From assembly GCA_015654675.1 (NCBI GenBank), contig JAATGM010000020.1, positions 186,001-250,000 of the forward strand: a stretch of 64,000 bases of DNA, written 5' to 3'. The notes under the pieces are model-generated. The model searched no databases. It saw only the letters and a list, made by a program, of their open reading frames with translations, and was not told the origin of the DNA. Positions 1 to 64,000 of this stretch are shown in pieces. A program made the position numbers and the translations under genes. Position 1 is the first letter of the stretch. Each line of letters starts with the position of its first letter. This stretch comes from Planctomycetota bacterium (GTDB lineage Bacteria; Planctomycetota; Phycisphaerae; UBA1845; UTPLA1).

Positions 1-919
1 CGCCGGTTTGTTTGCTGAATGCGAGGGTTTCTTCGGCGTCTATTGATGCGCCTGAGTACCAGCCGGTTACGCTGCGCTCGCCCATGATGAGGGCCAGCGG
101 GGGGACCGGGATGGGGTCGTTGGCTGCGCCGATGACCATGAGCCGGCCGCGGGGGGCGAGGCCGCCGATGGTGGAGGCCATGGCCGATCCGTTGGTGATG
201 GTGGCGAGGACGGCGGCGGCGCCGCCCAGCTTGGTGAGCTCGACGGCGGGGTCGGTGGCCGCGCTGTCGATGTAGTGGGCTGCGCCGAGTTGTTTGGCGA
301 GCGCGGCCTTGTCGGCTCCGCGGGCGATGGCGGCGGTGCGGAAGCCCATTCGAGCGGCGTATTGGATGCCGAGATGGCCGAGGCCGCCGATGCCGAAGAT
401 GGCGACGAGGTCGCCGGGTTTTGCGCCGCTGTTGCGCAGGGCGTTGAAGGTGGTGAGGCCGGCGCACATGAGCGGGGCCGAGTCGACGGCGGGCATGCCG
501 GCGGGGGTCAGGGCGAGAGCCGTTGCGGGGGCGATCATGAAGTCGGCGTAGCCGCCGTCGAAGGCGATGCCGGTGACTTTGATGCCGGTATGGCAGGCGA
601 AGTAATCGTTTCGGCGGCAGGGATTGCAGTAGCCGCAGTGCCATGCGTGCCAGCCGACGCCGACCTGCTGGCCGACGGTCCAGCGGGGCGGGACGTCTTT
701 GCCGAGGGCGTCGATGACGCCGATGACCTCGTGGCCGGGGACGCGCGGGAACTGGATGCCGGGCCAGGTGCCGTCGACGGTGAGGACATCGCTGTGGCAG
801 ATGCCGCAGGCGCGGACCTTGAGGCGGACGTGTCCGGCGGGCGGGTCGGGGATCGGGCGTTCGACGAGTTCGAGCGGGCCGCCGGGGCGGGAGATTTGGA
901 TGGTGCGCATGGATGGCAT
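1..919 (-). CDS. Zinc-dependent alcohol dehydrogenase, 3' end cut by the window edge
   Basis: A medium-chain zinc alcohol dehydrogenase that would interconvert alcohols and aldehydes with NAD(P). About 306 residues are visible and the frame runs off the left edge. Seen: catalytic zinc ligand motif CGICHSD followed by PGHE, the four structural zinc cysteines in the spacing C-x2-C-x2-C-x7-C (HCGYCNPC...C), and the nucleotide-binding motif GIGGLGHLGIQYA. The start at 919 is preceded by AAGGAG about 7 nt upstream; a second in-frame ATG lies at 910. It resembles the AdhA/AdhP or cinnamyl-alcohol branch; substrate cannot be assigned. It is last in a minus-strand run after the deacetylase, with a 128-nt gap, so co-transcription is possible but unproven. 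Confidence 0.93.
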   Translation of the reverse strand, partial: MPSMRTIQISRPGGPLELVERPIPDPPAGHVRLKVRACGICHSDVLTVDGTWPGIQFPRVPGHEVIGVIDALGKDVPPRWTVGQQVGVGWHAWHCGYCNPCRRNDYFACHTGIKVTGIAFDGGYADFMIAPATALALTPAGMPAVDSAPLMCAGLTTFNALRNSGAKPGDLVAIFGIGGLGHLGIQYAARMGFRTAAIARGADKAALAKQLGAAHYIDSAATDPAVELTKLGGAAAVLATITNGSAMASTIGGLAPRGRLMVIGAANDPIPVPPLALIMGERSVTGWYSGASIDAEETLAFSKQTG

Positions 920-1047
920 GGGTTGGCTCCTTGGTAAGTTGGCGGTGGCATCATGGAGTGGTGCGGGCGGGTTCGTCAATTGTGGTGATGAGGGGGAATG
1001 ATTGCGGCGCGTGCGTACCGTTTTCGGGTTCGCGCATGGGGCGCGGG

Positions 1048-2064
1048 TTAGCGTGGAGGGGTGATGATGTGGCGGAAGATGGCGGGGTCTATGTAGGGGT
1101 CGGTTTGGTTCAGGTAGCAGTCGGGGACGGTGAGGATGACGTCGCCGCGGTTTTGGTTTTTTAGTTCTTCCTGCAGGATGTCGATCCATTCGTCGAGGTG
1201 GGCGGCGGTGAACGAGTTGACGTGCATGAGGACGTCGATGACGTCGTGGTTGTTGTTGGCGGCCGCGCCGTCCTTGAGACGCTGGCGGACGAAATTGTGG
1301 AGGTCGTCGAGTGTTCTGACGGGGAGGCGACCGGTGACGCCGGGGTCGGAGTTGAGGTTGACGGTCCAGTCGCCGCTGTCGATGTGGTAGCCGTGGTAGC
1401 TCCAGCCCATGTGGCCGGCGGCCTCGAAGCCCTCGTGGGCGCAGATTCCGTCGCCGCCGAAGGGCTGGCGGAAGACGGGGGTGAAGAGTTCGTTTTGAGT
1501 GCGGCCGGTGGGGGCGAGGGCGGTGTCGATAAAATCCTGGAGTTGATTGAGGTCGGCCTCCATGCGGGCCTGGGCGAGGGGCGGAATGGGGATCGGGTTG
1601 GCCCAGATGCTGCCGGCATGATTGAAGGCGTGGTAGCCGAGGATGTGGCCGGCGTCGTGAACGGATTGGAGTCCGGCGGCGAAGATGTCGGCGCGTTGTT
1701 CGACGACGGAGTTGTTGACGGGCTCGGCGACGTGGGCGGCGATGAAGAAGACGGCCTGGGCGTGGTGGCGATCTAGTGCGGCGAGAATGTTGTTGAGGGA
1801 GGCGAGGACGGTTTCGGGGGTGTCATCGGCGACGAAGCGCTGATCGGCGGGGAGTGGGCCGTCGTCGAACGTCAGGACGAGGTTGATTTGGTTTGGGTCG
1901 GGGCGAGCGCAATCCATCTGGATGAGTTTGAAGGGGGGCCAGCCGAGACCGCAGCCGACGACGGCGCATGCGCCGGTGAGCAGCGATAGGAAGAGCAGGG
2001 ATGTTGCGCCGAGCGGAGGAATCGGCGGACACGGGGCACGGCGCATTGTCACATTGTACCGCAT
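1048..2064 (-). CDS. Polysaccharide deacetylase (NodB fold), exported lipoprotein
   Basis: A carbohydrate esterase 4-type deacetylase expected to remove acetyl groups from an extracytoplasmic polysaccharide or peptidoglycan. Seen: the metal-binding catalytic motif TFDDGP near residues 65-70 and an H-x3-H pair (GYHAFNHAG) near residue 148 that matches the second metal motif, although the usual H(S/T)xxHP is altered. The N-terminus has a hydrophobic segment and cysteines placed like a lipobox (LLTGAC or AVVGC), so a lipoprotein is likely. An alternative ATG at 2046 still leaves a good signal peptide; TACAAT at 2053-2058 lies six nt before it, so that start could be leaderless. The neighbouring GH17-like glucanase fits a glycan-processing role. 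Substrate unknown. Confidence 0.85.
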   Translation of the reverse strand: MRYNVTMRRAPCPPIPPLGATSLLFLSLLTGACAVVGCGLGWPPFKLIQMDCARPDPNQINLVLTFDDGPLPADQRFVADDTPETVLASLNNILAALDRHHAQAVFFIAAHVAEPVNNSVVEQRADIFAAGLQSVHDAGHILGYHAFNHAGSIWANPIPIPPLAQARMEADLNQLQDFIDTALAPTGRTQNELFTPVFRQPFGGDGICAHEGFEAAGHMGWSYHGYHIDSGDWTVNLNSDPGVTGRLPVRTLDDLHNFVRQRLKDGAAANNNHDVIDVLMHVNSFTAAHLDEWIDILQEELKNQNRGDVILTVPDCYLNQTDPYIDPAIFRHIITPPR

Positions 2065-2101
2065 CAGCCGCCGCGGCGGGGATTAACTCTCTGTAACGCG
2101 G

Positions 2102-3559
2102 CTAGCGGCGGCGTCGCATCGACTTGCGCAGGGTTGTGACGAATGCGACGGCGACGATGGCGGCGGAGCCGGGGAGCAGGCCGGTGCCGCATGCGCCGAT
2201 GCCGAGCGGGCCTTCGCAGGCGTCGCCGATGCCGTTGTTGTTGGCGTCGCGCTGACCCGGGTTGGCGCGCGAGGGGCAGTTGTCGCAATTATCGCCGATG
2301 CCGTCGCCGTCAGAGTCGGCGTCGGGCTCGCCGCCGCAGGTTGAGAGGGCGAGCTGGAAGTTGGGGTTGAAGGTTCCGCCGGCGCTGCTGGAGGAGTAGC
2401 TCCAGAGTCCGTAGTTGCCTTCGGCGCCGTCGGTGCGCTGATAGACCGGCGGCGGGCCGTAGGGGAACGGAGGGATGGGGAAGGGGCCGTTCTGCGGCGT
2501 CCAGTTTTTGTTGGACTTCCAGGGTTCGGAGAATGCCTCGAAGTAGTAGACCTCGGTCTGGTTGGCGTTGGCCCAAGTCTTGATGCGGTCGTAGAAATCT
2601 TTGGCGAGCGTCGGGTTGCCGGAGACCGTGCCGGAGCCGTCTTCGAACCAGACGCCGGCGACGGGCCAGCCGGTTTCACTGATGACGAAGCGGACGGAGC
2701 CGGAGACGTTGTTGTGGATAAAGGTGGTCCAGGCGTTGAAGGTGCCGGTGACGTTGTCGACGGCGGCCTGGGCGTTGCCGGCGGCGATGGAGGCGCGGAC
2801 GGAGTCGGGGGAGGGGTAGATGTTCAACATGACGATGTTGATTTCAAGGATGAGGGCTTTGAGCTGGTCTGGGTAGGGGCCCGAGTTCATGACCTGGCCC
2901 CAGGATTCGTTGCGGACGGCGATGGGGAGGTTTGCTGTGGGGTTCTGGGTTTTGTACCAGTTGATAAGGCCGCGGACGTCGGACGTGCTGGTTTCGTCGT
3001 GGACGAATTCGTTGGTGAAGACGAGACCGACGCAGGTGTTGGCGCTGGTGGTGTTGGCTGAATCGGCGAGGGCGAGGGCCTTGTCGGTTTCGGCGGCCAT
3101 GACGGAGTTGGGGGTGAAGGAGGTTGGGCCGCCGGTTCCGATGCGGCCGTTTTCGAGTTGCTGGAAGATGCCCTGGTACATCGTGATTCGTGACGTTGGG
3201 CTGGCGGCGTTGCGCGCGGCGACGGTCGGGGCGATGAGGGCGGTGTCGTAATAGTTGGGAGCAGGTGCGCCGTTCCAGCCGAAGACGCCGGCGCCGTAGG
3301 TGTTGATGCGCGTGGCGTGTTGGGCGATGAGGTTTAGCTGGTTGGAGATGGACCATGAGCCGGCGTCGTAGCTACCGCCCCAAGGTGCGGTGAGGAACTG
3401 GCTGAGCGGGTCGCTGGGGTTGTAGTGCGGGTTGTTATACCACTGGCCGACGAAGGGGCCGTAGGAGAAGCCGCAGTAGTTCTCGGCGCGGGCCGGAGTG
3501 GTTTGCAGTGCGGCTGCGATTGTGGCAATGACGACGATGGATGAGACGTTGAGACGCAA
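2102..3559 (-). CDS. Secreted GH17-like beta-glucanase with TSP3 repeat and C-terminal anchor
   Basis: Likely a glycoside hydrolase family 17-type enzyme acting on beta-1,3-glucan outside the cell. Seen: a signal peptide ending in an ARA site; FTNE (candidate acid/base, about residue 184) and SETGWP (candidate nucleophile, about residue 295), both typical of GH17; then YYFEAFSEPWK, also characteristic of that family. Near residues 410-450 there is a thrombospondin type 3 calcium repeat (DSDGDGIGDNCDNC). The C-terminus is Gly/Cys, hydrophobic stretch, then RRRR, like a sorting tail. TTG at 3559 is chosen because AAGGAGG sits seven nt upstream; ATG at 3583 has no ribosome site. GH17 is best known from fungi and plants, so catalysis is inferred from motifs only. 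Confidence 0.8.
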   Translation of the reverse strand: MRLNVSSIVVIATIAAALQTTPARAENYCGFSYGPFVGQWYNNPHYNPSDPLSQFLTAPWGGSYDAGSWSISNQLNLIAQHATRINTYGAGVFGWNGAPAPNYYDTALIAPTVAARNAASPTSRITMYQGIFQQLENGRIGTGGPTSFTPNSVMAAETDKALALADSANTTSANTCVGLVFTNEFVHDETSTSDVRGLINWYKTQNPTANLPIAVRNESWGQVMNSGPYPDQLKALILEINIVMLNIYPSPDSVRASIAAGNAQAAVDNVTGTFNAWTTFIHNNVSGSVRFVISETGWPVAGVWFEDGSGTVSGNPTLAKDFYDRIKTWANANQTEVYYFEAFSEPWKSNKNWTPQNGPFPIPPFPYGPPPVYQRTDGAEGNYGLWSYSSSSAGGTFNPNFQLALSTCGGEPDADSDGDGIGDNCDNCPSRANPGQRDANNNGIGDACEGPLGIGACGTGLLPGSAAIVAVAFVTTLRKSMRRRR

Positions 3560-3635
3560 GCGGAAACCTCCTTTTTGTTCCATTTCGCCATCGTAGCACA
3601 AGTGGTGGGGGCGATGCGACCGGGAGAATTAGAAA

Positions 3636-4904
3636 TCAATCGGCGGAGACGTCGGTGGGGGTGACGTCGGCGACGGGTGGGGCGTGGATGGGCATGCGGG
3701 CGAGTTCGCGCATGCGCCAGGCGGCCCATGCGAAACCAACCGCGGCGATCGAGAGCGGGATCGTGAAGCTGCCGGTGATGGAGTAGATGGCCATGCCGAG
3801 ACTCTGCGCGACAATTCCGCGGATGCCGACCATGGTGGTGTGAATGGCGAGGTAGTGGCTGGCGCGCGAGGCGTCGGCGGCGAGGGCGATGGGGCCGAGT
3901 GTCCAGGTGAGATTCACGCCGACCATTCCGATGGCGTAGAGGACGCAGAAGATTTTCAGGCCCGTGCCGCCGGCGATGAACATGAGGCCGACGGGGTAGA
4001 TCGTGAGCCAGAGGAAGGAGGCGGTGGCGGTTCGCATGGGTCCGACGCGATCGACGGCGTGCCCGACGGTGGCGAAGAGGAGGATGTTGGTGAGCTGGTA
4101 GAGGACGATCTTGGCTTGCGTGTAGCTGGTGTAGTCGAGATGGAGGCGGTCGGTGGCGAGGGCGGGGAGGAGGGCTTCGCAGATCATCCATCCGACGCCG
4201 TAGGACATGAAGGCGATTTCGTAGTGGGCGAAGCGGCGGTCGCTGCGGAGGACTTCCTTCATGTCGCGGAGCGGGGCGAAGAGGCCGACGCCGGTGGTTG
4301 GTTCGGCGCGGGTGCGCTCGGCGAAGAGGCGATGGGTTGAGATGCGCGAGAGGAGGAGCAGGCCGACGATCTGGATGGCGGCGATGGCGGGGAGAAAGTA
4401 GCGGAAGGCGTCGTGATTGTGGTCGAGCCAGCGGCCGGCGATCCAGCCGGTGAGCATGGCGGAGCCCATTTGTGATGTGGAGATGAAACCGAAGACGCGG
4501 CCGCGAATGGCGTGCGGGTAACAGGAGCGGAGGACGTCGGCGTTGAGCGGGGACATGCCGGCGTTGCCGAAGGCGGCGATGACGAAGCAGGCCATGACGG
4601 CCCAGATGTTGCCGGCTGCGCCGATGAGGCCGAGGGCGGCGGAGTGGAGGCAGGCGAGGGCGATCAGGTAGGCGGGGGTGCGGGTGCGGGCGTAGAAGTG
4701 GTTCCAGAAGATTGAGAAGAATTGCATGACGGGGATGGCGGCGGTGATGACGGTGGTTTGCCAGTTGGTGGCGTCGAAGCGCTGGCGGGCGAGGAAGGGG
4801 AGGATGGGGATGACGGCCTGAGTGGTGCCGAGGCAGGCAGCGGCGGCGATGTGGAGACGGAGGACGCGTTTGCTCTCCGGGGTGTAGGTGGGGGCAGCGA
4901 CCAC
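3636..4904 (-). CDS. Major facilitator superfamily transporter
   Basis: A polytopic inner-membrane transporter of about 422 residues with roughly twelve hydrophobic segments and an MFS layout: two six-helix halves separated by a polar loop near the middle. The glycine-rich helix patches and DRVGP after the seventh or eighth helix resemble MFS loop motifs. The frame is open further upstream (to 5099), but that extension is proline-rich and overlaps the gspF promoter region. GTG at 4904 has AAAGGA nine nt upstream, so this start is preferred. It is the first gene of a minus-strand run leading into the glucanase and deacetylase and diverges from the secretion operon. Uptake of a sugar or glucan product is only a guess from context. 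Confidence 0.82.
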   Translation of the reverse strand: MVAAPTYTPESKRVLRLHIAAAACLGTTQAVIPILPFLARQRFDATNWQTTVITAAIPVMQFFSIFWNHFYARTRTPAYLIALACLHSAALGLIGAAGNIWAVMACFVIAAFGNAGMSPLNADVLRSCYPHAIRGRVFGFISTSQMGSAMLTGWIAGRWLDHNHDAFRYFLPAIAAIQIVGLLLLSRISTHRLFAERTRAEPTTGVGLFAPLRDMKEVLRSDRRFAHYEIAFMSYGVGWMICEALLPALATDRLHLDYTSYTQAKIVLYQLTNILLFATVGHAVDRVGPMRTATASFLWLTIYPVGLMFIAGGTGLKIFCVLYAIGMVGVNLTWTLGPIALAADASRASHYLAIHTTMVGIRGIVAQSLGMAIYSITGSFTIPLSIAAVGFAWAAWRMRELARMPIHAPPVADVTPTDVSAD

Positions 4905-5076
4905 GTGGGCAAGTCCTTTCGGCCACGCGGAGACGGGTCCGCGAAGGGGCGAATTGTAGGGCGGAAGGGGGTTTGGGGGCGGATCGGGGTGCAATCGGTG
5001 GGCGGATTGCAATGTATACAGGATGTCCGAATGAGTCTTGCAGTCGCAGGGAGGCGACGGGTGTTCGTAACCTGTT

Positions 5077-5100
5077 TTCTTGGCGTGGGTTGAGTACAAT
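5077..5100 (+). promoter_or_regulatory. Possible promoter of the secretion operon
   Basis: TACAAT at 5095-5100 matches a sigma-70 -10 box and lies 32 nt before the gspF ATG. No convincing -35 hexamer is visible at the usual spacing. The ATG at 5133 has no obvious ribosome-binding site. Confidence 0.3.
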
Positions 5101-5132
5101 GTCGGCGAAGACGGCGGCGACCGTCCGAGATT

Positions 5133-6332
5133 ATGGCCACTTTCTCGTACACAGCGCGGAGCACGGACGGAAAGACCGTCAGCGGCGTTTTGACGGCGGA
5201 CTCGCAGCAGGCGGCGCTGCGGATGCTGGACGAACAGGCGCTGTTTCCGGTGCGGGTGGACGAGGGGGGCGTCGCGACCAAGTCATTGATGACGGGGCGG
5301 CGGAAGAAGATTCGCGGGTCGCGGGTGGCGGTTTTGTATTCGCAGATGGCGGACCTGCTGCGGGCGGGTGTGCCGGCGCTGCGGTCGCTGGATGTTTTGA
5401 GCCGGCAGAATCCGAACGCGGCACTGGTGGAGATCATTCGCGAAGTGCGCGACGATCTGGCGGGCGGGCAGACGCTGGCGGACGCGATGGCGAAACATCC
5501 AAATGCGTTCAGCGAACTGCATACGTCGATGATTCGCGCGGGCGAGAAGGGCGGATTTCTCGAAGATGTGCTGGCGCGGATCGCGTCGTTCACGGAGCGG
5601 CAGGACGAGCTGAAGAACAAACTTTTCGGGGCGATGATTTATCCGTTGCTGCTGATGGTGGTGGGCGGCGGCGTTGTGATCTTCCTGCTGACGAGCGTGG
5701 TGCCGCGCGTTCGGCAGTTTCTCAAGGGCGACCTGCCGGCGATGACGCAGTTTGTTTTCGGGGCGTGCGACTTTTTGAAGGAGCATGGTCTCGTGACGGC
5801 GGGCGCCGTCGTCGTGGTGGTCGTGATATTGGTGGCAATCGTCCGCAGTCCGAAGGGGCGCGAGTTTTTCGATCGAGCGCAGCTCAAGGCGCCGAAGATC
5901 GGGGAAATCATCACGCTGGTGGCGATCTGCCGGTTTTGCCGGATTCTGGGAACGCTGCTGCACAATGGTGTGCCGATCCTGCAGTCCTTGAAAATTGCGC
6001 GGGACTCGGCGGGCAACCGGATTCTTCAGGGCGAGATCGATATCGCGACGGAGTCGGTTCGAAAGGGCGAGTCGCTGGCCGTGCCGCTGGGGAAGAGCGG
6101 GATCTTTCCGCTGGACATCGTGGACATGATCGCGGTGGGCGAGGAAAGCAACAACCTGGAAAACGTTCTCATTACTATCGCGGACTCGTACGAGACGCGG
6201 ACGGCGCGGAAGATCGACCTGGCGCTGCGGCTTCTGGAACCGATTTTGCTGATTATCATGGCGGTGGTCGTCGGAACGATCGCCGTATCGCTGTTGCTGC
6301 CGATTCTGACGAACAGCTTCGGCGGGCACTAA
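5133..6332 (+). CDS. gspF: Type II secretion inner-membrane platform protein GspF/PilC
   Basis: Inner-membrane platform that couples the assembly ATPase to pseudopilus growth. The 399-residue length is typical of the family. Seen: N-terminal FSYTARSTDGK, then two homologous cytoplasmic domains (roughly 60-170 and 265-370) with the conserved LRAGVPALRSLDVLS and LHNGVPILQSLK elements, and three hydrophobic segments near 165-190, 215-240 and 370-392. It opens a plus-strand operon continuing with five pseudopilin genes, a GspL-like and a GspM-like gene and the secretin. The cognate ATPase (GspE/PilB) is not encoded next to it, which is unusual because gspE normally precedes gspF. Confidence 0.95.
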   Translation: MATFSYTARSTDGKTVSGVLTADSQQAALRMLDEQALFPVRVDEGGVATKSLMTGRRKKIRGSRVAVLYSQMADLLRAGVPALRSLDVLSRQNPNAALVEIIREVRDDLAGGQTLADAMAKHPNAFSELHTSMIRAGEKGGFLEDVLARIASFTERQDELKNKLFGAMIYPLLLMVVGGGVVIFLLTSVVPRVRQFLKGDLPAMTQFVFGACDFLKEHGLVTAGAVVVVVVILVAIVRSPKGREFFDRAQLKAPKIGEIITLVAICRFCRILGTLLHNGVPILQSLKIARDSAGNRILQGEIDIATESVRKGESLAVPLGKSGIFPLDIVDMIAVGEESNNLENVLITIADSYETRTARKIDLALRLLEPILLIIMAVVVGTIAVSLLLPILTNSFGGH

Positions 6333-6374
6333 GATTTGTGAGAGCCACGGGACATTGAAGAGGAGTATCGAGAC

Positions 6375-6830
6375 ATGATGCAGACCAATCACATTCGTCG
6401 TCGAGCGGCATCGCGCAAGGGCTTCACGCTGCTTGAAATTCTGCTGGTGGTGGGATTGCTGGCGCTGCTGGCGGCGTTCGCGATTCCGGCCCTTCAGCGG
6501 CAGGGAGAGAACGCGAAGATCAAGCTGGCGCAGGCGGCGGTCGGTTCGGGCGGCGTCATCAGCAAGCAGATCATCGCTTACCAGTTCGACTGCGGCCGGT
6601 ATCCGGAGACTTTGAAGGAGCTGTTCGAGAAGCCGAACGACGACAAGGTCGCGAAGAAGTGGGCCGGTCCGTACCTCGAGAGCAAGGATGGAATCATCGA
6701 TCCGTGGGGCGAGGAATTTCAGTATCAGCATCCGGGTACGCACAACACGGACAAGTTCGACCTGTGGAGCTTCGGGCCGGACGGCAAAGACGGCGGTGAA
6801 GACGACATCTGCAACTGGAAGAAAGAATAG
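6375..6830 (+). CDS. gspG: Major pseudopilin GspG
   Basis: Major subunit of the secretion pseudopilus. Seen: a basic leader, the prepilin peptidase site KG|FTLLEILLVVGLL with Glu at mature position 5, a hydrophobic helix, and the GspG-type C-terminus with CGRYPETL, WAGPYLESKDGIIDPWGEEFQY and a WSFGPDGKDGGEDDI calcium-loop region. At 151 residues it has normal family length. It lies 42 nt after gspF and two nt before gspH, so it is clearly part of the same transcript. A prepilin peptidase is needed but is not in this window. Confidence 0.96.
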   Translation: MMQTNHIRRRAASRKGFTLLEILLVVGLLALLAAFAIPALQRQGENAKIKLAQAAVGSGGVISKQIIAYQFDCGRYPETLKELFEKPNDDKVAKKWAGPYLESKDGIIDPWGEEFQYQHPGTHNTDKFDLWSFGPDGKDGGEDDICNWKKE

Positions 6831-6832
6831 AT

Positions 6833-8110
6833 ATGCGTGACCACCCGTCCCTGCCGGCCGGGCGCGGATTCGCGCCCGTGCGATTGATCGATCAACGTCG
6901 CGACGTGTCGCGGCGGGCTTATGCGGCAGGCGGGTTCACGCTTCTTGAAGTTGTCCTCGTGATCGGGCTGATGGTTCTGCTGGCTTCTTTCGCGTGGCCG
7001 GCGCTGCAGAGCCGATTCGACCACGCGCAGCTGCCTGAGTCCGGGGACCAATTGCGTTCGCTGATGGAGCTGACGCGAGCGCAGGCGAGAATAGATCATC
7101 GTCGATATCGCATCCGCTTTGCGCCGAACGAGCGGCAGCCGATCGTCGAGTGGGAGAAGGATCCGTTTCAAGCGCCCGGTAAGTTCGAGGCGGTTAAGGC
7201 GGATTGGACATCGGACGATCGCCTGTTGGGGGATGCGCAGGTTCACGAGATCCGGCCGGGCCGGCCGGAGTACACGCTTCCTTTGGACGACGAGCGATCG
7301 GAGCAGCAGGAGACGGAGACGACCGAGGTGGTCGTCGGCGGGGACGACTCGGCGGTTGCCGCAACGGACGACGGGGCCGCGGCGGCTCCGCCGCCGGCGG
7401 AGAAGCTGGATGATGCGCCGATCGACGAGAAACGTCCGGCGCTGGTATTCGAGCCGGACGGATCGAGCGACTGGGCGACGATCATTGTCGCGAACGTGAC
7501 GTCGGAGAAGCCGCTGGAGGATTCGGCGGAGCAGATCTGGATCGAGATTGATGGACGATCCGGGCTGGCGTCGATTCGACCGTCGCTGAGCGAGCAGGAG
7601 ATGGCGGACGCGTCGCTGCGTGTTCCGCGATCGAAGCTGCGTCCGCCGGAGGTGGCGTTCGGCAAGGACATGTCGATTAACGCGGTGACGCAGCAGAAGC
7701 CGGGCCAGGGGACGGCGGAGAATGGCGAGAAGACGGCCGGACTTGGCGGCGACGGCATGGGAGCGGGGGGCGGAACGCCGAAGCTTCCGGGCGGGGCGTC
7801 ATCGCTGGATGCGCTGAATCAGTTGAGCAAGCTGGCGGGCGGGCAGCAGCCGGGCGGCGGCGATCAGAACGGCCAAGGGAAGCAGCCGCCGGATCGGAAG
7901 CAGGGGGACGGTCTTCCGGGGCAGAGGCCGCCGCGACAGCGTCCGCCACAGGGACAGCCGTCGCAGGGCGAGAATCAGAATCAGAATCAGCAGAACGATC
8001 AGAATCAAAACGATCAGACACCGACGGACGGATCGCAGACAGATACGAACAATCAGAACAATGACAATCAAAACGACACCACGACGCAGCCGACCGATCA
8101 ACAGCCGTAG
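6833..8110 (+). CDS. gspH: Minor pseudopilin GspH with long Gln/Asn-rich tail
   Basis: A minor pseudopilin of the secretion pseudopilus. The prepilin motif GG|FTLLEVVLVIGLMVLL places the cleavage after about residue 34, so the leader is unusually long. The mature N-helix is followed by a GspH-like globular region. Acidic and Ala-rich stretches follow, and from about residue 295 to the end the protein is low complexity, rich in Gly, Gln, Asn, Asp and Pro. At 425 residues it is more than twice the usual GspH length. The gene starts two nt after gspG and its 3' end overlaps the annotated start of gspI. Assignment as GspH rests on gene order and the FTLLE motif; the body is divergent. Confidence 0.8.
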   Translation: MRDHPSLPAGRGFAPVRLIDQRRDVSRRAYAAGGFTLLEVVLVIGLMVLLASFAWPALQSRFDHAQLPESGDQLRSLMELTRAQARIDHRRYRIRFAPNERQPIVEWEKDPFQAPGKFEAVKADWTSDDRLLGDAQVHEIRPGRPEYTLPLDDERSEQQETETTEVVVGGDDSAVAATDDGAAAAPPPAEKLDDAPIDEKRPALVFEPDGSSDWATIIVANVTSEKPLEDSAEQIWIEIDGRSGLASIRPSLSEQEMADASLRVPRSKLRPPEVAFGKDMSINAVTQQKPGQGTAENGEKTAGLGGDGMGAGGGTPKLPGGASSLDALNQLSKLAGGQQPGGGDQNGQGKQPPDRKQGDGLPGQRPPRQRPPQGQPSQGENQNQNQQNDQNQNDQTPTDGSQTDTNNQNNDNQNDTTTQPTDQQP

Positions 8111-8924
8111 CGTGCGCCGCGGGGCGATGCTGCTGGAGGTTGTTCTGGCGATTTCCATTTTGCTGATCGGCATCTCGGTGTGCGGTCTGGCGTTGAACAA
8201 CAATCTTCAGGACGTGAAGAAGGGGGAGGCGCTGACACGGGCGATGCTGCTGACCGAGGAATTGATGACGCGGATGGACGCGGGTCAGGTTCAGATGGAC
8301 CAGACGGAGCAGTCGGGCGAGTTCGGAGATTCGACGACGCGTTCGCCGACGGACCCGGTGTTCGGGTATTCGCTGAGCATCGTTCCGGTGGAACAGGAGC
8401 CGGAGATCCTGCGAGTCGAAGCAACCATTCTGGTGCGCGATCCGACATTGCCGGAGCAGCCGGCGCGCGAGCTACTGGTGACGAAGACGCTGCGGGCGAA
8501 GCCGCGCCCGCTGAACCTGAAGGAAGACTTCGGGATGTCGGACGATCAGTTGAAGATGTTGACGGACTCTGTGCCGGGCGGGGCGCAGGTTCTTGATCCG
8601 GAGAATTTTGATCCACGTTCACTCGCCAAGATGGACATGGACTCGCTGGCGGAGTTGATGCCGATGATCATGCAGGCGATGTCGTCGGGTCAGTTGAGCG
8701 GACTGGATCCATCGGCGCTGGGCGGCGCGGGGGGCGGACTTCCGGCGGGGATGATGAGTCAGCTTCAGCAGGCGGCGGCGGCGAACGGGCAGGCCGGCGC
8801 GGGACAGCCGGGCGGCGGTCAGCAGAGTGGTGGGCAATCGGGGCAACGGAGCGGATCGCGGGGCAGCGGGACGCAGACCAACGGACGGCGAACGCAGCAG
8901 GGCGCGAGCGGCTCGGGGAGTTGA
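8061..8924 (+). CDS. gspI: Minor pseudopilin GspI-like with Gly/Gln-rich tail
   Basis: A minor pseudopilin. The prepilin site RRG|AMLLEVVLAISILLIGI has Glu at mature position 5, and the hydrophobic helix is followed by a compact GspI-like domain. After about residue 205 the protein becomes Met/Gly/Ser/Gln-rich and looks disordered, which makes it about twice the normal GspI size. ATG at 8061 gives a 50-nt overlap with gspH; GTG at 8112, directly after the gspH stop, would give a four-residue leader (MRRG) and no overlap. Neither has a strong ribosome site, so the start is unresolved. Family assignment rests mainly on operon position. Confidence 0.78.
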   Translation: MTIKTTPRRSRPINSRSVRRGAMLLEVVLAISILLIGISVCGLALNNNLQDVKKGEALTRAMLLTEELMTRMDAGQVQMDQTEQSGEFGDSTTRSPTDPVFGYSLSIVPVEQEPEILRVEATILVRDPTLPEQPARELLVTKTLRAKPRPLNLKEDFGMSDDQLKMLTDSVPGGAQVLDPENFDPRSLAKMDMDSLAELMPMIMQAMSSGQLSGLDPSALGGAGGGLPAGMMSQLQQAAAANGQAGAGQPGGGQQSGGQSGQRSGSRGSGTQTNGRRTQQGASGSGS

Positions 8925-8925
8925 G

Positions 8926-9816
8926 ATGCATCGCGCGCGGGGATTGTCGCTGCTTGAGGTGCTGATCTCGATCGGCTTGATCGTCATGCTGCTGGCGACG
9001 ATGTTCGGATTCTACGAGCTGGCGCTCAAGGACCGGGATCGCGGACGGCGGACGATGGATCACGGGGAGAAGGCGTGGCTCACGCTGTTCAAGATCGCCG
9101 AGGACATTCGCGCGGCGAACGGATTTGTTGCGACGCTGGGCCCGGGCATTCAGGGATACCGGCAGCAAATCACACTCCAGACGGTGACGATTCCGGACAA
9201 GGAAGTTTTCGCGACGCGGTCGGTGCGCGACAAGCCGCTGCCGGCGCAAAGCGACGTGCGCGAGGTGCGCTATTACGTGGGGCTCGATCCAGACCAGATC
9301 GTGGACTACAAGGACCCCGAATCGGAGTCGGGAGTGAAGCAGGGTCCGAACACGCTGGGGATTGTGCGGCGGCAATTAAAAACTTTTCGACAAACGGCGC
9401 TACAGAACGGGCAAGTCGAGGATTACGACGTCGAGTTGCTGGCACCGGAATTGAAGTACCTGCGGTTCCGGTATTTTGACGGCGTCGAGTGGACGGACGT
9501 GTGGCAGCCGCAGGGCGGCGGGATGGGCAACTCGCTGCCGCAGGCGGTCGAGGTGACTGTGGGTTTCCAGGCGGTCGCGCCGGAAGATCCGAACGAGATC
9601 GACTTTGACACGGCGGACCGATTGGTTTCACAGCCGGAGCCGTACGACCCGGATCGCTATTCGGTGGTGGTGCGGTTGAACCAGGCAGATACATTTTTCG
9701 GGTCGCGGATGATGCGGGCATCGCGGCGGGCGTTCAGCGGTTCCGGGAGCGGATCTGGGGGCAGTCCGGGGTCGGGTTCGGGCGGTAGCGGAAATAGCGC
9801 TTTTGGCGGTTCTTAA
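8926..9816 (+). CDS. gspJ: Minor pseudopilin GspJ-like
   Basis: A minor pseudopilin expected in the pseudopilus tip. ATG at 8926 is chosen because GGGGAG lies five nt upstream and it gives a compact leader, MHRARG|LSLLEVLISIGLIVML, with Glu at mature position 5; the open frame extends upstream to 8827 inside gspI. The mature part has the GspJ-like pattern of DIRAANGF, then VREVRYYVG and LKYLRFRYFDGVEW strands near residues 105-210. The last 40 residues are Gly/Ser-rich. The 296-residue length is somewhat above typical GspJ. It begins one nt after the gspI stop. Confidence 0.82.
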   Translation: MHRARGLSLLEVLISIGLIVMLLATMFGFYELALKDRDRGRRTMDHGEKAWLTLFKIAEDIRAANGFVATLGPGIQGYRQQITLQTVTIPDKEVFATRSVRDKPLPAQSDVREVRYYVGLDPDQIVDYKDPESESGVKQGPNTLGIVRRQLKTFRQTALQNGQVEDYDVELLAPELKYLRFRYFDGVEWTDVWQPQGGGMGNSLPQAVEVTVGFQAVAPEDPNEIDFDTADRLVSQPEPYDPDRYSVVVRLNQADTFFGSRMMRASRRAFSGSGSGSGGSPGSGSGGSGNSAFGGS

Positions 9817-9853
9817 CGCAGCGCCCTAGCGGCGACCCGGTAGAAGGTGGGTG

Positions 9854-11692
9854 ATGAAGCCGGCATCACTTCCAGACCGACGACCGTCTGCTGGGGCAGG
9901 GGGATACTGCGCGAACGACGTTTTCAGGGCTGCGAAGGGGGTTGGCGGGGGTCGGGGCGGCAAACGCGGGCTGATATTGGTGGTCGTGCTGGTGATGGTG
10001 GTGCTGCTGGCACTACTGACAGCGGGGTATTCGTTCGCGGTGCGGGCGAATCTGAGCGGGGTGTACGCGCGGCGGTACGAGTATCAGGCGCGGATCGCGG
10101 CAGAGGCGGGGATTCAGCGGGCGATCGTTCAGCTTCGCAAAGGGCGCGACAATCCGAGCAACTGGTACGACGTGCCGCAGGTCTTCAAGCAGGCCCCGGT
10201 GGAGCGCGTCGAAGGCGAGGCGAATTTCCAGAAGACGGGGGTCGGGACTCAGGTCGAGGAGAAGAAGAAGGACGATGATAAGTCGCAGCCGGATGCGATC
10301 TGGCGATTCACGCTCTACGCAGTCAACACGGACAACCCCGAGCAGACGACGGTGCGTTACGGCCTCGTGCCGGAGACGGCCAAACTGGATTTGAACCTCG
10401 CGAGCGAGGAGCAACTTCGGAAGCTTTTCGCGAACGTGATTCCGGACGCGGCGCCGAACAATCAGCAGGTTGATCGCGATGCGCTGGTTCAGTGTCTGCT
10501 CGATTGGCGCGAGCCCGGGGAGACGGCGCGGCCGAAGGGGGCGAAGAGCGAGTACTACCGCACGCTGAAGCCGGGCTACAACGCGAAGCTGGGGCGATTC
10601 GACACGGTTGAAGAGCTGTTGCAGGTGAAGGGGTTCAACGGGTGGGTTCTGTTCGGCGAGGACTACAACCGGAACGGATTGATCGACGCGAACGAGGATG
10701 ACGGGAACGCGACGTTTCCGCCGGACAACGCGAACGGGAAGCTGGAGCGCGGACTGGCGCCTTACCTGACGGTCGTGTCGCGCGAGCTGAATTCGGATTC
10801 GGACGGGAAGCCGCGGATCAACCTAAACATGAAGGAGCTGGACAAGCTCGAGGAGCAACTGCGCGCGAAGCAGATCGGCGGGAACATCGTCGAATACGTC
10901 ATGGGCATCCGGAAGGGCGGGTTGGCTTTTCGGAGCGTGATGGATCTGTTGCCGGTTCCGCCGCCCGAGCCCGAGCCGGAGACGCAGCCGGCCGATTCGC
11001 AGCCGACGGACCGCCAGCCGGGGGATGAGGACGAGGGCGATTCAACATCGCAGCCGTCGGATGAGCCGGCGGCATCGCAGCCGGGAGATGCTTCGAGCCA
11101 GCCGTCATCACAGCCGAGCAAGCCAACGCGCAATTCCGGCGCGGGAAGTGGTTCTCGGAAGCGGCGCGGGACGACGCAGCCGACGTCTCAGCCGAAGGAA
11201 CCCCCGCTTACCAACCTTACGGATGAGGTTCCGCCGGGTACGGCGGCTGATTTGCCGGTGCTGCTGGACCGGTTATCTGCGGACCTGCGGCCGATGTTCA
11301 GCGGCCGTATCAATATTACCACGGCACCTCGGGAGGTTTTGCTTACGCTCCCGGAACTGACAGAGGAGGAAGTGAACGCGATCGTTTCAGCCCGAGGGGG
11401 TTTATCGGGCGATGATAAGCGGACTCCGGCGTGGATGCTCACGCAGGGGCTGGTCAGCGAGAGAAAGTTCCGCAAGCTGCTGCCGAAACTGACGGCGGGC
11501 AGCGCCACCTTTTCAGTCGATTCCGTCGGGTTCGCCGATCACGTCGGCGTGACGAAGCGACTGAGCGCGATCCTCGAGATGCGCGGCCCCATCGGGCAGG
11601 TGCTTTACTACCGCGACCTCACGCCCCTCGGACCCGCCTATACGCCGCATGGTGAGGAGACGCGGAGCGTTGTTCGCGAATCTAACCGGTAA
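9854..11692 (+). CDS. gspK: Minor pseudopilin GspK-like with Ser-Gln-Pro linker
   Basis: The large tip pseudopilin. Seen: a long basic leader ending KRG|LILVVVLVMVVLLALL without Glu at position 5, which is a normal GspK trait; then an all-alpha region with the GspK-type LDLNLASEEQLRKL helix-hairpin-helix-like segment and a second such segment (INITTAPREVLLTLPELTEEEV) near residue 490. Between them, near residues 375-460, is an acidic Ser/Gln/Pro linker that is unusual for the family. The ATG at 9854 has AGAAGG six nt upstream; GTG at 9851 is an alternative. At about 612 residues it is nearly twice normal length. It overlaps the next gene by 44 nt. Confidence 0.85.
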   Translation: MKPASLPDRRPSAGAGGYCANDVFRAAKGVGGGRGGKRGLILVVVLVMVVLLALLTAGYSFAVRANLSGVYARRYEYQARIAAEAGIQRAIVQLRKGRDNPSNWYDVPQVFKQAPVERVEGEANFQKTGVGTQVEEKKKDDDKSQPDAIWRFTLYAVNTDNPEQTTVRYGLVPETAKLDLNLASEEQLRKLFANVIPDAAPNNQQVDRDALVQCLLDWREPGETARPKGAKSEYYRTLKPGYNAKLGRFDTVEELLQVKGFNGWVLFGEDYNRNGLIDANEDDGNATFPPDNANGKLERGLAPYLTVVSRELNSDSDGKPRINLNMKELDKLEEQLRAKQIGGNIVEYVMGIRKGGLAFRSVMDLLPVPPPEPEPETQPADSQPTDRQPGDEDEGDSTSQPSDEPAASQPGDASSQPSSQPSKPTRNSGAGSGSRKRRGTTQPTSQPKEPPLTNLTDEVPPGTAADLPVLLDRLSADLRPMFSGRINITTAPREVLLTLPELTEEEVNAIVSARGGLSGDDKRTPAWMLTQGLVSERKFRKLLPKLTAGSATFSVDSVGFADHVGVTKRLSAILEMRGPIGQVLYYRDLTPLGPAYTPHGEETRSVVRESNR

Positions 11693-13337
11693 GCGACTGC
11701 TGGCGATCGACTGGGACACCCTGTCCTTGCGCGTAGTGCAATTCCGCGCGTTGAAGGAGAAGGTGGAGATCCTCAAGGCGCTGTCGGTGCCGATGCCGGC
11801 GGAGATCCGGCAGGATGACGCGGAGTCGCTCGGGGCATTTCTGCGGCAGGCGCTGTTGCAGGCGGGCATCCGGGACAAGCGGGCGGCGCTGACAATTCCG
11901 CGCGAGAAGGTGGTTCTCAATACGCTGACGGTTCCGCCGACTCCGCTGGATGAACTGCCTTCGCTGGTTCAGTTTCAGATTGTGAAAGAGCTTCCGTTCG
12001 CGGCGGACCAGGCGACGCTGGATTTCGCGGTGCGCGGGAATTACGACGCGAAGTTGCCGACGGAGGTGCTGGTCGCCGCGGTGCGGAACGAGGCGATGAC
12101 GTTCTACACGCAGGTGGCGCGCGAGGCGGGGCTGGACCTGCAGCGGGTCGGGCTGCGGCCGCATGCGAACCTGGTCGCGTTTTCGGCGGGGGCGGAAGTT
12201 GCGAAGAGCGGGCTGTGTCTGGCGATCGACATCGGTCCGAGTTTGACGGAGATCAACGTCATCCGGGACGGGGGCCTGGTGTTCTCGCGATCGGCGTCGG
12301 TGCGATTGCCGTCGGCTGCGGAGCTGGGCGTTTCAACCGACACGCTGATCGACAGCCGGATCGTCGGGCACGCGGTTCCGAACATGGACGCGACGACGGA
12401 GACTTTCCGCGACGCGGTCGGGACGCTGATGGTGGAGATCACGCGTTCGATCGAGGCGTATCGCGCGACGGACCCATCGGCGAAGCTGGATCAGATCATC
12501 GTCGCGGGTGCGACGGGTGTTGAGACGACGCTGGCGGAGACTTTGCACCAGCGGCTGGGGGCGCACGCGGAACTTTACAATCCGGGGCTGGCGCTGGACC
12601 TGCCGCCGCAGCGGGCGCGCGAACTGCGCGGTTTCAGCGCGGCGATCGGGCTGGCGATGGAGTTTCACTCGATCGGCCCGGGGCACTTCAATTTCCTGTC
12701 GCCGAAGAAGTCGGTCACTGCGCGCGAGAAGCGGATGCGTCCGGCGCGGCCGGCGGCGCTGGCGGTGATCATGGTTCTGCTGGGGGCGGTGCTGTATCGA
12801 CAGTTCGTGGTGGCGCCGAAGGAGAAAGAGGTGGCGGCGCTGAAGGACAGCATCGCCACGTTGAAACGGGAAGTGAGCGGACCGAACGGCGGAAAGGTTG
12901 ACGGCGTGGAGGCGCTGCGGAAGCGCGTGGCGGCTGTTCAGGGCTGGTTTGACGCGCAGCACGTCTGGACGTCGCGATTGATCCACGTCACACATGCGTT
13001 TCCGTCGGATAAGGATGCGTATGCGACGGCGATCGCGTTCGCGGACCAGCCGCCGGTGATCGAAGTTCAGATGCAGACGAAGCAGTCGGACGTGTCCAAG
13101 CATTTTGTGGATGCGCTGAAGAAGGCGGGGTACACGGCTTCAACCGGGGCGCAGACGGAGTCGGCGAACAAGCTGGGGTATCCGTATTCGGACTCGGTGA
13201 AGATTTTCCTGACGGCGGAAAGCGGCAGGGCACCGGAGACGCCGAAGCCGACGAGCGGAGATCAACCGGCTGGCAGTAAGGGTGACAGCGGCAAGGGTAA
13301 GCCGACGACGTCGGCGCCGGCGGGAGGCGCGCGATGA
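11649..13337 (+). CDS. PilM-PilN fusion (GspL-like) assembly protein
   Basis: Cytoplasmic-to-periplasmic scaffold of the secretion/pilus machine. Residues about 1-350 are an actin-fold PilM-like domain (LLAIDWDTLSLRVVQF near the start, CLAIDIGPSLTEINVI in the middle, IIVAGATG later). A single transmembrane helix lies near residue 370 (AALAVIMVLLGAVLYRQFVV), followed by a PilN-like coiled segment (KEKEVAALKDSIATLKRE) and a periplasmic ferredoxin-like domain. This single-chain layout is what GspL has in type II systems, whereas type IV pilus operons split it into PilM and PilN. The C-terminal 30 residues are Gly/Lys/Pro-rich. It overlaps gspK by 44 nt and the next gene by four nt (ATGA), so translation is probably coupled. 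Confidence 0.86.
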   Translation: MVRRRGALFANLTGKRLLAIDWDTLSLRVVQFRALKEKVEILKALSVPMPAEIRQDDAESLGAFLRQALLQAGIRDKRAALTIPREKVVLNTLTVPPTPLDELPSLVQFQIVKELPFAADQATLDFAVRGNYDAKLPTEVLVAAVRNEAMTFYTQVAREAGLDLQRVGLRPHANLVAFSAGAEVAKSGLCLAIDIGPSLTEINVIRDGGLVFSRSASVRLPSAAELGVSTDTLIDSRIVGHAVPNMDATTETFRDAVGTLMVEITRSIEAYRATDPSAKLDQIIVAGATGVETTLAETLHQRLGAHAELYNPGLALDLPPQRARELRGFSAAIGLAMEFHSIGPGHFNFLSPKKSVTAREKRMRPARPAALAVIMVLLGAVLYRQFVVAPKEKEVAALKDSIATLKREVSGPNGGKVDGVEALRKRVAAVQGWFDAQHVWTSRLIHVTHAFPSDKDAYATAIAFADQPPVIEVQMQTKQSDVSKHFVDALKKAGYTASTGAQTESANKLGYPYSDSVKIFLTAESGRAPETPKPTSGDQPAGSKGDSGKGKPTTSAPAGGAR

Positions 13338-14869
13338 TGAGCCGCGAGCGCCTGCTGGTATTTGTGATCGGCGGACTGATCGGCGTGTGGGCGCTGTATG
13401 GGGCCGTGAACTGGGTGTTCATCAGTCCGCTGCAGACGGCGAATCAGCAGATCAAGAAGCTGGACAAGGAATATCGGGAGCTGAAGGCGCAGCGCGACAA
13501 GGTGAAGGGCTACGCCGAGGATTGGAAGGAGATCGCGAAACGGAGCTATTCGTTCAACGTGATCGATACTCAGAACGCGTTTCAGACGGCGCTCAAGCGG
13601 CTGGCGGCGAAGCATCAGCTTTCGGCGCAGAGCATCCAGAACGCGTCGACCGGGAAGCTGGCCGGGACGGATATCGTGACGGTTACGGCGCGCGTGAACG
13701 GCGAGGGATCGCTGGCGAACGTGGCGGCGTTTTTGCGGGACATCTATCAACTGCCGGTGCTGTTGAATGTGAAGAAGCTACGGTTGTCGCCGGTGAACCT
13801 GCCGGATGGGACGTTAAACGTGCGGATCGGCGAGTTGCTGATCGAGACGATCATTCCGTCGGAGATCAAGAACGCGGTGGACCGGGTGAAGGCGGCGGTG
13901 CGCGGGACCACGACGATGCCGAGCGATCCGGCGCTAGCGCCGAAGTCGCTGCGGGAGGGGCTAGCGAGCGCGGATGAACATGCGCAGATCGCGGCGCGGA
14001 ACATCTTCAAGCCGTATACGCCGCCGCCGTCGTTCGCCGTGGCCGTGGACAACCAGGACCGGGAACCGGTGGAGGTGACGGCGAAGTATTCGTGGGAGGG
14101 GCAAAGCAAGGAGCAACCGAAGGAGTCGGTGGCGGGTAAGAGCAGGCGGGACCTGTCATCGGGGGTGGGCGACAAGGCGGAGATCATGGTCCGGTACAAG
14201 GACGGGAAGACGTTCGGGCCGACCACGCTGGTGTATGCAGCGGGGAAGCCGGCGGTCGTGACGGTTCCGTCGTACACACCCGTTCCGCCGCCGACGGCAT
14301 TTCAATACAAGGTCCGCAACGATGCGGACAAGGCGGTTGAGGTAGAGATCAACATCACGAAGAGCGGGCAGTCGAAAGTGTGGCCGCTCATGAAGGTGCT
14401 ACCGAAGGGGACCATCGACCTGCCGGAGCTGACAGGGGAACGGCTCATGCTGACGGGGGTATACGAGGACGGGTCGAAGTCGGTGCCGGGGACGTATGAC
14501 GTGAGGTCGCAGGCGACGGGGATGTATGTGGTGCCTGTGAAGGTAGTGACAGCGGTCCAGAAGCGCAATGAAGTGATAGTGCTGCCTCCAAGTCCGGACC
14601 TGCAGGTGACTGCACTGCTGACGTATCCGGAGCAGCAGGAGCTGGTCGCCATGAACATCAAGACGCGGAAGCGCGAGATCAAGGCGCGGGGTGAGACGAT
14701 CGACGGCGGGAAGCTGGTCGCGGTGCATCCACTCGGGGGCGTGGTGAAGATGCCGGGCGACGTGTTCTTCCTTTATCCGCTGGGGCAGAAGTTCGACAAG
14801 CGTGTGGAGCTGGATACGCGGGAAGAAGCCGATGTTCCGGCCGCGATTGCGAGGTGGAATCGACAATGA
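13334..14869 (+). CDS. PilO/GspM-like protein with long periplasmic extension
   Basis: Bitopic assembly protein expected to pair with the preceding GspL-like protein. Residues about 8-30 form the membrane helix, followed by a coiled coil (QQIKKLDKEYRELKAQRDKV) and a PilO/GspM-like ferredoxin fold to about residue 185. Near residue 215 the sequence AARNIFKPYTPPP resembles the RN(I/L)F motif that starts the periplasmic part of GspC/PilP. Residues 235-511 are an extra beta-rich region not normal for GspM. A fused GspM-GspC-like protein is therefore plausible and would explain why no separate gspC is seen; this is inference from one motif. Start ATG overlaps the previous stop (ATGA), and its stop overlaps the secretin ATG the same way. 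Confidence 0.72.
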   Translation: MMSRERLLVFVIGGLIGVWALYGAVNWVFISPLQTANQQIKKLDKEYRELKAQRDKVKGYAEDWKEIAKRSYSFNVIDTQNAFQTALKRLAAKHQLSAQSIQNASTGKLAGTDIVTVTARVNGEGSLANVAAFLRDIYQLPVLLNVKKLRLSPVNLPDGTLNVRIGELLIETIIPSEIKNAVDRVKAAVRGTTTMPSDPALAPKSLREGLASADEHAQIAARNIFKPYTPPPSFAVAVDNQDREPVEVTAKYSWEGQSKEQPKESVAGKSRRDLSSGVGDKAEIMVRYKDGKTFGPTTLVYAAGKPAVVTVPSYTPVPPPTAFQYKVRNDADKAVEVEINITKSGQSKVWPLMKVLPKGTIDLPELTGERLMLTGVYEDGSKSVPGTYDVRSQATGMYVVPVKVVTAVQKRNEVIVLPPSPDLQVTALLTYPEQQELVAMNIKTRKREIKARGETIDGGKLVAVHPLGGVVKMPGDVFFLYPLGQKFDKRVELDTREEADVPAAIARWNRQ

Positions 14870-17800
14870 CTACGAAACCGAAAATTCGTCGAGCTTCGCC
14901 GTCGGCGGGTGAGCCGGCCATGTCGCCGCTGGAAGTACCGCTGGGATTCACACTGGGCTGCATTCTGATCATTCTTTGCTCCTCGGGATTCAATGGAGAG
15001 ACTCCGACCAGCGCACCTGAAGTTTCGCAAGCTAGCCCGATTACGACAGCGCCGGCCAAGGGAGCGGGTGAAGCGCCCGCGCCGGTTGCGCCTGTTTTGA
15101 GAATGAGCCCGCCGGGAACTATGCAGGATGATGAGATGCGGCGTCTTCGCGAGCGGGCGCTGGCTTCGACGCGGCCGGCGGCGGGCGCGATTGCCACGCC
15201 ACCTCCGACTAGCGCGCCGGCACCGGTAATCCCGGCTGTGCGACCGACGATGCCAGTGGAGACACGGCCGACGATGCCGAACCGCGCGCCACAACCGATC
15301 TTTCCGCGGCCGCAGGCGGCGAAGCCGACGCCGGCGAGCAGCACGCCGACTTTGACGAGCACGCCGCCGTCCATCGGCGGGGCGCTGGGCACACAGCCGG
15401 CGACCGGCACGAACGGGCACGCGACCTCACTCCCGACTTCGCAGGCGACGACGACTTCGGCGCCGTCGGGGCCGGTGCTGTATTCGTTCAATTACTTCGA
15501 TACGCCGTGGCCGGACATTCTGGATGATTTCTCGCGGATGAGCGGGCTGACGATCATCGGGGACGTCAAGGGCGTGACGGGGAACCTGACGTTCCGGACT
15601 TCGAAGCGATACACGTTCGAAGAGGCGATGGATCAGCTCAATGAGCTGTTGCTGAACCGGACGAGCAAGATGCTGTTGCAGTTGCGGGGGACGAAGACGG
15701 ATGGTTACCTGGTGATCGGGCGGCTGCCGGACCTGATGCGCGAGATTCCGCCGGAGCTGATGTTCAACACGGTGGAGGACTTCGAGCGGGCCGATCTGCC
15801 GCGGTTCACCATGTGCCTGGTGGTCTATACGCCGCCGCCGGGGTGGGCGCCGATCGACATCATTGATCAGTTCCGGACGCGACTGGATGACTACTACGGG
15901 ACGCAGGTCTATGGGGACAAGCTGGTCCTGACGGGAATGGCGCGGGACCACCAGAAGTTTTTTGACATCGTCGATCGGTTCGTGGAGCTGAATCCGACGC
16001 CGCCGACGGTGGACATGCAGTGGAAGACGATCCGGTTGACGAAGGCGAAGGCATCGGACGTGCAGGCGACGCTGCAACGGTTGTATCCGCCGGCGGCTCC
16101 GACAGCGCCGCGGCCGGGCGAGGACCCGGAGGCGCGCAAGGCGAAGGAGATCAACTTTGTCGCCGACCTGACGCACAACTCGATCATTCTCAAGGCGAAC
16201 GATCAGAAGCTGAAAGAGATCGTCAAGGTGATCGGGGAGCTGGACAGCGTTGCTCCGACGCCGGACATGATCACGAAGGTGGTCAAGATCGAGAACGCGT
16301 CGCCGGACGAAGTGGCGAACCAGTTGCGGACGATTTCGCAGAGCGAGAAGGCCAAGGTTTCGCCGACGGCAGCGGAATATATGGCGCCGGATGAAGCGGA
16401 GTCGCGGAAGTGGGACGTGTTCGCGCAGCCGGGGGGACAGTCGATCATCATCATCGGCGGTCCGAAGGGGATCGACCGGGCGATGGAGCTGGTGAAGGCG
16501 CTGGACGTGGCCGAAGTTCCGCAGGCGAAGCGGACGGAGCGATATGTTCTGAAGTACGACGATGCGGCGCAGATTCAACAGATGATGATCGCGATGCTGA
16601 ATCCGCCGGGAGTGGCGATCACGAAAAATCGGGGACTGGTGTTCACGCCGGACCAGATTGGAAATGCGATGATCATCTCGGGGCGCGATTCGGCGGTGGC
16701 CGAGGCGCTGAAACTGATCGAGCAGCTTGATCAGCCGGGGAATGCGAATGACCACGATCATCTGGTGAAGCTGCAGAAGGCGTCGGCGAGCGAGATCGCG
16801 GGCGTTCTCACGCAGATCGCAGCGCCGGGGGCGATGCCGAAGGGCGCCGCGAAGCAGCTGGCGAAGTTCATCCCGTTTGACGCGGGCGGGTATTTGATGG
16901 TGCGGTGCAGCGACGAGGAGTGGCCGCGGTTCGAGCAGATTGTGAAGGACCTGGACGGTCAGACGGTGGATGTGACGCCGACACTGCGGACGTTCAAGCT
17001 GCAACATGCGGATGCGAACGAGGTGGCGGGGATCCTGCTGCCGATGTTCCAGACTAACGTGCCCATGAAGAAGGGGCAGGCGCCGCCGATGCTCAAGATC
17101 ACGCCGGACGCGCGGGACAATACGCTGAGGGTGTGGGCGACGGCGGAACTCATTGACCGGATCGCGGCGATGATTCCGGAGTTGGACATCGCCTCGGAGC
17201 AGGGTCGGGTGCAGGTCATCAAGCTGACCAATGCCGACGCGGCGCAGGTGGCGACGGTGTTGAGCGCGACATTCGGGCCGGGGGCGCGGCCGAACGCGCC
17301 GGGCGGACCGAATGTGGCGGCGGCGATCAAGATTACGGCGGAGCCGATCACGAATTCGCTGCTGGTGATCGCGCCGAAGAGCGAGTTTGAGCAGATTCAG
17401 AAGATTGCGTTGAGCATGGATGTGGACGCGGAGAAGAAGCGGAATTTGCGACTGCCGGTTCCGGTTCGAAATCTTCCGGCCACCGAAGTCGCGGAGACGC
17501 TGAAGCAACTGATGACGCCGGCGGCGGGGCCTGGCGCGAAGCCGGGCGAGCAACCGGTGAAGATTGTTGCCAGCGGCGACATGGTGATTCTGGACGGGCC
17601 GCAGGACTCGGTGATGAAGGCGTTCGAGCTGATGGGGGCGATCGACGTGATACGGGCCGGGCGCGAGGTCCGGCAGTATCGCGTGACGGATGCCGAGGAA
17701 GCGGCGAATGCGCTGAAGATGTTGATGAGTGGGTCATCAGCTAGCGGCAAGGGCGGGGCGGTTGGCGCAGTGACCGCGGCGCTGGCGGGAACGACGCAGG

Positions 17801-20800
17801 TTTATGCGGATACGTTCCGGAATCTGCTGATCATCCATGCGCGGCCGCTGGACTTTCCGGAGATTGAGCGACTGGTGAAGGCGATTGAGATGGATCCGCC
17901 GGAGTCGCAGCCGGGGGAGCCAACAGGCGGGCCGGGGGAGTGGGGTGTCATTCACCTGAAGAATTGCGATGCGCGGGACATCATTTACGACCTCGAAGAT
18001 ATCTTCGCGCCGAAGGGCGTGAAGAACCCGCCGGAATTCAAGACCGGGCCGAGCGACAAGATTCTGCTGTACAAGAGCAAGCCGCGCATCGTGCCTGAGA
18101 TCGAGAAGATGGTGAAGATGTTTGATGTGCCGATGGCGGGGTCGGACGACCCGAAATGGGCGACCAAGCTTGTCAAGGACGGCATGTCTGCGAGCGATGT
18201 GGCGCGACAGTTGGCGGTCTCGCTGGAGAGCGAGACGGGGAAGCGGGTTGAAGTGCAGACGATTCCGATTGGGATCGACATCATCGACATTCACGCGGAT
18301 GAAAAACCGGCGGCGCAATCGTCGCAACCGTCAGACAGTCGTGGCATGCCGTGCGTCCTGCCAGCCAGTTTGGTGAGGCTGGTGGGCTCACTAGCGATTG
18401 GGCAAGCGACGAGCGAGCCAGCGGAGAAGGACAAAGCGGCTGACGAGGAGCCGGTTCGCATCATGCAGACTTCCGACGGGAAGTTGATCTTCACGGGACC
18501 CTCAGCGCGAGTCAAACGGCTGCAGGAGCTGTACGACGATCTGGCGAAGGAGGCGGATAAGCAGAATTCGGTGCTCAAGATTTTCCCCATTAAATACGCT
18601 CCCGACGTCGATCAAGTGGCGCAACGACTGGAGATGGTGTTCAACGGGCGACCCAGCGTGCCTGTTGCCGTTCAGCCGCAGAACCCTCAGCAGGGGCAAC
18701 CGAATCAACCCAACGCAGCAGGCGGGCCGAACGCGCCGGGTGGCGCGCCCGGAGGCGGTGGTCGAGAAAGGCGGCAGACGAGTCGTGCGACTCCGGCGGC
18801 GGCCCCAGCAGCAAACTCACGGATTCAGGTGGTGGCGGATACTCGGACACGGCAATTATTTGTTCGGGCTGTGTCGGCTGACTTTCCGCTGATCATCGCG
18901 GTACTGAAGGTACTCGATGTCGAGTCGCGGACCGCGAGAAGCTTCAAGATTTTCGAGCTAAAGAACCTGAATGCGGAGGCGACCGCTCAGACGCTGCGCG
19001 ACACGCTCGACCTTAACACGCGCGGCGGCCCAATGGGAATGAATGCGGGCGGTGGGCGGCGGTTTGCGATGCAACAGGGCATGCAGCCGGGGCCGGACGG
19101 TCAGCCGCAGGGCAATCCCGGTCAGCCGCAACCAGGGCAGATTCCAGGGCAGAACCCTCAGCAAGGAATGGTGGCATCGGCCGAGACGACGACGATTACC
19201 GCGGAGCCGCAGACGAACTCGATTCTGGTTTCAGCGCCACCTGACACGATCAAATTCATCGGTGACATGATCGAGAAGCTGGAGGCGCAGCAGAACATCC
19301 AGCAGGCGACGATGAAACGCGTGCCGCTACAGTTTGCGCGAGCGAGCGAGATCGTCACTGTGCTGAAGGACATTGTGCAACGGACGTCAACAATGTCGGG
19401 CGGTGGCGGGGGGCCAGGTGGGCGCATGGGGCAGATGGGCGGCGGAGGTGGCGGTGGTCGTGGCAGCGGGGCGCAGGTTTCGATCAATGCGGATCCGCGA
19501 ACGAACAGCATCGTGCTCGCCGGCGCAAAGAGCGAGGTCGAAAATGCGGAAGAAATCATTAAGAGCCTTGACGTCAACACGGGCGACACGGGACAGATCA
19601 AGATTGTGCCGGTGAAGGGTGATGCGGCGGCGATGGCGACTTCGCTGAAGGAAATGTATGCGAAGCCGGGCGCGGCCGGTGCGCAGTCGGACGTCGCGAT
19701 TACTGCTGATGCGGCGACCGGGAATTTGCTGGTTCGTGCGCCACCTCAGACGCAGGCGGAGATACTTGCGACGATTCGGGAGATGGAGAAAAAGGTCGCG
19801 TCGGCCGAGCCGCGAATGATCAAGCTGGCTCTGGCGGACGTGGATTCGGTGGCGAAGAAGCTGGAGGCCATCTTCGCGGAGAAGGGCAAGCAGGGCGGCG
19901 GGAAGCTGAAAATCACTCCGATCGCGTCGACGAAATCGATTGCCGTGCAGGCGTCGGATGAACTGTATCGGGAGATCGAGAAGGCGGCCAAGGACATGGA
20001 TGTCCAGAACATGGACATCACGATCAAGCACTTCCGGCTGAAGAATGCCAAAGCGGTCGAGGTGGTGGACAAGATGAAGGACCTGCTCGCCCAGGTCGTG
20101 GCGCGGATGCAGGGCGGGCAGGCGGGCGATCTGAATCTCGGGCTATTTTCGTTTACGCCCGATCCGTTGACGAATTCGATTGTCGTGGTCGGTAACCCGA
20201 TGACGTTCGTGGTCGTGCAGAAGCTGCTGGATTCGCTGGACGTGGAGCCGAGCACGCTGACGCAGCGCGAGGTCCGCAGCTACGTATTGAATCCGAATGT
20301 GAATGCGGCGCAGGTGGCGGGGAATATCGGGCAGCTCTTCGCCGGCATGCCGCAGGATAAATCAGGGATACCGGCGCCTAGCGTGACGAGCGAGCCGAAC
20401 AGCAACATGGTGCTGGTGACAGCGACGGCGGCGCAGCACAAGGATATTCAGGAGAAGATCATTGCTCCGATTTTGGCACAGGTTTCTCAGGCGCCGAAGC
20501 AGTTCACGGTTCCGCTGAAGTTTGCGCGGGCGGACGAGGTGGCGACCACGCTCAACAACTATTTCAGTCAGTGGAAGACCAACCAGGGGAACAAGCCGCA
20601 GGACACGATCACGATTGTGCCGGACCTAAACGCGAACGTGCTCCTGGTGACGGCCAATGAGACGATGAAGAAGCTGTTTGACGAGCAGCTGAAGGGCCTG
20701 GACGTCGCGGCGCAGGAAGCGGGTCTGCGCGTGACGCGTACTTACCAAGTCAAGATCGCGGACCCCAACTCAGTCGTCAACATGATCAACAACAACTTCG

Positions 20801-23800
20801 CGCCGCAAGGCGGCCGGCAGCCATCACCGCGCGAGCTGGTGAAGGCGGCGGCGGACTGGGCGACGGGGAGCATTGTCGTCACGGCGTCGCCGGAGAAGCA
20901 GGCGGAAATCGCGAAGCTGATCGACGAGCTCGACAAGGCGACCGATACGGCGCGGACGACGCACGTGATCGATGTTTCGAAGAACGATGCGCGCGACGTG
21001 GCCACCACGCTCACGACCATTTACAACCAGAAACAGAAGACGCGGACCGGCGCTGCGCCGGTGACGATCAGCGCGATGCAGGGGTCGAACAAGATCATCG
21101 TGAACTGCAACGAGACGGAACTCGCGGAGATCGTGGGGCTGGTGAAGCAGATCGAGGAGGGCGGCGGGTCGCGACTGGTGCACGTGGTGACCATGCCCGA
21201 GCAGGTGAAGGCGAAGGCGGTGGCGGACTCGATCAGCAAGTTGTTTGCGAACCAGGCCGGGCCGGGGGGGCAGGGCGTCAAGGCGGAGGCGAATGACGCG
21301 ACGAATACGGTGCTGGTGTTCGCGACGGAGGATGAGTTCAAGAAGATCAATGCGGTGATTGAGAAGCTGGCAGAAGTACCGCCCATGGGGGCCGTCAATA
21401 ACTACTTTGTGCGGCTCAAGTATGCGGTGGCCGACAAGGTCGCCCGAACTCTGGACGATTTCTTCCGGAGCAAGCAGGGGCTGACGAACCAGACGGGTGG
21501 GCGATTTTTTGATGGAGGCGCTCCGCCGACGGAGAAGGCGCTGGAAGATCGAGTGACGGTCAAGGCAGAGGCCGGCTCGAACATGCTAATCATCGCATGC
21601 ACCGAGGGAACCAAGAAGGTGATCGACAAGATCATTGAAGAGATCGACACCGATCCTTCGAAGAGCGGCGGGAATGCTCTGGAGATGATCAAGCTGAAAT
21701 ACATCGAAGCCGCCGACATGATGTCGATTCTTGAGAATTACCTGAGGGTTGCGAACAGTACGACGACCGAAGATCCGCAGGCTAGTTTGCCGTGGTGGAT
21801 GCGTGGCCAGACGGAGAAGCAGGAAGAGAAGACTGTGCTCGTGGGTGATACCCGGTTGAAGGCGATCGAATCGATGAACACGATCATCGTGGTCGGCAAG
21901 CCAGAGACGATCACAAAGATCAAGGAACAGGTAGCACTATTGGACCGCCCGGACAACAGCGGGACGTCGAACACCAAGATCATCCCTTTGGCGAACGCCA
22001 ACCCAGCGCAGCTCGCCCCGACACTCACGAAGATTTTCGCGGAGAATGGCCAAGCGAGCGTTGGAAAGGGACAGAGTTACCGAGCGCCGGTGATTTTGGC
22101 GGACAGCACAACGCGGAGCTTGATCGTGCGGGCCGGACCCACGGAGATGCCGGCGATCGAGCGGATGGTGGCGGATCTGGATCAAAAGTTTGGAATCGAT
22201 CCGCCGACGGTGCGAACCATCAAGCTACCCAATGGAGTTGATACTGAAGAGATTGCGAGAATTGTATCGAAGCAGCTTAACGACGCAGAAAAGCAGAACC
22301 AGGCGAAGTTGAAAGACTATCAGCCAGACACCGTGTCTATCGAGCCCGACGCGCGGTCGAACCTGCTTGTTGTTGCGGCTTCGAAATCGCAGTTCGAACA
22401 GGTCACTCGACTCGTTGATCTGCTCGTGCAAGGCAAGTCCGGCGGCGGAATGGGCGTGTCGGTCATCAAATTGAAGTCTATGCGGCCGGAGGATGCGAAA
22501 AAGCTGATCGAGGACATGAAGAATCGTCGATCGGGCGCGCGAAGCGATGCGCGCGAGCGACGAGAGTATCGGCTGAATGGACGCGAAGACGAAGTTCCGG
22601 CGCGGCCGAGCGGCGTGCGATTTTCGCCACGATATGCGATGGTTGCGTCCGCCATACTAAGCGCGGCCATGGCGCAGACGACAACTGGCCAGGCGACACA
22701 GCCGGAGGGGCAGCGGCCTGCTGTTTCGACGATTCGACCGGCGGCACCGGTTGTCGCGCAGGGCGCCGCGCCGCATGTTGCCACGCCACTGACTTCGTCA
22801 CCTTCGGGCATCATGAGCGCCCAGCTATCGGGTGCGCCGCTGACCATACAGACGGGCCCGGATGGCTTGATCGTGATCGGAAATGAGGAGGATCGAGCGG
22901 TCATTGCGCAAATGATGGCGTTGTTGGATGAGCAGGTGCCACATGCAACGATCGAGTATGTGCCGCTAAAAAACGCTCAGGCAGTCGCGCTCGCGAAGTC
23001 GCTAGCGGAGGTCTATCAGAAAATTGATCAGGCGAGGCCACAGGGCGTGCAGGCGCGGCCAGAGGAGAAGGTGGCATTAATCGCTGACCCTCGAACGAAT
23101 GGACTATATATTGCAGCCACTGAGTCGAAGATTCCGGAAGTGAAGGCGCTGATCGAAAAGAGCGACCTGACGCCGACGATTCCGCAGAGCGGGACGCGGA
23201 CGTTTGTGTTGAAGCATCGGCGGGTGCGGGACGTGGAGCCGACGCTGAAAGCGGTCATCCAGCAATTGTTGAAGAAGCAGGGGATTACCGATCAGAACAC
23301 GATCGGCATTACGAAGGACGACCAGGTCAACTCCCTGTTTGTGACGGGCGGCGAGAAGGACCTGGATGAAGTTGGCAAAGTCATCGATACGCTGGACAAG
23401 CCGCCGCCGAAGGCGGAGGACGAGGAAGAATCGATCAACGTCGGGTCGGCGGACATCATGGTGATTCCGCTGCGGGTTGCGACGGCGGACAAGCTGGCGG
23501 CGGCGCTGAACAAGCTGATTACGGATGCTTCGAAGGGGGAGACGCCGACGAAGGATTTCATCCGGCGGTTGCGGGTTTTGGATGAGAGCGGGAAGCCGAT
23601 CGCGGATTTGCGGCTGGACGGGCCGACGTTTGTCGTTGCGGATGTCGAGAGCAATTCGGTGATCGCGGCGAGCACGCGGAAGAATCTGCTGGTGCTGAAG
23701 GCGATCATCAAGCAATTCGACGTGGAGCCGCTGCGCGAGCCGGCGGAGCTGAAGGTGCGGCCGTTGAACTTCGCGGATGCGACGGAGATCGCGGACGAGC

Positions 23801-26800
23801 TGAAGAAAATGCTGGACGAGGCGAAGAAGCTTCCGTCGCGGGCGGGGAAGTCGGATGCGCCGGGTGGCGTGCCCGAGGGCGGGGCGGGCGTACTGGTTTA
23901 CAACACGGTAGTGACGCCTGATCCGCGGACGAACTCGATCGTGATGATCGGCAAGCCGGAGGCGGTGGCCGTACTCGATGATTTGGTGGCGAAGATCGAC
24001 GTGCGCGGGGTGGGGCTGATGCCGTTCGCGATCATCAAGCTCGAGTATGCGAGCGCGACGGCGATGGAGAGCGTGCTGGACGACTTGATGAAGAAGCGGG
24101 CGGACGCGCTGCCGAAGGGGACGAGCGCGAATTCGAGCAAGAGCGAGACGGTGATCATCAAGGGCGATCCGCGGGCGGAGACGCTGATTGTGGCGGCGCG
24201 GGCGGATCGGATGGCGGAGATTCGCGACCTGGTGTCGAAGCTGGACGTGAAGGCGCTGGCGCTGATCGACAATATCCGAACGATTCAACTGACGAATGGC
24301 AATGCGGCGGACCTGGCGAAGAAGATTGACGACCTTTGGACGAAGCGGGCCGAGCAGAAGCAATCGGGGAATGTGAAGCTTGAGAAGCCGGCGATTGTTG
24401 CGGACGAGCGGAGCAACTCGCTGGTGGTGGCTTCGGCGAAGGGGGATTTTGAGGCGATCGAGTCGCTGGTGAGAAAGCTGGAATCGCTGCCGTTCGGGCC
24501 GATTGCGGAAATTCGGATCGTGCAGCTTCGGTACAACTCGGCGAAGGAACTGGCGCCGGTGTTCAAGAAGCTGTTTGACGAGCGGGCCAAGCAGCGCGAG
24601 GGAACCGACGGCAAGACGCGGCCGACGGACATGGTCGCGATCGAGAATGATCCGATCACGAACTCGATTCTCGTGGCGTGTTCGAAGGAGAACTTTGAGC
24701 TGCTGACGCAGATGCTGAAGACGCTGGACGTGGAGGCGGGCGTCGCGGGCGTGGCGGACATGTTCGCGCTGCGGAACGTCGAGGCGCAGCGGGTAAAGAA
24801 GACGCTGGACGACGTATTCAAGGACGGGCTTTACAAGCCGGGCGGTGGGGCGGCGGACAGCACGAACGCCAAGACGCGCGAAAAGGTGACGGTGGCGACG
24901 GAGGACCGGTCGAACACGCTGATCGTGTCGGCGAGTCCGGAGAACATGAGCATTATTCGGAAGATCGTTCAGCAGATGGACGATGTTTCGACGCCGTGGA
25001 ACCTGACGAATACGCGGTTGTTCCAGTTGCAGTATGCGGATGCGGTGAAGCTGGCGGCGCAGTTGCAGGACTACTTCAAGAAGCTGGACGAGTCGGCGGC
25101 GAAGATCACGAAGGAGTCGACCGAGGTTCCGATCACGATCATCGCGGATGACAGGACGAACCGGCTTCTGGTGGGCGGGACGCGGGATGGGCTGGCGAAG
25201 GCACAATCGCTGATCAAGGACCTGGACGTGCCGCCGGAGCCGAGTTCGACGATTCAGGTTTACCGGCTGCATGACGGGTCGGCGGCGAAGATCGGGCCGA
25301 CGCTGGAGGCGATATTCAAGGATCGGAACCAGCCGCGCGGGGCGGGCACCGGGACGACGGTTCAGAATGTGCCGGTGACGATCAAGATCGACGAGACGAG
25401 CAATGCACTTGTTATCAGCGCTTCGCGCGAGGACCAGGCACTGATCAAGAACCTGGTGGAGCTGCTGGACCGGCGCTCGAACATTCTGGAGCAGGTGCGG
25501 CTGTTTGCGTTGAGCAAGGCGCGGGCTGACGCGATCAAGAAGATTATCGAAGAGCTTTACAAGGGCGGCGGGACGAGCAGCGGCGGGACGGGCGGCACGA
25601 GCGGCGGTTCGAATGCGCTGCCGGTGGCCGTGACAACTGATCCGCGGACGAATGCGATCGTGGTGGCGGCGCCGCCGGGGGAAATGGAGAACATCGCGAA
25701 GCTGGTTGAGCGACTGGATTCGGCCATGCCGATTGACGAGGCGCAGATCGGCATCTTCGTGCTCGAGAACGCGGACGCGAAGAAGACATCGGAGCTTCTG
25801 AAAGACATCATGGCGGGGAACATTCCGACGAGCGGGGGCTCGGGCGGGGGGAGTAGCGGCAGCAGTTCGAGCGGGCAGCGCGAGCTGGGGTCGATGCTGC
25901 TGTCATTCATCAAGACAGACGCGAAGGGTCGCGAGGCGTTCTATAAGACGATTCGCGAGAACGTGCAGGTTACGTATGACGAGCGGACGAATGCCGTCAT
26001 TGTGGTTGCGCCGCCGACGAGTGTCGCGCTGGTGAAGAACCTCGTGAAGACGCTGGACGACAGCAAGAAGCGCGAGGTTCTGGTGCGCGTGTTCATGCTG
26101 CGCAACGCGGACGCGACGAAGACGGTGGAGTTGCTCGAAAAGATTTTTGCGCAGGACAAGGCGTCGGCGGATCAGGCGGCGTTTCAGGAGGGTCGCGAGA
26201 TCAAGGTTGAGGGCGGGACGGCGACCGTGGGCGGGCCGACGGCGGCGTCGCAGGGTGGCGTGCAGGGTAAGGGGACTTTCGGCAAACCGAAGACGACGTT
26301 TACGCCGGATCAGCGGACGAACAGCGTGGTGGTGGCGGGCTGGCAGGAAGATATTGATGTGGCCGGCGACATCATCGACCAGCTTGATTCGCAGGACATC
26401 CGCGACCGGATCAACATGGTTTATTCGCTGCAGAATGCGAAGGCGGAAGACGTGGTGACTTCGCTGGACAGCTACTTCCAGAAGCAGACGAGCATATTGG
26501 ATAAGCAGGAAGGTCTCTCGCCGGCGCGGAAGGCGGAGCAGGAGGTTTCGGCGGTTGCTTACAAGCAGAGCAACCAGCTCATTCTCTCATACAGTCCGCG
26601 ATACCAGGCGCAGGTGCTGGACATCGTGCGGCAGCTCGATATGCCGCCGCCGCAGGTGATGATCCAGGTGTTGCTGGCGGAAGTGAATATCGACAACCGG
26701 TTTGAGTTGGGGATGGAGTATGCGCTTCAGAATCTGCGATTCAGCGAGACGGCGGTGGCCGGTCCGAACGGGACGCTGCAGAGCGATCACTTTGACGTGA

Positions 26801-27894
26801 TCGGCGGGACGGACCTGGGTGCGGCGGCGTCGAGCGGCGGTCTGGGCGGGTTCTCGTTCACGATTACGGGCGAGGACTTCAACTTCCTGGTGCGAACGCT
26901 GCAGAGCGACTCGAAGCTCGAAGTGCTGCAGCGCCCGATGATCATGTGCCAGGATAATCAGGACGCGTCGATCAACGTCGGACAGAGCGTGCCGTTCCTG
27001 ACGGGAACGCAGGTGACGAACGCGGGGCAGGTGAACAGCCAGATTCAGTATCAGGACATCGGCGTGAAGCTGGCGGTGACGCCGCACATCAATCCGGACG
27101 GCTTCGTGTATATGAAGGTGAAGCCGGAGATTTCGCAGATCACGCCTTCGACGATCAATATCGGAAATGGAATTACGGCGCAGATCTTCAGCAAGCGCGA
27201 TGCGGAGACTTCGGTGGTCGTCAAAGATGGCGAGACCGTGGTCATCGGTGGACTGATTACGACGTCGGAGCAGGAGGCCGAGAACAAGGTTCCGATTTTG
27301 GGCGACATGCCGGCGATCGGGGCACTGTTCCGGGCGACGACGCGGAGCAAGACGAAGACGGAATTGCTCATCGTGCTGACGCCGCGGGTGATCCGCACGG
27401 TTGAAGATGCGCGGCGCATGAGCATCGAGAACCGGGATGTGACGTCGGTGCTGACACAGGAGCAGAAGCAGAGCGTGCTGATGAATGGTCTGCGGCTGAC
27501 GCCGGAGTCGGACGTTGAGGCGATCGAGGATTCGCAGCAGGAGCCGGTGCCGGCCCCGCCGCCTCAGCCGCCGTCTCCGGACGATCCCATGATGCAGCCG
27601 GTGAGCTCTGCACGGCCGGCGGGCGGGGCTGTCCCTCCGACGATGATGGGTGACGCGACGTATGGTCCGTTTGCGCCGGAGTACGGGCCGTTTGGGGCGA
27701 ACAAGCCATCGGCGCGACCGGCTTCGACGGTTATCCCGGCGAGCACGAATGCGCCGGCGACGACCATCACCCCAGCGCGGAATACCTCGACCTGGAATTC
27801 GCCGGCGTCGCCGGAGTTTGCGGCGCCGCCCGCGCAGGGGACGGAGACGTTGGAAGCACAACCGCTAGAGCCCTATGACCCCAAATCGCCTTAA
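14866..27894 (+). CDS. Giant secretin (GspD/PilQ type) with about 40 tandem N1-like domains
   Basis: Outer-membrane secretin subunit of extraordinary size, about 4,342 residues against roughly 650-750 for ordinary GspD. Order: N-terminal hydrophobic export segment (LGFTLGCILIILCSSGF), a Pro/Thr-rich linker to about residue 200, an N0/STN-like region (YSFNYFDTPWPDILDDF, about 205-380), some 40 N1-type (secretin N/NolW) units from about 385 to 3,930, the C-terminal secretin barrel domain (about 3,930-4,185, with NVGQSVPFLTGTQV, VVVKDGETVVIGGLI and KVPILGDMPAIGALF), and a Pro-rich tail. ATG at 14866 overlaps the preceding TGA and has GAGGTG about eight nt upstream; ATG at 14854 is also in frame. 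Two internal stretches near residues 1,165 and 2,596 look like leftover signal peptides. No stop or frameshift interrupts 13 kb, so the gene appears intact. Confidence 0.95.
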   Translation: MTTKPKIRRASPSAGEPAMSPLEVPLGFTLGCILIILCSSGFNGETPTSAPEVSQASPITTAPAKGAGEAPAPVAPVLRMSPPGTMQDDEMRRLRERALASTRPAAGAIATPPPTSAPAPVIPAVRPTMPVETRPTMPNRAPQPIFPRPQAAKPTPASSTPTLTSTPPSIGGALGTQPATGTNGHATSLPTSQATTTSAPSGPVLYSFNYFDTPWPDILDDFSRMSGLTIIGDVKGVTGNLTFRTSKRYTFEEAMDQLNELLLNRTSKMLLQLRGTKTDGYLVIGRLPDLMREIPPELMFNTVEDFERADLPRFTMCLVVYTPPPGWAPIDIIDQFRTRLDDYYGTQVYGDKLVLTGMARDHQKFFDIVDRFVELNPTPPTVDMQWKTIRLTKAKASDVQATLQRLYPPAAPTAPRPGEDPEARKAKEINFVADLTHNSIILKANDQKLKEIVKVIGELDSVAPTPDMITKVVKIENASPDEVANQLRTISQSEKAKVSPTAAEYMAPDEAESRKWDVFAQPGGQSIIIIGGPKGIDRAMELVKALDVAEVPQAKRTERYVLKYDDAAQIQQMMIAMLNPPGVAITKNRGLVFTPDQIGNAMIISGRDSAVAEALKLIEQLDQPGNANDHDHLVKLQKASASEIAGVLTQIAAPGAMPKGAAKQLAKFIPFDAGGYLMVRCSDEEWPRFEQIVKDLDGQTVDVTPTLRTFKLQHADANEVAGILLPMFQTNVPMKKGQAPPMLKITPDARDNTLRVWATAELIDRIAAMIPELDIASEQGRVQVIKLTNADAAQVATVLSATFGPGARPNAPGGPNVAAAIKITAEPITNSLLVIAPKSEFEQIQKIALSMDVDAEKKRNLRLPVPVRNLPATEVAETLKQLMTPAAGPGAKPGEQPVKIVASGDMVILDGPQDSVMKAFELMGAIDVIRAGREVRQYRVTDAEEAANALKMLMSGSSASGKGGAVGAVTAALAGTTQVYADTFRNLLIIHARPLDFPEIERLVKAIEMDPPESQPGEPTGGPGEWGVIHLKNCDARDIIYDLEDIFAPKGVKNPPEFKTGPSDKILLYKSKPRIVPEIEKMVKMFDVPMAGSDDPKWATKLVKDGMSASDVARQLAVSLESETGKRVEVQTIPIGIDIIDIHADEKPAAQSSQPSDSRGMPCVLPASLVRLVGSLAIGQATSEPAEKDKAADEEPVRIMQTSDGKLIFTGPSARVKRLQELYDDLAKEADKQNSVLKIFPIKYAPDVDQVAQRLEMVFNGRPSVPVAVQPQNPQQGQPNQPNAAGGPNAPGGAPGGGGRERRQTSRATPAAAPAANSRIQVVADTRTRQLFVRAVSADFPLIIAVLKVLDVESRTARSFKIFELKNLNAEATAQTLRDTLDLNTRGGPMGMNAGGGRRFAMQQGMQPGPDGQPQGNPGQPQPGQIPGQNPQQGMVASAETTTITAEPQTNSILVSAPPDTIKFIGDMIEKLEAQQNIQQATMKRVPLQFARASEIVTVLKDIVQRTSTMSGGGGGPGGRMGQMGGGGGGGRGSGAQVSINADPRTNSIVLAGAKSEVENAEEIIKSLDVNTGDTGQIKIVPVKGDAAAMATSLKEMYAKPGAAGAQSDVAITADAATGNLLVRAPPQTQAEILATIREMEKKVASAEPRMIKLALADVDSVAKKLEAIFAEKGKQGGGKLKITPIASTKSIAVQASDELYREIEKAAKDMDVQNMDITIKHFRLKNAKAVEVVDKMKDLLAQVVARMQGGQAGDLNLGLFSFTPDPLTNSIVVVGNPMTFVVVQKLLDSLDVEPSTLTQREVRSYVLNPNVNAAQVAGNIGQLFAGMPQDKSGIPAPSVTSEPNSNMVLVTATAAQHKDIQEKIIAPILAQVSQAPKQFTVPLKFARADEVATTLNNYFSQWKTNQGNKPQDTITIVPDLNANVLLVTANETMKKLFDEQLKGLDVAAQEAGLRVTRTYQVKIADPNSVVNMINNNFAPQGGRQPSPRELVKAAADWATGSIVVTASPEKQAEIAKLIDELDKATDTARTTHVIDVSKNDARDVATTLTTIYNQKQKTRTGAAPVTISAMQGSNKIIVNCNETELAEIVGLVKQIEEGGGSRLVHVVTMPEQVKAKAVADSISKLFANQAGPGGQGVKAEANDATNTVLVFATEDEFKKINAVIEKLAEVPPMGAVNNYFVRLKYAVADKVARTLDDFFRSKQGLTNQTGGRFFDGGAPPTEKALEDRVTVKAEAGSNMLIIACTEGTKKVIDKIIEEIDTDPSKSGGNALEMIKLKYIEAADMMSILENYLRVANSTTTEDPQASLPWWMRGQTEKQEEKTVLVGDTRLKAIESMNTIIVVGKPETITKIKEQVALLDRPDNSGTSNTKIIPLANANPAQLAPTLTKIFAENGQASVGKGQSYRAPVILADSTTRSLIVRAGPTEMPAIERMVADLDQKFGIDPPTVRTIKLPNGVDTEEIARIVSKQLNDAEKQNQAKLKDYQPDTVSIEPDARSNLLVVAASKSQFEQVTRLVDLLVQGKSGGGMGVSVIKLKSMRPEDAKKLIEDMKNRRSGARSDARERREYRLNGREDEVPARPSGVRFSPRYAMVASAILSAAMAQTTTGQATQPEGQRPAVSTIRPAAPVVAQGAAPHVATPLTSSPSGIMSAQLSGAPLTIQTGPDGLIVIGNEEDRAVIAQMMALLDEQVPHATIEYVPLKNAQAVALAKSLAEVYQKIDQARPQGVQARPEEKVALIADPRTNGLYIAATESKIPEVKALIEKSDLTPTIPQSGTRTFVLKHRRVRDVEPTLKAVIQQLLKKQGITDQNTIGITKDDQVNSLFVTGGEKDLDEVGKVIDTLDKPPPKAEDEEESINVGSADIMVIPLRVATADKLAAALNKLITDASKGETPTKDFIRRLRVLDESGKPIADLRLDGPTFVVADVESNSVIAASTRKNLLVLKAIIKQFDVEPLREPAELKVRPLNFADATEIADELKKMLDEAKKLPSRAGKSDAPGGVPEGGAGVLVYNTVVTPDPRTNSIVMIGKPEAVAVLDDLVAKIDVRGVGLMPFAIIKLEYASATAMESVLDDLMKKRADALPKGTSANSSKSETVIIKGDPRAETLIVAARADRMAEIRDLVSKLDVKALALIDNIRTIQLTNGNAADLAKKIDDLWTKRAEQKQSGNVKLEKPAIVADERSNSLVVASAKGDFEAIESLVRKLESLPFGPIAEIRIVQLRYNSAKELAPVFKKLFDERAKQREGTDGKTRPTDMVAIENDPITNSILVACSKENFELLTQMLKTLDVEAGVAGVADMFALRNVEAQRVKKTLDDVFKDGLYKPGGGAADSTNAKTREKVTVATEDRSNTLIVSASPENMSIIRKIVQQMDDVSTPWNLTNTRLFQLQYADAVKLAAQLQDYFKKLDESAAKITKESTEVPITIIADDRTNRLLVGGTRDGLAKAQSLIKDLDVPPEPSSTIQVYRLHDGSAAKIGPTLEAIFKDRNQPRGAGTGTTVQNVPVTIKIDETSNALVISASREDQALIKNLVELLDRRSNILEQVRLFALSKARADAIKKIIEELYKGGGTSSGGTGGTSGGSNALPVAVTTDPRTNAIVVAAPPGEMENIAKLVERLDSAMPIDEAQIGIFVLENADAKKTSELLKDIMAGNIPTSGGSGGGSSGSSSSGQRELGSMLLSFIKTDAKGREAFYKTIRENVQVTYDERTNAVIVVAPPTSVALVKNLVKTLDDSKKREVLVRVFMLRNADATKTVELLEKIFAQDKASADQAAFQEGREIKVEGGTATVGGPTAASQGGVQGKGTFGKPKTTFTPDQRTNSVVVAGWQEDIDVAGDIIDQLDSQDIRDRINMVYSLQNAKAEDVVTSLDSYFQKQTSILDKQEGLSPARKAEQEVSAVAYKQSNQLILSYSPRYQAQVLDIVRQLDMPPPQVMIQVLLAEVNIDNRFELGMEYALQNLRFSETAVAGPNGTLQSDHFDVIGGTDLGAAASSGGLGGFSFTITGEDFNFLVRTLQSDSKLEVLQRPMIMCQDNQDASINVGQSVPFLTGTQVTNAGQVNSQIQYQDIGVKLAVTPHINPDGFVYMKVKPEISQITPSTINIGNGITAQIFSKRDAETSVVVKDGETVVIGGLITTSEQEAENKVPILGDMPAIGALFRATTRSKTKTELLIVLTPRVIRTVEDARRMSIENRDVTSVLTQEQKQSVLMNGLRLTPESDVEAIEDSQQEPVPAPPPQPPSPDDPMMQPVSSARPAGGAVPPTMMGDATYGPFAPEYGPFGANKPSARPASTVIPASTNAPATTITPARNTSTWNSPASPEFAAPPAQGTETLEAQPLEPYDPKSP
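16006..26650 (+). repeat. Tandem array of about 40 N1-type domain repeats inside the giant secretin
   Basis: Protein-level repeats averaging 88-89 residues (about 266 nt). Each unit starts with a strand such as IKLxxADA, has a helix (ExVAxxLxxLF), a variable Gly/Pro/Gln-rich loop, then a motif like DPRTNSIVV or DERSNSLVV, and ends about 20 residues later in (I/L)xxLD. I counted 40 units by eye; a few (for example those near 17.6-18.2 kb and 18.2-18.6 kb) are degenerate, so the count may be off by two or three. Units are diverged at DNA level, so this is an old expansion. The variable loops carry the low-complexity inserts (18.7-18.8, 19.0-19.2, 19.4-19.5 and 25.8-25.9 kb). Confidence 0.88.
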
Positions 27895-28654
27895 TGAGAT
27901 TGCGCTGACCGGGCGGACGGCCGGCCGAGCCCTTGAAAAGCTCGGGCCAGCCGCCGCCCTTTTTTTTGTATTCGCGTTTTCGGGCTGCATGCAGAACCAG
28001 AGCGGGCAGTTCATCCCGATGTGGGCGCCGCCGAAGGACACATCCGAGCCGCCGCCGATCGTTCCGAAAAAAATGGAATCGGTTCCAGCGCCCGCAGACG
28101 ATGCGAACATTGTGGGGGTGCGGAAGTTCATCTCGCAGGAGCCGTGGCTCAGTTTCAATCAGGAGGGGCTGCGGCAGCCGGAGGGATTCAAGGCGACCTT
28201 GTATCTTGAATCCGGGACGACGGGGCGCGGCGCGTTCGGGGATGGGACGATTCGGATCAGCGTTTATACGGTTGAGCGCGATTCGAAGGGCGAGCGGTTG
28301 AAACTGGCGAAGCGGTGGGAGATATCGCCGCAAGACTCGATTCCGTGGCGGGCGCGGCGGCCGACTCAGCTTGGGTGGGGGTATGGCCTGCGTTTGCCGT
28401 GGGGGGAGGCGAAACTGGGTGGTAAGGAGGTTGAATTCGTATTTCAGTTCGTGCGAAAGGACGGCGCGATGCTGTCGGCGGAGCCGATTCGAATGAAGGT
28501 GCCGCCGAAGAATATGCGGATTGTGACACGCGAAGATCCGCAGGACGGGACGGCCGCGGACGAGTCGCCGCAGGCGCCTGCGCAGCAGCCGGCAACGCCT
28601 CAGCCGGCGGTACGGCGGCGGGTTTCAAAATCTTTGCCGGCGGAGCCACAATAG
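27875..28654 (+). CDS. Secretin-linked lipoprotein of unknown function (possible pilotin)
   Basis: A 259-residue protein not recognised as a known family. Seen: a hydrophobic stretch near residues 24-36 ending in the lipobox FSGC (Cys38), so it should be lipid-anchored; a beta-rich body (about 75-220); and a Pro/Gln/Ala-rich tail. Its start overlaps the end of the giant secretin by 20 nt, so the two are translated from one message. A small lipoprotein coded beside a secretin often acts as a pilotin that carries the secretin to the outer membrane; that role is inferred from position only, and no pilotin motif was identified. Confidence 0.75.
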   Translation: MTPNRLNEIALTGRTAGRALEKLGPAAALFFVFAFSGCMQNQSGQFIPMWAPPKDTSEPPPIVPKKMESVPAPADDANIVGVRKFISQEPWLSFNQEGLRQPEGFKATLYLESGTTGRGAFGDGTIRISVYTVERDSKGERLKLAKRWEISPQDSIPWRARRPTQLGWGYGLRLPWGEAKLGGKEVEFVFQFVRKDGAMLSAEPIRMKVPPKNMRIVTREDPQDGTAADESPQAPAQQPATPQPAVRRRVSKSLPAEPQ

Positions 28655-28714
28655 CTACCTGGGCCGGTTGTTTTCCCGATGACGCGTCAGATCGCGTGCG
28701 GGGCAGGAGATGCC

Positions 28715-29395
28715 ATGGACGTTCACCAGCCGGATAATGTCGAGCTTCGCCGGGACTATCTGTCGGCGCTGGGGTCGATTCGAAAGTGGAAGACTTTCTT
28801 CCTGATTCTTACCGTGGCCTGTCTCGCGGCGCACATGGCGGCGTGGGGTGCGGTGCGGTTCGGAATGATCGAACCCGCGCGAACAAACCTGCTGTCGGAT
28901 GAGACTCGTCCGGCGGCGACTACGCAGAAGGCGGCGCTGGACAAGAAGCAATCGGAGCAGGCGTGGAACCTGATCCGGGTCGGCTTGCCGACAACGGAGT
29001 TCGTCGGGCGGATGGCCGGACTGCTGCTGTGCGTGTCGATGCTGGTGGCGGTGTTGATCGGGCTGGCGGGGCGTCTTCCGGCGGCGGGTTACGTGCGCGG
29101 GTTTTACTGGTCGCTGATTGTGATGGCGATGTTGCTGCCGTGGGAGCGGCTTGCGCCGATGGCGGCACGTGTTCCGGGCGTATTTGTCGACGCGACGTCG
29201 CTGGAGGCGCCGCCGGTGGAATTGGGGCTGCCGAAGACACCTTCGAGCATGGAGACACTTGCGGCGGCGCTGCGATTCCTGGGATATCCGGCGGTGGCGA
29301 TTGCATTCTTGTTCATCGCGAACAATGGATTCCACCGTTCGCTGAGAGCGGCGGAGGCAAAGCCGGGCGCGAGTATTCCGATGCGGGTCGTGTAG
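28715..29395 (+). CDS. Predicted four-helix inner membrane protein
   Basis: About 226 residues with four hydrophobic segments (TFFLILTVACLAAHMAAWG near residue 30, MAGLLLCVSMLVAVLIGLAG near 105, a third near 135, FLGYPAVAIAFLFIA near 198). No family recognised. ATG at 28715 is preferred over 28679 because AGGAG lies five nt upstream. It follows the secretin-linked lipoprotein by 60 nt on the same strand and may be the last gene of the secretion operon or the first of a short run with the VKOR-DsbA fusion; a link to secretion is suggested only by position. Confidence 0.7.
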   Translation: MDVHQPDNVELRRDYLSALGSIRKWKTFFLILTVACLAAHMAAWGAVRFGMIEPARTNLLSDETRPAATTQKAALDKKQSEQAWNLIRVGLPTTEFVGRMAGLLLCVSMLVAVLIGLAGRLPAAGYVRGFYWSLIVMAMLLPWERLAPMAARVPGVFVDATSLEAPPVELGLPKTPSSMETLAAALRFLGYPAVAIAFLFIANNGFHRSLRAAEAKPGASIPMRVV

Positions 29396-29471
29396 CGCCA
29401 CGGACCGGCGGGTTTGGCGGGCGTGCGGGCTGGGGGAGCCGCGGTAGAATCCGGCGACGGAGGCGCGCGGC

Positions 29472-30746
29472 TTGACCCGATCGAAGACGTGGTTGCGAGT
29501 TCTGCTCGTTCTGGTGGCACTGGCGGGGGCCGGGATTTCACTCTTTCTGCAGGCGGGGAGTCTGGGTGGGCAGGCCGGGGCGATGTTCGCGCGGGCTTGC
29601 GGGTCCGGGCCGCGCTTTGATTGTTCGTCGGCGTTGTCGAGTCGGTGGGGGAAGCTGGGGCCGTTTCCGACGGCGACCTGGGGACTGGCGTATTTTTCAT
29701 TTCTTGCGCTTTGGTATGGTGTGGCCGGCCTGCCGAACCGGGCGGGGAGGCGATGGCACCTCATCCCGATGGGGCTGGTGGATGTCGGGGCGCTGGCGTC
29801 GTGTTATTACCTGTACGTGATGTTCGCGGTGCTGCCGGCGGCTTGTCCGTGGTGTATCGCTAGCCATATTCTGAATTTTGCGCTGCTAGCGGGAACGATC
29901 CTGGCGTGGCCGCGCGGAGCAGAGGTCGCGGGGGAGGCAGCGCGGCCGGACTGGCGGCAAGTCGGGACTGTGGTGGCGATCGGAACGGCGTGGAGCGTCA
30001 CGATCGTGGCGTTGCTGACGGCGTGGTACTACTGGGCGGCCGCGGGCGCGGCGCGGGGTGCGTATTTCGAGGCGGCGAACAACGTGGACTACGTTGTCTG
30101 GCGGCACGAGGCGGCGCGACGAATGGACGTGCCGGTGCGGGCGGATGATGTCGTGGCCGGGACGTTGAGCGCGCCGCACACGCTGGTGGTGTTTGCGGAT
30201 TTTGAGTGTCCGCACTGCGCCGAGATTGAGGCGACAGCGGCGGATCTGCTGCGGCGCTATCCGGGCCGGCTGCGGATGGTGTTCAAGCAGTATCCGATGT
30301 CGCGGGCGTGTTCCGATCAGCTTCCGGCGCGGCAGAATATTCATCGATTTGCGTGTGACGCGGCGCGGGCGGCCGAGGCGGCGCGGGTGACGGGGAGTCC
30401 GCAACAGGCGTGGAAGTATCGGCAGTTGTTGTTTCGAAATACGGAGCGCTTCGGGGAGCGTCCGTGGGTATCGCTGGCGGAACAAGTTGGGATAGATGTG
30501 AAGAAGTTTGCGGAGGCCATGGCGAGCCCGGCGACGGCCGCGCGGGTTGCGGAGGATGTCGGGCTGGGGCGGGCGCTGGACATCGATGGATCGGGGGCGA
30601 TGTTTCTGGATGGACAGCGGCTGCCGACGTGGCGCGTGACGACGACGGATGTCACGCCGCGGACGGACGAAATGGAGACGTGGCGGCTGTGGGATCGGCT
30701 GGTGGGGCGGGGCGGGGCCGGGACTACTTCCGCGCCGCAACAATGA
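29472..30746 (+). CDS. VKOR-DsbA fusion: quinone-linked disulfide-forming enzyme
   Basis: Membrane enzyme that makes protein disulfides outside the cytoplasm. Residues about 1-175 are a vitamin K epoxide reductase homologue with four or five membrane helices, the loop cysteine pair CGSGPRFDC (about 43 and 51) and the active site CPWC followed by IASH. Residues about 225-410 are a thioredoxin-fold DsbA-like domain with active site CPHC (FADFECPHC), so electrons can pass from substrate to DsbA domain to VKOR to quinone in one chain. TTG at 29472 is chosen because GGAGG lies eight nt upstream and no ATG occurs before the first membrane helix. The neighbouring Cys-rich secreted proteins are plausible clients. 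Confidence 0.9.
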   Translation: MTRSKTWLRVLLVLVALAGAGISLFLQAGSLGGQAGAMFARACGSGPRFDCSSALSSRWGKLGPFPTATWGLAYFSFLALWYGVAGLPNRAGRRWHLIPMGLVDVGALASCYYLYVMFAVLPAACPWCIASHILNFALLAGTILAWPRGAEVAGEAARPDWRQVGTVVAIGTAWSVTIVALLTAWYYWAAAGAARGAYFEAANNVDYVVWRHEAARRMDVPVRADDVVAGTLSAPHTLVVFADFECPHCAEIEATAADLLRRYPGRLRMVFKQYPMSRACSDQLPARQNIHRFACDAARAAEAARVTGSPQQAWKYRQLLFRNTERFGERPWVSLAEQVGIDVKKFAEAMASPATAARVAEDVGLGRALDIDGSGAMFLDGQRLPTWRVTTTDVTPRTDEMETWRLWDRLVGRGGAGTTSAPQQ

Positions 30747-30951
30747 GCAGCGCGACTCCGGCGGCGAGCGAGACTCCGCCGAGGATGGGCGGGATGGAGA
30801 CGCTCTTTTCGGTGTCGGCCTGGACCTTGACTACATCCTTGATGTTGAGGACCGTCTCGCGGTCGGTATAAGTGAAGTTCTTCCAGAGCAGGGCGACAAT
30901 TCCGAGAACGATCAGAATGACGCCGATAACGAGGAGCTGGGGTTTTTTCAT
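30724..30951 (-). CDS. Small conserved two-helix membrane protein
   Basis: A 75-residue protein with two membrane helices, LLVIGVILIVLGIVALL near the start and ILGGVSLAAGVALLIVAA at the end, joined by a polar loop with YTDRETV and a Thr/Lys-rich KSVSIPP segment. I recognise this pattern as a widespread small bacterial membrane protein family of unknown function but cannot name it with certainty. AGAGG lies six nt before the ATG. Its 3' end overlaps the convergent VKOR-DsbA gene by 23 nt. Confidence 0.75.
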   Translation of the reverse strand: MKKPQLLVIGVILIVLGIVALLWKNFTYTDRETVLNIKDVVKVQADTEKSVSIPPILGGVSLAAGVALLIVAARK

Positions 30952-31074
30952 GATATGCCTCTGGCTCTGAAAAGGCGACCGCGCAGGTCCTAATCAGCAT
31001 TCTAACGTGCTTTTTGGGGCTTCGCAGGGGCTGAAATGGCCGATAGACCGATGTAGAAGCTTTTCTAATCGCGT

Positions 31075-31103
31075 TTGAGGTTGGCGGTTTTGAAAGCTAG
31101 ACT
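31075..31103 (+). promoter_or_regulatory. Sigma-70-like promoter upstream of the NxxGxxAF protein
   Basis: TTGAGG (31075-31080) and TAGACT (31098-31103) are separated by 17 nt. Transcription would start near 31110 and run directly into the two hairpins at 31118-31172. Confidence 0.5.
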
Positions 31104-31117
31104 TGTGTACTCTCCCT

Positions 31118-31172
31118 TTCGCCTATGAGGCGAATCCAAGGACGCATTAAACCTCGCCCGCGTCCTTTTTTT
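31118..31172 (+). terminator. Leader with two hairpins ending in an intrinsic terminator (candidate attenuator)
   Basis: A 6-bp hairpin (TTCGCC/GGCGAA, 31118-31134) is followed by a perfect 8-bp stem AAGGACGC/GCGTCCTT (31138-31145 with 31160-31167) and a run of seven T ending at 31172. The terminator lies about 30 nt after the predicted transcription start and 43 nt before the ATG at 31215, so most transcripts would stop unless it is opened. It could be an attenuator, a riboswitch-like leader, or the end of a short RNA. Confidence 0.65.
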
Positions 31173-31214
31173 GACGTACTACCGGGGGCTGAATCCATGA
31201 TATTGGAGGTGCCG

Positions 31215-33356
31215 ATGTTCGGCGTTAAATCGAAGAATCGTCTGTTGGCTGGTGTGGTTGGTTTGCTGGCTGTGAGCGGCATGCATGCTTTGGCGGCTGT
31301 GCCCTTGCGGACGGTCGCGCTGAGCGGGCAGACGGCTCCGGGGACCGGGGCGACGTTCAATGGGTTTACGGTTCCGGTCATCAACGCCGGCGGCCGGGCG
31401 GCATTTTCGGGCACGCTCAGCGGCGCTGGCGTGAACGCCGCGAATGACGCGGGGTTCTGGACGGATTCTTCGGGGACGCTGTCGTTGCTGGCGCGCAAGG
31501 GTGACCTGGCGCCGGGCGGGATCGGGGCGGGAATTACGCTGACCCTGCTGGATGGCGCTCCATTGTCGGATTCGGGTCATGTCGCGTTTCAGGGACGATT
31601 CGCGGGTACCGGAATCGATGCGACCAATCAGGAAGCGATCTGGCTGGCGGCATCGGGCGGCGCGGCGGGACTGGTTGCGCGCACGGGCGATGCAGCGCCG
31701 GGCGCTGGACCGAATGCAAACTATGCACCGGTCTTTTCGTTGCCGGCATTGAACGCGACTGGCGCGGTGGCATTCTTCGCTAATTTGGCCGGATCGGCGG
31801 TGACTCTCAGCGACAATGTCGGCCTTTGGGCTGGGAGCGGAACTCCGACGTTGATCGCGCGGGCCGGGGACGCCGCGCCGGGCACGCCAGCGTTGACGGT
31901 TTACACGTTTTTCGAGAATCCGGCGTTGAATGACTCGGGCAAGCTGGCGGTTACGGCGTACGTGTCGGGACCGACCGTGGATGGGTTGAGCAACTCGGGA
32001 TTGTGGACGACTGGAAGCGGGGCGTTGGCGCTGTTCATTCGAGCGGGCGACGCAGCTCCGGGAACCGAGGCAAACTCGAACTTTGTCTTCTTCTTTCAGC
32101 CCTGCATCAATAATGCAAACCAGATCGCGTTTGAGGCACTGTTGACCGGGCCGAGCATTACGCCGACCAACACGACCGGCATCTGGTCGAACGGCGGCGG
32201 CTCGCTTGCTTTGATCGCTCGTACAGAGAACGCGGCACCCGGGACGCCGGCCGGTGTTACCTTTACGGATCTGGGCAGTCCGGTTCTCAGTGGTGGCGGG
32301 AAGACCGCGTTTCGCGCGACAGTGTCCGGCACGGGCATCAATGCGGGGAACGATACGGGCGTCTGGTCCGAAGGGCATGGAGCGCTCGCGCCGGTCGCGC
32401 GGGAAGGCGATCATGCGCCGGGCACCGGGTCGGGAGTCAATTTTGCGTCGTTTGGTGACCCGGTGATCAATGCGACGGGCCGGACGGCGTTCTATGCGAC
32501 GCTGACCGGAACGGGCGTGACCGGGGCAAACAACGCGGGCATCTGGGCCGAGGATGGCGCGAATTCGCTGCGGCTTATCGTGCGGAGCGGTGATTCGGTT
32601 GACGTCGCGCCGAGCGACAGCCGGACGGTGACGGGGCTTGCGATTGTCACCGGTTCGGGTGGACAGGATGGCCGGCGTCGGAGCTACAATGACAACGGCA
32701 AGCTGGCGTTTGCGGCGCAGTTCCTGGGTGGTTCGTCGGGTGTGTTCGTGACGCTTGCGGACGCCAATGACTCGGACGGCGACGGCGTGGACAACGGGCT
32801 GGACAACTGCCCGAACACGGCGAATGCGAATCAGGCGGATGCGGACGGCGATGGCCGGGGCGACGCTTGCGATAATTGCCCGAATACGGCCAACCCTGAT
32901 CAGGCGGATTCGGATGGCGACGGCAAGGGCAATGCGTGCGACAACTGTCCCAACATAGCCAATGCTGATCAGGCGGACTCAGACGGCGACGGACGCGGCA
33001 ACGCTTGCGACAACTGTCCGAATGTGCCGAACGCTGACCAGGCCGACTCGGATGGGGACGGCGTCGGTAATGCGTGCGACAACTGCCCGAACATCGTGAA
33101 CCCGGGCCAGAATGACAATGACGGCGACGGGACGGGCGACGCGTGCGACGAGTGCGGAAATGATCCGCTGAAGACGTCGCCCGGGGCCTGCGGCTGCAAC
33201 CAGGTCGACGCAGACAACAATGGAAACGGCGTGGCCGACTGTCTCGAGACGCCGGGATCAACGGGCTGCGGGACGTGCGGCGCGGGTGCGCCGCTGACGC
33301 TGGCGGCGCTGCCGTTGCTGTTCGTCTGGAGCCGCCGCCGACGGCCTAGGGCATGA
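31215..33356 (+). CDS. Secreted NxxGxxAF tandem-repeat protein with TSP3 repeats and C-terminal anchor
   Basis: Predicted exported surface protein of about 713 residues. ATG at 31215 is preferred (GGAGG five nt upstream) and gives a clean signal peptide (LLAGVVGLLAVSGMHALA); earlier ATGs at 31125 and 31197 fall in the leader. Residues about 30-500 hold about ten repeats of the type INAxGxxAFxAxLxG followed by GIWxxxG..LxLxAREGDxAPG, known from choice-of-anchor proteins; their function is unknown. Residues about 515-650 contain five thrombospondin type 3 repeats (DSDGDGxGNACDNCPN), which bind calcium. The C-terminus, CGTCGAGAPLTLAALPLLF then RRRR, resembles a MYXO-CTERM-like sorting tail. Its 3' end overlaps the convergent M64 peptidase by 11 nt. 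Confidence 0.88.
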   Translation: MFGVKSKNRLLAGVVGLLAVSGMHALAAVPLRTVALSGQTAPGTGATFNGFTVPVINAGGRAAFSGTLSGAGVNAANDAGFWTDSSGTLSLLARKGDLAPGGIGAGITLTLLDGAPLSDSGHVAFQGRFAGTGIDATNQEAIWLAASGGAAGLVARTGDAAPGAGPNANYAPVFSLPALNATGAVAFFANLAGSAVTLSDNVGLWAGSGTPTLIARAGDAAPGTPALTVYTFFENPALNDSGKLAVTAYVSGPTVDGLSNSGLWTTGSGALALFIRAGDAAPGTEANSNFVFFFQPCINNANQIAFEALLTGPSITPTNTTGIWSNGGGSLALIARTENAAPGTPAGVTFTDLGSPVLSGGGKTAFRATVSGTGINAGNDTGVWSEGHGALAPVAREGDHAPGTGSGVNFASFGDPVINATGRTAFYATLTGTGVTGANNAGIWAEDGANSLRLIVRSGDSVDVAPSDSRTVTGLAIVTGSGGQDGRRRSYNDNGKLAFAAQFLGGSSGVFVTLADANDSDGDGVDNGLDNCPNTANANQADADGDGRGDACDNCPNTANPDQADSDGDGKGNACDNCPNIANADQADSDGDGRGNACDNCPNVPNADQADSDGDGVGNACDNCPNIVNPGQNDNDGDGTGDACDECGNDPLKTSPGACGCNQVDADNNGNGVADCLETPGSTGCGTCGAGAPLTLAALPLLFVWSRRRRPRA

Positions 33357-34785
33357 GGTAATAGGCCTCGGCCTGTATGTCGCCGCCATCGAGGAGGTCG
33401 TCGGCGTTGACGTCGGCCTTATAGATGGGGCAATTGGGATTGGCGGCGACATAGGCGTCTTCGTCGAGGAGCGCCTGGCTGAGGGCCAGCGCGTCGGCTG
33501 AGGTCAGCAGGCGGTCGCAGTTCACATCTCCGGGGATGTCCGGGACGAGCAGGTTCCATTCGCGGAACTCGGTCATCCAGGTTTCGCGGGCGGACTCGTC
33601 GCGAACAAACCAGGTATTGTCCACCACTTTCACTGACAGCAGATGCGGACCGGGAGCGATGACCATGGCCGAAAGGTCGATGGTCGTTCCGGTTGCGCCG
33701 GGCAGATCCACGTCGTCGAATGACCATTGGATATCGAGCGGGTCGCCGACTGGATCGACGGGATCGACGAAGACGGTTTCGAAGCCGTTGAGGTCGGCGG
33801 CAGTGTCGGTCGCGGCGTCGATGGGGCGGACGATGTGGTAGATCTGGATGATGAGTGATTCGGCGCTGGGGAGGTTGAAGGGGCGGCCGAGGGCGCGCAT
33901 CTTGGAATTGTTGGTGGGGCGATAGACGCCGAAGACGCTGTAGTTGGCGCCCTGGAAGGTTGAGACGAGACCGTCATAGGCGGCGTTGTTGAAGTTGATC
34001 CAGTTGGACCATTTCATTCCGGAGCCCGACATCTGGGCGGCGGTGAGAATCGATACGTTAGGGTCGGGGAGTTCGGGGCCTGTGTAGGTTTGCGGGCCGC
34101 CGTAGTCGTACTCGTCGGCGAGGTTGCCGATGCTGTGGCCGAATTCGTGGACGGCGATTTCGGGGGCGGAACCGTTGCCGCCGGCAGATGTGGCGAGCTC
34201 GGAGTCGGTGTAACCGGCGCCACCGTATTTTGTGGAGTTGGCGAGGGCGAGGATTTGGTCGACGTCCGGCGCGGCGGCGGCGAATTGATAGGCCTTGGCG
34301 ACATTGATGCAGAGCAGGCGCTCGGTGCCGGCGCACCAGTAGGCCATGTCCATGGCGGTGTTGCGGCTGATTCCCTGGTTGGGGTCGTTGTCGACGCCCG
34401 AGTCGACGGAAATGACTTCGACCTGGTGGACCGCGAATAGCGGGGCATAGGTGAGGAAGGGTTGCTGCGAGAACATCGTGGACATCGCGTTGTTGGCATG
34501 CGTGTGGAAGAGGGCTTGTTGGGTTGATTGGTAGCCGTCACCCACGACGACGATGTCTACGCGGTTGTTGATTGCGCCGCGGGTGTCGAGGCCGCGCGGC
34601 TTGGCGGCCCAGTTGGGGCGAGCGATGGGAAGATTCAGGACGCCGCCGACGAGTTTCCCCTGGCTGTCGATGGAGTCGTAATACACGCGCTCGGTAGCGG
34701 CGGGTTTGTTGAGCTGGGCGAGCGCTGACGTCGCTGGGATGGCGAGGGCGGCGATCAGGCAAGGGGCGAAGGGTGCTATTCGCAT
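33346..34785 (-). CDS. Secreted M64-family metallopeptidase with dockerin-like tail
   Basis: An exported zinc peptidase of the M64 (IgA peptidase) family. Seen: signal peptide ending ALA before QLNK; the catalytic motif HEFGHSIGNLADEY (HExGH with the downstream DEY typical of M64) near residue 225; and a C-terminal dockerin-like pair of calcium repeats (GDVNCDRLLTSADALALSQ and ADVNADDLLDGGDIQA). The start at 34785 has GGAGG seven nt upstream; the longer open frame to 34893 lacks one. The dockerin suggests attachment to a cohesin-bearing partner or a structural calcium module; no cohesin is visible in this window. Confidence 0.9.
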   Translation of the reverse strand: MRIAPFAPCLIAALAIPATSALAQLNKPAATERVYYDSIDSQGKLVGGVLNLPIARPNWAAKPRGLDTRGAINNRVDIVVVGDGYQSTQQALFHTHANNAMSTMFSQQPFLTYAPLFAVHQVEVISVDSGVDNDPNQGISRNTAMDMAYWCAGTERLLCINVAKAYQFAAAAPDVDQILALANSTKYGGAGYTDSELATSAGGNGSAPEIAVHEFGHSIGNLADEYDYGGPQTYTGPELPDPNVSILTAAQMSGSGMKWSNWINFNNAAYDGLVSTFQGANYSVFGVYRPTNNSKMRALGRPFNLPSAESLIIQIYHIVRPIDAATDTAADLNGFETVFVDPVDPVGDPLDIQWSFDDVDLPGATGTTIDLSAMVIAPGPHLLSVKVVDNTWFVRDESARETWMTEFREWNLLVPDIPGDVNCDRLLTSADALALSQALLDEDAYVAANPNCPIYKADVNADDLLDGGDIQAEAYYLMP

Positions 34786-34838
34786 TGTCCGGCCTCCGTG
34801 AGACTTCAGAATAACCGATTGGTGTGGGCTCTCCCAAA

Positions 34839-35636
34839 TCATGCGATGGGTTTGGCGGGAATAACGCCGTGCGGGGCTGTGGGCCGCGTGCATGGAACGC
34901 CCTGGCGGGTGCCTTCAGCCGTGATTTTTTCGGCGGCCGGCAAGCGGGCGGCTTCTTCGGGCTTGGGTTGGCGCAGCGTGGGCAGGTTCTTGTTGACGCA
35001 GTAGCGGAGATGGTCGACGGCTTCGTCGATTTCGTCGCAGACTTTGAAGCGGTCCATGTCGGCGGGGGAGATGGTCTGATTATTCTGGAGCATGGATTTG
35101 CGGAGGAAGTCGAGCATCGGGTTCCAGAAATCTCTGACCATGAGCACGACGGGGTACTCGGGCATTTTCTGGGTCTGGATGAGTGTGAGCGATTCGAAGA
35201 GTTCGTCCATGGTGCCGAAGCCGCCGGGGAAGGCGACCAGGCCGAGCGAGTATTTCACGAACATGACTTTGCGGGTGAAGAAGTGCTGGAACTCCATCGA
35301 GTGGGTGGTATAGGGGTTGGCGTATTGCTCCATGGGAAGGGTGATATTGAGGCCGACGCTGATGCCCTTGGCGTTGAAGGCGCCTTTGTTGGCGGCCTCC
35401 ATGATGCCCGGTCCGCCGCCGGTGATGACTCCAAAGCCGCGCTCGACGAGGGTCGCGGCCATTTTTTCGGCGAGGATGTAGTAGGGATCGGCGGGCTTGG
35501 TGCGGGCCGAGCCGAAAATGGCGATGGCTTCGCCGATGCCCGCCATGAGCTCGAAGCCCTCGACGAACTCGGCCATGATGCGAAAGACGCGCCAGGTTTC
35601 GTCGGCGGGGTTCCGGTAGAGTTGTGACTCGGACAT
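34839..35636 (-). CDS. LOG-family (lysine decarboxylase-like) phosphoribohydrolase
   Basis: Cytoplasmic Rossmann-fold enzyme of the LOG family, which releases bases from nucleoside 5'-monophosphates. Seen: FGSARTKP near residue 50, GGGPGIMEAANKGA and PGGFGTMDELFE, the two diagnostic motifs forming the active site. Start at 35636 is preferred because GGAG lies seven nt upstream; an upstream in-frame start at 35675 adds 13 residues. The C-terminal 30 residues are an unconserved extension. Substrate cannot be deduced; cytokinin-type activity should not be assumed. It is separated by 53 nt from the peptidase downstream on the same strand. Confidence 0.88.
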   Translation of the reverse strand: MSESQLYRNPADETWRVFRIMAEFVEGFELMAGIGEAIAIFGSARTKPADPYYILAEKMAATLVERGFGVITGGGPGIMEAANKGAFNAKGISVGLNITLPMEQYANPYTTHSMEFQHFFTRKVMFVKYSLGLVAFPGGFGTMDELFESLTLIQTQKMPEYPVVLMVRDFWNPMLDFLRKSMLQNNQTISPADMDRFKVCDEIDEAVDHLRYCVNKNLPTLRQPKPEEAARLPAAEKITAEGTRQGVPCTRPTAPHGVIPAKPIA

Positions 35637-35734
35637 GCGTTGCTCCGGTGATCGCGATTGAGGGGCGACTCCCACGGTGGGAGCTGGTTCGATTCTACAC
35701 TGGACTTGGGGGGCGGATGGTCTAAGTTTGGGGC

Positions 35735-36469
35735 ATGCGCGAGTGGTCCATCACGCCAAATCCGGACGTTCCGTTCGAGATTCGTCATCGCGATGAGTCC
35801 CTGCTGGTGGTCGATAAGCCCAGCGGTGTCGTGACCGAGCCGGGGAAGGGGCACTCGGACGATAGTCTGCTGAATGGGCTATTCGGCGAGTTTGCCGGGG
35901 CATTGCAGAACATGGGCGAGGAGCGGGACTGGGGGCTCCTGCACCGGCTGGACAAGGACACGAGCGGGTTGTTGCTGGTGGGGCTGCGGGTCAAGGCGTA
36001 TGACGCGCTGCGGGCTTCGTTTGAGGCGCGGCAGGTGAAGAAGGTGTATTGGGCGCTGGTGATGGGGACGCCGCAGCCGGCGCAGGCGGTTTTGCAGAAG
36101 CCGATCACGGAGGTGGTCGGGCTGCGGAAGCGGGCCTCGCTGCGTCAGGATGGCCAGCAGGCGATCACGGCGTACAAGGTGTTGCAGCGGGGGGAGAAGG
36201 TGAGCTTGATCGAGGCGCGGCCGGCGACGGGGCGACTGCACCAGATTCGCGTTCACATGGCGTCGATCGGGTGTCCGGTGCTTGGGGACGAGGTGTACGG
36301 GGCGTCGGCGCGGGCGATTCGAGTGCCGCGGCTTTGTCTGCATGCGGCGCGGCTTTCATTCGTGCATCCGGAAAAGCAGCGTCGCATCGAGGTCGGCAGC
36401 TCGTGGCCGGCGGACCTGGATGCGACGCTGAAGCGATTTGGATTTCGAAAGCCGGCTCCCGGCCCCTAG
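35735..36469 (+). CDS. RluA-family pseudouridine synthase
   Basis: Isomerises uridine to pseudouridine in rRNA or tRNA. Seen: DESLLVVDKPSGVVTEP near residue 20, the catalytic motif HRLDKDTSGLLL (Asp73), and TGRLHQIRVHMA near residue 165 followed by GCPVLGDEVYG. At 244 residues it lacks the N-terminal S4 domain found in RluC/RluD, like the shorter RluA/TruC-type members. Target site cannot be assigned. It diverges from the LOG gene with a 98-nt gap and converges with the sigma factor. Confidence 0.93.
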   Translation: MREWSITPNPDVPFEIRHRDESLLVVDKPSGVVTEPGKGHSDDSLLNGLFGEFAGALQNMGEERDWGLLHRLDKDTSGLLLVGLRVKAYDALRASFEARQVKKVYWALVMGTPQPAQAVLQKPITEVVGLRKRASLRQDGQQAITAYKVLQRGEKVSLIEARPATGRLHQIRVHMASIGCPVLGDEVYGASARAIRVPRLCLHAARLSFVHPEKQRRIEVGSSWPADLDATLKRFGFRKPAPGP

Positions 36470-36493
36470 GCGCTAGCCCATGAGGCCGGGCCC

Positions 36494-36521
36494 GGCGGCG
36501 TCGAGGAGAATCTACGCCGCC
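36494..36521. terminator. Possible bidirectional hairpin between convergent genes
   Basis: GGCGGCGT (36494-36501) pairs perfectly with ACGCCGCC (36514-36521), spanning the stop codon of the sigma factor gene and lying 25 nt after the pseudouridine synthase stop. There is no T run on either side, so terminator activity is uncertain. Confidence 0.3.
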
Positions 36522-37486
36522 AGGAACCCGTCCTCCAATGCTGTTTTCAATTTTGCCAAGGCGCGGTTTTGAATCTGGCGGACGCGCTCCTTGGTTACGC
36601 CGATGATCAAGCCGACCTCTTCGAGGGTCTTGGGCATCGGGGGCATGTCACCGCCGTAGGGCTCGTCGAGGGCGAAGCGCTTGGTGATGACGGTGCGCTC
36701 GACGTCGTTGAGGGCGGCGAGATTGCGATGCATGATCGAGCGGAGGTCATCGACGCAATCGGACTCGGCGGCGACGCGGCAGTGTTCGACGTAGTCGCTC
36801 TTTTCGAGCGTGGGGTCGAACTCGGTGGGGAAGTGGCCGCGGTAGCGACTGGAGCGAACTGCGACGCGCGAGAAACTCTTGAGGATGGCGCGGCAGGAAT
36901 AGGTGCTGAACTTGAAGCCGCGGCCGCAGTCGAACTTATCGACGCTGCGGAGGAGGGCCATGTTGCCTTCGCTGATCAGCTCGGCGAAGTCGACCAGATT
37001 CAGACGGGCGCGCTTGGCCATGGCGAGGACCAGCGGCATGTTGATCTGGACGATGGCGTCGCGCGACTGGTTGGCGCTCTCGGCCCAGTGAAGGATTTCG
37101 AGGGCGGTGCGGCGCGAGAGGCGGCGGCCTGCGTCGCGGCGAGCGCGGGCGATGCGGAATCGGGCGTAGTTGAGCTGGAGGAAGAGACGCCGCTCCTCGT
37201 CGGTGGACAGGACGGCGGCCTTGGGGGCGCGCTGGCCGCTATCAAGGTCGAAGGCGGCGTTGCACCAGGGCCGGATTGAGGGAAGTGTCGAAGGCCCGTT
37301 AAAGAGCGTTCGCTCGGTGGCGGCGCGCCGGAAACTGGGGTGATCGACGAAGTATGTGGGTTCGGCCAGGACTTCGTTTAGTTTGCTAAGCTGGTTTTGA
37401 TCGAGACCCGAGACCCGGATGATCCGGACCGCGGCCGGCATGACTGCGTCGCTTCCATTCGAGCCGACGTCGGCAAACGCTCGCAT
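36512..37486 (-). CDS. Sigma-70 family RNA polymerase sigma factor
   Basis: A group 2/3-type sigma factor of about 324 residues. Seen: region 2 (AIVQINMPLVLAMAKRA, FAELISEGNMALLRSVDKFD, FKFSTYSCRAILKSF) near residues 130-195, and region 4 with a helix-turn-helix (TLEEVGLIIGVTKERVRQI) near 285-305. Region 1.1 is absent and region 3 is reduced. The start at 37486 is chosen from GGGAG about eight nt upstream; the open frame extends to 37624 but without ribosome sites. It is preceded by a good promoter about 230 nt upstream, so a long 5' leader is predicted. Regulon unknown. Confidence 0.88.
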   Translation of the reverse strand: MRAFADVGSNGSDAVMPAAVRIIRVSGLDQNQLSKLNEVLAEPTYFVDHPSFRRAATERTLFNGPSTLPSIRPWCNAAFDLDSGQRAPKAAVLSTDEERRLFLQLNYARFRIARARRDAGRRLSRRTALEILHWAESANQSRDAIVQINMPLVLAMAKRARLNLVDFAELISEGNMALLRSVDKFDCGRGFKFSTYSCRAILKSFSRVAVRSSRYRGHFPTEFDPTLEKSDYVEHCRVAAESDCVDDLRSIMHRNLAALNDVERTVITKRFALDEPYGGDMPPMPKTLEEVGLIIGVTKERVRQIQNRALAKLKTALEDGFLAA

Positions 37487-37889
37487 TTTTCCGTCTCCCG
37501 CGACCTCCAAGGGCCGCAAATGCAGGCAACGCATCTGGATCGGTTCGGGGAACGACTGGGCAATATGCACCAAAGGTGCAATTGTCCGCTGGTAGGGCCA
37601 ACCTGCGCTCCCTACCGGGTGCAAGCGTGAAACGTCCGCGAGGCGGCGGCGTTACGCCGGCACAATCAGATCCGAACCTGCGGGAGAGTCGTGTGGAGGG
37701 ACTTCTGAACTACTGCCGTGAGAAATATAGCACGCTTTTGGGTGTGGGCAAATTCGATGCAAAATAATCTGTGCTGACGCACAGGTGATTTCCCCTATTT
37801 TCACAATAAGACGTTATCTGCACAATATTTATGAGCGATAAATGGGGACGTTGGGTGGTGATGAATTCGAGGCGGACCTTGACTTTCGC
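37487..37889. other. Intergenic region upstream of the sigma factor gene
   Basis: Holds the long predicted leader and promoter of the sigma factor. An inverted repeat TGTGC-tgac-GCACA (37770-37783) sits just upstream of the -35 box and could be an operator. No convincing coding sequence is seen. Confidence 0.5.
37724..37751 (-). promoter_or_regulatory. Sigma-70-like promoter of the sigma factor gene
   Basis: On the minus strand TTGCCC (37751-37746) and TATATT (37729-37724) are separated by 16 nt. Transcription would begin near 37716, giving a leader of about 230 nt before the start at 37486. Confidence 0.5.
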
Positions 37890-38702
37890 CTACTGGCGAC
37901 ACCCAAGTGTCCAATCTTGCCCTGCGTATTTCCCTACCAAGCGCTCGGCATTTTCGTGCTCGGCGGGGCTCCAGACCGCTTCGGTGGGGGTAGTTTCCAG
38001 GACGTGTGCGAATTCGAGGGCGAGGCGGGCGGCAGCGTCCGGGAAATTGATCGGCGACGCGTTTTGAGTCCAAGTTGTGCAGGGGTGGTCCGCAAAGCGG
38101 GATTGCAGAATCAGCGAGCCGTGCTGGAGGACGGCGTCTCGTTTTCGGCGTTGGGCGCTGCCGGCGACTTTTGAGTAGCCGGTCGGGTGAGCTGCGTCGG
38201 GAAGTAAGACGTCGAATTCGTGGCGACGGGCGAAGCAGAAAAAGGGGCCGGTTCGCTGCGAGTGGCCCGGTGTGGGCGGTGGGTCGGCGCATGACCCGGC
38301 GGCGGCGCATTTACCGGCCGTGCGGGCCGGCGCTCCGATGGCGGTGATGATGGCGCGATGGGCGAGGATGTAGAGCTGGTTTGCATTGGGATGGAGCCAC
38401 GGGCTGGTCGCGGGTACCACGAGCGAATAAGTCAGCTCGAGATCGTGGAGGATTGCGCCGCCGCCAGTCGTGCGGCGGACGACAGGCAGATTTCGAATGT
38501 GTTCCGGCTGCGTTAGGAATTCGGACCATGCCTGGAAATAGCCTAGCGAGATCGTCGCGGTGTTCCATGCGTAAAAACGCAGTGTTGGCGGGCTTTTTCC
38601 GGTGGCGACGGAATCGAGCAGGGCTTCGTCGCGGGCCATATTCAGCGGGCCGGCGGCGGGGGGATCGATGATGAGGCGGATGGAAGCCGGCGCGCGATTC
38701 AT
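37890..38702 (-). CDS. Lipoate-protein ligase-like protein (LplA/LipM family)
   Basis: A biotin/lipoate ligase-fold enzyme expected to attach or transfer lipoyl or octanoyl groups to lipoyl domains. Seen: LNMARDEALLDSV near the start, ATISLGYFQ, the ligand-binding motif RRTTGGGAILHDLELTYSLV near residue 85, and GYSKVAGSAQRR with the family lysine near residue 175. The start at 38702 gives MNRAPASIR; the open frame reaches 38726. A Cys/Pro-rich insertion lies near residues 130-155. The glycine cleavage operon with its lipoyl protein GcvH lies 1.6 kb upstream on the same strand, which supports a role in its modification. Whether it is a ligase or an octanoyltransferase cannot be decided. Confidence 0.85.
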   Translation of the reverse strand: MNRAPASIRLIIDPPAAGPLNMARDEALLDSVATGKSPPTLRFYAWNTATISLGYFQAWSEFLTQPEHIRNLPVVRRTTGGGAILHDLELTYSLVVPATSPWLHPNANQLYILAHRAIITAIGAPARTAGKCAAAGSCADPPPTPGHSQRTGPFFCFARRHEFDVLLPDAAHPTGYSKVAGSAQRRKRDAVLQHGSLILQSRFADHPCTTWTQNASPINFPDAAARLALEFAHVLETTPTEAVWSPAEHENAERLVGKYAGQDWTLGCRQ

Positions 38703-38750
38703 GATGAGCGAGAGATTGTAGAGCACCGGCCGATGAGGGGCACGCCGGGT

Positions 38751-39059
38751 CTAGTGAAGCATGGGCCGGACGATCATGATCGGATTTGCATTGCGGACGA
38801 GGAGCACAACCTGCATATCGGCCGCATCACGGTGAGTGATGCCGAAGGTGGTTTGCCGCTTGGTGGCGAACTCGGTCTGCTTCACGTCGGGCGTTACGGC
38901 GCGGATGAGCGCGTCGAGGTCTTCGTTGTTGAGGGCCTGGGTATCAATGTCGCGGTAGGTTCCGTCGGCGTAGATGCGAGCGGGCCGGCCGGGTTCGAGG
39001 CGAAGTTCGGCCGCGTTCTTTTTACAAGCTGCGTCCAATAGTCGATCAATTGCGATCAT
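38751..39059 (-). CDS. Orphan PilT/GspE N-terminal-like domain protein
   Basis: A 102-residue protein resembling only the N-terminal PAS-like domain of PilT/PilB/GspE ATPases: IDRLLDAACKKNAAELRLEPG matches the family pattern of helix, then A-S-D-(L/I)-H-(L/F), then G, followed by RPARIYADGTYRDID. No Walker A, Walker B or His-box follows; the gene stops after about 100 residues with its own stop codon. GGAGG lies seven nt before the ATG at 39059. It may be a free-standing regulator or the remnant of an ATPase gene. It lies 48 nt upstream of the lipoate ligase gene on the same strand. Confidence 0.65.
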   Translation of the reverse strand: MIAIDRLLDAACKKNAAELRLEPGRPARIYADGTYRDIDTQALNNEDLDALIRAVTPDVKQTEFATKRQTTFGITHRDAADMQVVLLVRNANPIMIVRPMLH

Positions 39060-39193
39060 GTTGATGCCTCCGAAGGGGCTGGCGAAGTGCATCCAAGCGG
39101 TCTCATATTATAGTCGGGGCCGCGATTTGTGAATTGAAAAATCGGGCGTTTTGCGGTTCTTGTTCGGCTTCGGGAAAACCCTGATTCGGCGGG

Positions 39194-40204
39194 CTACTTG
39201 AGCCGCTCGGCGATTGTGAAATGCGCGAAGAGGTCGTTTTCGAGGTCCATGGGGTGATCGCCGGTGTCCCAGCCGTAGGCGTGGGCGAACTTGCGGAGGG
39301 TGGCCGAGTCGTCGCGATCAAACTCGATGACGCGGAAGCCGGATTCTTCCCACATTTTTCTGGGGAACGGGCAGCGGCCGTCGGACCAGGGTTTGTAGTC
39401 TTTTCCGGGCGGCGTCGGGGCGGGGCAGATGTTATAGATGAGGGCGAGGCCGCCGGGTTTGAGGGCGGCGTGGATGGCGAAGATGAAGCGCTGATCGGTG
39501 CAGCCGAGGTCTATGAGCATGCGCTTGTCGACCGGTGAGGCGGGGTGGAGGTAGCCGTTCTTCAGTGTGTTTTTTGAGATGATCAGGTCGTATCCGGTAG
39601 CGACGGATTTGTAAGCGGCGAGGTCGGCGGGCCAGCGGCCATTGACGAGGGTCACGCGCCCGTCGCTGCCGGATACTGCTTTCACGGGGCCTTGGTCGGA
39701 TGGGTCGCTATATAGGGCTGGGAGGAACGGGTCGACGTCGACGCCGGTGCAATCAGCGCCCAGCGTGGCGAGCAGGCGGAGATGGCCGATTCCGCCGTAG
39801 CCAAAGTCGAGGATCTTCTTTCCGGCGACCGACTTGAGGCCGTTCTCGGCGAGGATTTCGATCGGGCGGGCGTAGGCGAGGGGCGTGCCGTATTTGGTGT
39901 TGTAGTAGAGCTCTTCGTCGGCGGAGACGGGTTTGAGTTCGTTTCGCTGCGAGCGCGGGAGCGCGCGGGCTTCGGCGTCGCTAAAATAGCGGCGCGATTT
40001 CGGGTCGACCATGAGTTGTCGCGGATGGACGGCGGGAAGATTGTCGGCGGCTTTCAGGAATTGGCGGGCCAAATCGGATTTGACGAGCGGTTCGGCGGCG
40101 GCGGCCTGGGCCTTGATGGCGGCGAGGCCGGTGAGTTCGGCGGGCGCGGAGGTCGGTTCGGCGGTGAATACCGTGATCGACAGAAGTGGCAGTAAGTGAA
40201 GCAT
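39194..40204 (-). CDS. Exported SAM-dependent methyltransferase-like protein
   Basis: A class I methyltransferase-fold protein of about 336 residues. Seen: the SAM-binding motif ILDFGYGGIGHLRLLA near residue 130, followed by TGVDVDPFLPALY, and LIISKNTLKNGY further on. The N-terminus (MLHLLPLLSITVFTAEPTSAP) looks like a signal peptide, unexpected because SAM is cytoplasmic. The start at 40204 has GGAG seven nt upstream. Either the hydrophobic start is not an export signal or the protein is a degenerate periplasmic relative. It lies just downstream of gcvP on the same strand; no functional link is evident. Confidence 0.75.
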   Translation of the reverse strand: MLHLLPLLSITVFTAEPTSAPAELTGLAAIKAQAAAAEPLVKSDLARQFLKAADNLPAVHPRQLMVDPKSRRYFSDAEARALPRSQRNELKPVSADEELYYNTKYGTPLAYARPIEILAENGLKSVAGKKILDFGYGGIGHLRLLATLGADCTGVDVDPFLPALYSDPSDQGPVKAVSGSDGRVTLVNGRWPADLAAYKSVATGYDLIISKNTLKNGYLHPASPVDKRMLIDLGCTDQRFIFAIHAALKPGGLALIYNICPAPTPPGKDYKPWSDGRCPFPRKMWEESGFRVIEFDRDDSATLRKFAHAYGWDTGDHPMDLENDLFAHFTIAERLK

Positions 40205-40283
40205 GAATATTCTCCGCGCGGTCTTGGATCGGCGCTGTGCCTCCAACCTTAACGAGGAATCGACGCGGATTCTTCTCGAAGTT

Positions 40284-40299
40284 TGGGCCGATCGGCCCA
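40284..40299. repeat. Perfect 16-bp palindrome between gcvP and the methyltransferase gene
   Basis: TGGGCCGATCGGCCCA reads the same on both strands. It lies 12 nt after the gcvP stop and 80 nt before the methyltransferase start; it could be a weak terminator (6-bp stem, GATC loop) or a binding site. Confidence 0.45.
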
Positions 40300-40310
40300 G
40301 CAGCAGTCGA

Positions 40311-43199
40311 TCACGACTTGGCTGGTTCGTAGGATTCCATTGGAGGGCAGGTGCAGAAGAGGTTTCGGTCGCCCCAGACGTTGTCGATTCGGCCGACGTA
40401 GGGCCAGAACTTGTGGTCTTTGACCCAGGCGGCCGGAAACGCGGCTTGCTCGCGGGTGTAGGGGTGCGACCAATCGTCGGCGGTGATTGCCGCGGCGGTG
40501 TGTGGGGCGTGTTTCAGCACGTTGTCGGTGCGGTCGGCGCGGCCTTCTTCGATGTTGCGGATTTCGGCGCGGATCATCGTGAGCGCGTCGCAGAAGCGAT
40601 CGAGCTCGGCCTTTGATTCGCTTTCGGTCGGCTCGATCATGAGCGTGCCGGGGACGGGCCAGGACATGGTGGGGGCGTGGAAGCCGTAATCCATGAGGCG
40701 CTTGGCGATGTCTTCGACGGTGATGCCGGCGGATTTTTCGAAGGGGCGACAATCGAGGATGAACTCGTGGGCGACGCGGCCGGAGCGGCCGGTATAGAGG
40801 ACGCGGAATTCTTTTTCGAGTCGCTTGGCCATGTAGTTGGCGTTGAGGATGGCGATCTGCGTGGCGCGGGTGAGGCCGGTTCCGCCCATCATGGCGATGT
40901 ACATCCATGAGATGGGGAGGATGGCGGCGGAGCCGAAGGGGGCGGCGCTAACGGGTCCGACGGCAGACGGCGATTCTTTCTGAAGCGGGTGGCCGGGGAG
41001 AAACGGGGCGAGATGTTTCGCGACGCCGATTGGGCCCATTCCCGGGCCGCCGCCGCCGTGGGGGATGCAGAATGTCTTGTGGAGGTTGAGGTGGCAGACG
41101 TCGGCGCCGATGTCGGCGGGGCGCGTGAGGCCGACTTGGGCGTTCATGTTGGCGCCATCCATGTATACCTGTCCGCCCAGGCGATGGACGATCTCGCATG
41201 CTTCTCGGACGCCTTCCTCGAAGACGCCGTGGGTGGAGGGGTAGGTGATCATGATGGCGGCGAGCTGCTTCGCGTGCGACTCGGCCTTGGCTTTGAGATC
41301 TTCGAGGTCGATGTTGCCGTGATCGTCGCAGCGGACGCCGACGACGTGCATGCCGGCGGTGATGGCGCTGGCGGGATTGGTTCCGTGAGCGGATGACGGA
41401 ATGAGGCAGATGTCGCGATGTTTGTCGCCGCGGCTTTCGTGGTAGGCGTGAATGGCGAGAAGGCCGGCGTATTCGCCCTGCGAGCCGGCATTGGGCTGGA
41501 GCGAGACGGCGGCGAAGCCGGTGATTTCGGCGAGCCAGGATTCGAGCTGATTGAAGAGGATGTGGTAGCCCTTTTGCTGATCGGCGGGGGCGAAGGGGTG
41601 GATGCGGGCGAATTCGGGCCAGGTGACGGGGATCATTTCGCTGGTGGCATTCAGCTTCATGGTGCAGGAGCCGAGCGGGATCATGGAGTGGGCGAGAGAG
41701 AGGTCGCGCGACTGGAGCTTGAAGATGTAGCGGAGCATTTCGTGCTCGGCGTGGTAGCTATTGAAGACGGGGTGGGTGAGGTAGCCGGACGTGCGGGCGT
41801 GTCGCTCGGGCAGGGGCTGCGTACTTGCGGAGCCGGCGATGGGTGGGTCCGCGGGGACGAAAAGTTTAGTCAGCGTTCGAACTTCTGGTATGTCGGTTAC
41901 TTCGTCCAGTGAGATTCCGATCGTTTCGTCGCCGAAGTCGCGGAGATTGATTCCCTGTTTTCGGGCCGCCGTCAGAATGTCTAAGCTACTGCCCGCCTTG
42001 GGTTTGACTCGAAGGGTATCAAAGCAGGGAGCGTTGCCGACGTCGTGGCCGAATTTCTTTAAGACTTCGGACAGTGCTGAAGTGTACGCGCGGACGCGTT
42101 CGGCGATTCGGCGGAGGCCGGAGGGGCCGTGATATACGGCGTACATGCTGGCCATGACGGCGAGGAGCACCTGTGCGGTGCAGATGTTGCTGGTGGCTTT
42201 TTCGCGGCGAATGTGTTGCTCGCGGGTTTGGATCGCTAGGCGGAACGCGGGGCGGCCTTGTGCATCCTTCGAGACGCCAACAATTCGGCCGGGCATCTGG
42301 CGTTTGTACTCATCGCGGCAGGCCATGAATGCGGCGTGGGGGCCACCGCCGCACATCGGGACGCCGAAGCGCTGGGCTGAACCGATGGCGATGTCGGCGC
42401 CGAACTCGCCCGGGGGGCGGATGAGCGTCAGCGCGAGCAGGTCGGTGGCTACGACGACCAGTGCGCCGGCGGCGTGGGCCTTTTCGATGATCGCACTGGG
42501 GTCGAGGATTTCACCGAAGGTGTTGGGATATTGCAGCAGGACGCCAAACGGTTTGTGCTTTGCGAAGTCGAAGCGGTTGGGGTCGCCGACCTGGACATCA
42601 ATGCCGACGGGCTTTGCGCGAGTCTGGACGACGGCGATTGTCTGGGGGTGGCAATCGGCGGCGACGAAGAATGTCTTGCCATCTGATTCGCCGTGCTTGA
42701 TTCCGCGGCACATGGCCATGGCCTCGGCGGCGGCAGTGGCTTCGTCGAGCAGCGATGCGTTGGCCATCGGCAGGGCGGTGAGGTCGGAGACCATCGTCTG
42801 GAAGTTCAATAGTGCTTCGAGCCGGCCTTGTGCGATTTCGGCCTGGTAGGGGGTGTATTGGGTGTACCAGCCGGGATTCTCGAGGATGTTTCGGAGAATG
42901 ACCGGCGGGGTGATTGTGTCGTGGTAGCCCATGCCGATGAGCGAACGGGCGACGCGGTTTTGCGATGCGAGCGACCGGATTTCGGCGAGGGCTTCGTGTT
43001 CGCCGCGCGGGGCTGGGATTTTGAGCGGCTGGCGGAGGCGGATCGCGGCCGGGACGGTTTCGTCGATAAGCTGGTCGAGTGATCGGCAGCCGATGGCGGC
43101 GAGCATTTCGTCAGTGCCGGCGGGACTGGGGCCGATGTGTCGCGGAATGAACGGGTCGGCGGGGCTGTTGACGTCGGCGTGTTGGGCCATGTCCGGCAT
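40311..43199 (-). CDS. gcvP: Glycine dehydrogenase (decarboxylating), P protein
   Basis: P protein of the glycine cleavage system: PLP-dependent decarboxylation of glycine and transfer of aminomethyl to the lipoyl group of GcvH. About 962 residues, the normal length of the single-chain form, with N-terminal half (FIPRHIGPS near residue 20, [17 protein letters not shown] near 145) and catalytic C-terminal half. The PLP lysine lies in [19 protein letters not shown] near residue 720. The start at 43199 (MPDMAQH) has GGAG about nine nt upstream. Last gene of gcvT-gcvH-gcvP, separated from gcvH by 93 nt containing a strong hairpin. Confidence 0.97.
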
Positions 43200-43222
43200 T
43201 TCTCGCGGCTCCGAGATTGAAA

Positions 43223-43249
43223 GGCCCACGGATTAGTCATCCGTGGGCC
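43223..43249 (-). terminator. Intercistronic hairpin between gcvH and gcvP
   Basis: A perfect 11-bp stem (GGCCCACGGAT with ATCCGTGGGCC) and 5-nt loop. In the direction of transcription it is followed by TTTC, a weak U tract, and then the gcvP ribosome site. It may partly terminate transcription after gcvH, or protect the upstream message from 3' decay. Confidence 0.6.
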
Positions 43250-43292
43250 GAACGAAACTTGTTTGTAATCTTAGCCGGGAATGGGGCGGATG

Positions 43293-43676
43293 TCAGTGCT
43301 GGCCAGTGGTGGCGTCGTACTTGGCGGCGTCGAGCAGGGCGTTGATCTGGCCCGCGTCTGACGGCTTGATTTTGATCATCCAGCCGGTGTTGAAGGGGTC
43401 GTTGTTGACGAGTTCGGGGTGGTTGGCGAGTTGGTCGTTGATGGCGACGACTTTTCCGGAGACGCCGGCATAGAGGTCGCTGGTGGCCTTCACTGATTCG
43501 ATTTCGCCGAAGGGCTTGCCGGCGGACAGGTCTTTGCCGACGGGGGGCAGGGAGACGTAGGTGATGTCGGTCAGCTCGTCGGCGGCGAACTTGGTGATGC
43601 CGATGGTGACGACATCGCCGTCGAGCTTGTGCCATTCGTGGGACTTGAGATAGCGGCGATCGCCTGGAACGGACAT
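43293..43676 (-). CDS. gcvH: Glycine cleavage system H protein
   Basis: Lipoyl carrier of the glycine cleavage system. The 127-residue length is normal. Seen: YLKSHEWHKLDGDVVTIGIT near the start and the lipoylation site ESVKATSDLY with the modified lysine near residue 63, then the AINDQLANHPELVNNDP segment. The start at 43676 has GAGGAAAG upstream. It follows gcvT by ten nt. The lipoate ligase-like protein downstream could modify it. Confidence 0.97.
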   Translation of the reverse strand: MSVPGDRRYLKSHEWHKLDGDVVTIGITKFAADELTDITYVSLPPVGKDLSAGKPFGEIESVKATSDLYAGVSGKVVAINDQLANHPELVNNDPFNTGWMIKIKPSDAGQINALLDAAKYDATTGQH

Positions 43677-43686
43677 GTTTCTTTCC

Positions 43687-44778
43687 TCAATCGATTCGCT
43701 TGTAGAACTGCAATGGACTGACAACGGCCGGGGCGTGCTCGCCGCGGAGGTCGACCTTGAGCGGTGTGCCGTTGGTTGCGAGTGGGGTGTCGACATAGGC
43801 CATGGCGATTGATTTCTGCACGGTTGGGCCGAAGGTGCCGCTGGTGACTTCGCCGATGGGCTTGCCGGCTGAGTCGAGGACGGCTGCGCCCTGGCGGGCG
43901 ATGCGGCGGCCTTCGAGCGTGAGGCCGACGAGCTTGCGCTTGGGGCCGTCGGCGGCGATTTTTCGCACGGCTGCTGCGCCGATGAAGTCTTTCATGAGGT
44001 CGACGGCCCAACCGCAGGATGATGAGATCGGGTCGATGTGTTCGCCGAGTTCGTGGCCGTAGAGCGGCATGCCGGCTTCGAGGCGAAGGGTGTCTCGGGC
44101 TCCCAGGCCGGCGGGCTTGACGGTGGGGCGGTCGCCGCCGCCGTCCTGCGTGAGGTAGTCCCAGACGAGCGGGCCGGCCGCTGCGGGGAGGACGAGTTCT
44201 AGGCCGTCTTCGCCGGTGTAGCCGGTGCGGAAGAGGGTGTATTCCATTCCCATGTAGCTGCCGGTGACGAAGCCGTAGCGCTTGATGTCGCCGAACTTGA
44301 TGGGGATGTGTTCGCGGAAGAGGGCCATGGTGGCCGGCCCTTGTATGGCGAGCATGATGGTTTGCTCGGTGCGGTCGTCGAGTTCGACCTTTTTGCCGGA
44401 CATGTTGTCGCGGAGCTGGCGGATGACTTTGTCGCGATTGGAGGCGTTGCAGACGACGATCCAGTGGTTTTCGCCGCGCGAGACGATGACATCGTCGAGG
44501 ATTCCGCCTTGTTCGTTGCATACGTGGGCGTAGCCGCAGCGGCCGACGGCGAGCTTGGCGCAATTGCGGGTGCAGACGCGGTCGAGCAGGGTTAGGGCGT
44601 CGGCGCCGCGGAGGTAGAGGCGGCCCATGTGGGAGACGTCGAAGACGCTGGCGACGGTGCGGGTGTATACGTGCTCTTCGACGATGCCTCGGTAGAGCAG
44701 GGGCATTTCCCAGCCGGCGAAGTCGACGAGCTTTGCGCCGAGGGCGGCGTGGTTTTCGTAGATGGCGGTGCGTTTCAT
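43687..44778 (-). CDS. gcvT: Aminomethyltransferase, glycine cleavage T protein
   Basis: Transfers the methylene group from GcvH-bound aminomethyl-lipoate to tetrahydrofolate, releasing ammonia. About 363 residues, normal length. Seen: FAGWEMPLLYRGIVEEH near residue 20, VFDVSHMGR near 43, YTGEDGLELVLP near 200 and GLGARDTLRLEAGMPLYGHE near 235. The ATG at 44778 has no ribosome-binding site, but a strong promoter ends nine nt before it, so the message is probably leaderless or nearly so. First gene of gcvT-gcvH-gcvP. Confidence 0.96.
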   Translation of the reverse strand: MKRTAIYENHAALGAKLVDFAGWEMPLLYRGIVEEHVYTRTVASVFDVSHMGRLYLRGADALTLLDRVCTRNCAKLAVGRCGYAHVCNEQGGILDDVIVSRGENHWIVVCNASNRDKVIRQLRDNMSGKKVELDDRTEQTIMLAIQGPATMALFREHIPIKFGDIKRYGFVTGSYMGMEYTLFRTGYTGEDGLELVLPAAAGPLVWDYLTQDGGGDRPTVKPAGLGARDTLRLEAGMPLYGHELGEHIDPISSSCGWAVDLMKDFIGAAAVRKIAADGPKRKLVGLTLEGRRIARQGAAVLDSAGKPIGEVTSGTFGPTVQKSIAMAYVDTPLATNGTPLKVDLRGEHAPAVVSPLQFYKRID

Positions 44779-44787
44779 TCTTGCGCG

Positions 44788-44817
44788 ACTATAGAGGGAT
44801 GCTCTTGGGGTGGTCAA
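44788..44817 (-). promoter_or_regulatory. Promoter of the glycine cleavage operon, near-leaderless
   Basis: On the minus strand TTGACC (44817-44812), an 18-nt spacer and TATAGT (44793-44788). The start site would fall within about one to three nt of the gcvT ATG. No glycine riboswitch was recognised upstream. Confidence 0.6.
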
Positions 44818-45065
44818 GGATAGATGAGATAGGGGACGCGACGAGCGCGGCGGCGTCGTTGGTGGCGATTCGGGGTGTCGGGATAGCGGCAGATGGGTGA
44901 GAACGCGATGGCGGGACGGCTAGGATACGCGGGTTGATGAACGAATGCGGGGTGGCTTGCGATCAAGACGAGAACGGGTACACGGTTCATCTTCAATTCT
45001 CCGGCTCTCTAAGGGATTGTGTCGTCAGCGGGGTCTGGATCGGGCGCGTTTGCTCGGCGGTGTGC
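44818..45065. other. Intergenic region between gcvT and the initiator tRNA
   Basis: Together with the two promoters this forms a 327-nt gap between the divergently transcribed gcvT and tRNA genes. An open frame of 60 codons on the minus strand is Arg/Pro-rich and not convincing. No structured RNA was recognised. Confidence 0.4.
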
Positions 45066-45093
45066 TTGACGTCGTACGGGGATTGCTTATGAT
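45066..45093 (+). promoter_or_regulatory. Promoter of the initiator tRNA gene
   Basis: TTGACG (45066-45071) and TATGAT (45088-45093) with a 16-nt spacer, ending 12 nt before the tRNA 5' end. A close match to a sigma-70 promoter. Confidence 0.75.
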
Positions 45094-45105
45094 CTGCTCC
45101 AACGC

Positions 45106-45178
<73 letters not shown>

Positions 45179-45191
45179 TAAGGACCTGGAG

Positions 45192-45227
45192 AAGACCTTC
45201 TGATGAAAAATCAGAAGGTCTTTTTTT
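45192..45227 (+). terminator. Intrinsic terminator of the tRNA gene
   Basis: A perfect 12-13 bp stem (AAGACCTTCTGA with TCAGAAGGTCTT), a short A-rich loop and seven T residues, starting 14 nt after the tRNA. Confidence 0.92.
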
Positions 45228-45246
45228 GTCATCACTTACATTTTCA

Positions 45247-45320
45247 GGTCGCGGGTTCGTATCGGGTCAGGTCGCGGGTTCTTATCGTGGTGGTCGCAGG
45301 CTCGAAGAGGACCCCCGCTA
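45247..45320 (+). repeat. Three degenerate copies of the tRNA 3' end (probable attachment-site scars)
   Basis: Copies starting at 45247, 45270 and 45292 share GGTCGCGGGTTC or GGTCGCAGGCTC with the tRNA T arm. The third (45292-45320) aligns over 29 nt with tRNA positions 45150-45178, matching at both ends (GGTCGCAGG and CCCCCGCTA) and differing in the middle, 22 of 29 identical by my count. Such copies are typically left by elements that integrate into tRNA genes. Confidence 0.65.
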
Positions 45321-45672
45321 ATCACAAGTCATTGTTGCACAGCCCTTTGCATCATTTCGGGACGCGCGAATTCTTACCGGTTTTTGTTAGGGTGACCAAA
45401 CTGCTGTGAAATCTTCCCTTCACCGGTGCATGGTGAGTGCATTCATGGCCGGAAATCTATGGTTGCAACGGCGATAAACAGGCTTGTCGGGGTCTACCCC
45501 CGGTGGTGGCATAGACTTGCGTCTGCATCGAGCTCGGTCGGTCTTACGCGCGATTGAAGCACTACTGGCGACAGTCTTTAGACCCGGGTGACTTTTCGGC
45601 CGCGCGGTTCCTGACACCTTTTTTTCCCCGGCCATTTGTCCAGTGCCATGGTCATGCCATCGTCTAGGCCGA
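45321..45672. other. Non-coding start of the island
   Basis: No credible gene. At about 45606-45627 the sequence GGTTCCTGACACC followed by T7 and CCCC is reminiscent of short repeats near IS200-like or RAYT transposases, but no transposase is present. The rest shows no recognisable feature. Confidence 0.35.
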
Positions 45673-46470
45673 TCAGTTCCCCTTCTTCTGCTTGAACAGC
45701 CAGTCGAGCACCTCGGCGTTCTTGTAGGTCGGGGTCCACGCGTCGTGGCCGACGCCTTTGTACTCGGTGTACTTCGGCTCGCCGCCGGCCTTCTTGATGG
45801 CGGCGATCATGTCGCGCGGTCGCTCGACCGACACCAGCAGGTCCGCATCGCCGTGGAAGGCCCAGATCGGCAGCTTGGCCAGCTTTTCCGCCTGTGCCGG
45901 GTCGCCGCCGCCGGACACTGGAATCGCGGCAGCGAACAGTTCCGGCCTGCGCGAGATCAGATCCCAAGTGCCGTAGCCGCCCATCGACACGCCCGTCAAG
46001 TAGATGCGGTCCTTGTCGACGCGGTGCTCATTGCAAACGGCGTCAATCAAATCGAGGACTAGCGCCAACGGCTCGGTCGGGCTCTTGGCGAGCGGCACGT
46101 TGCGCCCTCCATCGAACCAGCCGACGTTGGTCCACTGCTTGTCGGGCGGACACTGCGGAACCGCCAAGAAGCACGGGTGCTTCTTGCGGGCCTGGTCCGT
46201 CGCGAACTGCTCGACGCCGCTCCGGAGTTGCTTCTTGTTGTCGGTCCCCCGACCGACGGCGCCGTGCAGGAAGATCACGAGCGGGTAGCGGTCCTTGCCG
46301 TCCTTGTCGTAGCCATCCGGCTTGAGAAGGCGGTACGGCAGACTCGCTTTGTCCTTGGTGAAGGTGAGCTTGTCGAGCAGCTTGTCCATGTCCGGCTTCT
46401 GGTCCGGGCTCTGGGCAAAGGCCAGCGAGCAGAGGAGCAGGCTTCCGACCGCTGCGAGGACAAGTTTCAT
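45673..46470 (-). CDS. Secreted alpha/beta-hydrolase (esterase, PHB depolymerase/dienelactone hydrolase-like)
   Basis: An exported serine hydrolase of about 265 residues. Seen: signal peptide LVLAAVGSLLLCSLAFA, oxyanion-region motif PLVIFLHGAVGRGTD, nucleophile elbow GVSMGGYGTW (Ser near 155), a candidate acidic residue in AFHGDADLLV and the catalytic His in GVGHDAWTP near the end. This layout is common in planctomycete esterases that release acyl or feruloyl groups. The start at 46470 has AGGAG eight nt upstream. Substrate unknown. It lies in the island beside the tRNA gene. Confidence 0.88.
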   Translation of the reverse strand: MKLVLAAVGSLLLCSLAFAQSPDQKPDMDKLLDKLTFTKDKASLPYRLLKPDGYDKDGKDRYPLVIFLHGAVGRGTDNKKQLRSGVEQFATDQARKKHPCFLAVPQCPPDKQWTNVGWFDGGRNVPLAKSPTEPLALVLDLIDAVCNEHRVDKDRIYLTGVSMGGYGTWDLISRRPELFAAAIPVSGGGDPAQAEKLAKLPIWAFHGDADLLVSVERPRDMIAAIKKAGGEPKYTEYKGVGHDAWTPTYKNAEVLDWLFKQKKGN

Positions 46471-46985
46471 ACGTGCGACTCCTGAAAAGAGTGGCTGGGA
46501 AAGGGCAGCCCACGAGGCCCCCATCGATGCGTGAGAGCGCCAACCATGCTTTCACCCATTGTATTGGTGGTTGGTGACCTTCTCCATCCACTCGCCCACC
46601 TTGCCGTCGGGACAGAGAATCTAACGGGACAGTTCGATGCGCCGGGAGACCGGCATGGAGTGGCGAATGCGAGAGTCCTACGGTGAAGGAATAGCGAACC
46701 ACACCGCTCTCGAGTCGTGCACCGACGGCCGCATGGGTGATCCCAGTTGTAGACTTCGCGTCGGTCGCTCAACTGCTGTATCCAGAGCTTCGAAATGCGG
46801 CTGTCGCCACCGACCTCCCAAGCACGGTTGTCGGCCGGCTCGGGGAAGACCAGCGCTTCGAAGCGGTGCTCGGCGATCGTGCCGCTGACCCATGCGCCGC
46901 CCGCAAATCGCGGTGGTTTAGACTTCTCGATGACCAACGTGGCGAGCAACTCGTCGGGCGTGGTTTCGATCATTGCTTCATTCAT
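46467..46985 (-). pseudogene. Conserved hypothetical protein, probably truncated by frame loss
   Basis: The first 80 codons look real (FEALVFPEPADNRAWEVGG then SRISKLWIQQLSDR and YNWD), a pattern I associate with a small conserved planctomycete protein family of unknown function. From about codon 82 the translation turns Arg/Cys/Ser/Pro-rich and looks non-coding, so the natural C-terminus is probably lost by a frameshift or rearrangement. GGAG lies seven nt before the start at 46985. Its stop overlaps the esterase ATG (TGA within ATGA), which may be coincidence. An intact short protein is possible. Confidence 0.4.
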
Positions 46986-47247
46986 CGTGCTTCTCCAATG
47001 CTTACGCGTCATGCGTACAGGTCCATGAGGGCCAGAACTGAAAATAAACTCAAGTCAATTCCGATCGGATTCAGCTAGAATCGGACAGGCGCACTCTCCT
47101 GTGGAGATTGAGGGCGGCCGGCACGCTCGTTGCTGGGAGCGGTGGGCAGGCTTGGGCTGGCCAATGTCCGTTCTGCCGTGCGGAACGCGAACGCTGACCG
47201 GATTTCTAGTCCCGATGCCCTCCAACGCCGACGATGCGATCAACGCT

Positions 47248-47275
47248 TTGAATGTAAGTCCATTCCGAATATGTT
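47248..47275 (+). promoter_or_regulatory. Possible leaderless promoter of the STAND-nuclease gene
   Basis: TTGAAT (47248-47253), 16-nt spacer, TATGTT (47270-47275). Predicted transcription start coincides with the GTG at 47282, and no ribosome site precedes that GTG. Confidence 0.4.
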
Positions 47276-47281
47276 TTCACC

Positions 47282-50200
47282 GTGTCCGACTTGCCACTTA
47301 ATACGCTCCCCCGACGGCGCTTTCTCGCGATCGACCGAACGCCGGAATTGGACGAATTAGGCTTCTTGGCCCCGGAATCTGTAGCTGAGAGCTTTGGAGC
47401 GGACGACTTGTTCGAGCTTTGCGCAGTGCTTGTTTTGGCCCCTCCGTGGACAGGAAAGACGCTTACAGCCAAACAACTCAGGCATCATTTTCGCGAGAAC
47501 CAGAATCTCGAATCAAGAGAGGCGCCGTTCGGAAGTTATTTTCATGGCACACTATTTGAGGAACTAAGCACTACGTCGCCGGTGCAGCCGGGCTGGTTTC
47601 GTGAATGGCAGGATACGAGTAAGCGCGCCTGCTGGATTATTGACGCAATCGACGAAGACGCGAAAATGCAACGGAACAAATCCCAAGAAGTAATGGAAAT
47701 CATCGAAGGCCTGACGGGGGAGCAACGCGCGCGATTGTGCGTGATTGTTTTTTGTCGTGAAAACGAAGTTCCACGACTATTTGTAAATCGCCTCGAGGTC
47801 GCTTATCCCGAGTATCGCGACAGCGATCGAAGTGCGCTCCGCACAGTTCGGCTCGCGCCAATCGATCGGGTTGAAGCGGAATACATCGCCGGTGCGGGCG
47901 ACGCATTCAAGCGCGTGTGCGATATCATCGAGAAGAATCACTTGGCAGCGATTTCTCAATACCCATGCGTCATCCAATCGATCCTCCGCCTTTCAGTCCA
48001 CGAACGACTTGACGCCAAGGACGTGTGGACCGACATTTTGCGAGAATTGCTGAAAGAGCGACGCGATTCGCGAGTTGCAGATCGCGACTGGCCCTCGCTC
48101 GATGACCTGTTCGAAGCCACCACGCGCATTGCGGTAGTACTCCAGTTCGACGAAATCGGGGAGATCTGTACCGAGAGCTCGTTGTCCAAAGGGCCGAGCA
48201 TCGATGACGTGTTCCGTAGTTCACCTGAGACTGTTCGTCGGCTCCGAGGCGCGGCTAGAGCAGCGTTGCACAGCGCGGTTTTCGCGCGTACGGCGTCGGG
48301 TTTTCGATTCGCGCAGAAGCACACGCAGGAATGGTTTTCTGCTCTGGCATTGAAGAAATTGTCTCTCGGCCAACTTCGACCGCTCTTCTCCGATAATTCC
48401 GGACAGCCGATCGAGGTTCACCGCGGGGTGTCGGCGATAGTTTACGGGATTACAGATGAACCAACCATTAAGGAGTGGATCAGCGAACTCCACGGCGGGC
48501 TCGTTCCGCGATCCGATGCGGCACCGTGGTCGCTCGAAACGGCGATGCGAGTCTTGGATCGCCTCCAAGACTTGGCGCGGAAATCTCAATCCGGACTGCA
48601 CCTTTGGAGCAGTCAGGCCCTGGCGGGATTGAAGTCCCCGGGGTTAGGCGACGAGCTCTCGAAGCGCTTGGCTTTGAAGGGAATTAACGACTTTGAGAAG
48701 TGCCTTCTCCTCGAAGTTGCTCATGCTGTTCGCGCCACCGAAGCGCTGGATTACGCAGAATCGATCGTTCGGAATGACGCGGTGCCGGATAGAATTCGCA
48801 TTCTCGGTGCCTTGATTCTTCGCGATGTGGCTGATGATCGCAGACTGCAGAGCCTTCTTCCCTTCGTAGAATCGGCCGATCATAGCACGCGATCACAAAG
48901 AGACCTGATTTCATGCCTTTTGGAAGAATTGCTCGAGCGCCGACTGATATCGCATGGTCAAGCGATCCGACTCGTTCCGGCCCGGTCCGGCACCATCGAC
49001 TTCACGGCTCTGCTTCACCAGAAGCTGGCCGCAGGTCTATCTCTGGACGACGCCCGAAAAATGCTGCGCGAGGTTCACGCGAATGCACTAGACGCGGCTG
49101 AAAATACTGACGAGTCCGATGACGACCTTCCCGCGACGCTTCGCGGTCGGGCATTCTTGAAGCGCGCAATCGACTTAGTCGCGGGACAGGAAATCGTCAG
49201 CGATGCTGACCTCTCATTGCTTCAACCGATCGCGCTTCGACGACCGGAACTTCGGATTACGGGGGCGAAGGTAACCAACATCCTAGAGCTCTTTCGTCGG
49301 TCGCGAGACGCTCGCCGGCGCTTGTTTCAAGCGGGAATCGCCCTAAATCCAAGAAATGAGCCGCGTTTTACCGATCAGTGGCGGTGGGCGCTTACGGACG
49401 AAGATCTCGATTGGCTGCTTGACCTGGCAAAATCGTCCTTCCGCACTTCGCCTTGGCTCTTGGGCGAACTTCTGTGGCGAGCCGCCAAGGCGTCCGTTGA
49501 CGAGGCGACGAGAAGCCGAGTTCGTAGCGCTGTCAAGGCGATCGATCCGAATGTCGTTCGCGATAGTGATAACCGAATGGAAGCAGCGCGCGCGCAGGAA
49601 GCAAGGCTGAGAGCTCGCCAAGAGGCGCGCGAGGCTAGACGCCGGACAAGGGAGTACGCGTTGGCCGAGCTCGTCATCGATGCGATCGAGAGTGCGCAAC
49701 TCGACGCATGCGGAAGAATGCGTCGCCTCTCCTGGCTCTGTTTCACCGGACAGCATATTCGGCCGACAAATGTGCGTGGCGACTGGGCAGATCTTGACGA
49801 GTCTCTCAAACATCGCGTAATTGCCGTTTGCGAGGAGGCGTTAAGAAGTTGCGAGCCGACGCCGATTCCGGCGAGCGGAGAGTTCCCTGGAACTATAATC
49901 TACGAGGCTCATGCCTTCGAGAAGGTCTCCTTTTGCGCTACGGTTACCTATCCCACATCGGATCAGATCATTCGCTGGCTACCCACGGCATTGTTTGTTT
50001 CCTCGATGGATCGCGCAGATCTTATTCGACGGTGCAATGGCGTCGATTCGGGAGCAACGGCTAGGGCCATCATATATGCCATTCGCCATGACTTGTCGGG
50101 TGATCGAGGTGGAGCGATGCTCGCTTCCTCATTGCCGTCTGACATGTGGTCGTCGAATTTTTGCGAACGAATAGCGGAACTAATCAACGACGAGTCTCTT

Positions 50201-51583
50201 CTGTCCATTGGGCGGAGCGAACTCTTGCGGTACTTCGTCCGCCGTGATCGCAAGCGCGCTCACGCGATCGCAATCAAGTGGGCGGCCCAAGAATCGGGCA
50301 CTTCGCTGCATGAAGACGAGATGCGAATAGTTGCAATAGATGCACTGTGTCAGTCAGCCCCGGCGGTGGCGATGGACTGGCTTGAACGGATTCCCACGGC
50401 GGCTCGGCCGGAAGCGCTGAAGTCGATGCATTCATTTACAGAATCCGATCGATTCGGGGGAATCGATCTGGGGTCTTGGAGTGCGATCGCGTTAGAGCGG
50501 CTCTGTTACTTACTCAATGAAGCGATTCCGGCTCGCGAGAATGAGACGACAACGGCCCGGTCTGGGGGGTGGGAAAAGGGCGAGCCGCGGATCAGGTACC
50601 TTCGGGATGCAATCCCCACAGTTTTGTTCAAACGCGCAGATGAAGACAGTTCATTGGCGCTTGATCGATTGGCCAACCGCTACGCCCGGATTCGCAATTG
50701 GCGCGACGACGCTCGAATCCAGTATCAGGCCGAAGGCGTGGCCCGACTGCTGCATTCAGGACCGGCCAAACCGGGCAGCTTGGGTGCGATTCCTGTTCAA
50801 TCAATGATTCGCCTGCTCGACGACGCGGCGTTCCGAATAATCCGCGGCAACAACGACCTACAGCGAGTACTTGTCGAGGAATTGAGAGCCATAGGGAGGA
50901 ATGCCAAGGAACATTTGTCGTTGCTCTACTTCCCATACGGGCGGGGGGGTTCAAAGAAGGGGAATCGGAAAAAGAGACGTGCATCAAAACGTGCGCATCT
51001 GAATGAGGACGCGTTACAAGCCTACTTACTTTGTCGACTCAGTGATCGCCTTCCGGACAAGTCACTCGATCCAACAACGACCGTGACCTTCATCAACCGG
51101 GAACCGCTCGGTACACGCGATCAACGGCTGGACCTTAAGGTGCAAGCGCCGACTGTGGATGGAAGTCGGGCGGAGGTGATTGTCGAGGTGAAGTGGTCTG
51201 ATCATCGCGAAGTTGGCAATAGCCTAAGATCGCAGCTTGGCGCGCGATATCTGCGAGAACTTCACCTGACGCATGGAATTTATCTTGTCGGATGGTGCGG
51301 GTCGCGACCGAGGGTCGGAGGGCCTAGGCAGGGCTCGACGCCCCCGTTCTCCATGGATGAGTTTCAAGAGCGACTGGAGCGGCAGGCGGACGAATTCGCA
51401 GTAAAGAACGATGGAATGTCGATAGCTTCGATCGTGCTTGACCTCGTCTTCGGCTCACTGGTTGCGGAGAAGGGCGTTGAAGGCGGGGCGAAAAGGCGAC
51501 CACGAGATCGTTCGCTGAAGCGTACCAATCGTCGAAGTCGCCGCAATTCAGCACGTCCGACTACGCGGCGGCGTCGCCATTAG
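47282..51583 (+). CDS. STAND-like NTPase with C-terminal PD-(D/E)xK nuclease, candidate phage defence
   Basis: A 1,433-residue protein of no family I can name. N-terminal P-loop NTPase: Walker A APPWTGKT (53-60) and Walker B WIIDAIDED (118-126), matching NACHT/STAND spacing. Residues about 230-1,200 are almost all helical, resembling HEAT/ARM-type sensor repeats, with an Arg/Glu coiled coil near 765-795. The C-terminus has a nuclease signature: helix glutamate in HLNEDALQAYL (about 1,242), D1284 in RLDLKV, E1302-V-K1304 in VEVKW, and a downstream SQLGARYL. A very basic tail follows. GTG start, no ribosome site. GC content is visibly lower than in flanking genes, suggesting transfer. NTPase plus sensor plus nuclease on an island suggests abortive-infection immunity (inference); Avs proteins usually carry the effector at the N-terminus. 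Confidence 0.8.
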   Translation: MSDLPLNTLPRRRFLAIDRTPELDELGFLAPESVAESFGADDLFELCAVLVLAPPWTGKTLTAKQLRHHFRENQNLESREAPFGSYFHGTLFEELSTTSPVQPGWFREWQDTSKRACWIIDAIDEDAKMQRNKSQEVMEIIEGLTGEQRARLCVIVFCRENEVPRLFVNRLEVAYPEYRDSDRSALRTVRLAPIDRVEAEYIAGAGDAFKRVCDIIEKNHLAAISQYPCVIQSILRLSVHERLDAKDVWTDILRELLKERRDSRVADRDWPSLDDLFEATTRIAVVLQFDEIGEICTESSLSKGPSIDDVFRSSPETVRRLRGAARAALHSAVFARTASGFRFAQKHTQEWFSALALKKLSLGQLRPLFSDNSGQPIEVHRGVSAIVYGITDEPTIKEWISELHGGLVPRSDAAPWSLETAMRVLDRLQDLARKSQSGLHLWSSQALAGLKSPGLGDELSKRLALKGINDFEKCLLLEVAHAVRATEALDYAESIVRNDAVPDRIRILGALILRDVADDRRLQSLLPFVESADHSTRSQRDLISCLLEELLERRLISHGQAIRLVPARSGTIDFTALLHQKLAAGLSLDDARKMLREVHANALDAAENTDESDDDLPATLRGRAFLKRAIDLVAGQEIVSDADLSLLQPIALRRPELRITGAKVTNILELFRRSRDARRRLFQAGIALNPRNEPRFTDQWRWALTDEDLDWLLDLAKSSFRTSPWLLGELLWRAAKASVDEATRSRVRSAVKAIDPNVVRDSDNRMEAARAQEARLRARQEAREARRRTREYALAELVIDAIESAQLDACGRMRRLSWLCFTGQHIRPTNVRGDWADLDESLKHRVIAVCEEALRSCEPTPIPASGEFPGTIIYEAHAFEKVSFCATVTYPTSDQIIRWLPTALFVSSMDRADLIRRCNGVDSGATARAIIYAIRHDLSGDRGGAMLASSLPSDMWSSNFCERIAELINDESLLSIGRSELLRYFVRRDRKRAHAIAIKWAAQESGTSLHEDEMRIVAIDALCQSAPAVAMDWLERIPTAARPEALKSMHSFTESDRFGGIDLGSWSAIALERLCYLLNEAIPARENETTTARSGGWEKGEPRIRYLRDAIPTVLFKRADEDSSLALDRLANRYARIRNWRDDARIQYQAEGVARLLHSGPAKPGSLGAIPVQSMIRLLDDAAFRIIRGNNDLQRVLVEELRAIGRNAKEHLSLLYFPYGRGGSKKGNRKKRRASKRAHLNEDALQAYLLCRLSDRLPDKSLDPTTTVTFINREPLGTRDQRLDLKVQAPTVDGSRAEVIVEVKWSDHREVGNSLRSQLGARYLRELHLTHGIYLVGWCGSRPRVGGPRQGSTPPFSMDEFQERLERQADEFAVKNDGMSIASIVLDLVFGSLVAEKGVEGGAKRRPRDRSLKRTNRRSRRNSARPTTRRRRH

Positions 51584-51600
51584 AACGCCGATTGGTGTCG

Positions 51601-53538
51601 TTACGCTCCAGTAGTTTCTGGATTGGAAAGCCGAGTGGACACAGTGTCCGTCTCATCCACATGAATTGGTGAGGCAGGAAGCTTGCGCACGTGCACTACC
51701 ATGCAGCCGCCGCGGAAGTCAATTCGTGTCTGGGTGATGCACTTGCGCAGCGAAACCCGCTTCTCCTCCGGGACTCCGTGGCGGAGCGTCCGCTCCAGCC
51801 CCGCCAGGAACTGCATTGATTCGGCGACGATCGTCTGAACGGAGACCTGCGAAATCGAGAGCGTTTCGAGTTGCCCCGCCTGAGCGGCTAACTCTGCCTC
51901 CTCCCGCTGGAGTTCCTTTAGCCGCATATCTATGAGTTCGCGATTGGTCTCGGTGATATTGTCGAGCAGGTTTCGGATGATCGCTCCGATCTCTTTCGAA
52001 CGGATTTCGAGCCGCCTTCGTGCCTGCTTCAAATCGCATTTTTCGCTGCCTTCCAGTTCGCGGACGGCTTTGGCCAGCCGCTCGCGGCCACCGGGCTCCA
52101 GATAAGGCCGGTAGTGGGTTAGCACGGCTTCGATCACAGCCGATTCGAGTTCTTCCTGCGGAATAGCATTGAGTTGGCAGATGGTTGGCCCCTTGGTGAT
52201 GTATCCCCCGCAGGCGTAAGCGAAGGTCCGCACGGCGCTGCCGTCGATTCGACGACGGCCTTTCACCCGCGTGTAGCCCTGGTAGCGGTTGCCGCAGCGG
52301 GCGCATTGGAGCAGTCCGGACAGAATGAAGCGTGACCGCGTGCCGTTCCAGCCGCCCGTTGGCTTACGCGACTGGCCGCGCTGGGACGCCGACGTTGGCC
52401 GCGCCTCGCGGGCCGAACGGGCCTGTTCGAACAGGCGTCGTGAAACTAGCGCCGGATGGGCGTCGCGGATGATTATCCAGTCGGATTCGGCATTGGGGAC
52501 CAGCCGTGCGCCGTGGGCTACCTTGCGCTGCACGGCTTGTCGCTCGGCGATCTGGTGGAAGCGACCATCCGTCCTTCGGTTCCAGACCATATCACCCGCG
52601 TAAGCTTGATTGACGAGCAGTGAACGGATGGTCGTATCGGTCCAGAAGCCGTGATAGATCACGGCCCAGGCCGGCCCCCGGGGCGTTGGAACCTTCTTGC
52701 GGTTGAGCGAATCGGCGATGGCCTTGAAACCCTTATTCTGTTCGACGTACATGCCGAAGACATCGCGGATGACCTGAACGCGGGCAGGCTCGCTGGGGAC
52801 CAGCTTTGCCCGGTCACGTTTGGAGATGCTGAGCGACTCGCCTCGCGCCAGCGTTCGGCCGAGTTTGCCATTCTCATCCAGAACCTGCTTCGTGCCGTCG
52901 GGCATGAAGCGCTGGACCAGCAGGAACTTGCCTTCGGCATTTTCATACCGCAAGTCGTAGCCGTACGGCGGTACCCCGCCCATCCAGACGCCGCCACCCA
53001 CTTTGCTGAGCAGGCCGCGAATGGTAACCCGTGAGAGGTCCTTAGACTCCTCGCGGGCCTGCCATTGCTTAACGGGGCGGAGCAGATCGTCTGTGGCATC
53101 GCCATTGAAGTTCTCGGAGGCGTAGCAAACCTCGACGCCGTGCATCCGCAGGACGTGGCGGTAGTACCCCGCCTCGTCGTTGTCGACGCGGCCGAACCGT
53201 TTGACGTCATAGACGATGATGTTTGTGAAGATGCGCGACGGCCTCTGGGCGGCGGCGATCATCTCTTGGAAGGCCCGGCGACCGATACTGCTGGTGCCGC
53301 TGATCGCATCGTCGATGTAGAATTTATCGATCCGTAGACCGTGTAGGAGGGCGTAGGACTCGACGGCCTTCTTTTGGTCCGGGATGGATTGCTCTTGGCG
53401 GTCCGTGGAGCGGCGCAGGTAGCCGACGGCGGTGGTGCCGTTGGTTGGTTGGGCTTCCGCACCAACTGTTGCGAGGACTGCTCGGAATGGGGGCGGCGGT
53501 GAAGCAGGACTGGCTGCGAGTAACGAAGGCCGCGCCAT
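51601..53538 (-). CDS. Large serine recombinase (site-specific integrase)
   Basis: Catalyses site-specific integration or excision. Seen: the resolvase catalytic domain with nucleophile serine in GYLRRSTDRQEQSIPDQ, then DDAISGTSS and YDVKRFGR; a recombinase domain with GGVWMGGVPPYGYDLRY and LLVNQAYAGDMVWNRR; a zinc ribbon (CARCGNRY and a later C-x-C pair); and a coiled coil near residues 500-580, as in phiC31-like enzymes. About 645 residues from ATG 53538; the frame is open to 53667 and the true start is unclear because no ribosome site is visible. It overlaps the opposite-strand primase-like fragment. It probably moved the island beside the initiator tRNA, although tRNA targeting is more usual for tyrosine integrases. 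Confidence 0.9.
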   Translation of the reverse strand: MARPSLLAASPASPPPPFRAVLATVGAEAQPTNGTTAVGYLRRSTDRQEQSIPDQKKAVESYALLHGLRIDKFYIDDAISGTSSIGRRAFQEMIAAAQRPSRIFTNIIVYDVKRFGRVDNDEAGYYRHVLRMHGVEVCYASENFNGDATDDLLRPVKQWQAREESKDLSRVTIRGLLSKVGGGVWMGGVPPYGYDLRYENAEGKFLLVQRFMPDGTKQVLDENGKLGRTLARGESLSISKRDRAKLVPSEPARVQVIRDVFGMYVEQNKGFKAIADSLNRKKVPTPRGPAWAVIYHGFWTDTTIRSLLVNQAYAGDMVWNRRTDGRFHQIAERQAVQRKVAHGARLVPNAESDWIIIRDAHPALVSRRLFEQARSAREARPTSASQRGQSRKPTGGWNGTRSRFILSGLLQCARCGNRYQGYTRVKGRRRIDGSAVRTFAYACGGYITKGPTICQLNAIPQEELESAVIEAVLTHYRPYLEPGGRERLAKAVRELEGSEKCDLKQARRRLEIRSKEIGAIIRNLLDNITETNRELIDMRLKELQREEAELAAQAGQLETLSISQVSVQTIVAESMQFLAGLERTLRHGVPEEKRVSLRKCITQTRIDFRGGCMVVHVRKLPASPIHVDETDTVSTRLSNPETTGA

Positions 53539-53791
53539 GCGTGGTGTGCAAGAAGCCGGATTTGTGTTCTCGCGCCGCTGACGGGACGGTCGTCTGCTGC
53601 ATGCGGACCGAGTCGCCGAAGTCCATGAAGAACGGCGGATGGCTGCATCGGCTGGGCGAACCTTCAAGGTAATTCAGCCGCCGAGCGAGAAGGACATCGG
53701 GGCCTACATCCAGAAGCGGCCCCGCGGGATGGATCGGGGCGCAATGCGGGCGGAAATCGAGTCACTGATTGAGAAGGCGAGCGTGATGTGA
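53487..53791 (+). pseudogene. Broken primase-like zinc-finger gene fragment
   Basis: The first part (ATG 53487 to TAA 53672) encodes a Cys-rich segment, APCVVCKKPDLCSRAADG followed by VVCCMR and NGGWLHRLGEP, resembling the zinc-finger start of mobile-element primase/helicase proteins. At about 53660 the coding signal moves to another frame (FKVIQPPSEKDIGAYIQKR to a TGA at 53791), which indicates a frameshift. Most of the expected downstream primase/helicase region is missing. It overlaps the 5' end of the recombinase on the other strand. Family assignment is from pattern recall and is tentative. Confidence 0.55.
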
Positions 53792-53798
53792 CGCCGAC

Positions 53799-54005
53799 TC
53801 AGAGCTGTCGAATGACGGTGTATTCCGTGGCGTCTAGCAGCCTCAGGTTCTTCACCTCCACCGTCCAACCCTCGCGCCCCGCAAGGAACCCATTGCGGGC
53901 AAGCCAATCGCGAACCTCTTGGTCGACCCACTGGCGGCGTTCAGAGCGTGAGAGTGTCAGCTTCAGACGCTCGATGTTGACCTTGATGAGAAAGCGATCG
54001 TGCAT
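53799..54005 (-). CDS. Small hypothetical island protein
   Basis: A 68-residue protein (MHDRFLIKVNIERLKLTLS at the start, then WVDQEVRDWLARNGF and WTVEVKNLRLLD) with normal codon composition and a plausible alpha/beta pattern. No family recognised. No ribosome site, but TACAAT lies eight nt before the ATG, so a leaderless message is possible. It sits between two broken genes. Confidence 0.5.
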   Translation of the reverse strand: MHDRFLIKVNIERLKLTLSRSERRQWVDQEVRDWLARNGFLAGREGWTVEVKNLRLLDATEYTVIRQL

Positions 54006-54044
54006 GGCGCGCGATTGTAGGCGCTTCTCGGAGACGGTGTGGGC

Positions 54045-54740
54045 GTGAAAATTACGGCCATCGCATCATGGTTCGGCGGCAAGCGCACGATGGCCCCGCT
54101 GATCGCGCGCGAGCTGGGCAAGCACAGCCAGTTCTTCGAGCCATTCTGCGGCGGGATGTAGGTGCTCTTCGCGAAAGAGCCATCCCAGAAGGAAACAGTT
54201 AACGACCTTCACGGCACACTGATCAACCTGGCTCGCGTGGTCCAGGACGACGACCGGGCGCCGAAACTCTACGAAAAACTCCAGCGGGTGCTATTCAGCG
54301 AATCCGTCCTCGAGGACGCGAAGCACTGGTTGGAAGGCCGGACAGCGTCATGTGACCCGCTTCAATGGGCCTATTGGTATTTCATCGCCTGCTGGATGGG
54401 GCGGTTCTCGCGGTGCAAAGAGCTGTTGCGCCAACCCCCGGAGCAGGCCACCGATCGCGCAGACCTGCGGGCGCGACTCGCTCGGGCGTCCGGCGGAGTC
54501 GTCTTTACCACGATTCAGAAGTTCTTCCCCGAGGAACGGGGAGATAAGCATCCGATTTTGTGTGAGCGGCGCAATATCGTTGTGATCGCCGACGAGGCGC
54601 ACCGAAGCCAGTATGACTTCATCGACGGTTTCGCCCGACACATGCGCGATGCGCTGCCGCATGCGTCGTTCATTGGATTCACCGGCACACCGATTGAGAA
54701 GACGGACGCCAACACGCAAGCGGTGTTTGGCGATTGGTAG
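54045..54740 (+). pseudogene. Chimeric remnant: D12-class adenine methylase fused to HsdR fragment
   Basis: Codons 1-38 read VKITAIASWFGGKRTMAP and FFEPFCGGM, the start of a D12-class N6-adenine methylase including its SAM-binding FxPFxG motif. A TAG at 54159-54161 interrupts the frame where Ser is expected (GM*VLF), and the methylase frame resumes ([32 protein letters not shown]). Near 54430 it changes to the helicase part of a type I restriction HsdR subunit: [11 protein letters not shown], the DEAH-box motif [11 protein letters not shown] and [14 protein letters not shown], ending at TAG shortly after. A deletion appears to have joined two restriction-modification genes, both now dead. Confidence 0.8.
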
Positions 54741-55142
54741 AATCAGCGTGTCCGATGCAAGTCGGACATCCACGGGCGGCGGTTTTGAGTGTGCAACCGA
54801 CCGCCCATTTTCTTGCGCTGCTCCGTCGGCGTAACACCGACCGTAGTTTCATTATGTACGCCCCTTTAGGAAGGTCCTGACCACGCTTCGCGCGTCTCAT
54901 GGCGATGTTGACCGAGGCACTAGACGATCGGCCGCGGAGCTCAGATCAATTCTCGGTTGGAGGGCTTCACTAGAAGTTTTTGTAGTTTTCGGGTCGACGC
55001 CATCAGGATGGGCGCTATTATTCGGTTCGCCGAGGAAACACACTCCCGCAAGTTACCTTGGCTCTCTCAGTGTGAAATGTGCTCACGGATCCGCGGTCAA
55101 CCGGAGTTGTCCACGTTGAGCTATCTCGATAAAGAGAAACAC
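54741..55142. other. Intergenic region at the right end of the island
   Basis: No gene, terminator or tRNA-like copy is evident. Short hairpin potential exists near 54749-54766 (GTCCGA with TCGGAC), without a T run. The right boundary of the island was not located here. Confidence 0.4.
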
Positions 55143-55877
55143 CTAGCGTTCCCGCTGCCCGAGCACTCCGCGACGGCAAGAGATGCTCAGGGCGATGATT
55201 GAGAGGAAGCTGAGCGTCGCGGGTTCGGGGACCGGTTCGAGCGTGAGTTGAAAAAAGCCGCTGCCCGTCGCGATCGCTCCCGAGTTGCCGAACGCATTGA
55301 GGCGCGTGATGTAGTTGATGGCATAGGTCCCCGCGGGGATGAGGGCCGTTTGGTCGGACGTGAAGATGCCGCTCAGGGGCGCTGGCGAGACGAAGGTGTC
55401 CTCACGATGGGAAACATCCAGAAATGTGTAAAAGGGCGGCCCAGGTCCGCCGGTGATTTGCAGTCCGCTTGAGATGTCCATACCGCCTACGGGTAGGTAA
55501 TAGGAGTATGAGCCAGTCAGATGAGCGCGCAACGGCTCAGACGTTGTCAAGACAATGGAGCCGGTTGAGAAGCTAGCGGAAAGGCTGTTATGGAGGTCGG
55601 GCGTCACATGCGCCATGTCAAAATGGAATGAAGCGTGGTTGGCGGACCACGAGTGGCTGTACGACGTCATGGCTGTTCCGAGACCGAGGTGGGCCGAATG
55701 CGAGTCGACAAACGGGTTTGTGACAATGCTGAATGCCGTTGCATCTTGGATCGGATCGCCACCCGCATCCTGTACCGCTGTCGCGAGACTCCACTCTGTC
55801 ACCACAATTTGCGCGCGTGCATTGGACGAAACCACGCTGAGCGTGACTGCGGAAATCAATAAGAGCCGCCGCAACAT
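55143..55877 (-). CDS. PEP-CTERM sorted secreted protein
   Basis: An exported protein of about 244 residues. Seen: signal peptide LLLISAVTLSVVSSNARA, a Ser/His/Thr-rich beta body, and a C-terminal PEP-CTERM signal (PVPEPATLSFLSIIALS then CRRG) of the kind processed by exosortase. The start at 55877 follows a weak purine-rich site; the open frame extends to 56084 into the divergent neighbour. Function unknown. It diverges from the large beta-helix protein with a 102-nt shared regulatory gap. Confidence 0.82.
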   Translation of the reverse strand: MLRRLLLISAVTLSVVSSNARAQIVVTEWSLATAVQDAGGDPIQDATAFSIVTNPFVDSHSAHLGLGTAMTSYSHSWSANHASFHFDMAHVTPDLHNSLSASFSTGSIVLTTSEPLRAHLTGSYSYYLPVGGMDISSGLQITGGPGPPFYTFLDVSHREDTFVSPAPLSGIFTSDQTALIPAGTYAINYITRLNAFGNSGAIATGSGFFQLTLEPVPEPATLSFLSIIALSISCRRGVLGQRER

Positions 55878-55979
55878 GAAGTGAGCCCCAAACACAATCG
55901 CGAGGTGTCGCGTGACCCCTCGGCTGATAGTTAAGTATACGCGCTCGAAGGTGCTCTCGACAAGGCAGGAGATTTTCAG

Positions 55980-58900
55980 ATGTCCAAACGGTCCGTTGCT
56001 TTCCTTGTATTGCTGTCGACTGCTTTTGCGTTTCAAGCCCGAGAAGCGGCTGGATTTGCGATCCTGTACGTGGACGATGATCAAGCCTTGCCCGCAACCG
56101 CCGATGGCACCACATGGTCGAAGGCGTATAAGGACTTACGACTGGCGATTCAGAAAGCGACGACGCAGCCGGCAACCTTTCCCGAAATTCGCGTTGCCGG
56201 CGGCCGGTATCCGACCACACAGAGCACAACCCAGCCCTCTGAATCGTTCCACTTGCTAAAACTCGTGGCGATTCGTGGCGGCTATCGTGGTTTGAGTGAT
56301 CTTCCTAATGCGGACACGCGCGATGTCGACGCCAATGTTTCTATTCTCACCGGAGACATCGACGGCGACGGACTCCTAGACGACGATAACGCGGTCGTGG
56401 TCGTGGATGCCAGGCAACCCAATTCTTCGGCGACTGACAACACGGCAGTATTGGACGGATTCACGATCACCGGCGGCAATGGTGGTGCGCCCGTGGCCAT
56501 CGGCGAAAACGAGTACAGCGCCGGGGCGGGCCTTTATTGTCCTGGGACAGAACGCACCGGAACCGCTTCGAGCCCCTTCATCACGAACTGCCTCTTTATC
56601 GGAAATCGAACCAAACGCCCGGGTCATCCGCAGCGCGGCGGAGGCCTGTTCGTCGGTGTCAATTCGAACCTCAATATCAGTGGCTGTACGTTTATCGATA
56701 ATGAGGCTGGCGACGGCGGCGGCGTTTACATGATGACGCCCGGCACGTCCTTTTCAATGGCACGCTGCACGTTTATCAAGAACAAGGCGGATGAAGCTGG
56801 CGGCGGCGCAGTGTTCATCCTGGCGGAAACCGGTTCCAGCCCCGTCCCATTCATCAACTGTGTCTTCCGCCGGAACGAATCTCTGAAGGCCGAGGGTGGC
56901 GCGATATTCGCCGGATTGACCAACTCCCGCGAGCTGCGCATCATCAACGGATTGTTTGACCGCAATTTTTCCGTGAAGAGTGGCGGCGGCATCTACGCCG
57001 AATCGTCGTCGACGCTCAATCTGGTCAATTGCACGCTCTCCGGCAATCGCTCCACGGTCGCCCAGGGCGGCGGCGTATTTGTCAACAACAGTACCGCTAC
57101 TCTCGTCAATTGCATCCTGCGCGGCAATGAGTCAATCGACTCCGGTCTGTTTGACAAGCAACTAGCCACCAATTTCATCGCGATTACGCTGAATTACAGC
57201 CACGTTGAGGGCTGCGCCTCCTGCGGTGGGACCGGGAACAGTGGCGGCGATCCCAAGTTCGTTAATGCAAGCGCCGGGAATCTCCACCTCAAGTCGGACA
57301 GTCCATGCAAGGACGCCGGCGATAATTCAAGCTATACGAGCGCCGGAGGCGGAGTCGATTTAGACGGTCATACACGCCCGGCCAGCACGTCACAGCCGGT
57401 TGACCGTGGTCCTTACGAAATCGGTGCGGCGATCAATTCGGATTGCAATAACAATGGCATCGATGACAAGTGCGAGACAAATTGTGGCGCGATGGGTTGC
57501 AGCGGCGTGCCCGGATGCGGGACCGCGCCGGATTGCGATCACAACGATGTTCCGGACGTATGCGACATTGCGGCCGATCGGAGCTTGGACTGCGATGGCG
57601 ACGGCGTCATGAATGCCTGCGAGTCGCCGCCATTCGTCGATTGCAATCGAAATTGCCGTGTGGACTCGGCTGACATCACTTGTGGTGGCAACAACACCTG
57701 CGACGATCTCGCGGGCAGTTTCGACTGCAACGGCAACGGCGTTCCGGATGAATGCGAATTCGTCCAGCCGCTCGTGGCGACCACGACCGACGACTTCAAT
57801 CGCGGGACGAAGATCAATCTGAACACGGGGGCCGGCGGTTTGTTGCAGCGCAATACGGCGGACGCGACGAAACCGCTTCCATACCTCTGGGTACCTACCC
57901 AGAAGCCGGGTTCTAACATTGTGCGGATCAACACGGCGGCGGCGGCATCGACGCAGCCAACCACCATCCCGGTTCTCGGTGAATATCGCGCGTCGCCTTC
58001 CCACCACATTGATGAGTCCCCTTCGCTGGTACCGGTGGTAGCGACTCCCGAACGCGTAGCCGTGGATCTGGATGGTTCAGTCTGGGCAGGCGATAAGGAC
58101 GACAATTTCAATAATCAAGGCGCAGTGGTGAAGATCGGATCAGTCATGGGCGGAACGCGCGTAAACGCCAACGGCGCGCTTGACCCCCACGGACAATACC
58201 TGAAGGCGCCCTTCAAATACTGCACCTGCGAAGACCGCGACGGCGATGGACTGATCAAGACCTCGCGTGGATATGGAGACGCTCTACCATGGGAAAATAT
58301 CGACGGGCGCGACGACAATGGCGGCGTCGAGAACGCCGAGGATGAATGCATCATTCGATACAGCCGCGTATCGGGTACCGAAGTTCGATTGGTTGCGATT
58401 GACAGACAAAATAACGTATGGGTCGGCGGCTCGCTCAATCATGAGCACCAGAAACTCAACGGGTTCAGTGGGGCAGTCGAGGCCGGAACCGGATTCAATC
58501 CCGGCATTGGCGGGGGCGGTGGATTAGTGGACTGCCAGAACTATGTCTGGGCTACGTCAAGTGATGGTTCCAACGTCCTATGGTTTGATCCATCTGATCT
58601 CGAACACTCCCACACTGTGCAAGTACCGAGCACGGGCACTGGAATCGACCTGTTAGGAAACCTTTGGTTTACAAGAGGCCTGAATCTCATTCCAGGCGAA
58701 GTGCGGCGAGTAAAGCCGAATTGGGAGGTCGGCGACGGGCACGACACCGGCGGGTCGGGTGGAACGACGGGAATTTGCATCGCTCCCTCCGATGGAAATA
58801 TCTGGGTTGCCAACAGTGGAAACAGCAACGGGAGCGATGTATCGCGACTCAACTCGACGGCGACCGTCGTCCGCAAGGTCATCAGCGTCGGGACTTCGGG

Positions 58901-60479
58901 GGGCGAAGAGCCGACAGCCATTTCGATCGACGCGGCCGGCAAGGTATGGACGGCCTGCTATAACACGTCCAGCGTGGTTCGGATCGATCCGGGTGCTGAC
59001 ACGGACGGGCTCGGCAAGGTGGATTTGACGGTCGACTTGAACACACCGACCGGCCCGGATTGCCTCGGAGACATGACCGGCATGGTCGCGCTGCAAACGA
59101 GCGCCACCGGGACGTGGTCGATTGTGCATGACGGAGTCGATCCGGGCATTGAATGGGGCTGCGTTCGCTGGAACACTGAGAACTGTGCCAGTCCGCCCAT
59201 CCCATTTGGAACATCGCTTGATGTTAGCGTACGTGCAGCGGAGAAGCGACTGGCCCTCACCACACAGCCGTATACCGAGGACGTGCCAAACGGCGCCAGT
59301 CTCTCCGGTCTCGTGGGCAGGTTCGTCGAAGTTCGCGTTCGATTCCATGGAACTTGCCCAGAGGCGTCTTTTGCGACACCCGTCTTGTGCGATCTTGAAA
59401 TTCGGCCGGTGGTCTCATGCGTCAAGGGCAATTGTAATCACGACGCATTTAACAAGATCAACGGCGACGACATTCAGCCGTTCGTCCGAGCCTTGCTGGG
59501 GGCGACCACGTGCCTGTTCGATATTTGTCCGGCGGACATGAATAATAACGGCACGGTGACCAGCGCGGACATTCCGTGCTTCCTCAATAAACTAGTGAAC
59601 CCGAACGGCGTCGACTCCTGTTCGGGCTACAACGCTTGCGGGCAACTGGAAGCCCCCAGCCCGCGTTCGGGCGACTGTAACACGAACGGCACTCCCGACG
59701 ACAATGACATCGCTGCTGGGACGAGCCAGGACTGCAACAACAACTTCATCCCCGACGAATGCGACATCGCCGCTGGCGATCCGGACGGCGATGGCCACGT
59801 CAGCAATGACGTGGATGCAAACGGCGTCCCCGACGAGTGCCAGACGGACTGCAATCACAACAGCGTTCCCGACGCCAAGGACATCGCGGTTGCCACAAGC
59901 AACGACGTGAACTCGAACGGTGTCCCGGACGAATGCGAGAAGGATTGCAATCACAACAGCATTCCGGATTCGTGGGACATCAGCCAGCACACGAGCGCCG
60001 ACTGCAACGCCAACGGCATTCCGGATAGCTGCGAATCGGATTGCAACTCGAACGGAGTGCCGGACGACTGCGATATCGACCCGACCGACCCGGATGGCGA
60101 CTCGGTCGTTTATCCGGATTGCAACAACAGCAGTCTCCCCGATGAATGCGATTTCAACCTTTCTCTGCACCCATCCTATGACTGCAACGAAAATGGGATT
60201 CCGGATGAGTGCGACATTGCGTCAGAATACAGCACGGACACGAACACGAACGGCATTCCCGACGAGTGCGATTACATTCTGGGTCGGGCGGGCGGCACAG
60301 AGGGCCAGTCGGAGTTCGACGCAGAGGCCGCGTGGCTAGAGTTCTATGAATGGGAGATCACCGAGCACGATGCGCTAATGGAGATGTACCCAGCCGATCG
60401 CTTCCAGGCAACGCTCGACAAACTCTACGAACTCGGATTGCCCGAAGCGATCCCGTGGGCGCATGTTGCGACTCCCTAA
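55980..60479 (+). CDS. Large secreted beta-helix/beta-propeller protein with dockerin and DCNxNGxPDECD repeats
   Basis: An exported 1,499-residue protein. Order: signal peptide (VAFLVLLSTAFAFQAREAAG); right-handed beta-helix with CTFIDNEAGDGGGVYMM-type coils (about 60-480); a first block of DCNNNGIDDKCE-type repeats (about 486-590); a Vgb/NHL-like propeller with strands such as GVAVDLDG...VWAG, NVWVGGS and IDAAGKVWTA (about 610-1,010); a beta-sandwich; a dockerin-like calcium pair (GNCNHDAFNKINGDDIQPFV, about 1,150-1,210); and a run of about a dozen DCNxNGxPDECDI repeats (about 1,232-1,432). AGGAG lies eight nt before the ATG. Likely a surface or matrix protein; ligand unknown. Pectate-lyase-like activity cannot be claimed. 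Confidence 0.88.
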   Translation: MSKRSVAFLVLLSTAFAFQAREAAGFAILYVDDDQALPATADGTTWSKAYKDLRLAIQKATTQPATFPEIRVAGGRYPTTQSTTQPSESFHLLKLVAIRGGYRGLSDLPNADTRDVDANVSILTGDIDGDGLLDDDNAVVVVDARQPNSSATDNTAVLDGFTITGGNGGAPVAIGENEYSAGAGLYCPGTERTGTASSPFITNCLFIGNRTKRPGHPQRGGGLFVGVNSNLNISGCTFIDNEAGDGGGVYMMTPGTSFSMARCTFIKNKADEAGGGAVFILAETGSSPVPFINCVFRRNESLKAEGGAIFAGLTNSRELRIINGLFDRNFSVKSGGGIYAESSSTLNLVNCTLSGNRSTVAQGGGVFVNNSTATLVNCILRGNESIDSGLFDKQLATNFIAITLNYSHVEGCASCGGTGNSGGDPKFVNASAGNLHLKSDSPCKDAGDNSSYTSAGGGVDLDGHTRPASTSQPVDRGPYEIGAAINSDCNNNGIDDKCETNCGAMGCSGVPGCGTAPDCDHNDVPDVCDIAADRSLDCDGDGVMNACESPPFVDCNRNCRVDSADITCGGNNTCDDLAGSFDCNGNGVPDECEFVQPLVATTTDDFNRGTKINLNTGAGGLLQRNTADATKPLPYLWVPTQKPGSNIVRINTAAAASTQPTTIPVLGEYRASPSHHIDESPSLVPVVATPERVAVDLDGSVWAGDKDDNFNNQGAVVKIGSVMGGTRVNANGALDPHGQYLKAPFKYCTCEDRDGDGLIKTSRGYGDALPWENIDGRDDNGGVENAEDECIIRYSRVSGTEVRLVAIDRQNNVWVGGSLNHEHQKLNGFSGAVEAGTGFNPGIGGGGGLVDCQNYVWATSSDGSNVLWFDPSDLEHSHTVQVPSTGTGIDLLGNLWFTRGLNLIPGEVRRVKPNWEVGDGHDTGGSGGTTGICIAPSDGNIWVANSGNSNGSDVSRLNSTATVVRKVISVGTSGGEEPTAISIDAAGKVWTACYNTSSVVRIDPGADTDGLGKVDLTVDLNTPTGPDCLGDMTGMVALQTSATGTWSIVHDGVDPGIEWGCVRWNTENCASPPIPFGTSLDVSVRAAEKRLALTTQPYTEDVPNGASLSGLVGRFVEVRVRFHGTCPEASFATPVLCDLEIRPVVSCVKGNCNHDAFNKINGDDIQPFVRALLGATTCLFDICPADMNNNGTVTSADIPCFLNKLVNPNGVDSCSGYNACGQLEAPSPRSGDCNTNGTPDDNDIAAGTSQDCNNNFIPDECDIAAGDPDGDGHVSNDVDANGVPDECQTDCNHNSVPDAKDIAVATSNDVNSNGVPDECEKDCNHNSIPDSWDISQHTSADCNANGIPDSCESDCNSNGVPDDCDIDPTDPDGDSVVYPDCNNSSLPDECDFNLSLHPSYDCNENGIPDECDIASEYSTDTNTNGIPDECDYILGRAGGTEGQSEFDAEAAWLEFYEWEITEHDALMEMYPADRFQATLDKLYELGLPEAIPWAHVATP

Positions 60480-60500
60480 ATAAACTGGGCATTCTGGACC

Positions 60501-60532
60501 GGGCACGGTTGCTTCGAGGAGCAGCCGTGCCC
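60501..60532 (+). terminator. Strong hairpin after the beta-helix protein gene
   Basis: GGGCACGG-T-TGCT pairs with AGCA-G-CCGTGCCC (13 bp with one wobble) around a TCGAGG loop, 22 nt after the stop codon. The following GCTTCGTTT is only a weak T tract. Confidence 0.6.
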
Positions 60533-61102
60533 GCTTCGTTTCCGCGATCACGCCGCTTCGTCTGCAATAGGATCCTGCAGTGTGTCCCTCACACCATGCT
60601 CAAGCCTCGCGACCAATCGAAGCAACTTAAATCGCCGTGTCCCGCGATTACGAATAACGATTGCGATGAAACCGAGAACCGTTGATGCAATCGAAGCACC
60701 GTCCGATCGACGGTGGACCCAGGCGAACTGCATCGCGGGATCCCGACGGACTTTGACCGCCGCGCGTGTCGACGGCGATCGACCATCGAGCGCTGCGTGG
60801 GCTGATTGAAGGAATGCCGTCACGTTGGAACGCGATTCGAGAAGCTGGCCATCAATTTCCTGGCGATGCTTAAGCCGATCGAGCGGTGTCTGCGGATAAC
60901 TCAGTTTTCAGACAGAGCCTAGCAGCGAGGCGGGTTTCGACGCGCACCTGCGCGCATCTCAGTTATCGCGACGTTGAGGACTCCAGGTGTGACTCTCACT
61001 GCCAGCGGAAGCAGTCCCATCTGTCGGACGTGCCTAACGCCGATATGCTCCGGGAACTGTGCTCCGTGGGTTGGGATTCTGGCTCTCTCCTGCGCGGCGG
61101 GA
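60533..61102. other. Intergenic region
   Basis: About 570 nt without a convincing gene. A 91-codon open frame on the minus strand (60548-60823) and short frames elsewhere have no start signals or recognisable domains. Confidence 0.4.
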
Positions 61103-62302
61103 TCAGTGCCCAAGCCATTCGATCATTACGAGCGACATGTCATCCTCGAATCCCTTTCCGCCGGCCCATTCCGCGAGCGCATCGATCGCGCGGGTAACGA
61201 GCTGCGGCCCGGGGATATCGGCCAGCGAGAGCACGAGCGCCTGTAGGCGCTCCGCGCCAAACAGTGCGCCGTCGGAGAGTCTGGCCTGCTCGAGGAAACC
61301 GTCGGAGTAAATGAAAAACCGATCGCCCGGCTGGAGCTTCAGGGCGACATCCCGGTAGTCACCGCCCTCGACTAGGCCGAGGGGCAGGCCGCCGTCATCG
61401 CTGAGCGGGACCACCGCGCGGGCGCGCACGAGGACAGGCCGCGGGTGGCCAGCGCTGGCAAAGGTGGCCCGGCCGCTGTGCGTGTCGAGGATGAAGAGCA
61501 GCATTGTGAGGAATCGTCGGTCGTTGTCGATGGCGCAGAAGCGGCGATTCAGCTCCGTGACGATACGCCCGGGCGGATGAACAGGGCCCAGGCCGTAATC
61601 ACCCTGCGCACCCAGGAGGAGGGAAGCGCCTTGGCCCGCCGTGGCGAGCGCGTGCATCGCGGTGACGGAGAGAAGGGCCGCAGGTACACCGTGTCCGGCG
61701 ACGTCGATGACATACGCGATGAGGTACCGGTCGTCGATGAGTTCCAGGCCGATGGCGTCGCCGCCCAGTTCATCGGTTGGAACATAGGTCCAAGCTGCGC
61801 GGACGCGCCGGTTTTCAATCGCCTTCCTCGGGAGCATGGCTCGTTGCAAGCGGGCGGCGGAGCGCAAGTCGTGCCGCATGCGGGCGCTGGCAGCCGCGAG
61901 GGCGCGGTTCTGCTCGTGGAGGGCACGTTCGAGACGAACAACCCGCTCGCCGGAGAGGACGCGGACGCGGAGTTCTTCGCGGTCGAACGGCTTGGAGACG
62001 AAGTCGTCGGCGCCGGCCTCGATGCCGTTGACGATGTCGGACTTGTTGGTTCGGCCCGTGAGAAGGACGATGTACACGTAGGTCGCGGCGCCGGCCGCGC
62101 GAACGCGCTCGATGAGTTCGAGGCCCGAGACGCGGGGCATTTCCCAATCGGTAATGACGATGTCGAATGGGTTCACGCTGAGGGCCTCCCACGCGGACTG
62201 GCCGTCTTCGGCGGCAGTGACGGTGTGTCCCCAGGCCTCGAGTTGGCGTGCCAGCGAGACGCGAGTAATGCGATCGTCTTCGGCGATGAGAATGCGCATC
62301 AT
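61103..62302 (-). CDS. Response regulator with PP2C/RsbU-type serine phosphatase output
   Basis: Residues 1-120 are a CheY-like receiver (MRILIAEDDRITR with acidic pocket, phosphoacceptor Asp in IVITDWEMPRVSG, Thr in VLLTGRTN, Lys in FVSKPFD). A short coiled coil (about 125-165) leads to a SpoIIE/RsbU-like PP2C phosphatase domain (about 180-399) with DELGGDAIGLELI, YVIDVAGHGVPAALLS and DRFFIYSDG. It probably dephosphorylates an anti-sigma factor antagonist in response to phosphorylation. The ATG overlaps the stop of the upstream Hpt gene by four nt, so they are coupled. Confidence 0.93.
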   Translation of the reverse strand: MMRILIAEDDRITRVSLARQLEAWGHTVTAAEDGQSAWEALSVNPFDIVITDWEMPRVSGLELIERVRAAGAATYVYIVLLTGRTNKSDIVNGIEAGADDFVSKPFDREELRVRVLSGERVVRLERALHEQNRALAAASARMRHDLRSAARLQRAMLPRKAIENRRVRAAWTYVPTDELGGDAIGLELIDDRYLIAYVIDVAGHGVPAALLSVTAMHALATAGQGASLLLGAQGDYGLGPVHPPGRIVTELNRRFCAIDNDRRFLTMLLFILDTHSGRATFASAGHPRPVLVRARAVVPLSDDGGLPLGLVEGGDYRDVALKLQPGDRFFIYSDGFLEQARLSDGALFGAERLQALVLSLADIPGPQLVTRAIDALAEWAGGKGFEDDMSLVMIEWLGH

Positions 62303-62646
62303 GACTTGGCCTTGACGAACTTGAGGAGTTCCTGAGTGAGGGAGTCGAGGTCGTCGTGGAGCGTCTGCACGGCTGCGGGGGCGGCGGTCAGGTCGCCACT
62401 CTTGCCGAATTGCTCGACGCGCTGCGCGGCAGCGTGGGCCTGGGCGGCGCAGAAATTGGCGATCATGCCCTTGAGGGCGTGCGCGTGGCGTGCCACGGCG
62501 GCCGCGTCGCCCGCGCTCACAGCAGTCCGCACCTGTTCCAGGAGCGGCGGACTTTCGACCGTGAGCATGCTTACCGTCTCGGTAAGAAATGCGACGTCGT
62601 TGTCCACGCGGTCCAGCAGTTCCGCCTCGTCGAAATTGTTCGCCAC
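62299..62646 (-). CDS. Hpt-domain phosphotransfer protein
   Basis: A 115-residue four-helix histidine phosphotransfer protein. The phosphoacceptor motif is HAHALKGMIANFCA with the His near residue 60. GTG at 62646 is chosen because AGGAG lies exactly seven nt upstream; the open frame extends to 62856 without support. It is encoded between two receiver-containing proteins and downstream of a receiver-ended sensor, so it should relay phosphate among them. Its stop overlaps the downstream start. Confidence 0.9.
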   Translation of the reverse strand: MANNFDEAELLDRVDNDVAFLTETVSMLTVESPPLLEQVRTAVSAGDAAAVARHAHALKGMIANFCAAQAHAAAQRVEQFGKSGDLTAAPAAVQTLHDDLDSLTQELLKFVKAKS

Positions 62647-62674
62647 TGCCAGTCTCCTAGATTCCCCAAACGAC

Positions 62675-63799
62675 TCATGGTGCACATGGTGACGCCACAT
62701 CCGGCAGATCGTCTTCGTGCAGGAGCGAACCTGCGTGCCGAAAGACGATCTCGCAACTGCGAAGGGCGTCAACGACTTGCGGATCGAACTGCTGGCCTCG
62801 TCCCTCGATGATGATGCCCAGAGCCTCATCGTGCGACAGGGCCGGTTTGTAGACACGCTTGGATGTCAGCGCGTCGTAGACATCAGCGACGCTGACGATG
62901 CGGGCTTCGAGCGGGATCGCGTCGCCACTAAGCGCCGCGGGATACCCCTTGCCATCCCAGCGTTCGTGGTGCGACGCGGCAATGTTGCGAGCCATCTGGA
63001 GCAGCGAGTCGTCTTGGTCTCGCGCCAGGATCGCTTCCAGCGCGGTTGCGCCGATGCCCGGGTGCCGCTCGATTACCACTCGCTCCTCTGGAGTAAGCAG
63101 CCCGGGCTTCAGGAGGATGCTGTCGGGGATTCCCACTTTGCCGATGTCGTGGAGCGAGGAGGCGAGCTGGAGATTGACGACCCATTCGTCAGTCAGGTCG
63201 TGGACTGTGCGCAACTGCTCGGCCAGCACCCGGCAGTAAGTGGCGATCCGTTCCAAGTGCTCGCCCGTGTCCGTGTCGCGGCTTTCGGCCAGTTTGGCCA
63301 GTCCGAAGATGAGCGTGTTGCGGGCACGGAGCGCATCGGCCTCGCGTTCGGCGATGAGTTGCCGCTTCTCCGCCTCGTTGAACGCACGCGCCCTCAGGAG
63401 CAGCCGGTAGGTGCGCGAGTGATACCGGACGCGAGCGACCAACTCGGCGCGATGCGGGAGTTTGACGAGGTAGTCATTGGCACCCCGCCGAAACGCCTCC
63501 GCCTTGGTGACGGGCTCCTCCTCGGAACTCAGAACTACGAGCGGTGTCTGTGACGTGGCTGGCTGCGCTCGATATGCCACGATCAGGTCCAGGCCGTCGA
63601 CTCCCGGCATTACCAAATCCTGCAGTATCACAGAGGGAAGAAACCGGACGGCAGTTGCGACGGCCTCGTTCGGGTCGATGCAATGATAGAACTGAACTTC
63701 CGGAATTGATGCCAGCATGTGCTGGATGGTCTTGGCGACGATCTGCTGGTCATCGACCAGAAGCACGACCGGTGCGGCTTCCTCGTCAATTGCCGGCAT
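62675..63799 (-). CDS. REC-HD-GYP response regulator (RpfG-like c-di-GMP phosphodiesterase)
   Basis: Residues 1-125 form a receiver domain (VVLLVDDQQIV, phosphoacceptor in VILQDLVMPGVDG, Lys in YLVKLP). A helical linker follows, then an HD-GYP domain (about 165-345) with SSLHDIGKVGIPD, ERHPGIGATAL, ASHHERWDGKGYP and SVADVYDALTSKR, all key metal ligands plus GYP present, so it should hydrolyse cyclic di-GMP. The start at 63799 has GGAGG five nt upstream. It overlaps the upstream hybrid-kinase gene by 14 nt and precedes the Hpt gene by 28 nt. Confidence 0.94.
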   Translation of the reverse strand: MPAIDEEAAPVVLLVDDQQIVAKTIQHMLASIPEVQFYHCIDPNEAVATAVRFLPSVILQDLVMPGVDGLDLIVAYRAQPATSQTPLVVLSSEEEPVTKAEAFRRGANDYLVKLPHRAELVARVRYHSRTYRLLLRARAFNEAEKRQLIAEREADALRARNTLIFGLAKLAESRDTDTGEHLERIATYCRVLAEQLRTVHDLTDEWVVNLQLASSLHDIGKVGIPDSILLKPGLLTPEERVVIERHPGIGATALEAILARDQDDSLLQMARNIAASHHERWDGKGYPAALSGDAIPLEARIVSVADVYDALTSKRVYKPALSHDEALGIIIEGRGQQFDPQVVDALRSCEIVFRHAGSLLHEDDLPDVASPCAP

Positions 63800-64000
63800 G
63801 GGAGCCTCCATTGAGAACCCGCGCAACCTCGGCGAAGAGGAGTTCGCGCTTAACAGGCTTGGCGACGTAGCCGTCCATGCCCGCGTCCATGCACATATCG
63901 CGGTCGCCCTTCATGGCGTTGGCGGTCATCGCGATGATGGGAAGCCGCGACCCACCCGCTCCCGCCGCGGCCTCGCGGGCCCGGATCGCGCGCGTTGCGT
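63786..64000 (-). CDS. C-terminal receiver of a hybrid histidine kinase or response regulator (cut by window edge)
   Basis: Only the last 71 codons are visible. They match the second half of a receiver domain: LPIIAMTANAMKGDRD with the conserved Thr, then DGYVAKPVKRELL with the conserved Lys. The MTANAMKGDR form is typical of receivers attached to hybrid sensor kinases (BarA-like). It is the most upstream visible gene of the signalling cluster and overlaps the HD-GYP gene by 14 nt. The phosphoacceptor Asp and any kinase domain lie beyond the window. Confidence 0.85.
   Translation of the reverse strand, partial: ATRAIRAREAAAGAGGSRLPIIAMTANAMKGDRDMCMDAGMDGYVAKPVKRELLFAEVARVLNGGSHAGN

Follow-up and report, generated by a model that had tools for sequence, protein, structure and literature searches.

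A giant GspD-type secretin with about 41 N1-type units closes a type II secretion operon in Phycisphaerae

The giant secretin gene in the window (the whole stretch of 64,000 nucleotides analysed here) encodes an N0-like domain, about 41 N1-type units and a secretin barrel on one chain, and it closes a type II secretion system (T2SS) operon that runs from GspF to GspM and then D. We consider it probable that the protein is a T2SS outer-membrane GspD enlarged by multiplication of the N1 domain, forming a continuous conduit of rings in three blocks with half-domain joints. A sequence-only reading had proposed a giant secretin with about 40 N1 units, which the count bears out; it had overlooked that two joints carry inserts, that the gene is split in relatives and that it lies in a T2SS operon. 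The features are listed in Table 1.

Table 1. Features of the giant secretin and its operon (window coordinates)
Feature	Position	Strand	Basis
GspF, T2SS inner-membrane platform	5133..6332	+	PF00482, E 1e-57
GspG-like major pseudopilin (presumed name)	6375..6830	+	prepilin-type N-terminus read in translation
Minor-pseudopilin-like genes, presumably GspH (6833-8110), GspI (8061-8924) and GspJ (8827-9816)	6833..9816	+	prepilin-like N-termini, order
GspK	9851..11692	+	PF21687, E 7.4e-10
GspL/PilM-like	11649..13337	+	PF11104 PilM_2, E 8.5e-25
GspM-like, 511 aa, extended C-terminal part	13334..14869	+	PF04612, E 2.3e-4, below cutoff
Giant secretin GspD, 4,342 aa	14866..27894	+	frame, Pfam, NCBIfam and unit HMM
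Predicted N-terminal signal sequence	14866..14991	+	hydrophobic stretch, residues 24-42
N0-like domain	15478..15735	+	hhalign 97.8%; Pfam N0 below cutoff
N1-type unit directly after N0	15799..16005	+	profile-profile alignment; missed by unit HMM
Block A: N1-type units 1-9	16030..18129	+	unit HMM
Joint 1: N1 unit broken by long insert, PCVLPASL motif	18130..18582	+	half-unit matches
Block B: N1-type units 10-24	18583..22425	+	unit HMM
Joint 2: N1 unit broken by long insert	22426..22959	+	half-unit matches
Internal signal-peptide-like segment, AxA end before Q	22624..22674	+	counterpart in 15 of 15 family proteins examined
Block C: N1-type units 25-38	22960..26643	+	unit HMM; units 33-38 modelled
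Secretin barrel domain PF00263	26899..27396	+	Pfam
Lipoprotein-like gene overlapping the secretin 3' end	27875..28654	+	lipobox-like N-terminus by reading

Domain architecture and operon setting

The 13-kb frame had been described as intact, and translation meets no stop within 14866-27891, leaving 4,342 uninterrupted codons; the secretin start codon, an ATG at 14866, shares bases with the stop of the GspM-like gene. The Pfam Secretin_N model matches 32 stretches of the window protein at an E value of ≤0.01 (1031 bits summed). An iterated HMM built from the units of the protein itself detects 38 N1-type units, and again 38 when rebuilt from 61 proteins; a single copy of that set with shuffled residues gives 0 matches. 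Both counts lie far above ten units, the floor that the sequence-only reading had set. The total of about 41 is obtained by adding to the 38 units the one directly after N0, which was found solely by profile-profile alignment, and two further units with long inserts (residues 1089-1239 and 2521-2698), which were detected as halves only. The half matches in the window protein are weak at joint 1 (E values of 0.046 and 0.017) and better at joint 2 (0.021 and 3.3e-5).

The expected standard barrel is present at residues 4012-4177 (Pfam ID PF00263; E value of 7.5e-52; 175.8 bits against a cutoff of 27.5), and the protein passes the NCBIfam equivalog model for GspD (TIGR02517) with 1070 bits against a cutoff of 351. 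The models for PilQ (434 against 284) and YscC (341 against 238) are exceeded as well, because repeats inflate the scores. An AMIN domain before N0 is a mark of PilQ, and none is found among the Pfam matches of the window protein at an E value of ≤0.01. The N0 domain stays below the Pfam cutoff in the window protein (E values of 0.27 and 0.036) and is matched by Pfam in one of 15 family members. A profile of these 15 members aligns to the N0-N1 region of 11 ordinary secretins with a probability of 97.8% (hhalign; E value of 7.1e-13), and of 98.2% with one 3,109-residue giant added; the N0-like domain and the next N1 cover residues about 205-385, ahead of unit 1.

Structure prediction of consecutive units, an earlier suggestion, was performed with AlphaFold2 on units 33-38 plus the barrel (20 sequences, one chain). 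The N1-type fold, beta-alpha-beta-beta-alpha, is predicted for six of the six modelled units, with extra elements in units 36-38, followed by a secretin-like barrel region, and the best solved matches to the model are GspD secretins (E value of about 1e-26). The mean pLDDT is 68.9 and the pTM 0.35, and the geometry between domains is not fixed by a one-chain model. Compared with GspD over all domains, the model reaches TM-scores of 0.23 (query length) and 0.34 (target length) at an rmsd of about 20 Å, and the stacked arrangement is not reproduced. The model supports the predicted domain fold and not the relative placement of the domains.

In the operon, the gene that we take to be GspG was named from its translation, and the GspH, GspI and GspJ names are likewise presumptive; homologues of these three minor-pseudopilin-like genes occur in identical order in split-gene relatives, which have a T2SS operon too. 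The extended form of the GspM-like protein is present in 14 of the 14 family loci examined, and its conserved C-terminal part (about 300 residues) has no convincing Pfam match. A GspC-like domain in this part was considered and rejected, with no convincing match in Pfam or the PDB. GspC is the usual partner of N0, a partner and not a feature of the secretin itself; a search of the window's own genome with PF11356 gave no match at an E value of ≤1, and a divergent GspC is possible. The lipoprotein-like gene has a homologue in all 14 family loci examined and no Pfam family at an E value of ≤1; that it encodes a pilotin would be a guess. Elsewhere in the genome, the T2SSE/PilB ATPase family has thirteen matches, and four more secretins score above the Pfam cutoff, with open frames of 515-775 codons.

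With the PilM-like platform protein in this operon, the secretin could also serve a pilus or a planctomycete crateriform structure as its base in place of a secretion channel, and the crateriform structures of Planctopirus are reported to carry fibres and join both membranes (PMC5394234). Such a base is improbable, since the operon holds GspK, the GspM-like protein and the minor-pseudopilin-like genes, since Mucisphaera and other described Phycisphaeraceae are said to have no crateriform structures (PMC8882080), and since 14 of the 17 named records of Planctomycetia, Gemmata included, have secretins of 4-10 units (of the other three, one is cut and two are giants).

Three further genes of the window are recorded here as side observations. 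The gene at 29472-30746, downstream of the secretin, reads by eye as a fusion of a vitamin K epoxide reductase and a DsbA-like domain, and a homologue is found in 7 of 14 family loci, the stretches of which end nearby; it is perhaps linked to the cysteines of the joint-1 insert. The gene at 31125-33356 shows, by reading, tandem repeats and DxDxDG calcium-type repeats followed by an anchor-like C-terminal end. The 1,433-residue protein at 47282-51583 has weak STAND-NTPase matches and no PADLOC match at an E value of ≤0.01.

Distribution and split-gene relatives

Homologues of more than 2,000 residues had been suggested as a further search in Planctomycetota, and they occur in the class. In the family of the window protein, 15 of 17 genomes (its own included) have open frames of 4,289-5,207 codons, while the other two frames (1,184 and 1,952 codons) lie on contigs of 8,445 and 11,634 bases, too short for a full-length frame. 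Across Phycisphaerae, 42 of the 198 genomes examined carry a matching frame of at least 3,000 codons (matches at an E value of ≤1e-40). The 44 single-frame proteins of the class that were examined have a median of 39 units (range, 20-61), the largest being a Phycisphaerae protein of 6,165 residues and 61 units (L071). The closest named record is a Phycisphaerae bacterium with 67% identity. Outside the class, the phylum survey gave frames of up to 1,495 codons among the matches listed, and the secretins of Planctomycetia are mostly 1,100-2,300 residues long. Records titled Planctomycetia (L126) and Planctomycetaceae (L127) contain giants, with 37 and 39 units in the stretch analysed; these records may have been misnamed by their depositors, or such proteins may also exist outside the class. 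Intermediate secretin sizes are seen elsewhere in the phylum, in two Gemmataceae (L115 and L153) with 1,968 and 2,321 codons and 10 and 8 units.

Before counting, L054 (probable misassembly) and G552 (run of N) were dropped, as were L057, L063, L067 and L081, which are cut by the end of the contig or stretch; L063 was retained for the class unit counts. L054 (G413, 3448500-3462000) has an RpoB-like start (by eye) and a secretin end and is probably a chimeric assembly.

The giant secretin is not an assembly artefact. Repeats are prone to misassembly, and a misassembled array or a decaying gene would be the obvious objection; it deserves almost no credence, because the window units average only 26% identity to one another (maximum, 43%), because all 38 of them find their best matches in order, at 37-80% identity, in a genome of another genus (G402; L031), because the single-contig genomes G393, G404 and G405 carry the gene, and because 15 of 17 family genomes have frames of this size. 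The 13 kb without a stop and a pN/pS ratio against G402 of 0.46 overall (0.21 over residues 3901-4200, with synonymous sites near saturation) also speak against this objection. In the more distant L037, 30 of 38 units keep their order, which beyond the family can mostly no longer be resolved except near the barrel. The sequence-only reading had named fewer than ten units or an assembly artefact as the outcomes that would count against it, and neither holds.

In four families of the same order (f102, f105, f106 and f108), the secretin gene has only 12-15 units, and the remaining units are found on one or two genes directly upstream. Each of the split chains starts with a signal-peptide-like segment (by eye), and the four upstream chains tested, from three genomes (two from G408, one from G474 and one at L119), all match Secretin_N and not Secretin at an E value of ≤0.001. 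The complete split cases are 24+14, 24+14, 9+14+14, 22+12, 24+12, 23+14, 27+14, 23+14 and 54+14 units, with totals of 34-41 in eight of the nine and 68 in the ninth; the cut cases G411, G415 and G417 were left out of these totals and used as junctions, G417 and G411 each giving unusable short ends. The ninth case (L055 + L097; G412), with 6,806 residues, is the largest set here. Unit totals of 20 to 68 in Phycisphaerae weaken a strict ruler idea.

The two inserts of the window protein separate blocks of 9, 15 and 14 units, a division similar to that of the three-gene case, and family members mostly have 8-9, 14-19 and 14-15 units between inserts, with two deviating. L117 and L119, from another part of the class, break elsewhere, with 24 units and the barrel downstream and upstream chains of at least 14 and at least 13 units (cut by the end of the stretch). 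Family f104, which is also fused, has long gaps at different unit positions. A quick barrel-domain tree (66 rows) requires three or more changes to explain the split state, two of them by the starred branches alone; these changes may have been fusions or fissions.

Half-domain joints and a possible trans-periplasmic tube

As judged from the chain ends, each gene break falls inside an N1 domain. The upstream chain ends in an N1 beta-alpha half, often followed by an Arg/Gly/Ser-rich tail, and the downstream chain begins with a signal-like segment, a linker and then a beta-beta-alpha half. Fourteen junctions were examined, with ends of fewer than 25 residues excluded. The C-half HMM matches the downstream heads at 12 of 13 usable junctions (E value of ≤0.02; shuffled heads, 3.3%). 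The N-half HMM matches 9 of 11 upstream tails (E value of ≤0.05; shuffled tails, 0.6%), one of the nine (G408, first junction) being part of a whole weak unit and five others sharing residues with a C-half match; at the downstream heads it gives 0 of 13. The positions of the gene breaks correspond to the long inserts in the window's family, and in L034 the full-unit HMM matches across joint 2 in a single hit that encloses the insert. The PCVLP motif of joint 1 is present in 11 of 15 family proteins.

Joint 2 of all 15 family proteins examined contains a hydrophobic segment with a small residue before Gln, preceded shortly by Arg or Lys in 14, with Ala at position -1 in 13 and Gly in two. The search pattern (small-x-small-Q) was loosened after the sequences had been seen, and the Gln is thus present by construction; without the demand for Gln, the segment ranks first among the charge-free candidates of the chain in 13 of 15 proteins, second in one and sixth in one. 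In the window protein, a Q candidate in joint 1 scores above it. The segments have a mean hydrophobicity of 1.88 (12-residue maximum), compared with 0.51 (s.d., 0.64) for random windows and 2.49 for N-terminal signals, a comparison of chosen segments with random windows that is biased in the segments' favour. A simple signal-peptide rule was discarded as too coarse: under its strict form, 4 of the 15 family proteins have a match in joint 2, as does 1 of the 46 others. A structure model of joint 2 was dropped as well, the alignment having set the signal-like segment on another helix.

The segment sits between the unit halves, at the site where split relatives carry a signal peptide, which suggests that the fused genes keep a lookalike of the third chain's signal peptide. 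It may now be no more than a relic, may contact a membrane or may still be cleaved. If it is cleaved, the product would be a polyprotein that signal peptidase cuts at joint 2 (AxA before Q) and perhaps at joint 1, giving a three-chain tube as in the split lineages; in the rings at the joints, N1 domains would be rebuilt from one half of each of two chains, and this split-ring lock would set the order and length of a roughly 100-nm channel. We regard such processing as conceivable and rather doubtful.

Under the preferred reading, a GspD enlarged into a continuous conduit, 12-15 copies of each N1 unit most likely assemble into one ring, by analogy with known secretins. About 41 N1 rings and the N0 ring would then reach from the inner-membrane platform to the barrel over roughly 100 nm, with 105 nm for a ring pitch of 2.5 nm and up to about 170 nm for one of 4 nm; these lengths, and some 7 MDa for a complex of 15 copies, are calculated from assumed values. 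The sequence-only reading had likewise predicted 80-120 nm, 15 subunits and roughly 7 MDa. The rings would fall into three blocks (N0 plus about 10; about 15; 14 plus the barrel), which sister families would make as separate exported proteins. Adjacent blocks would be locked together by a joint ring in which the N1 domain is composed of the beta-alpha half of one chain and the beta-beta-alpha half of the next, and in the window's family the chains are fused, with a long loop at every joint. We infer a secretion function for the assembly.

The linkers between units have a median length of 10 residues in giants and in ordinary secretins alike (gaps of <40 residues only; 1,724 linkers from proteins with at least 25 units and 69 from 34 ordinary secretins). 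This ordinary linker length, the N0-like domain at the far end and a unit total that is largely kept across the order, be it on one, two or three proteins, are the best available sign of a continuous ring stack. The linkers also bear on a different arrangement, in which assembly as in ordinary GspD is confined to the rings near the barrel, and some thirty further N1 domains trail through the periplasm as flexible tethers, contacting the inner membrane, attaching to peptidoglycan or catching substrates. Several units do contain long Gly/Ser/Gln-rich loops, the model has low inter-domain confidence, purifying selection is strongest by the barrel (pN/pS of 0.21-0.27) and weaker at the base (0.56-0.67), and the units near the barrel best keep their order between families (L055). 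However, linker length equals that of ordinary secretins, the far end carries an N0-like domain, and a tether needs no separate exported N-only chains with half-domains at the breaks; we therefore judge the tethered arrangement unlikely.

A conduit of this length would fit a deep envelope. The sequence-only reading had assigned a deep periplasm to planctomycetes in general, which is in print for Planctopirus, Gemmata and Rhodopirellula, whereas no measurement for Phycisphaerae was found in the portions of the literature available. Two other envelope families, taken as gauges of envelope depth, gave no support: MlaD has two matches, in frames of 364 and 454, of which one exceeds the cutoff and one does not, and TamB has none.

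Comparison with known systems

The giant array hints at export across an unusually deep envelope. A real stack of this kind would far exceed the six-ring PilQ in length and would indicate the depth of the periplasm in a poorly known group. The giant secretin makes it testable how a secretion machine fits the depth of its envelope and how a pseudopilus could act over some 100 nm, and the split-gene relatives offer a natural experiment in the mutual recognition of stacked rings. The half-domain joint, if true, would be a new way of splicing a tube. Among the matches listed in our literature search, which covered few subscription journals and preprints, no description of such giant secretins was found.

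The closest known system is GspD (for example PulD, XcpQ and E. coli GspD), which shares the N0 domain, the N1-type domains, the barrel and the T2SS operon and provides the best PDB matches of the window protein by both sequence and fold. Ordinary GspD has three N1-type units, whereas the window protein has about 41, two insert-bearing joints and an extended GspM-like protein beside it, and GspC was not found (PF11356).

The sequence-only reading had allowed known secretins at most three N1-type domains, which is too low. PilQ of Thermus thermophilus forms six rings, N0-N5, with a length of 350 Å and spans most of a wide periplasm; its authors tie the ring number to this wide periplasm and count PilQ among the largest characterised secretins (PMC5745081). 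PilQ shares the extra stacked N rings, but it belongs to the type IV pilus and has 757 residues and six N rings, compared with about 42 (N0 included) predicted from sequence for the window protein.

In the Tad pilus, a separate periplasmic ring complex of RcpC is reported to extend the secretin RcpA toward the inner membrane (PMC12307814). A secretin prolonged by a separate periplasmic complex resembles the split-gene systems, but RcpC is anchored by a transmembrane helix, whereas the split relatives are prolonged by the N1 domain of the secretin itself, and half-domains lie at their joints.

The secretins of Planctomycetia come from the same phylum and likewise have several extra N1 units (4-10). 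They differ in being far smaller in most records, the giants L126 and L127 being perhaps misnamed.
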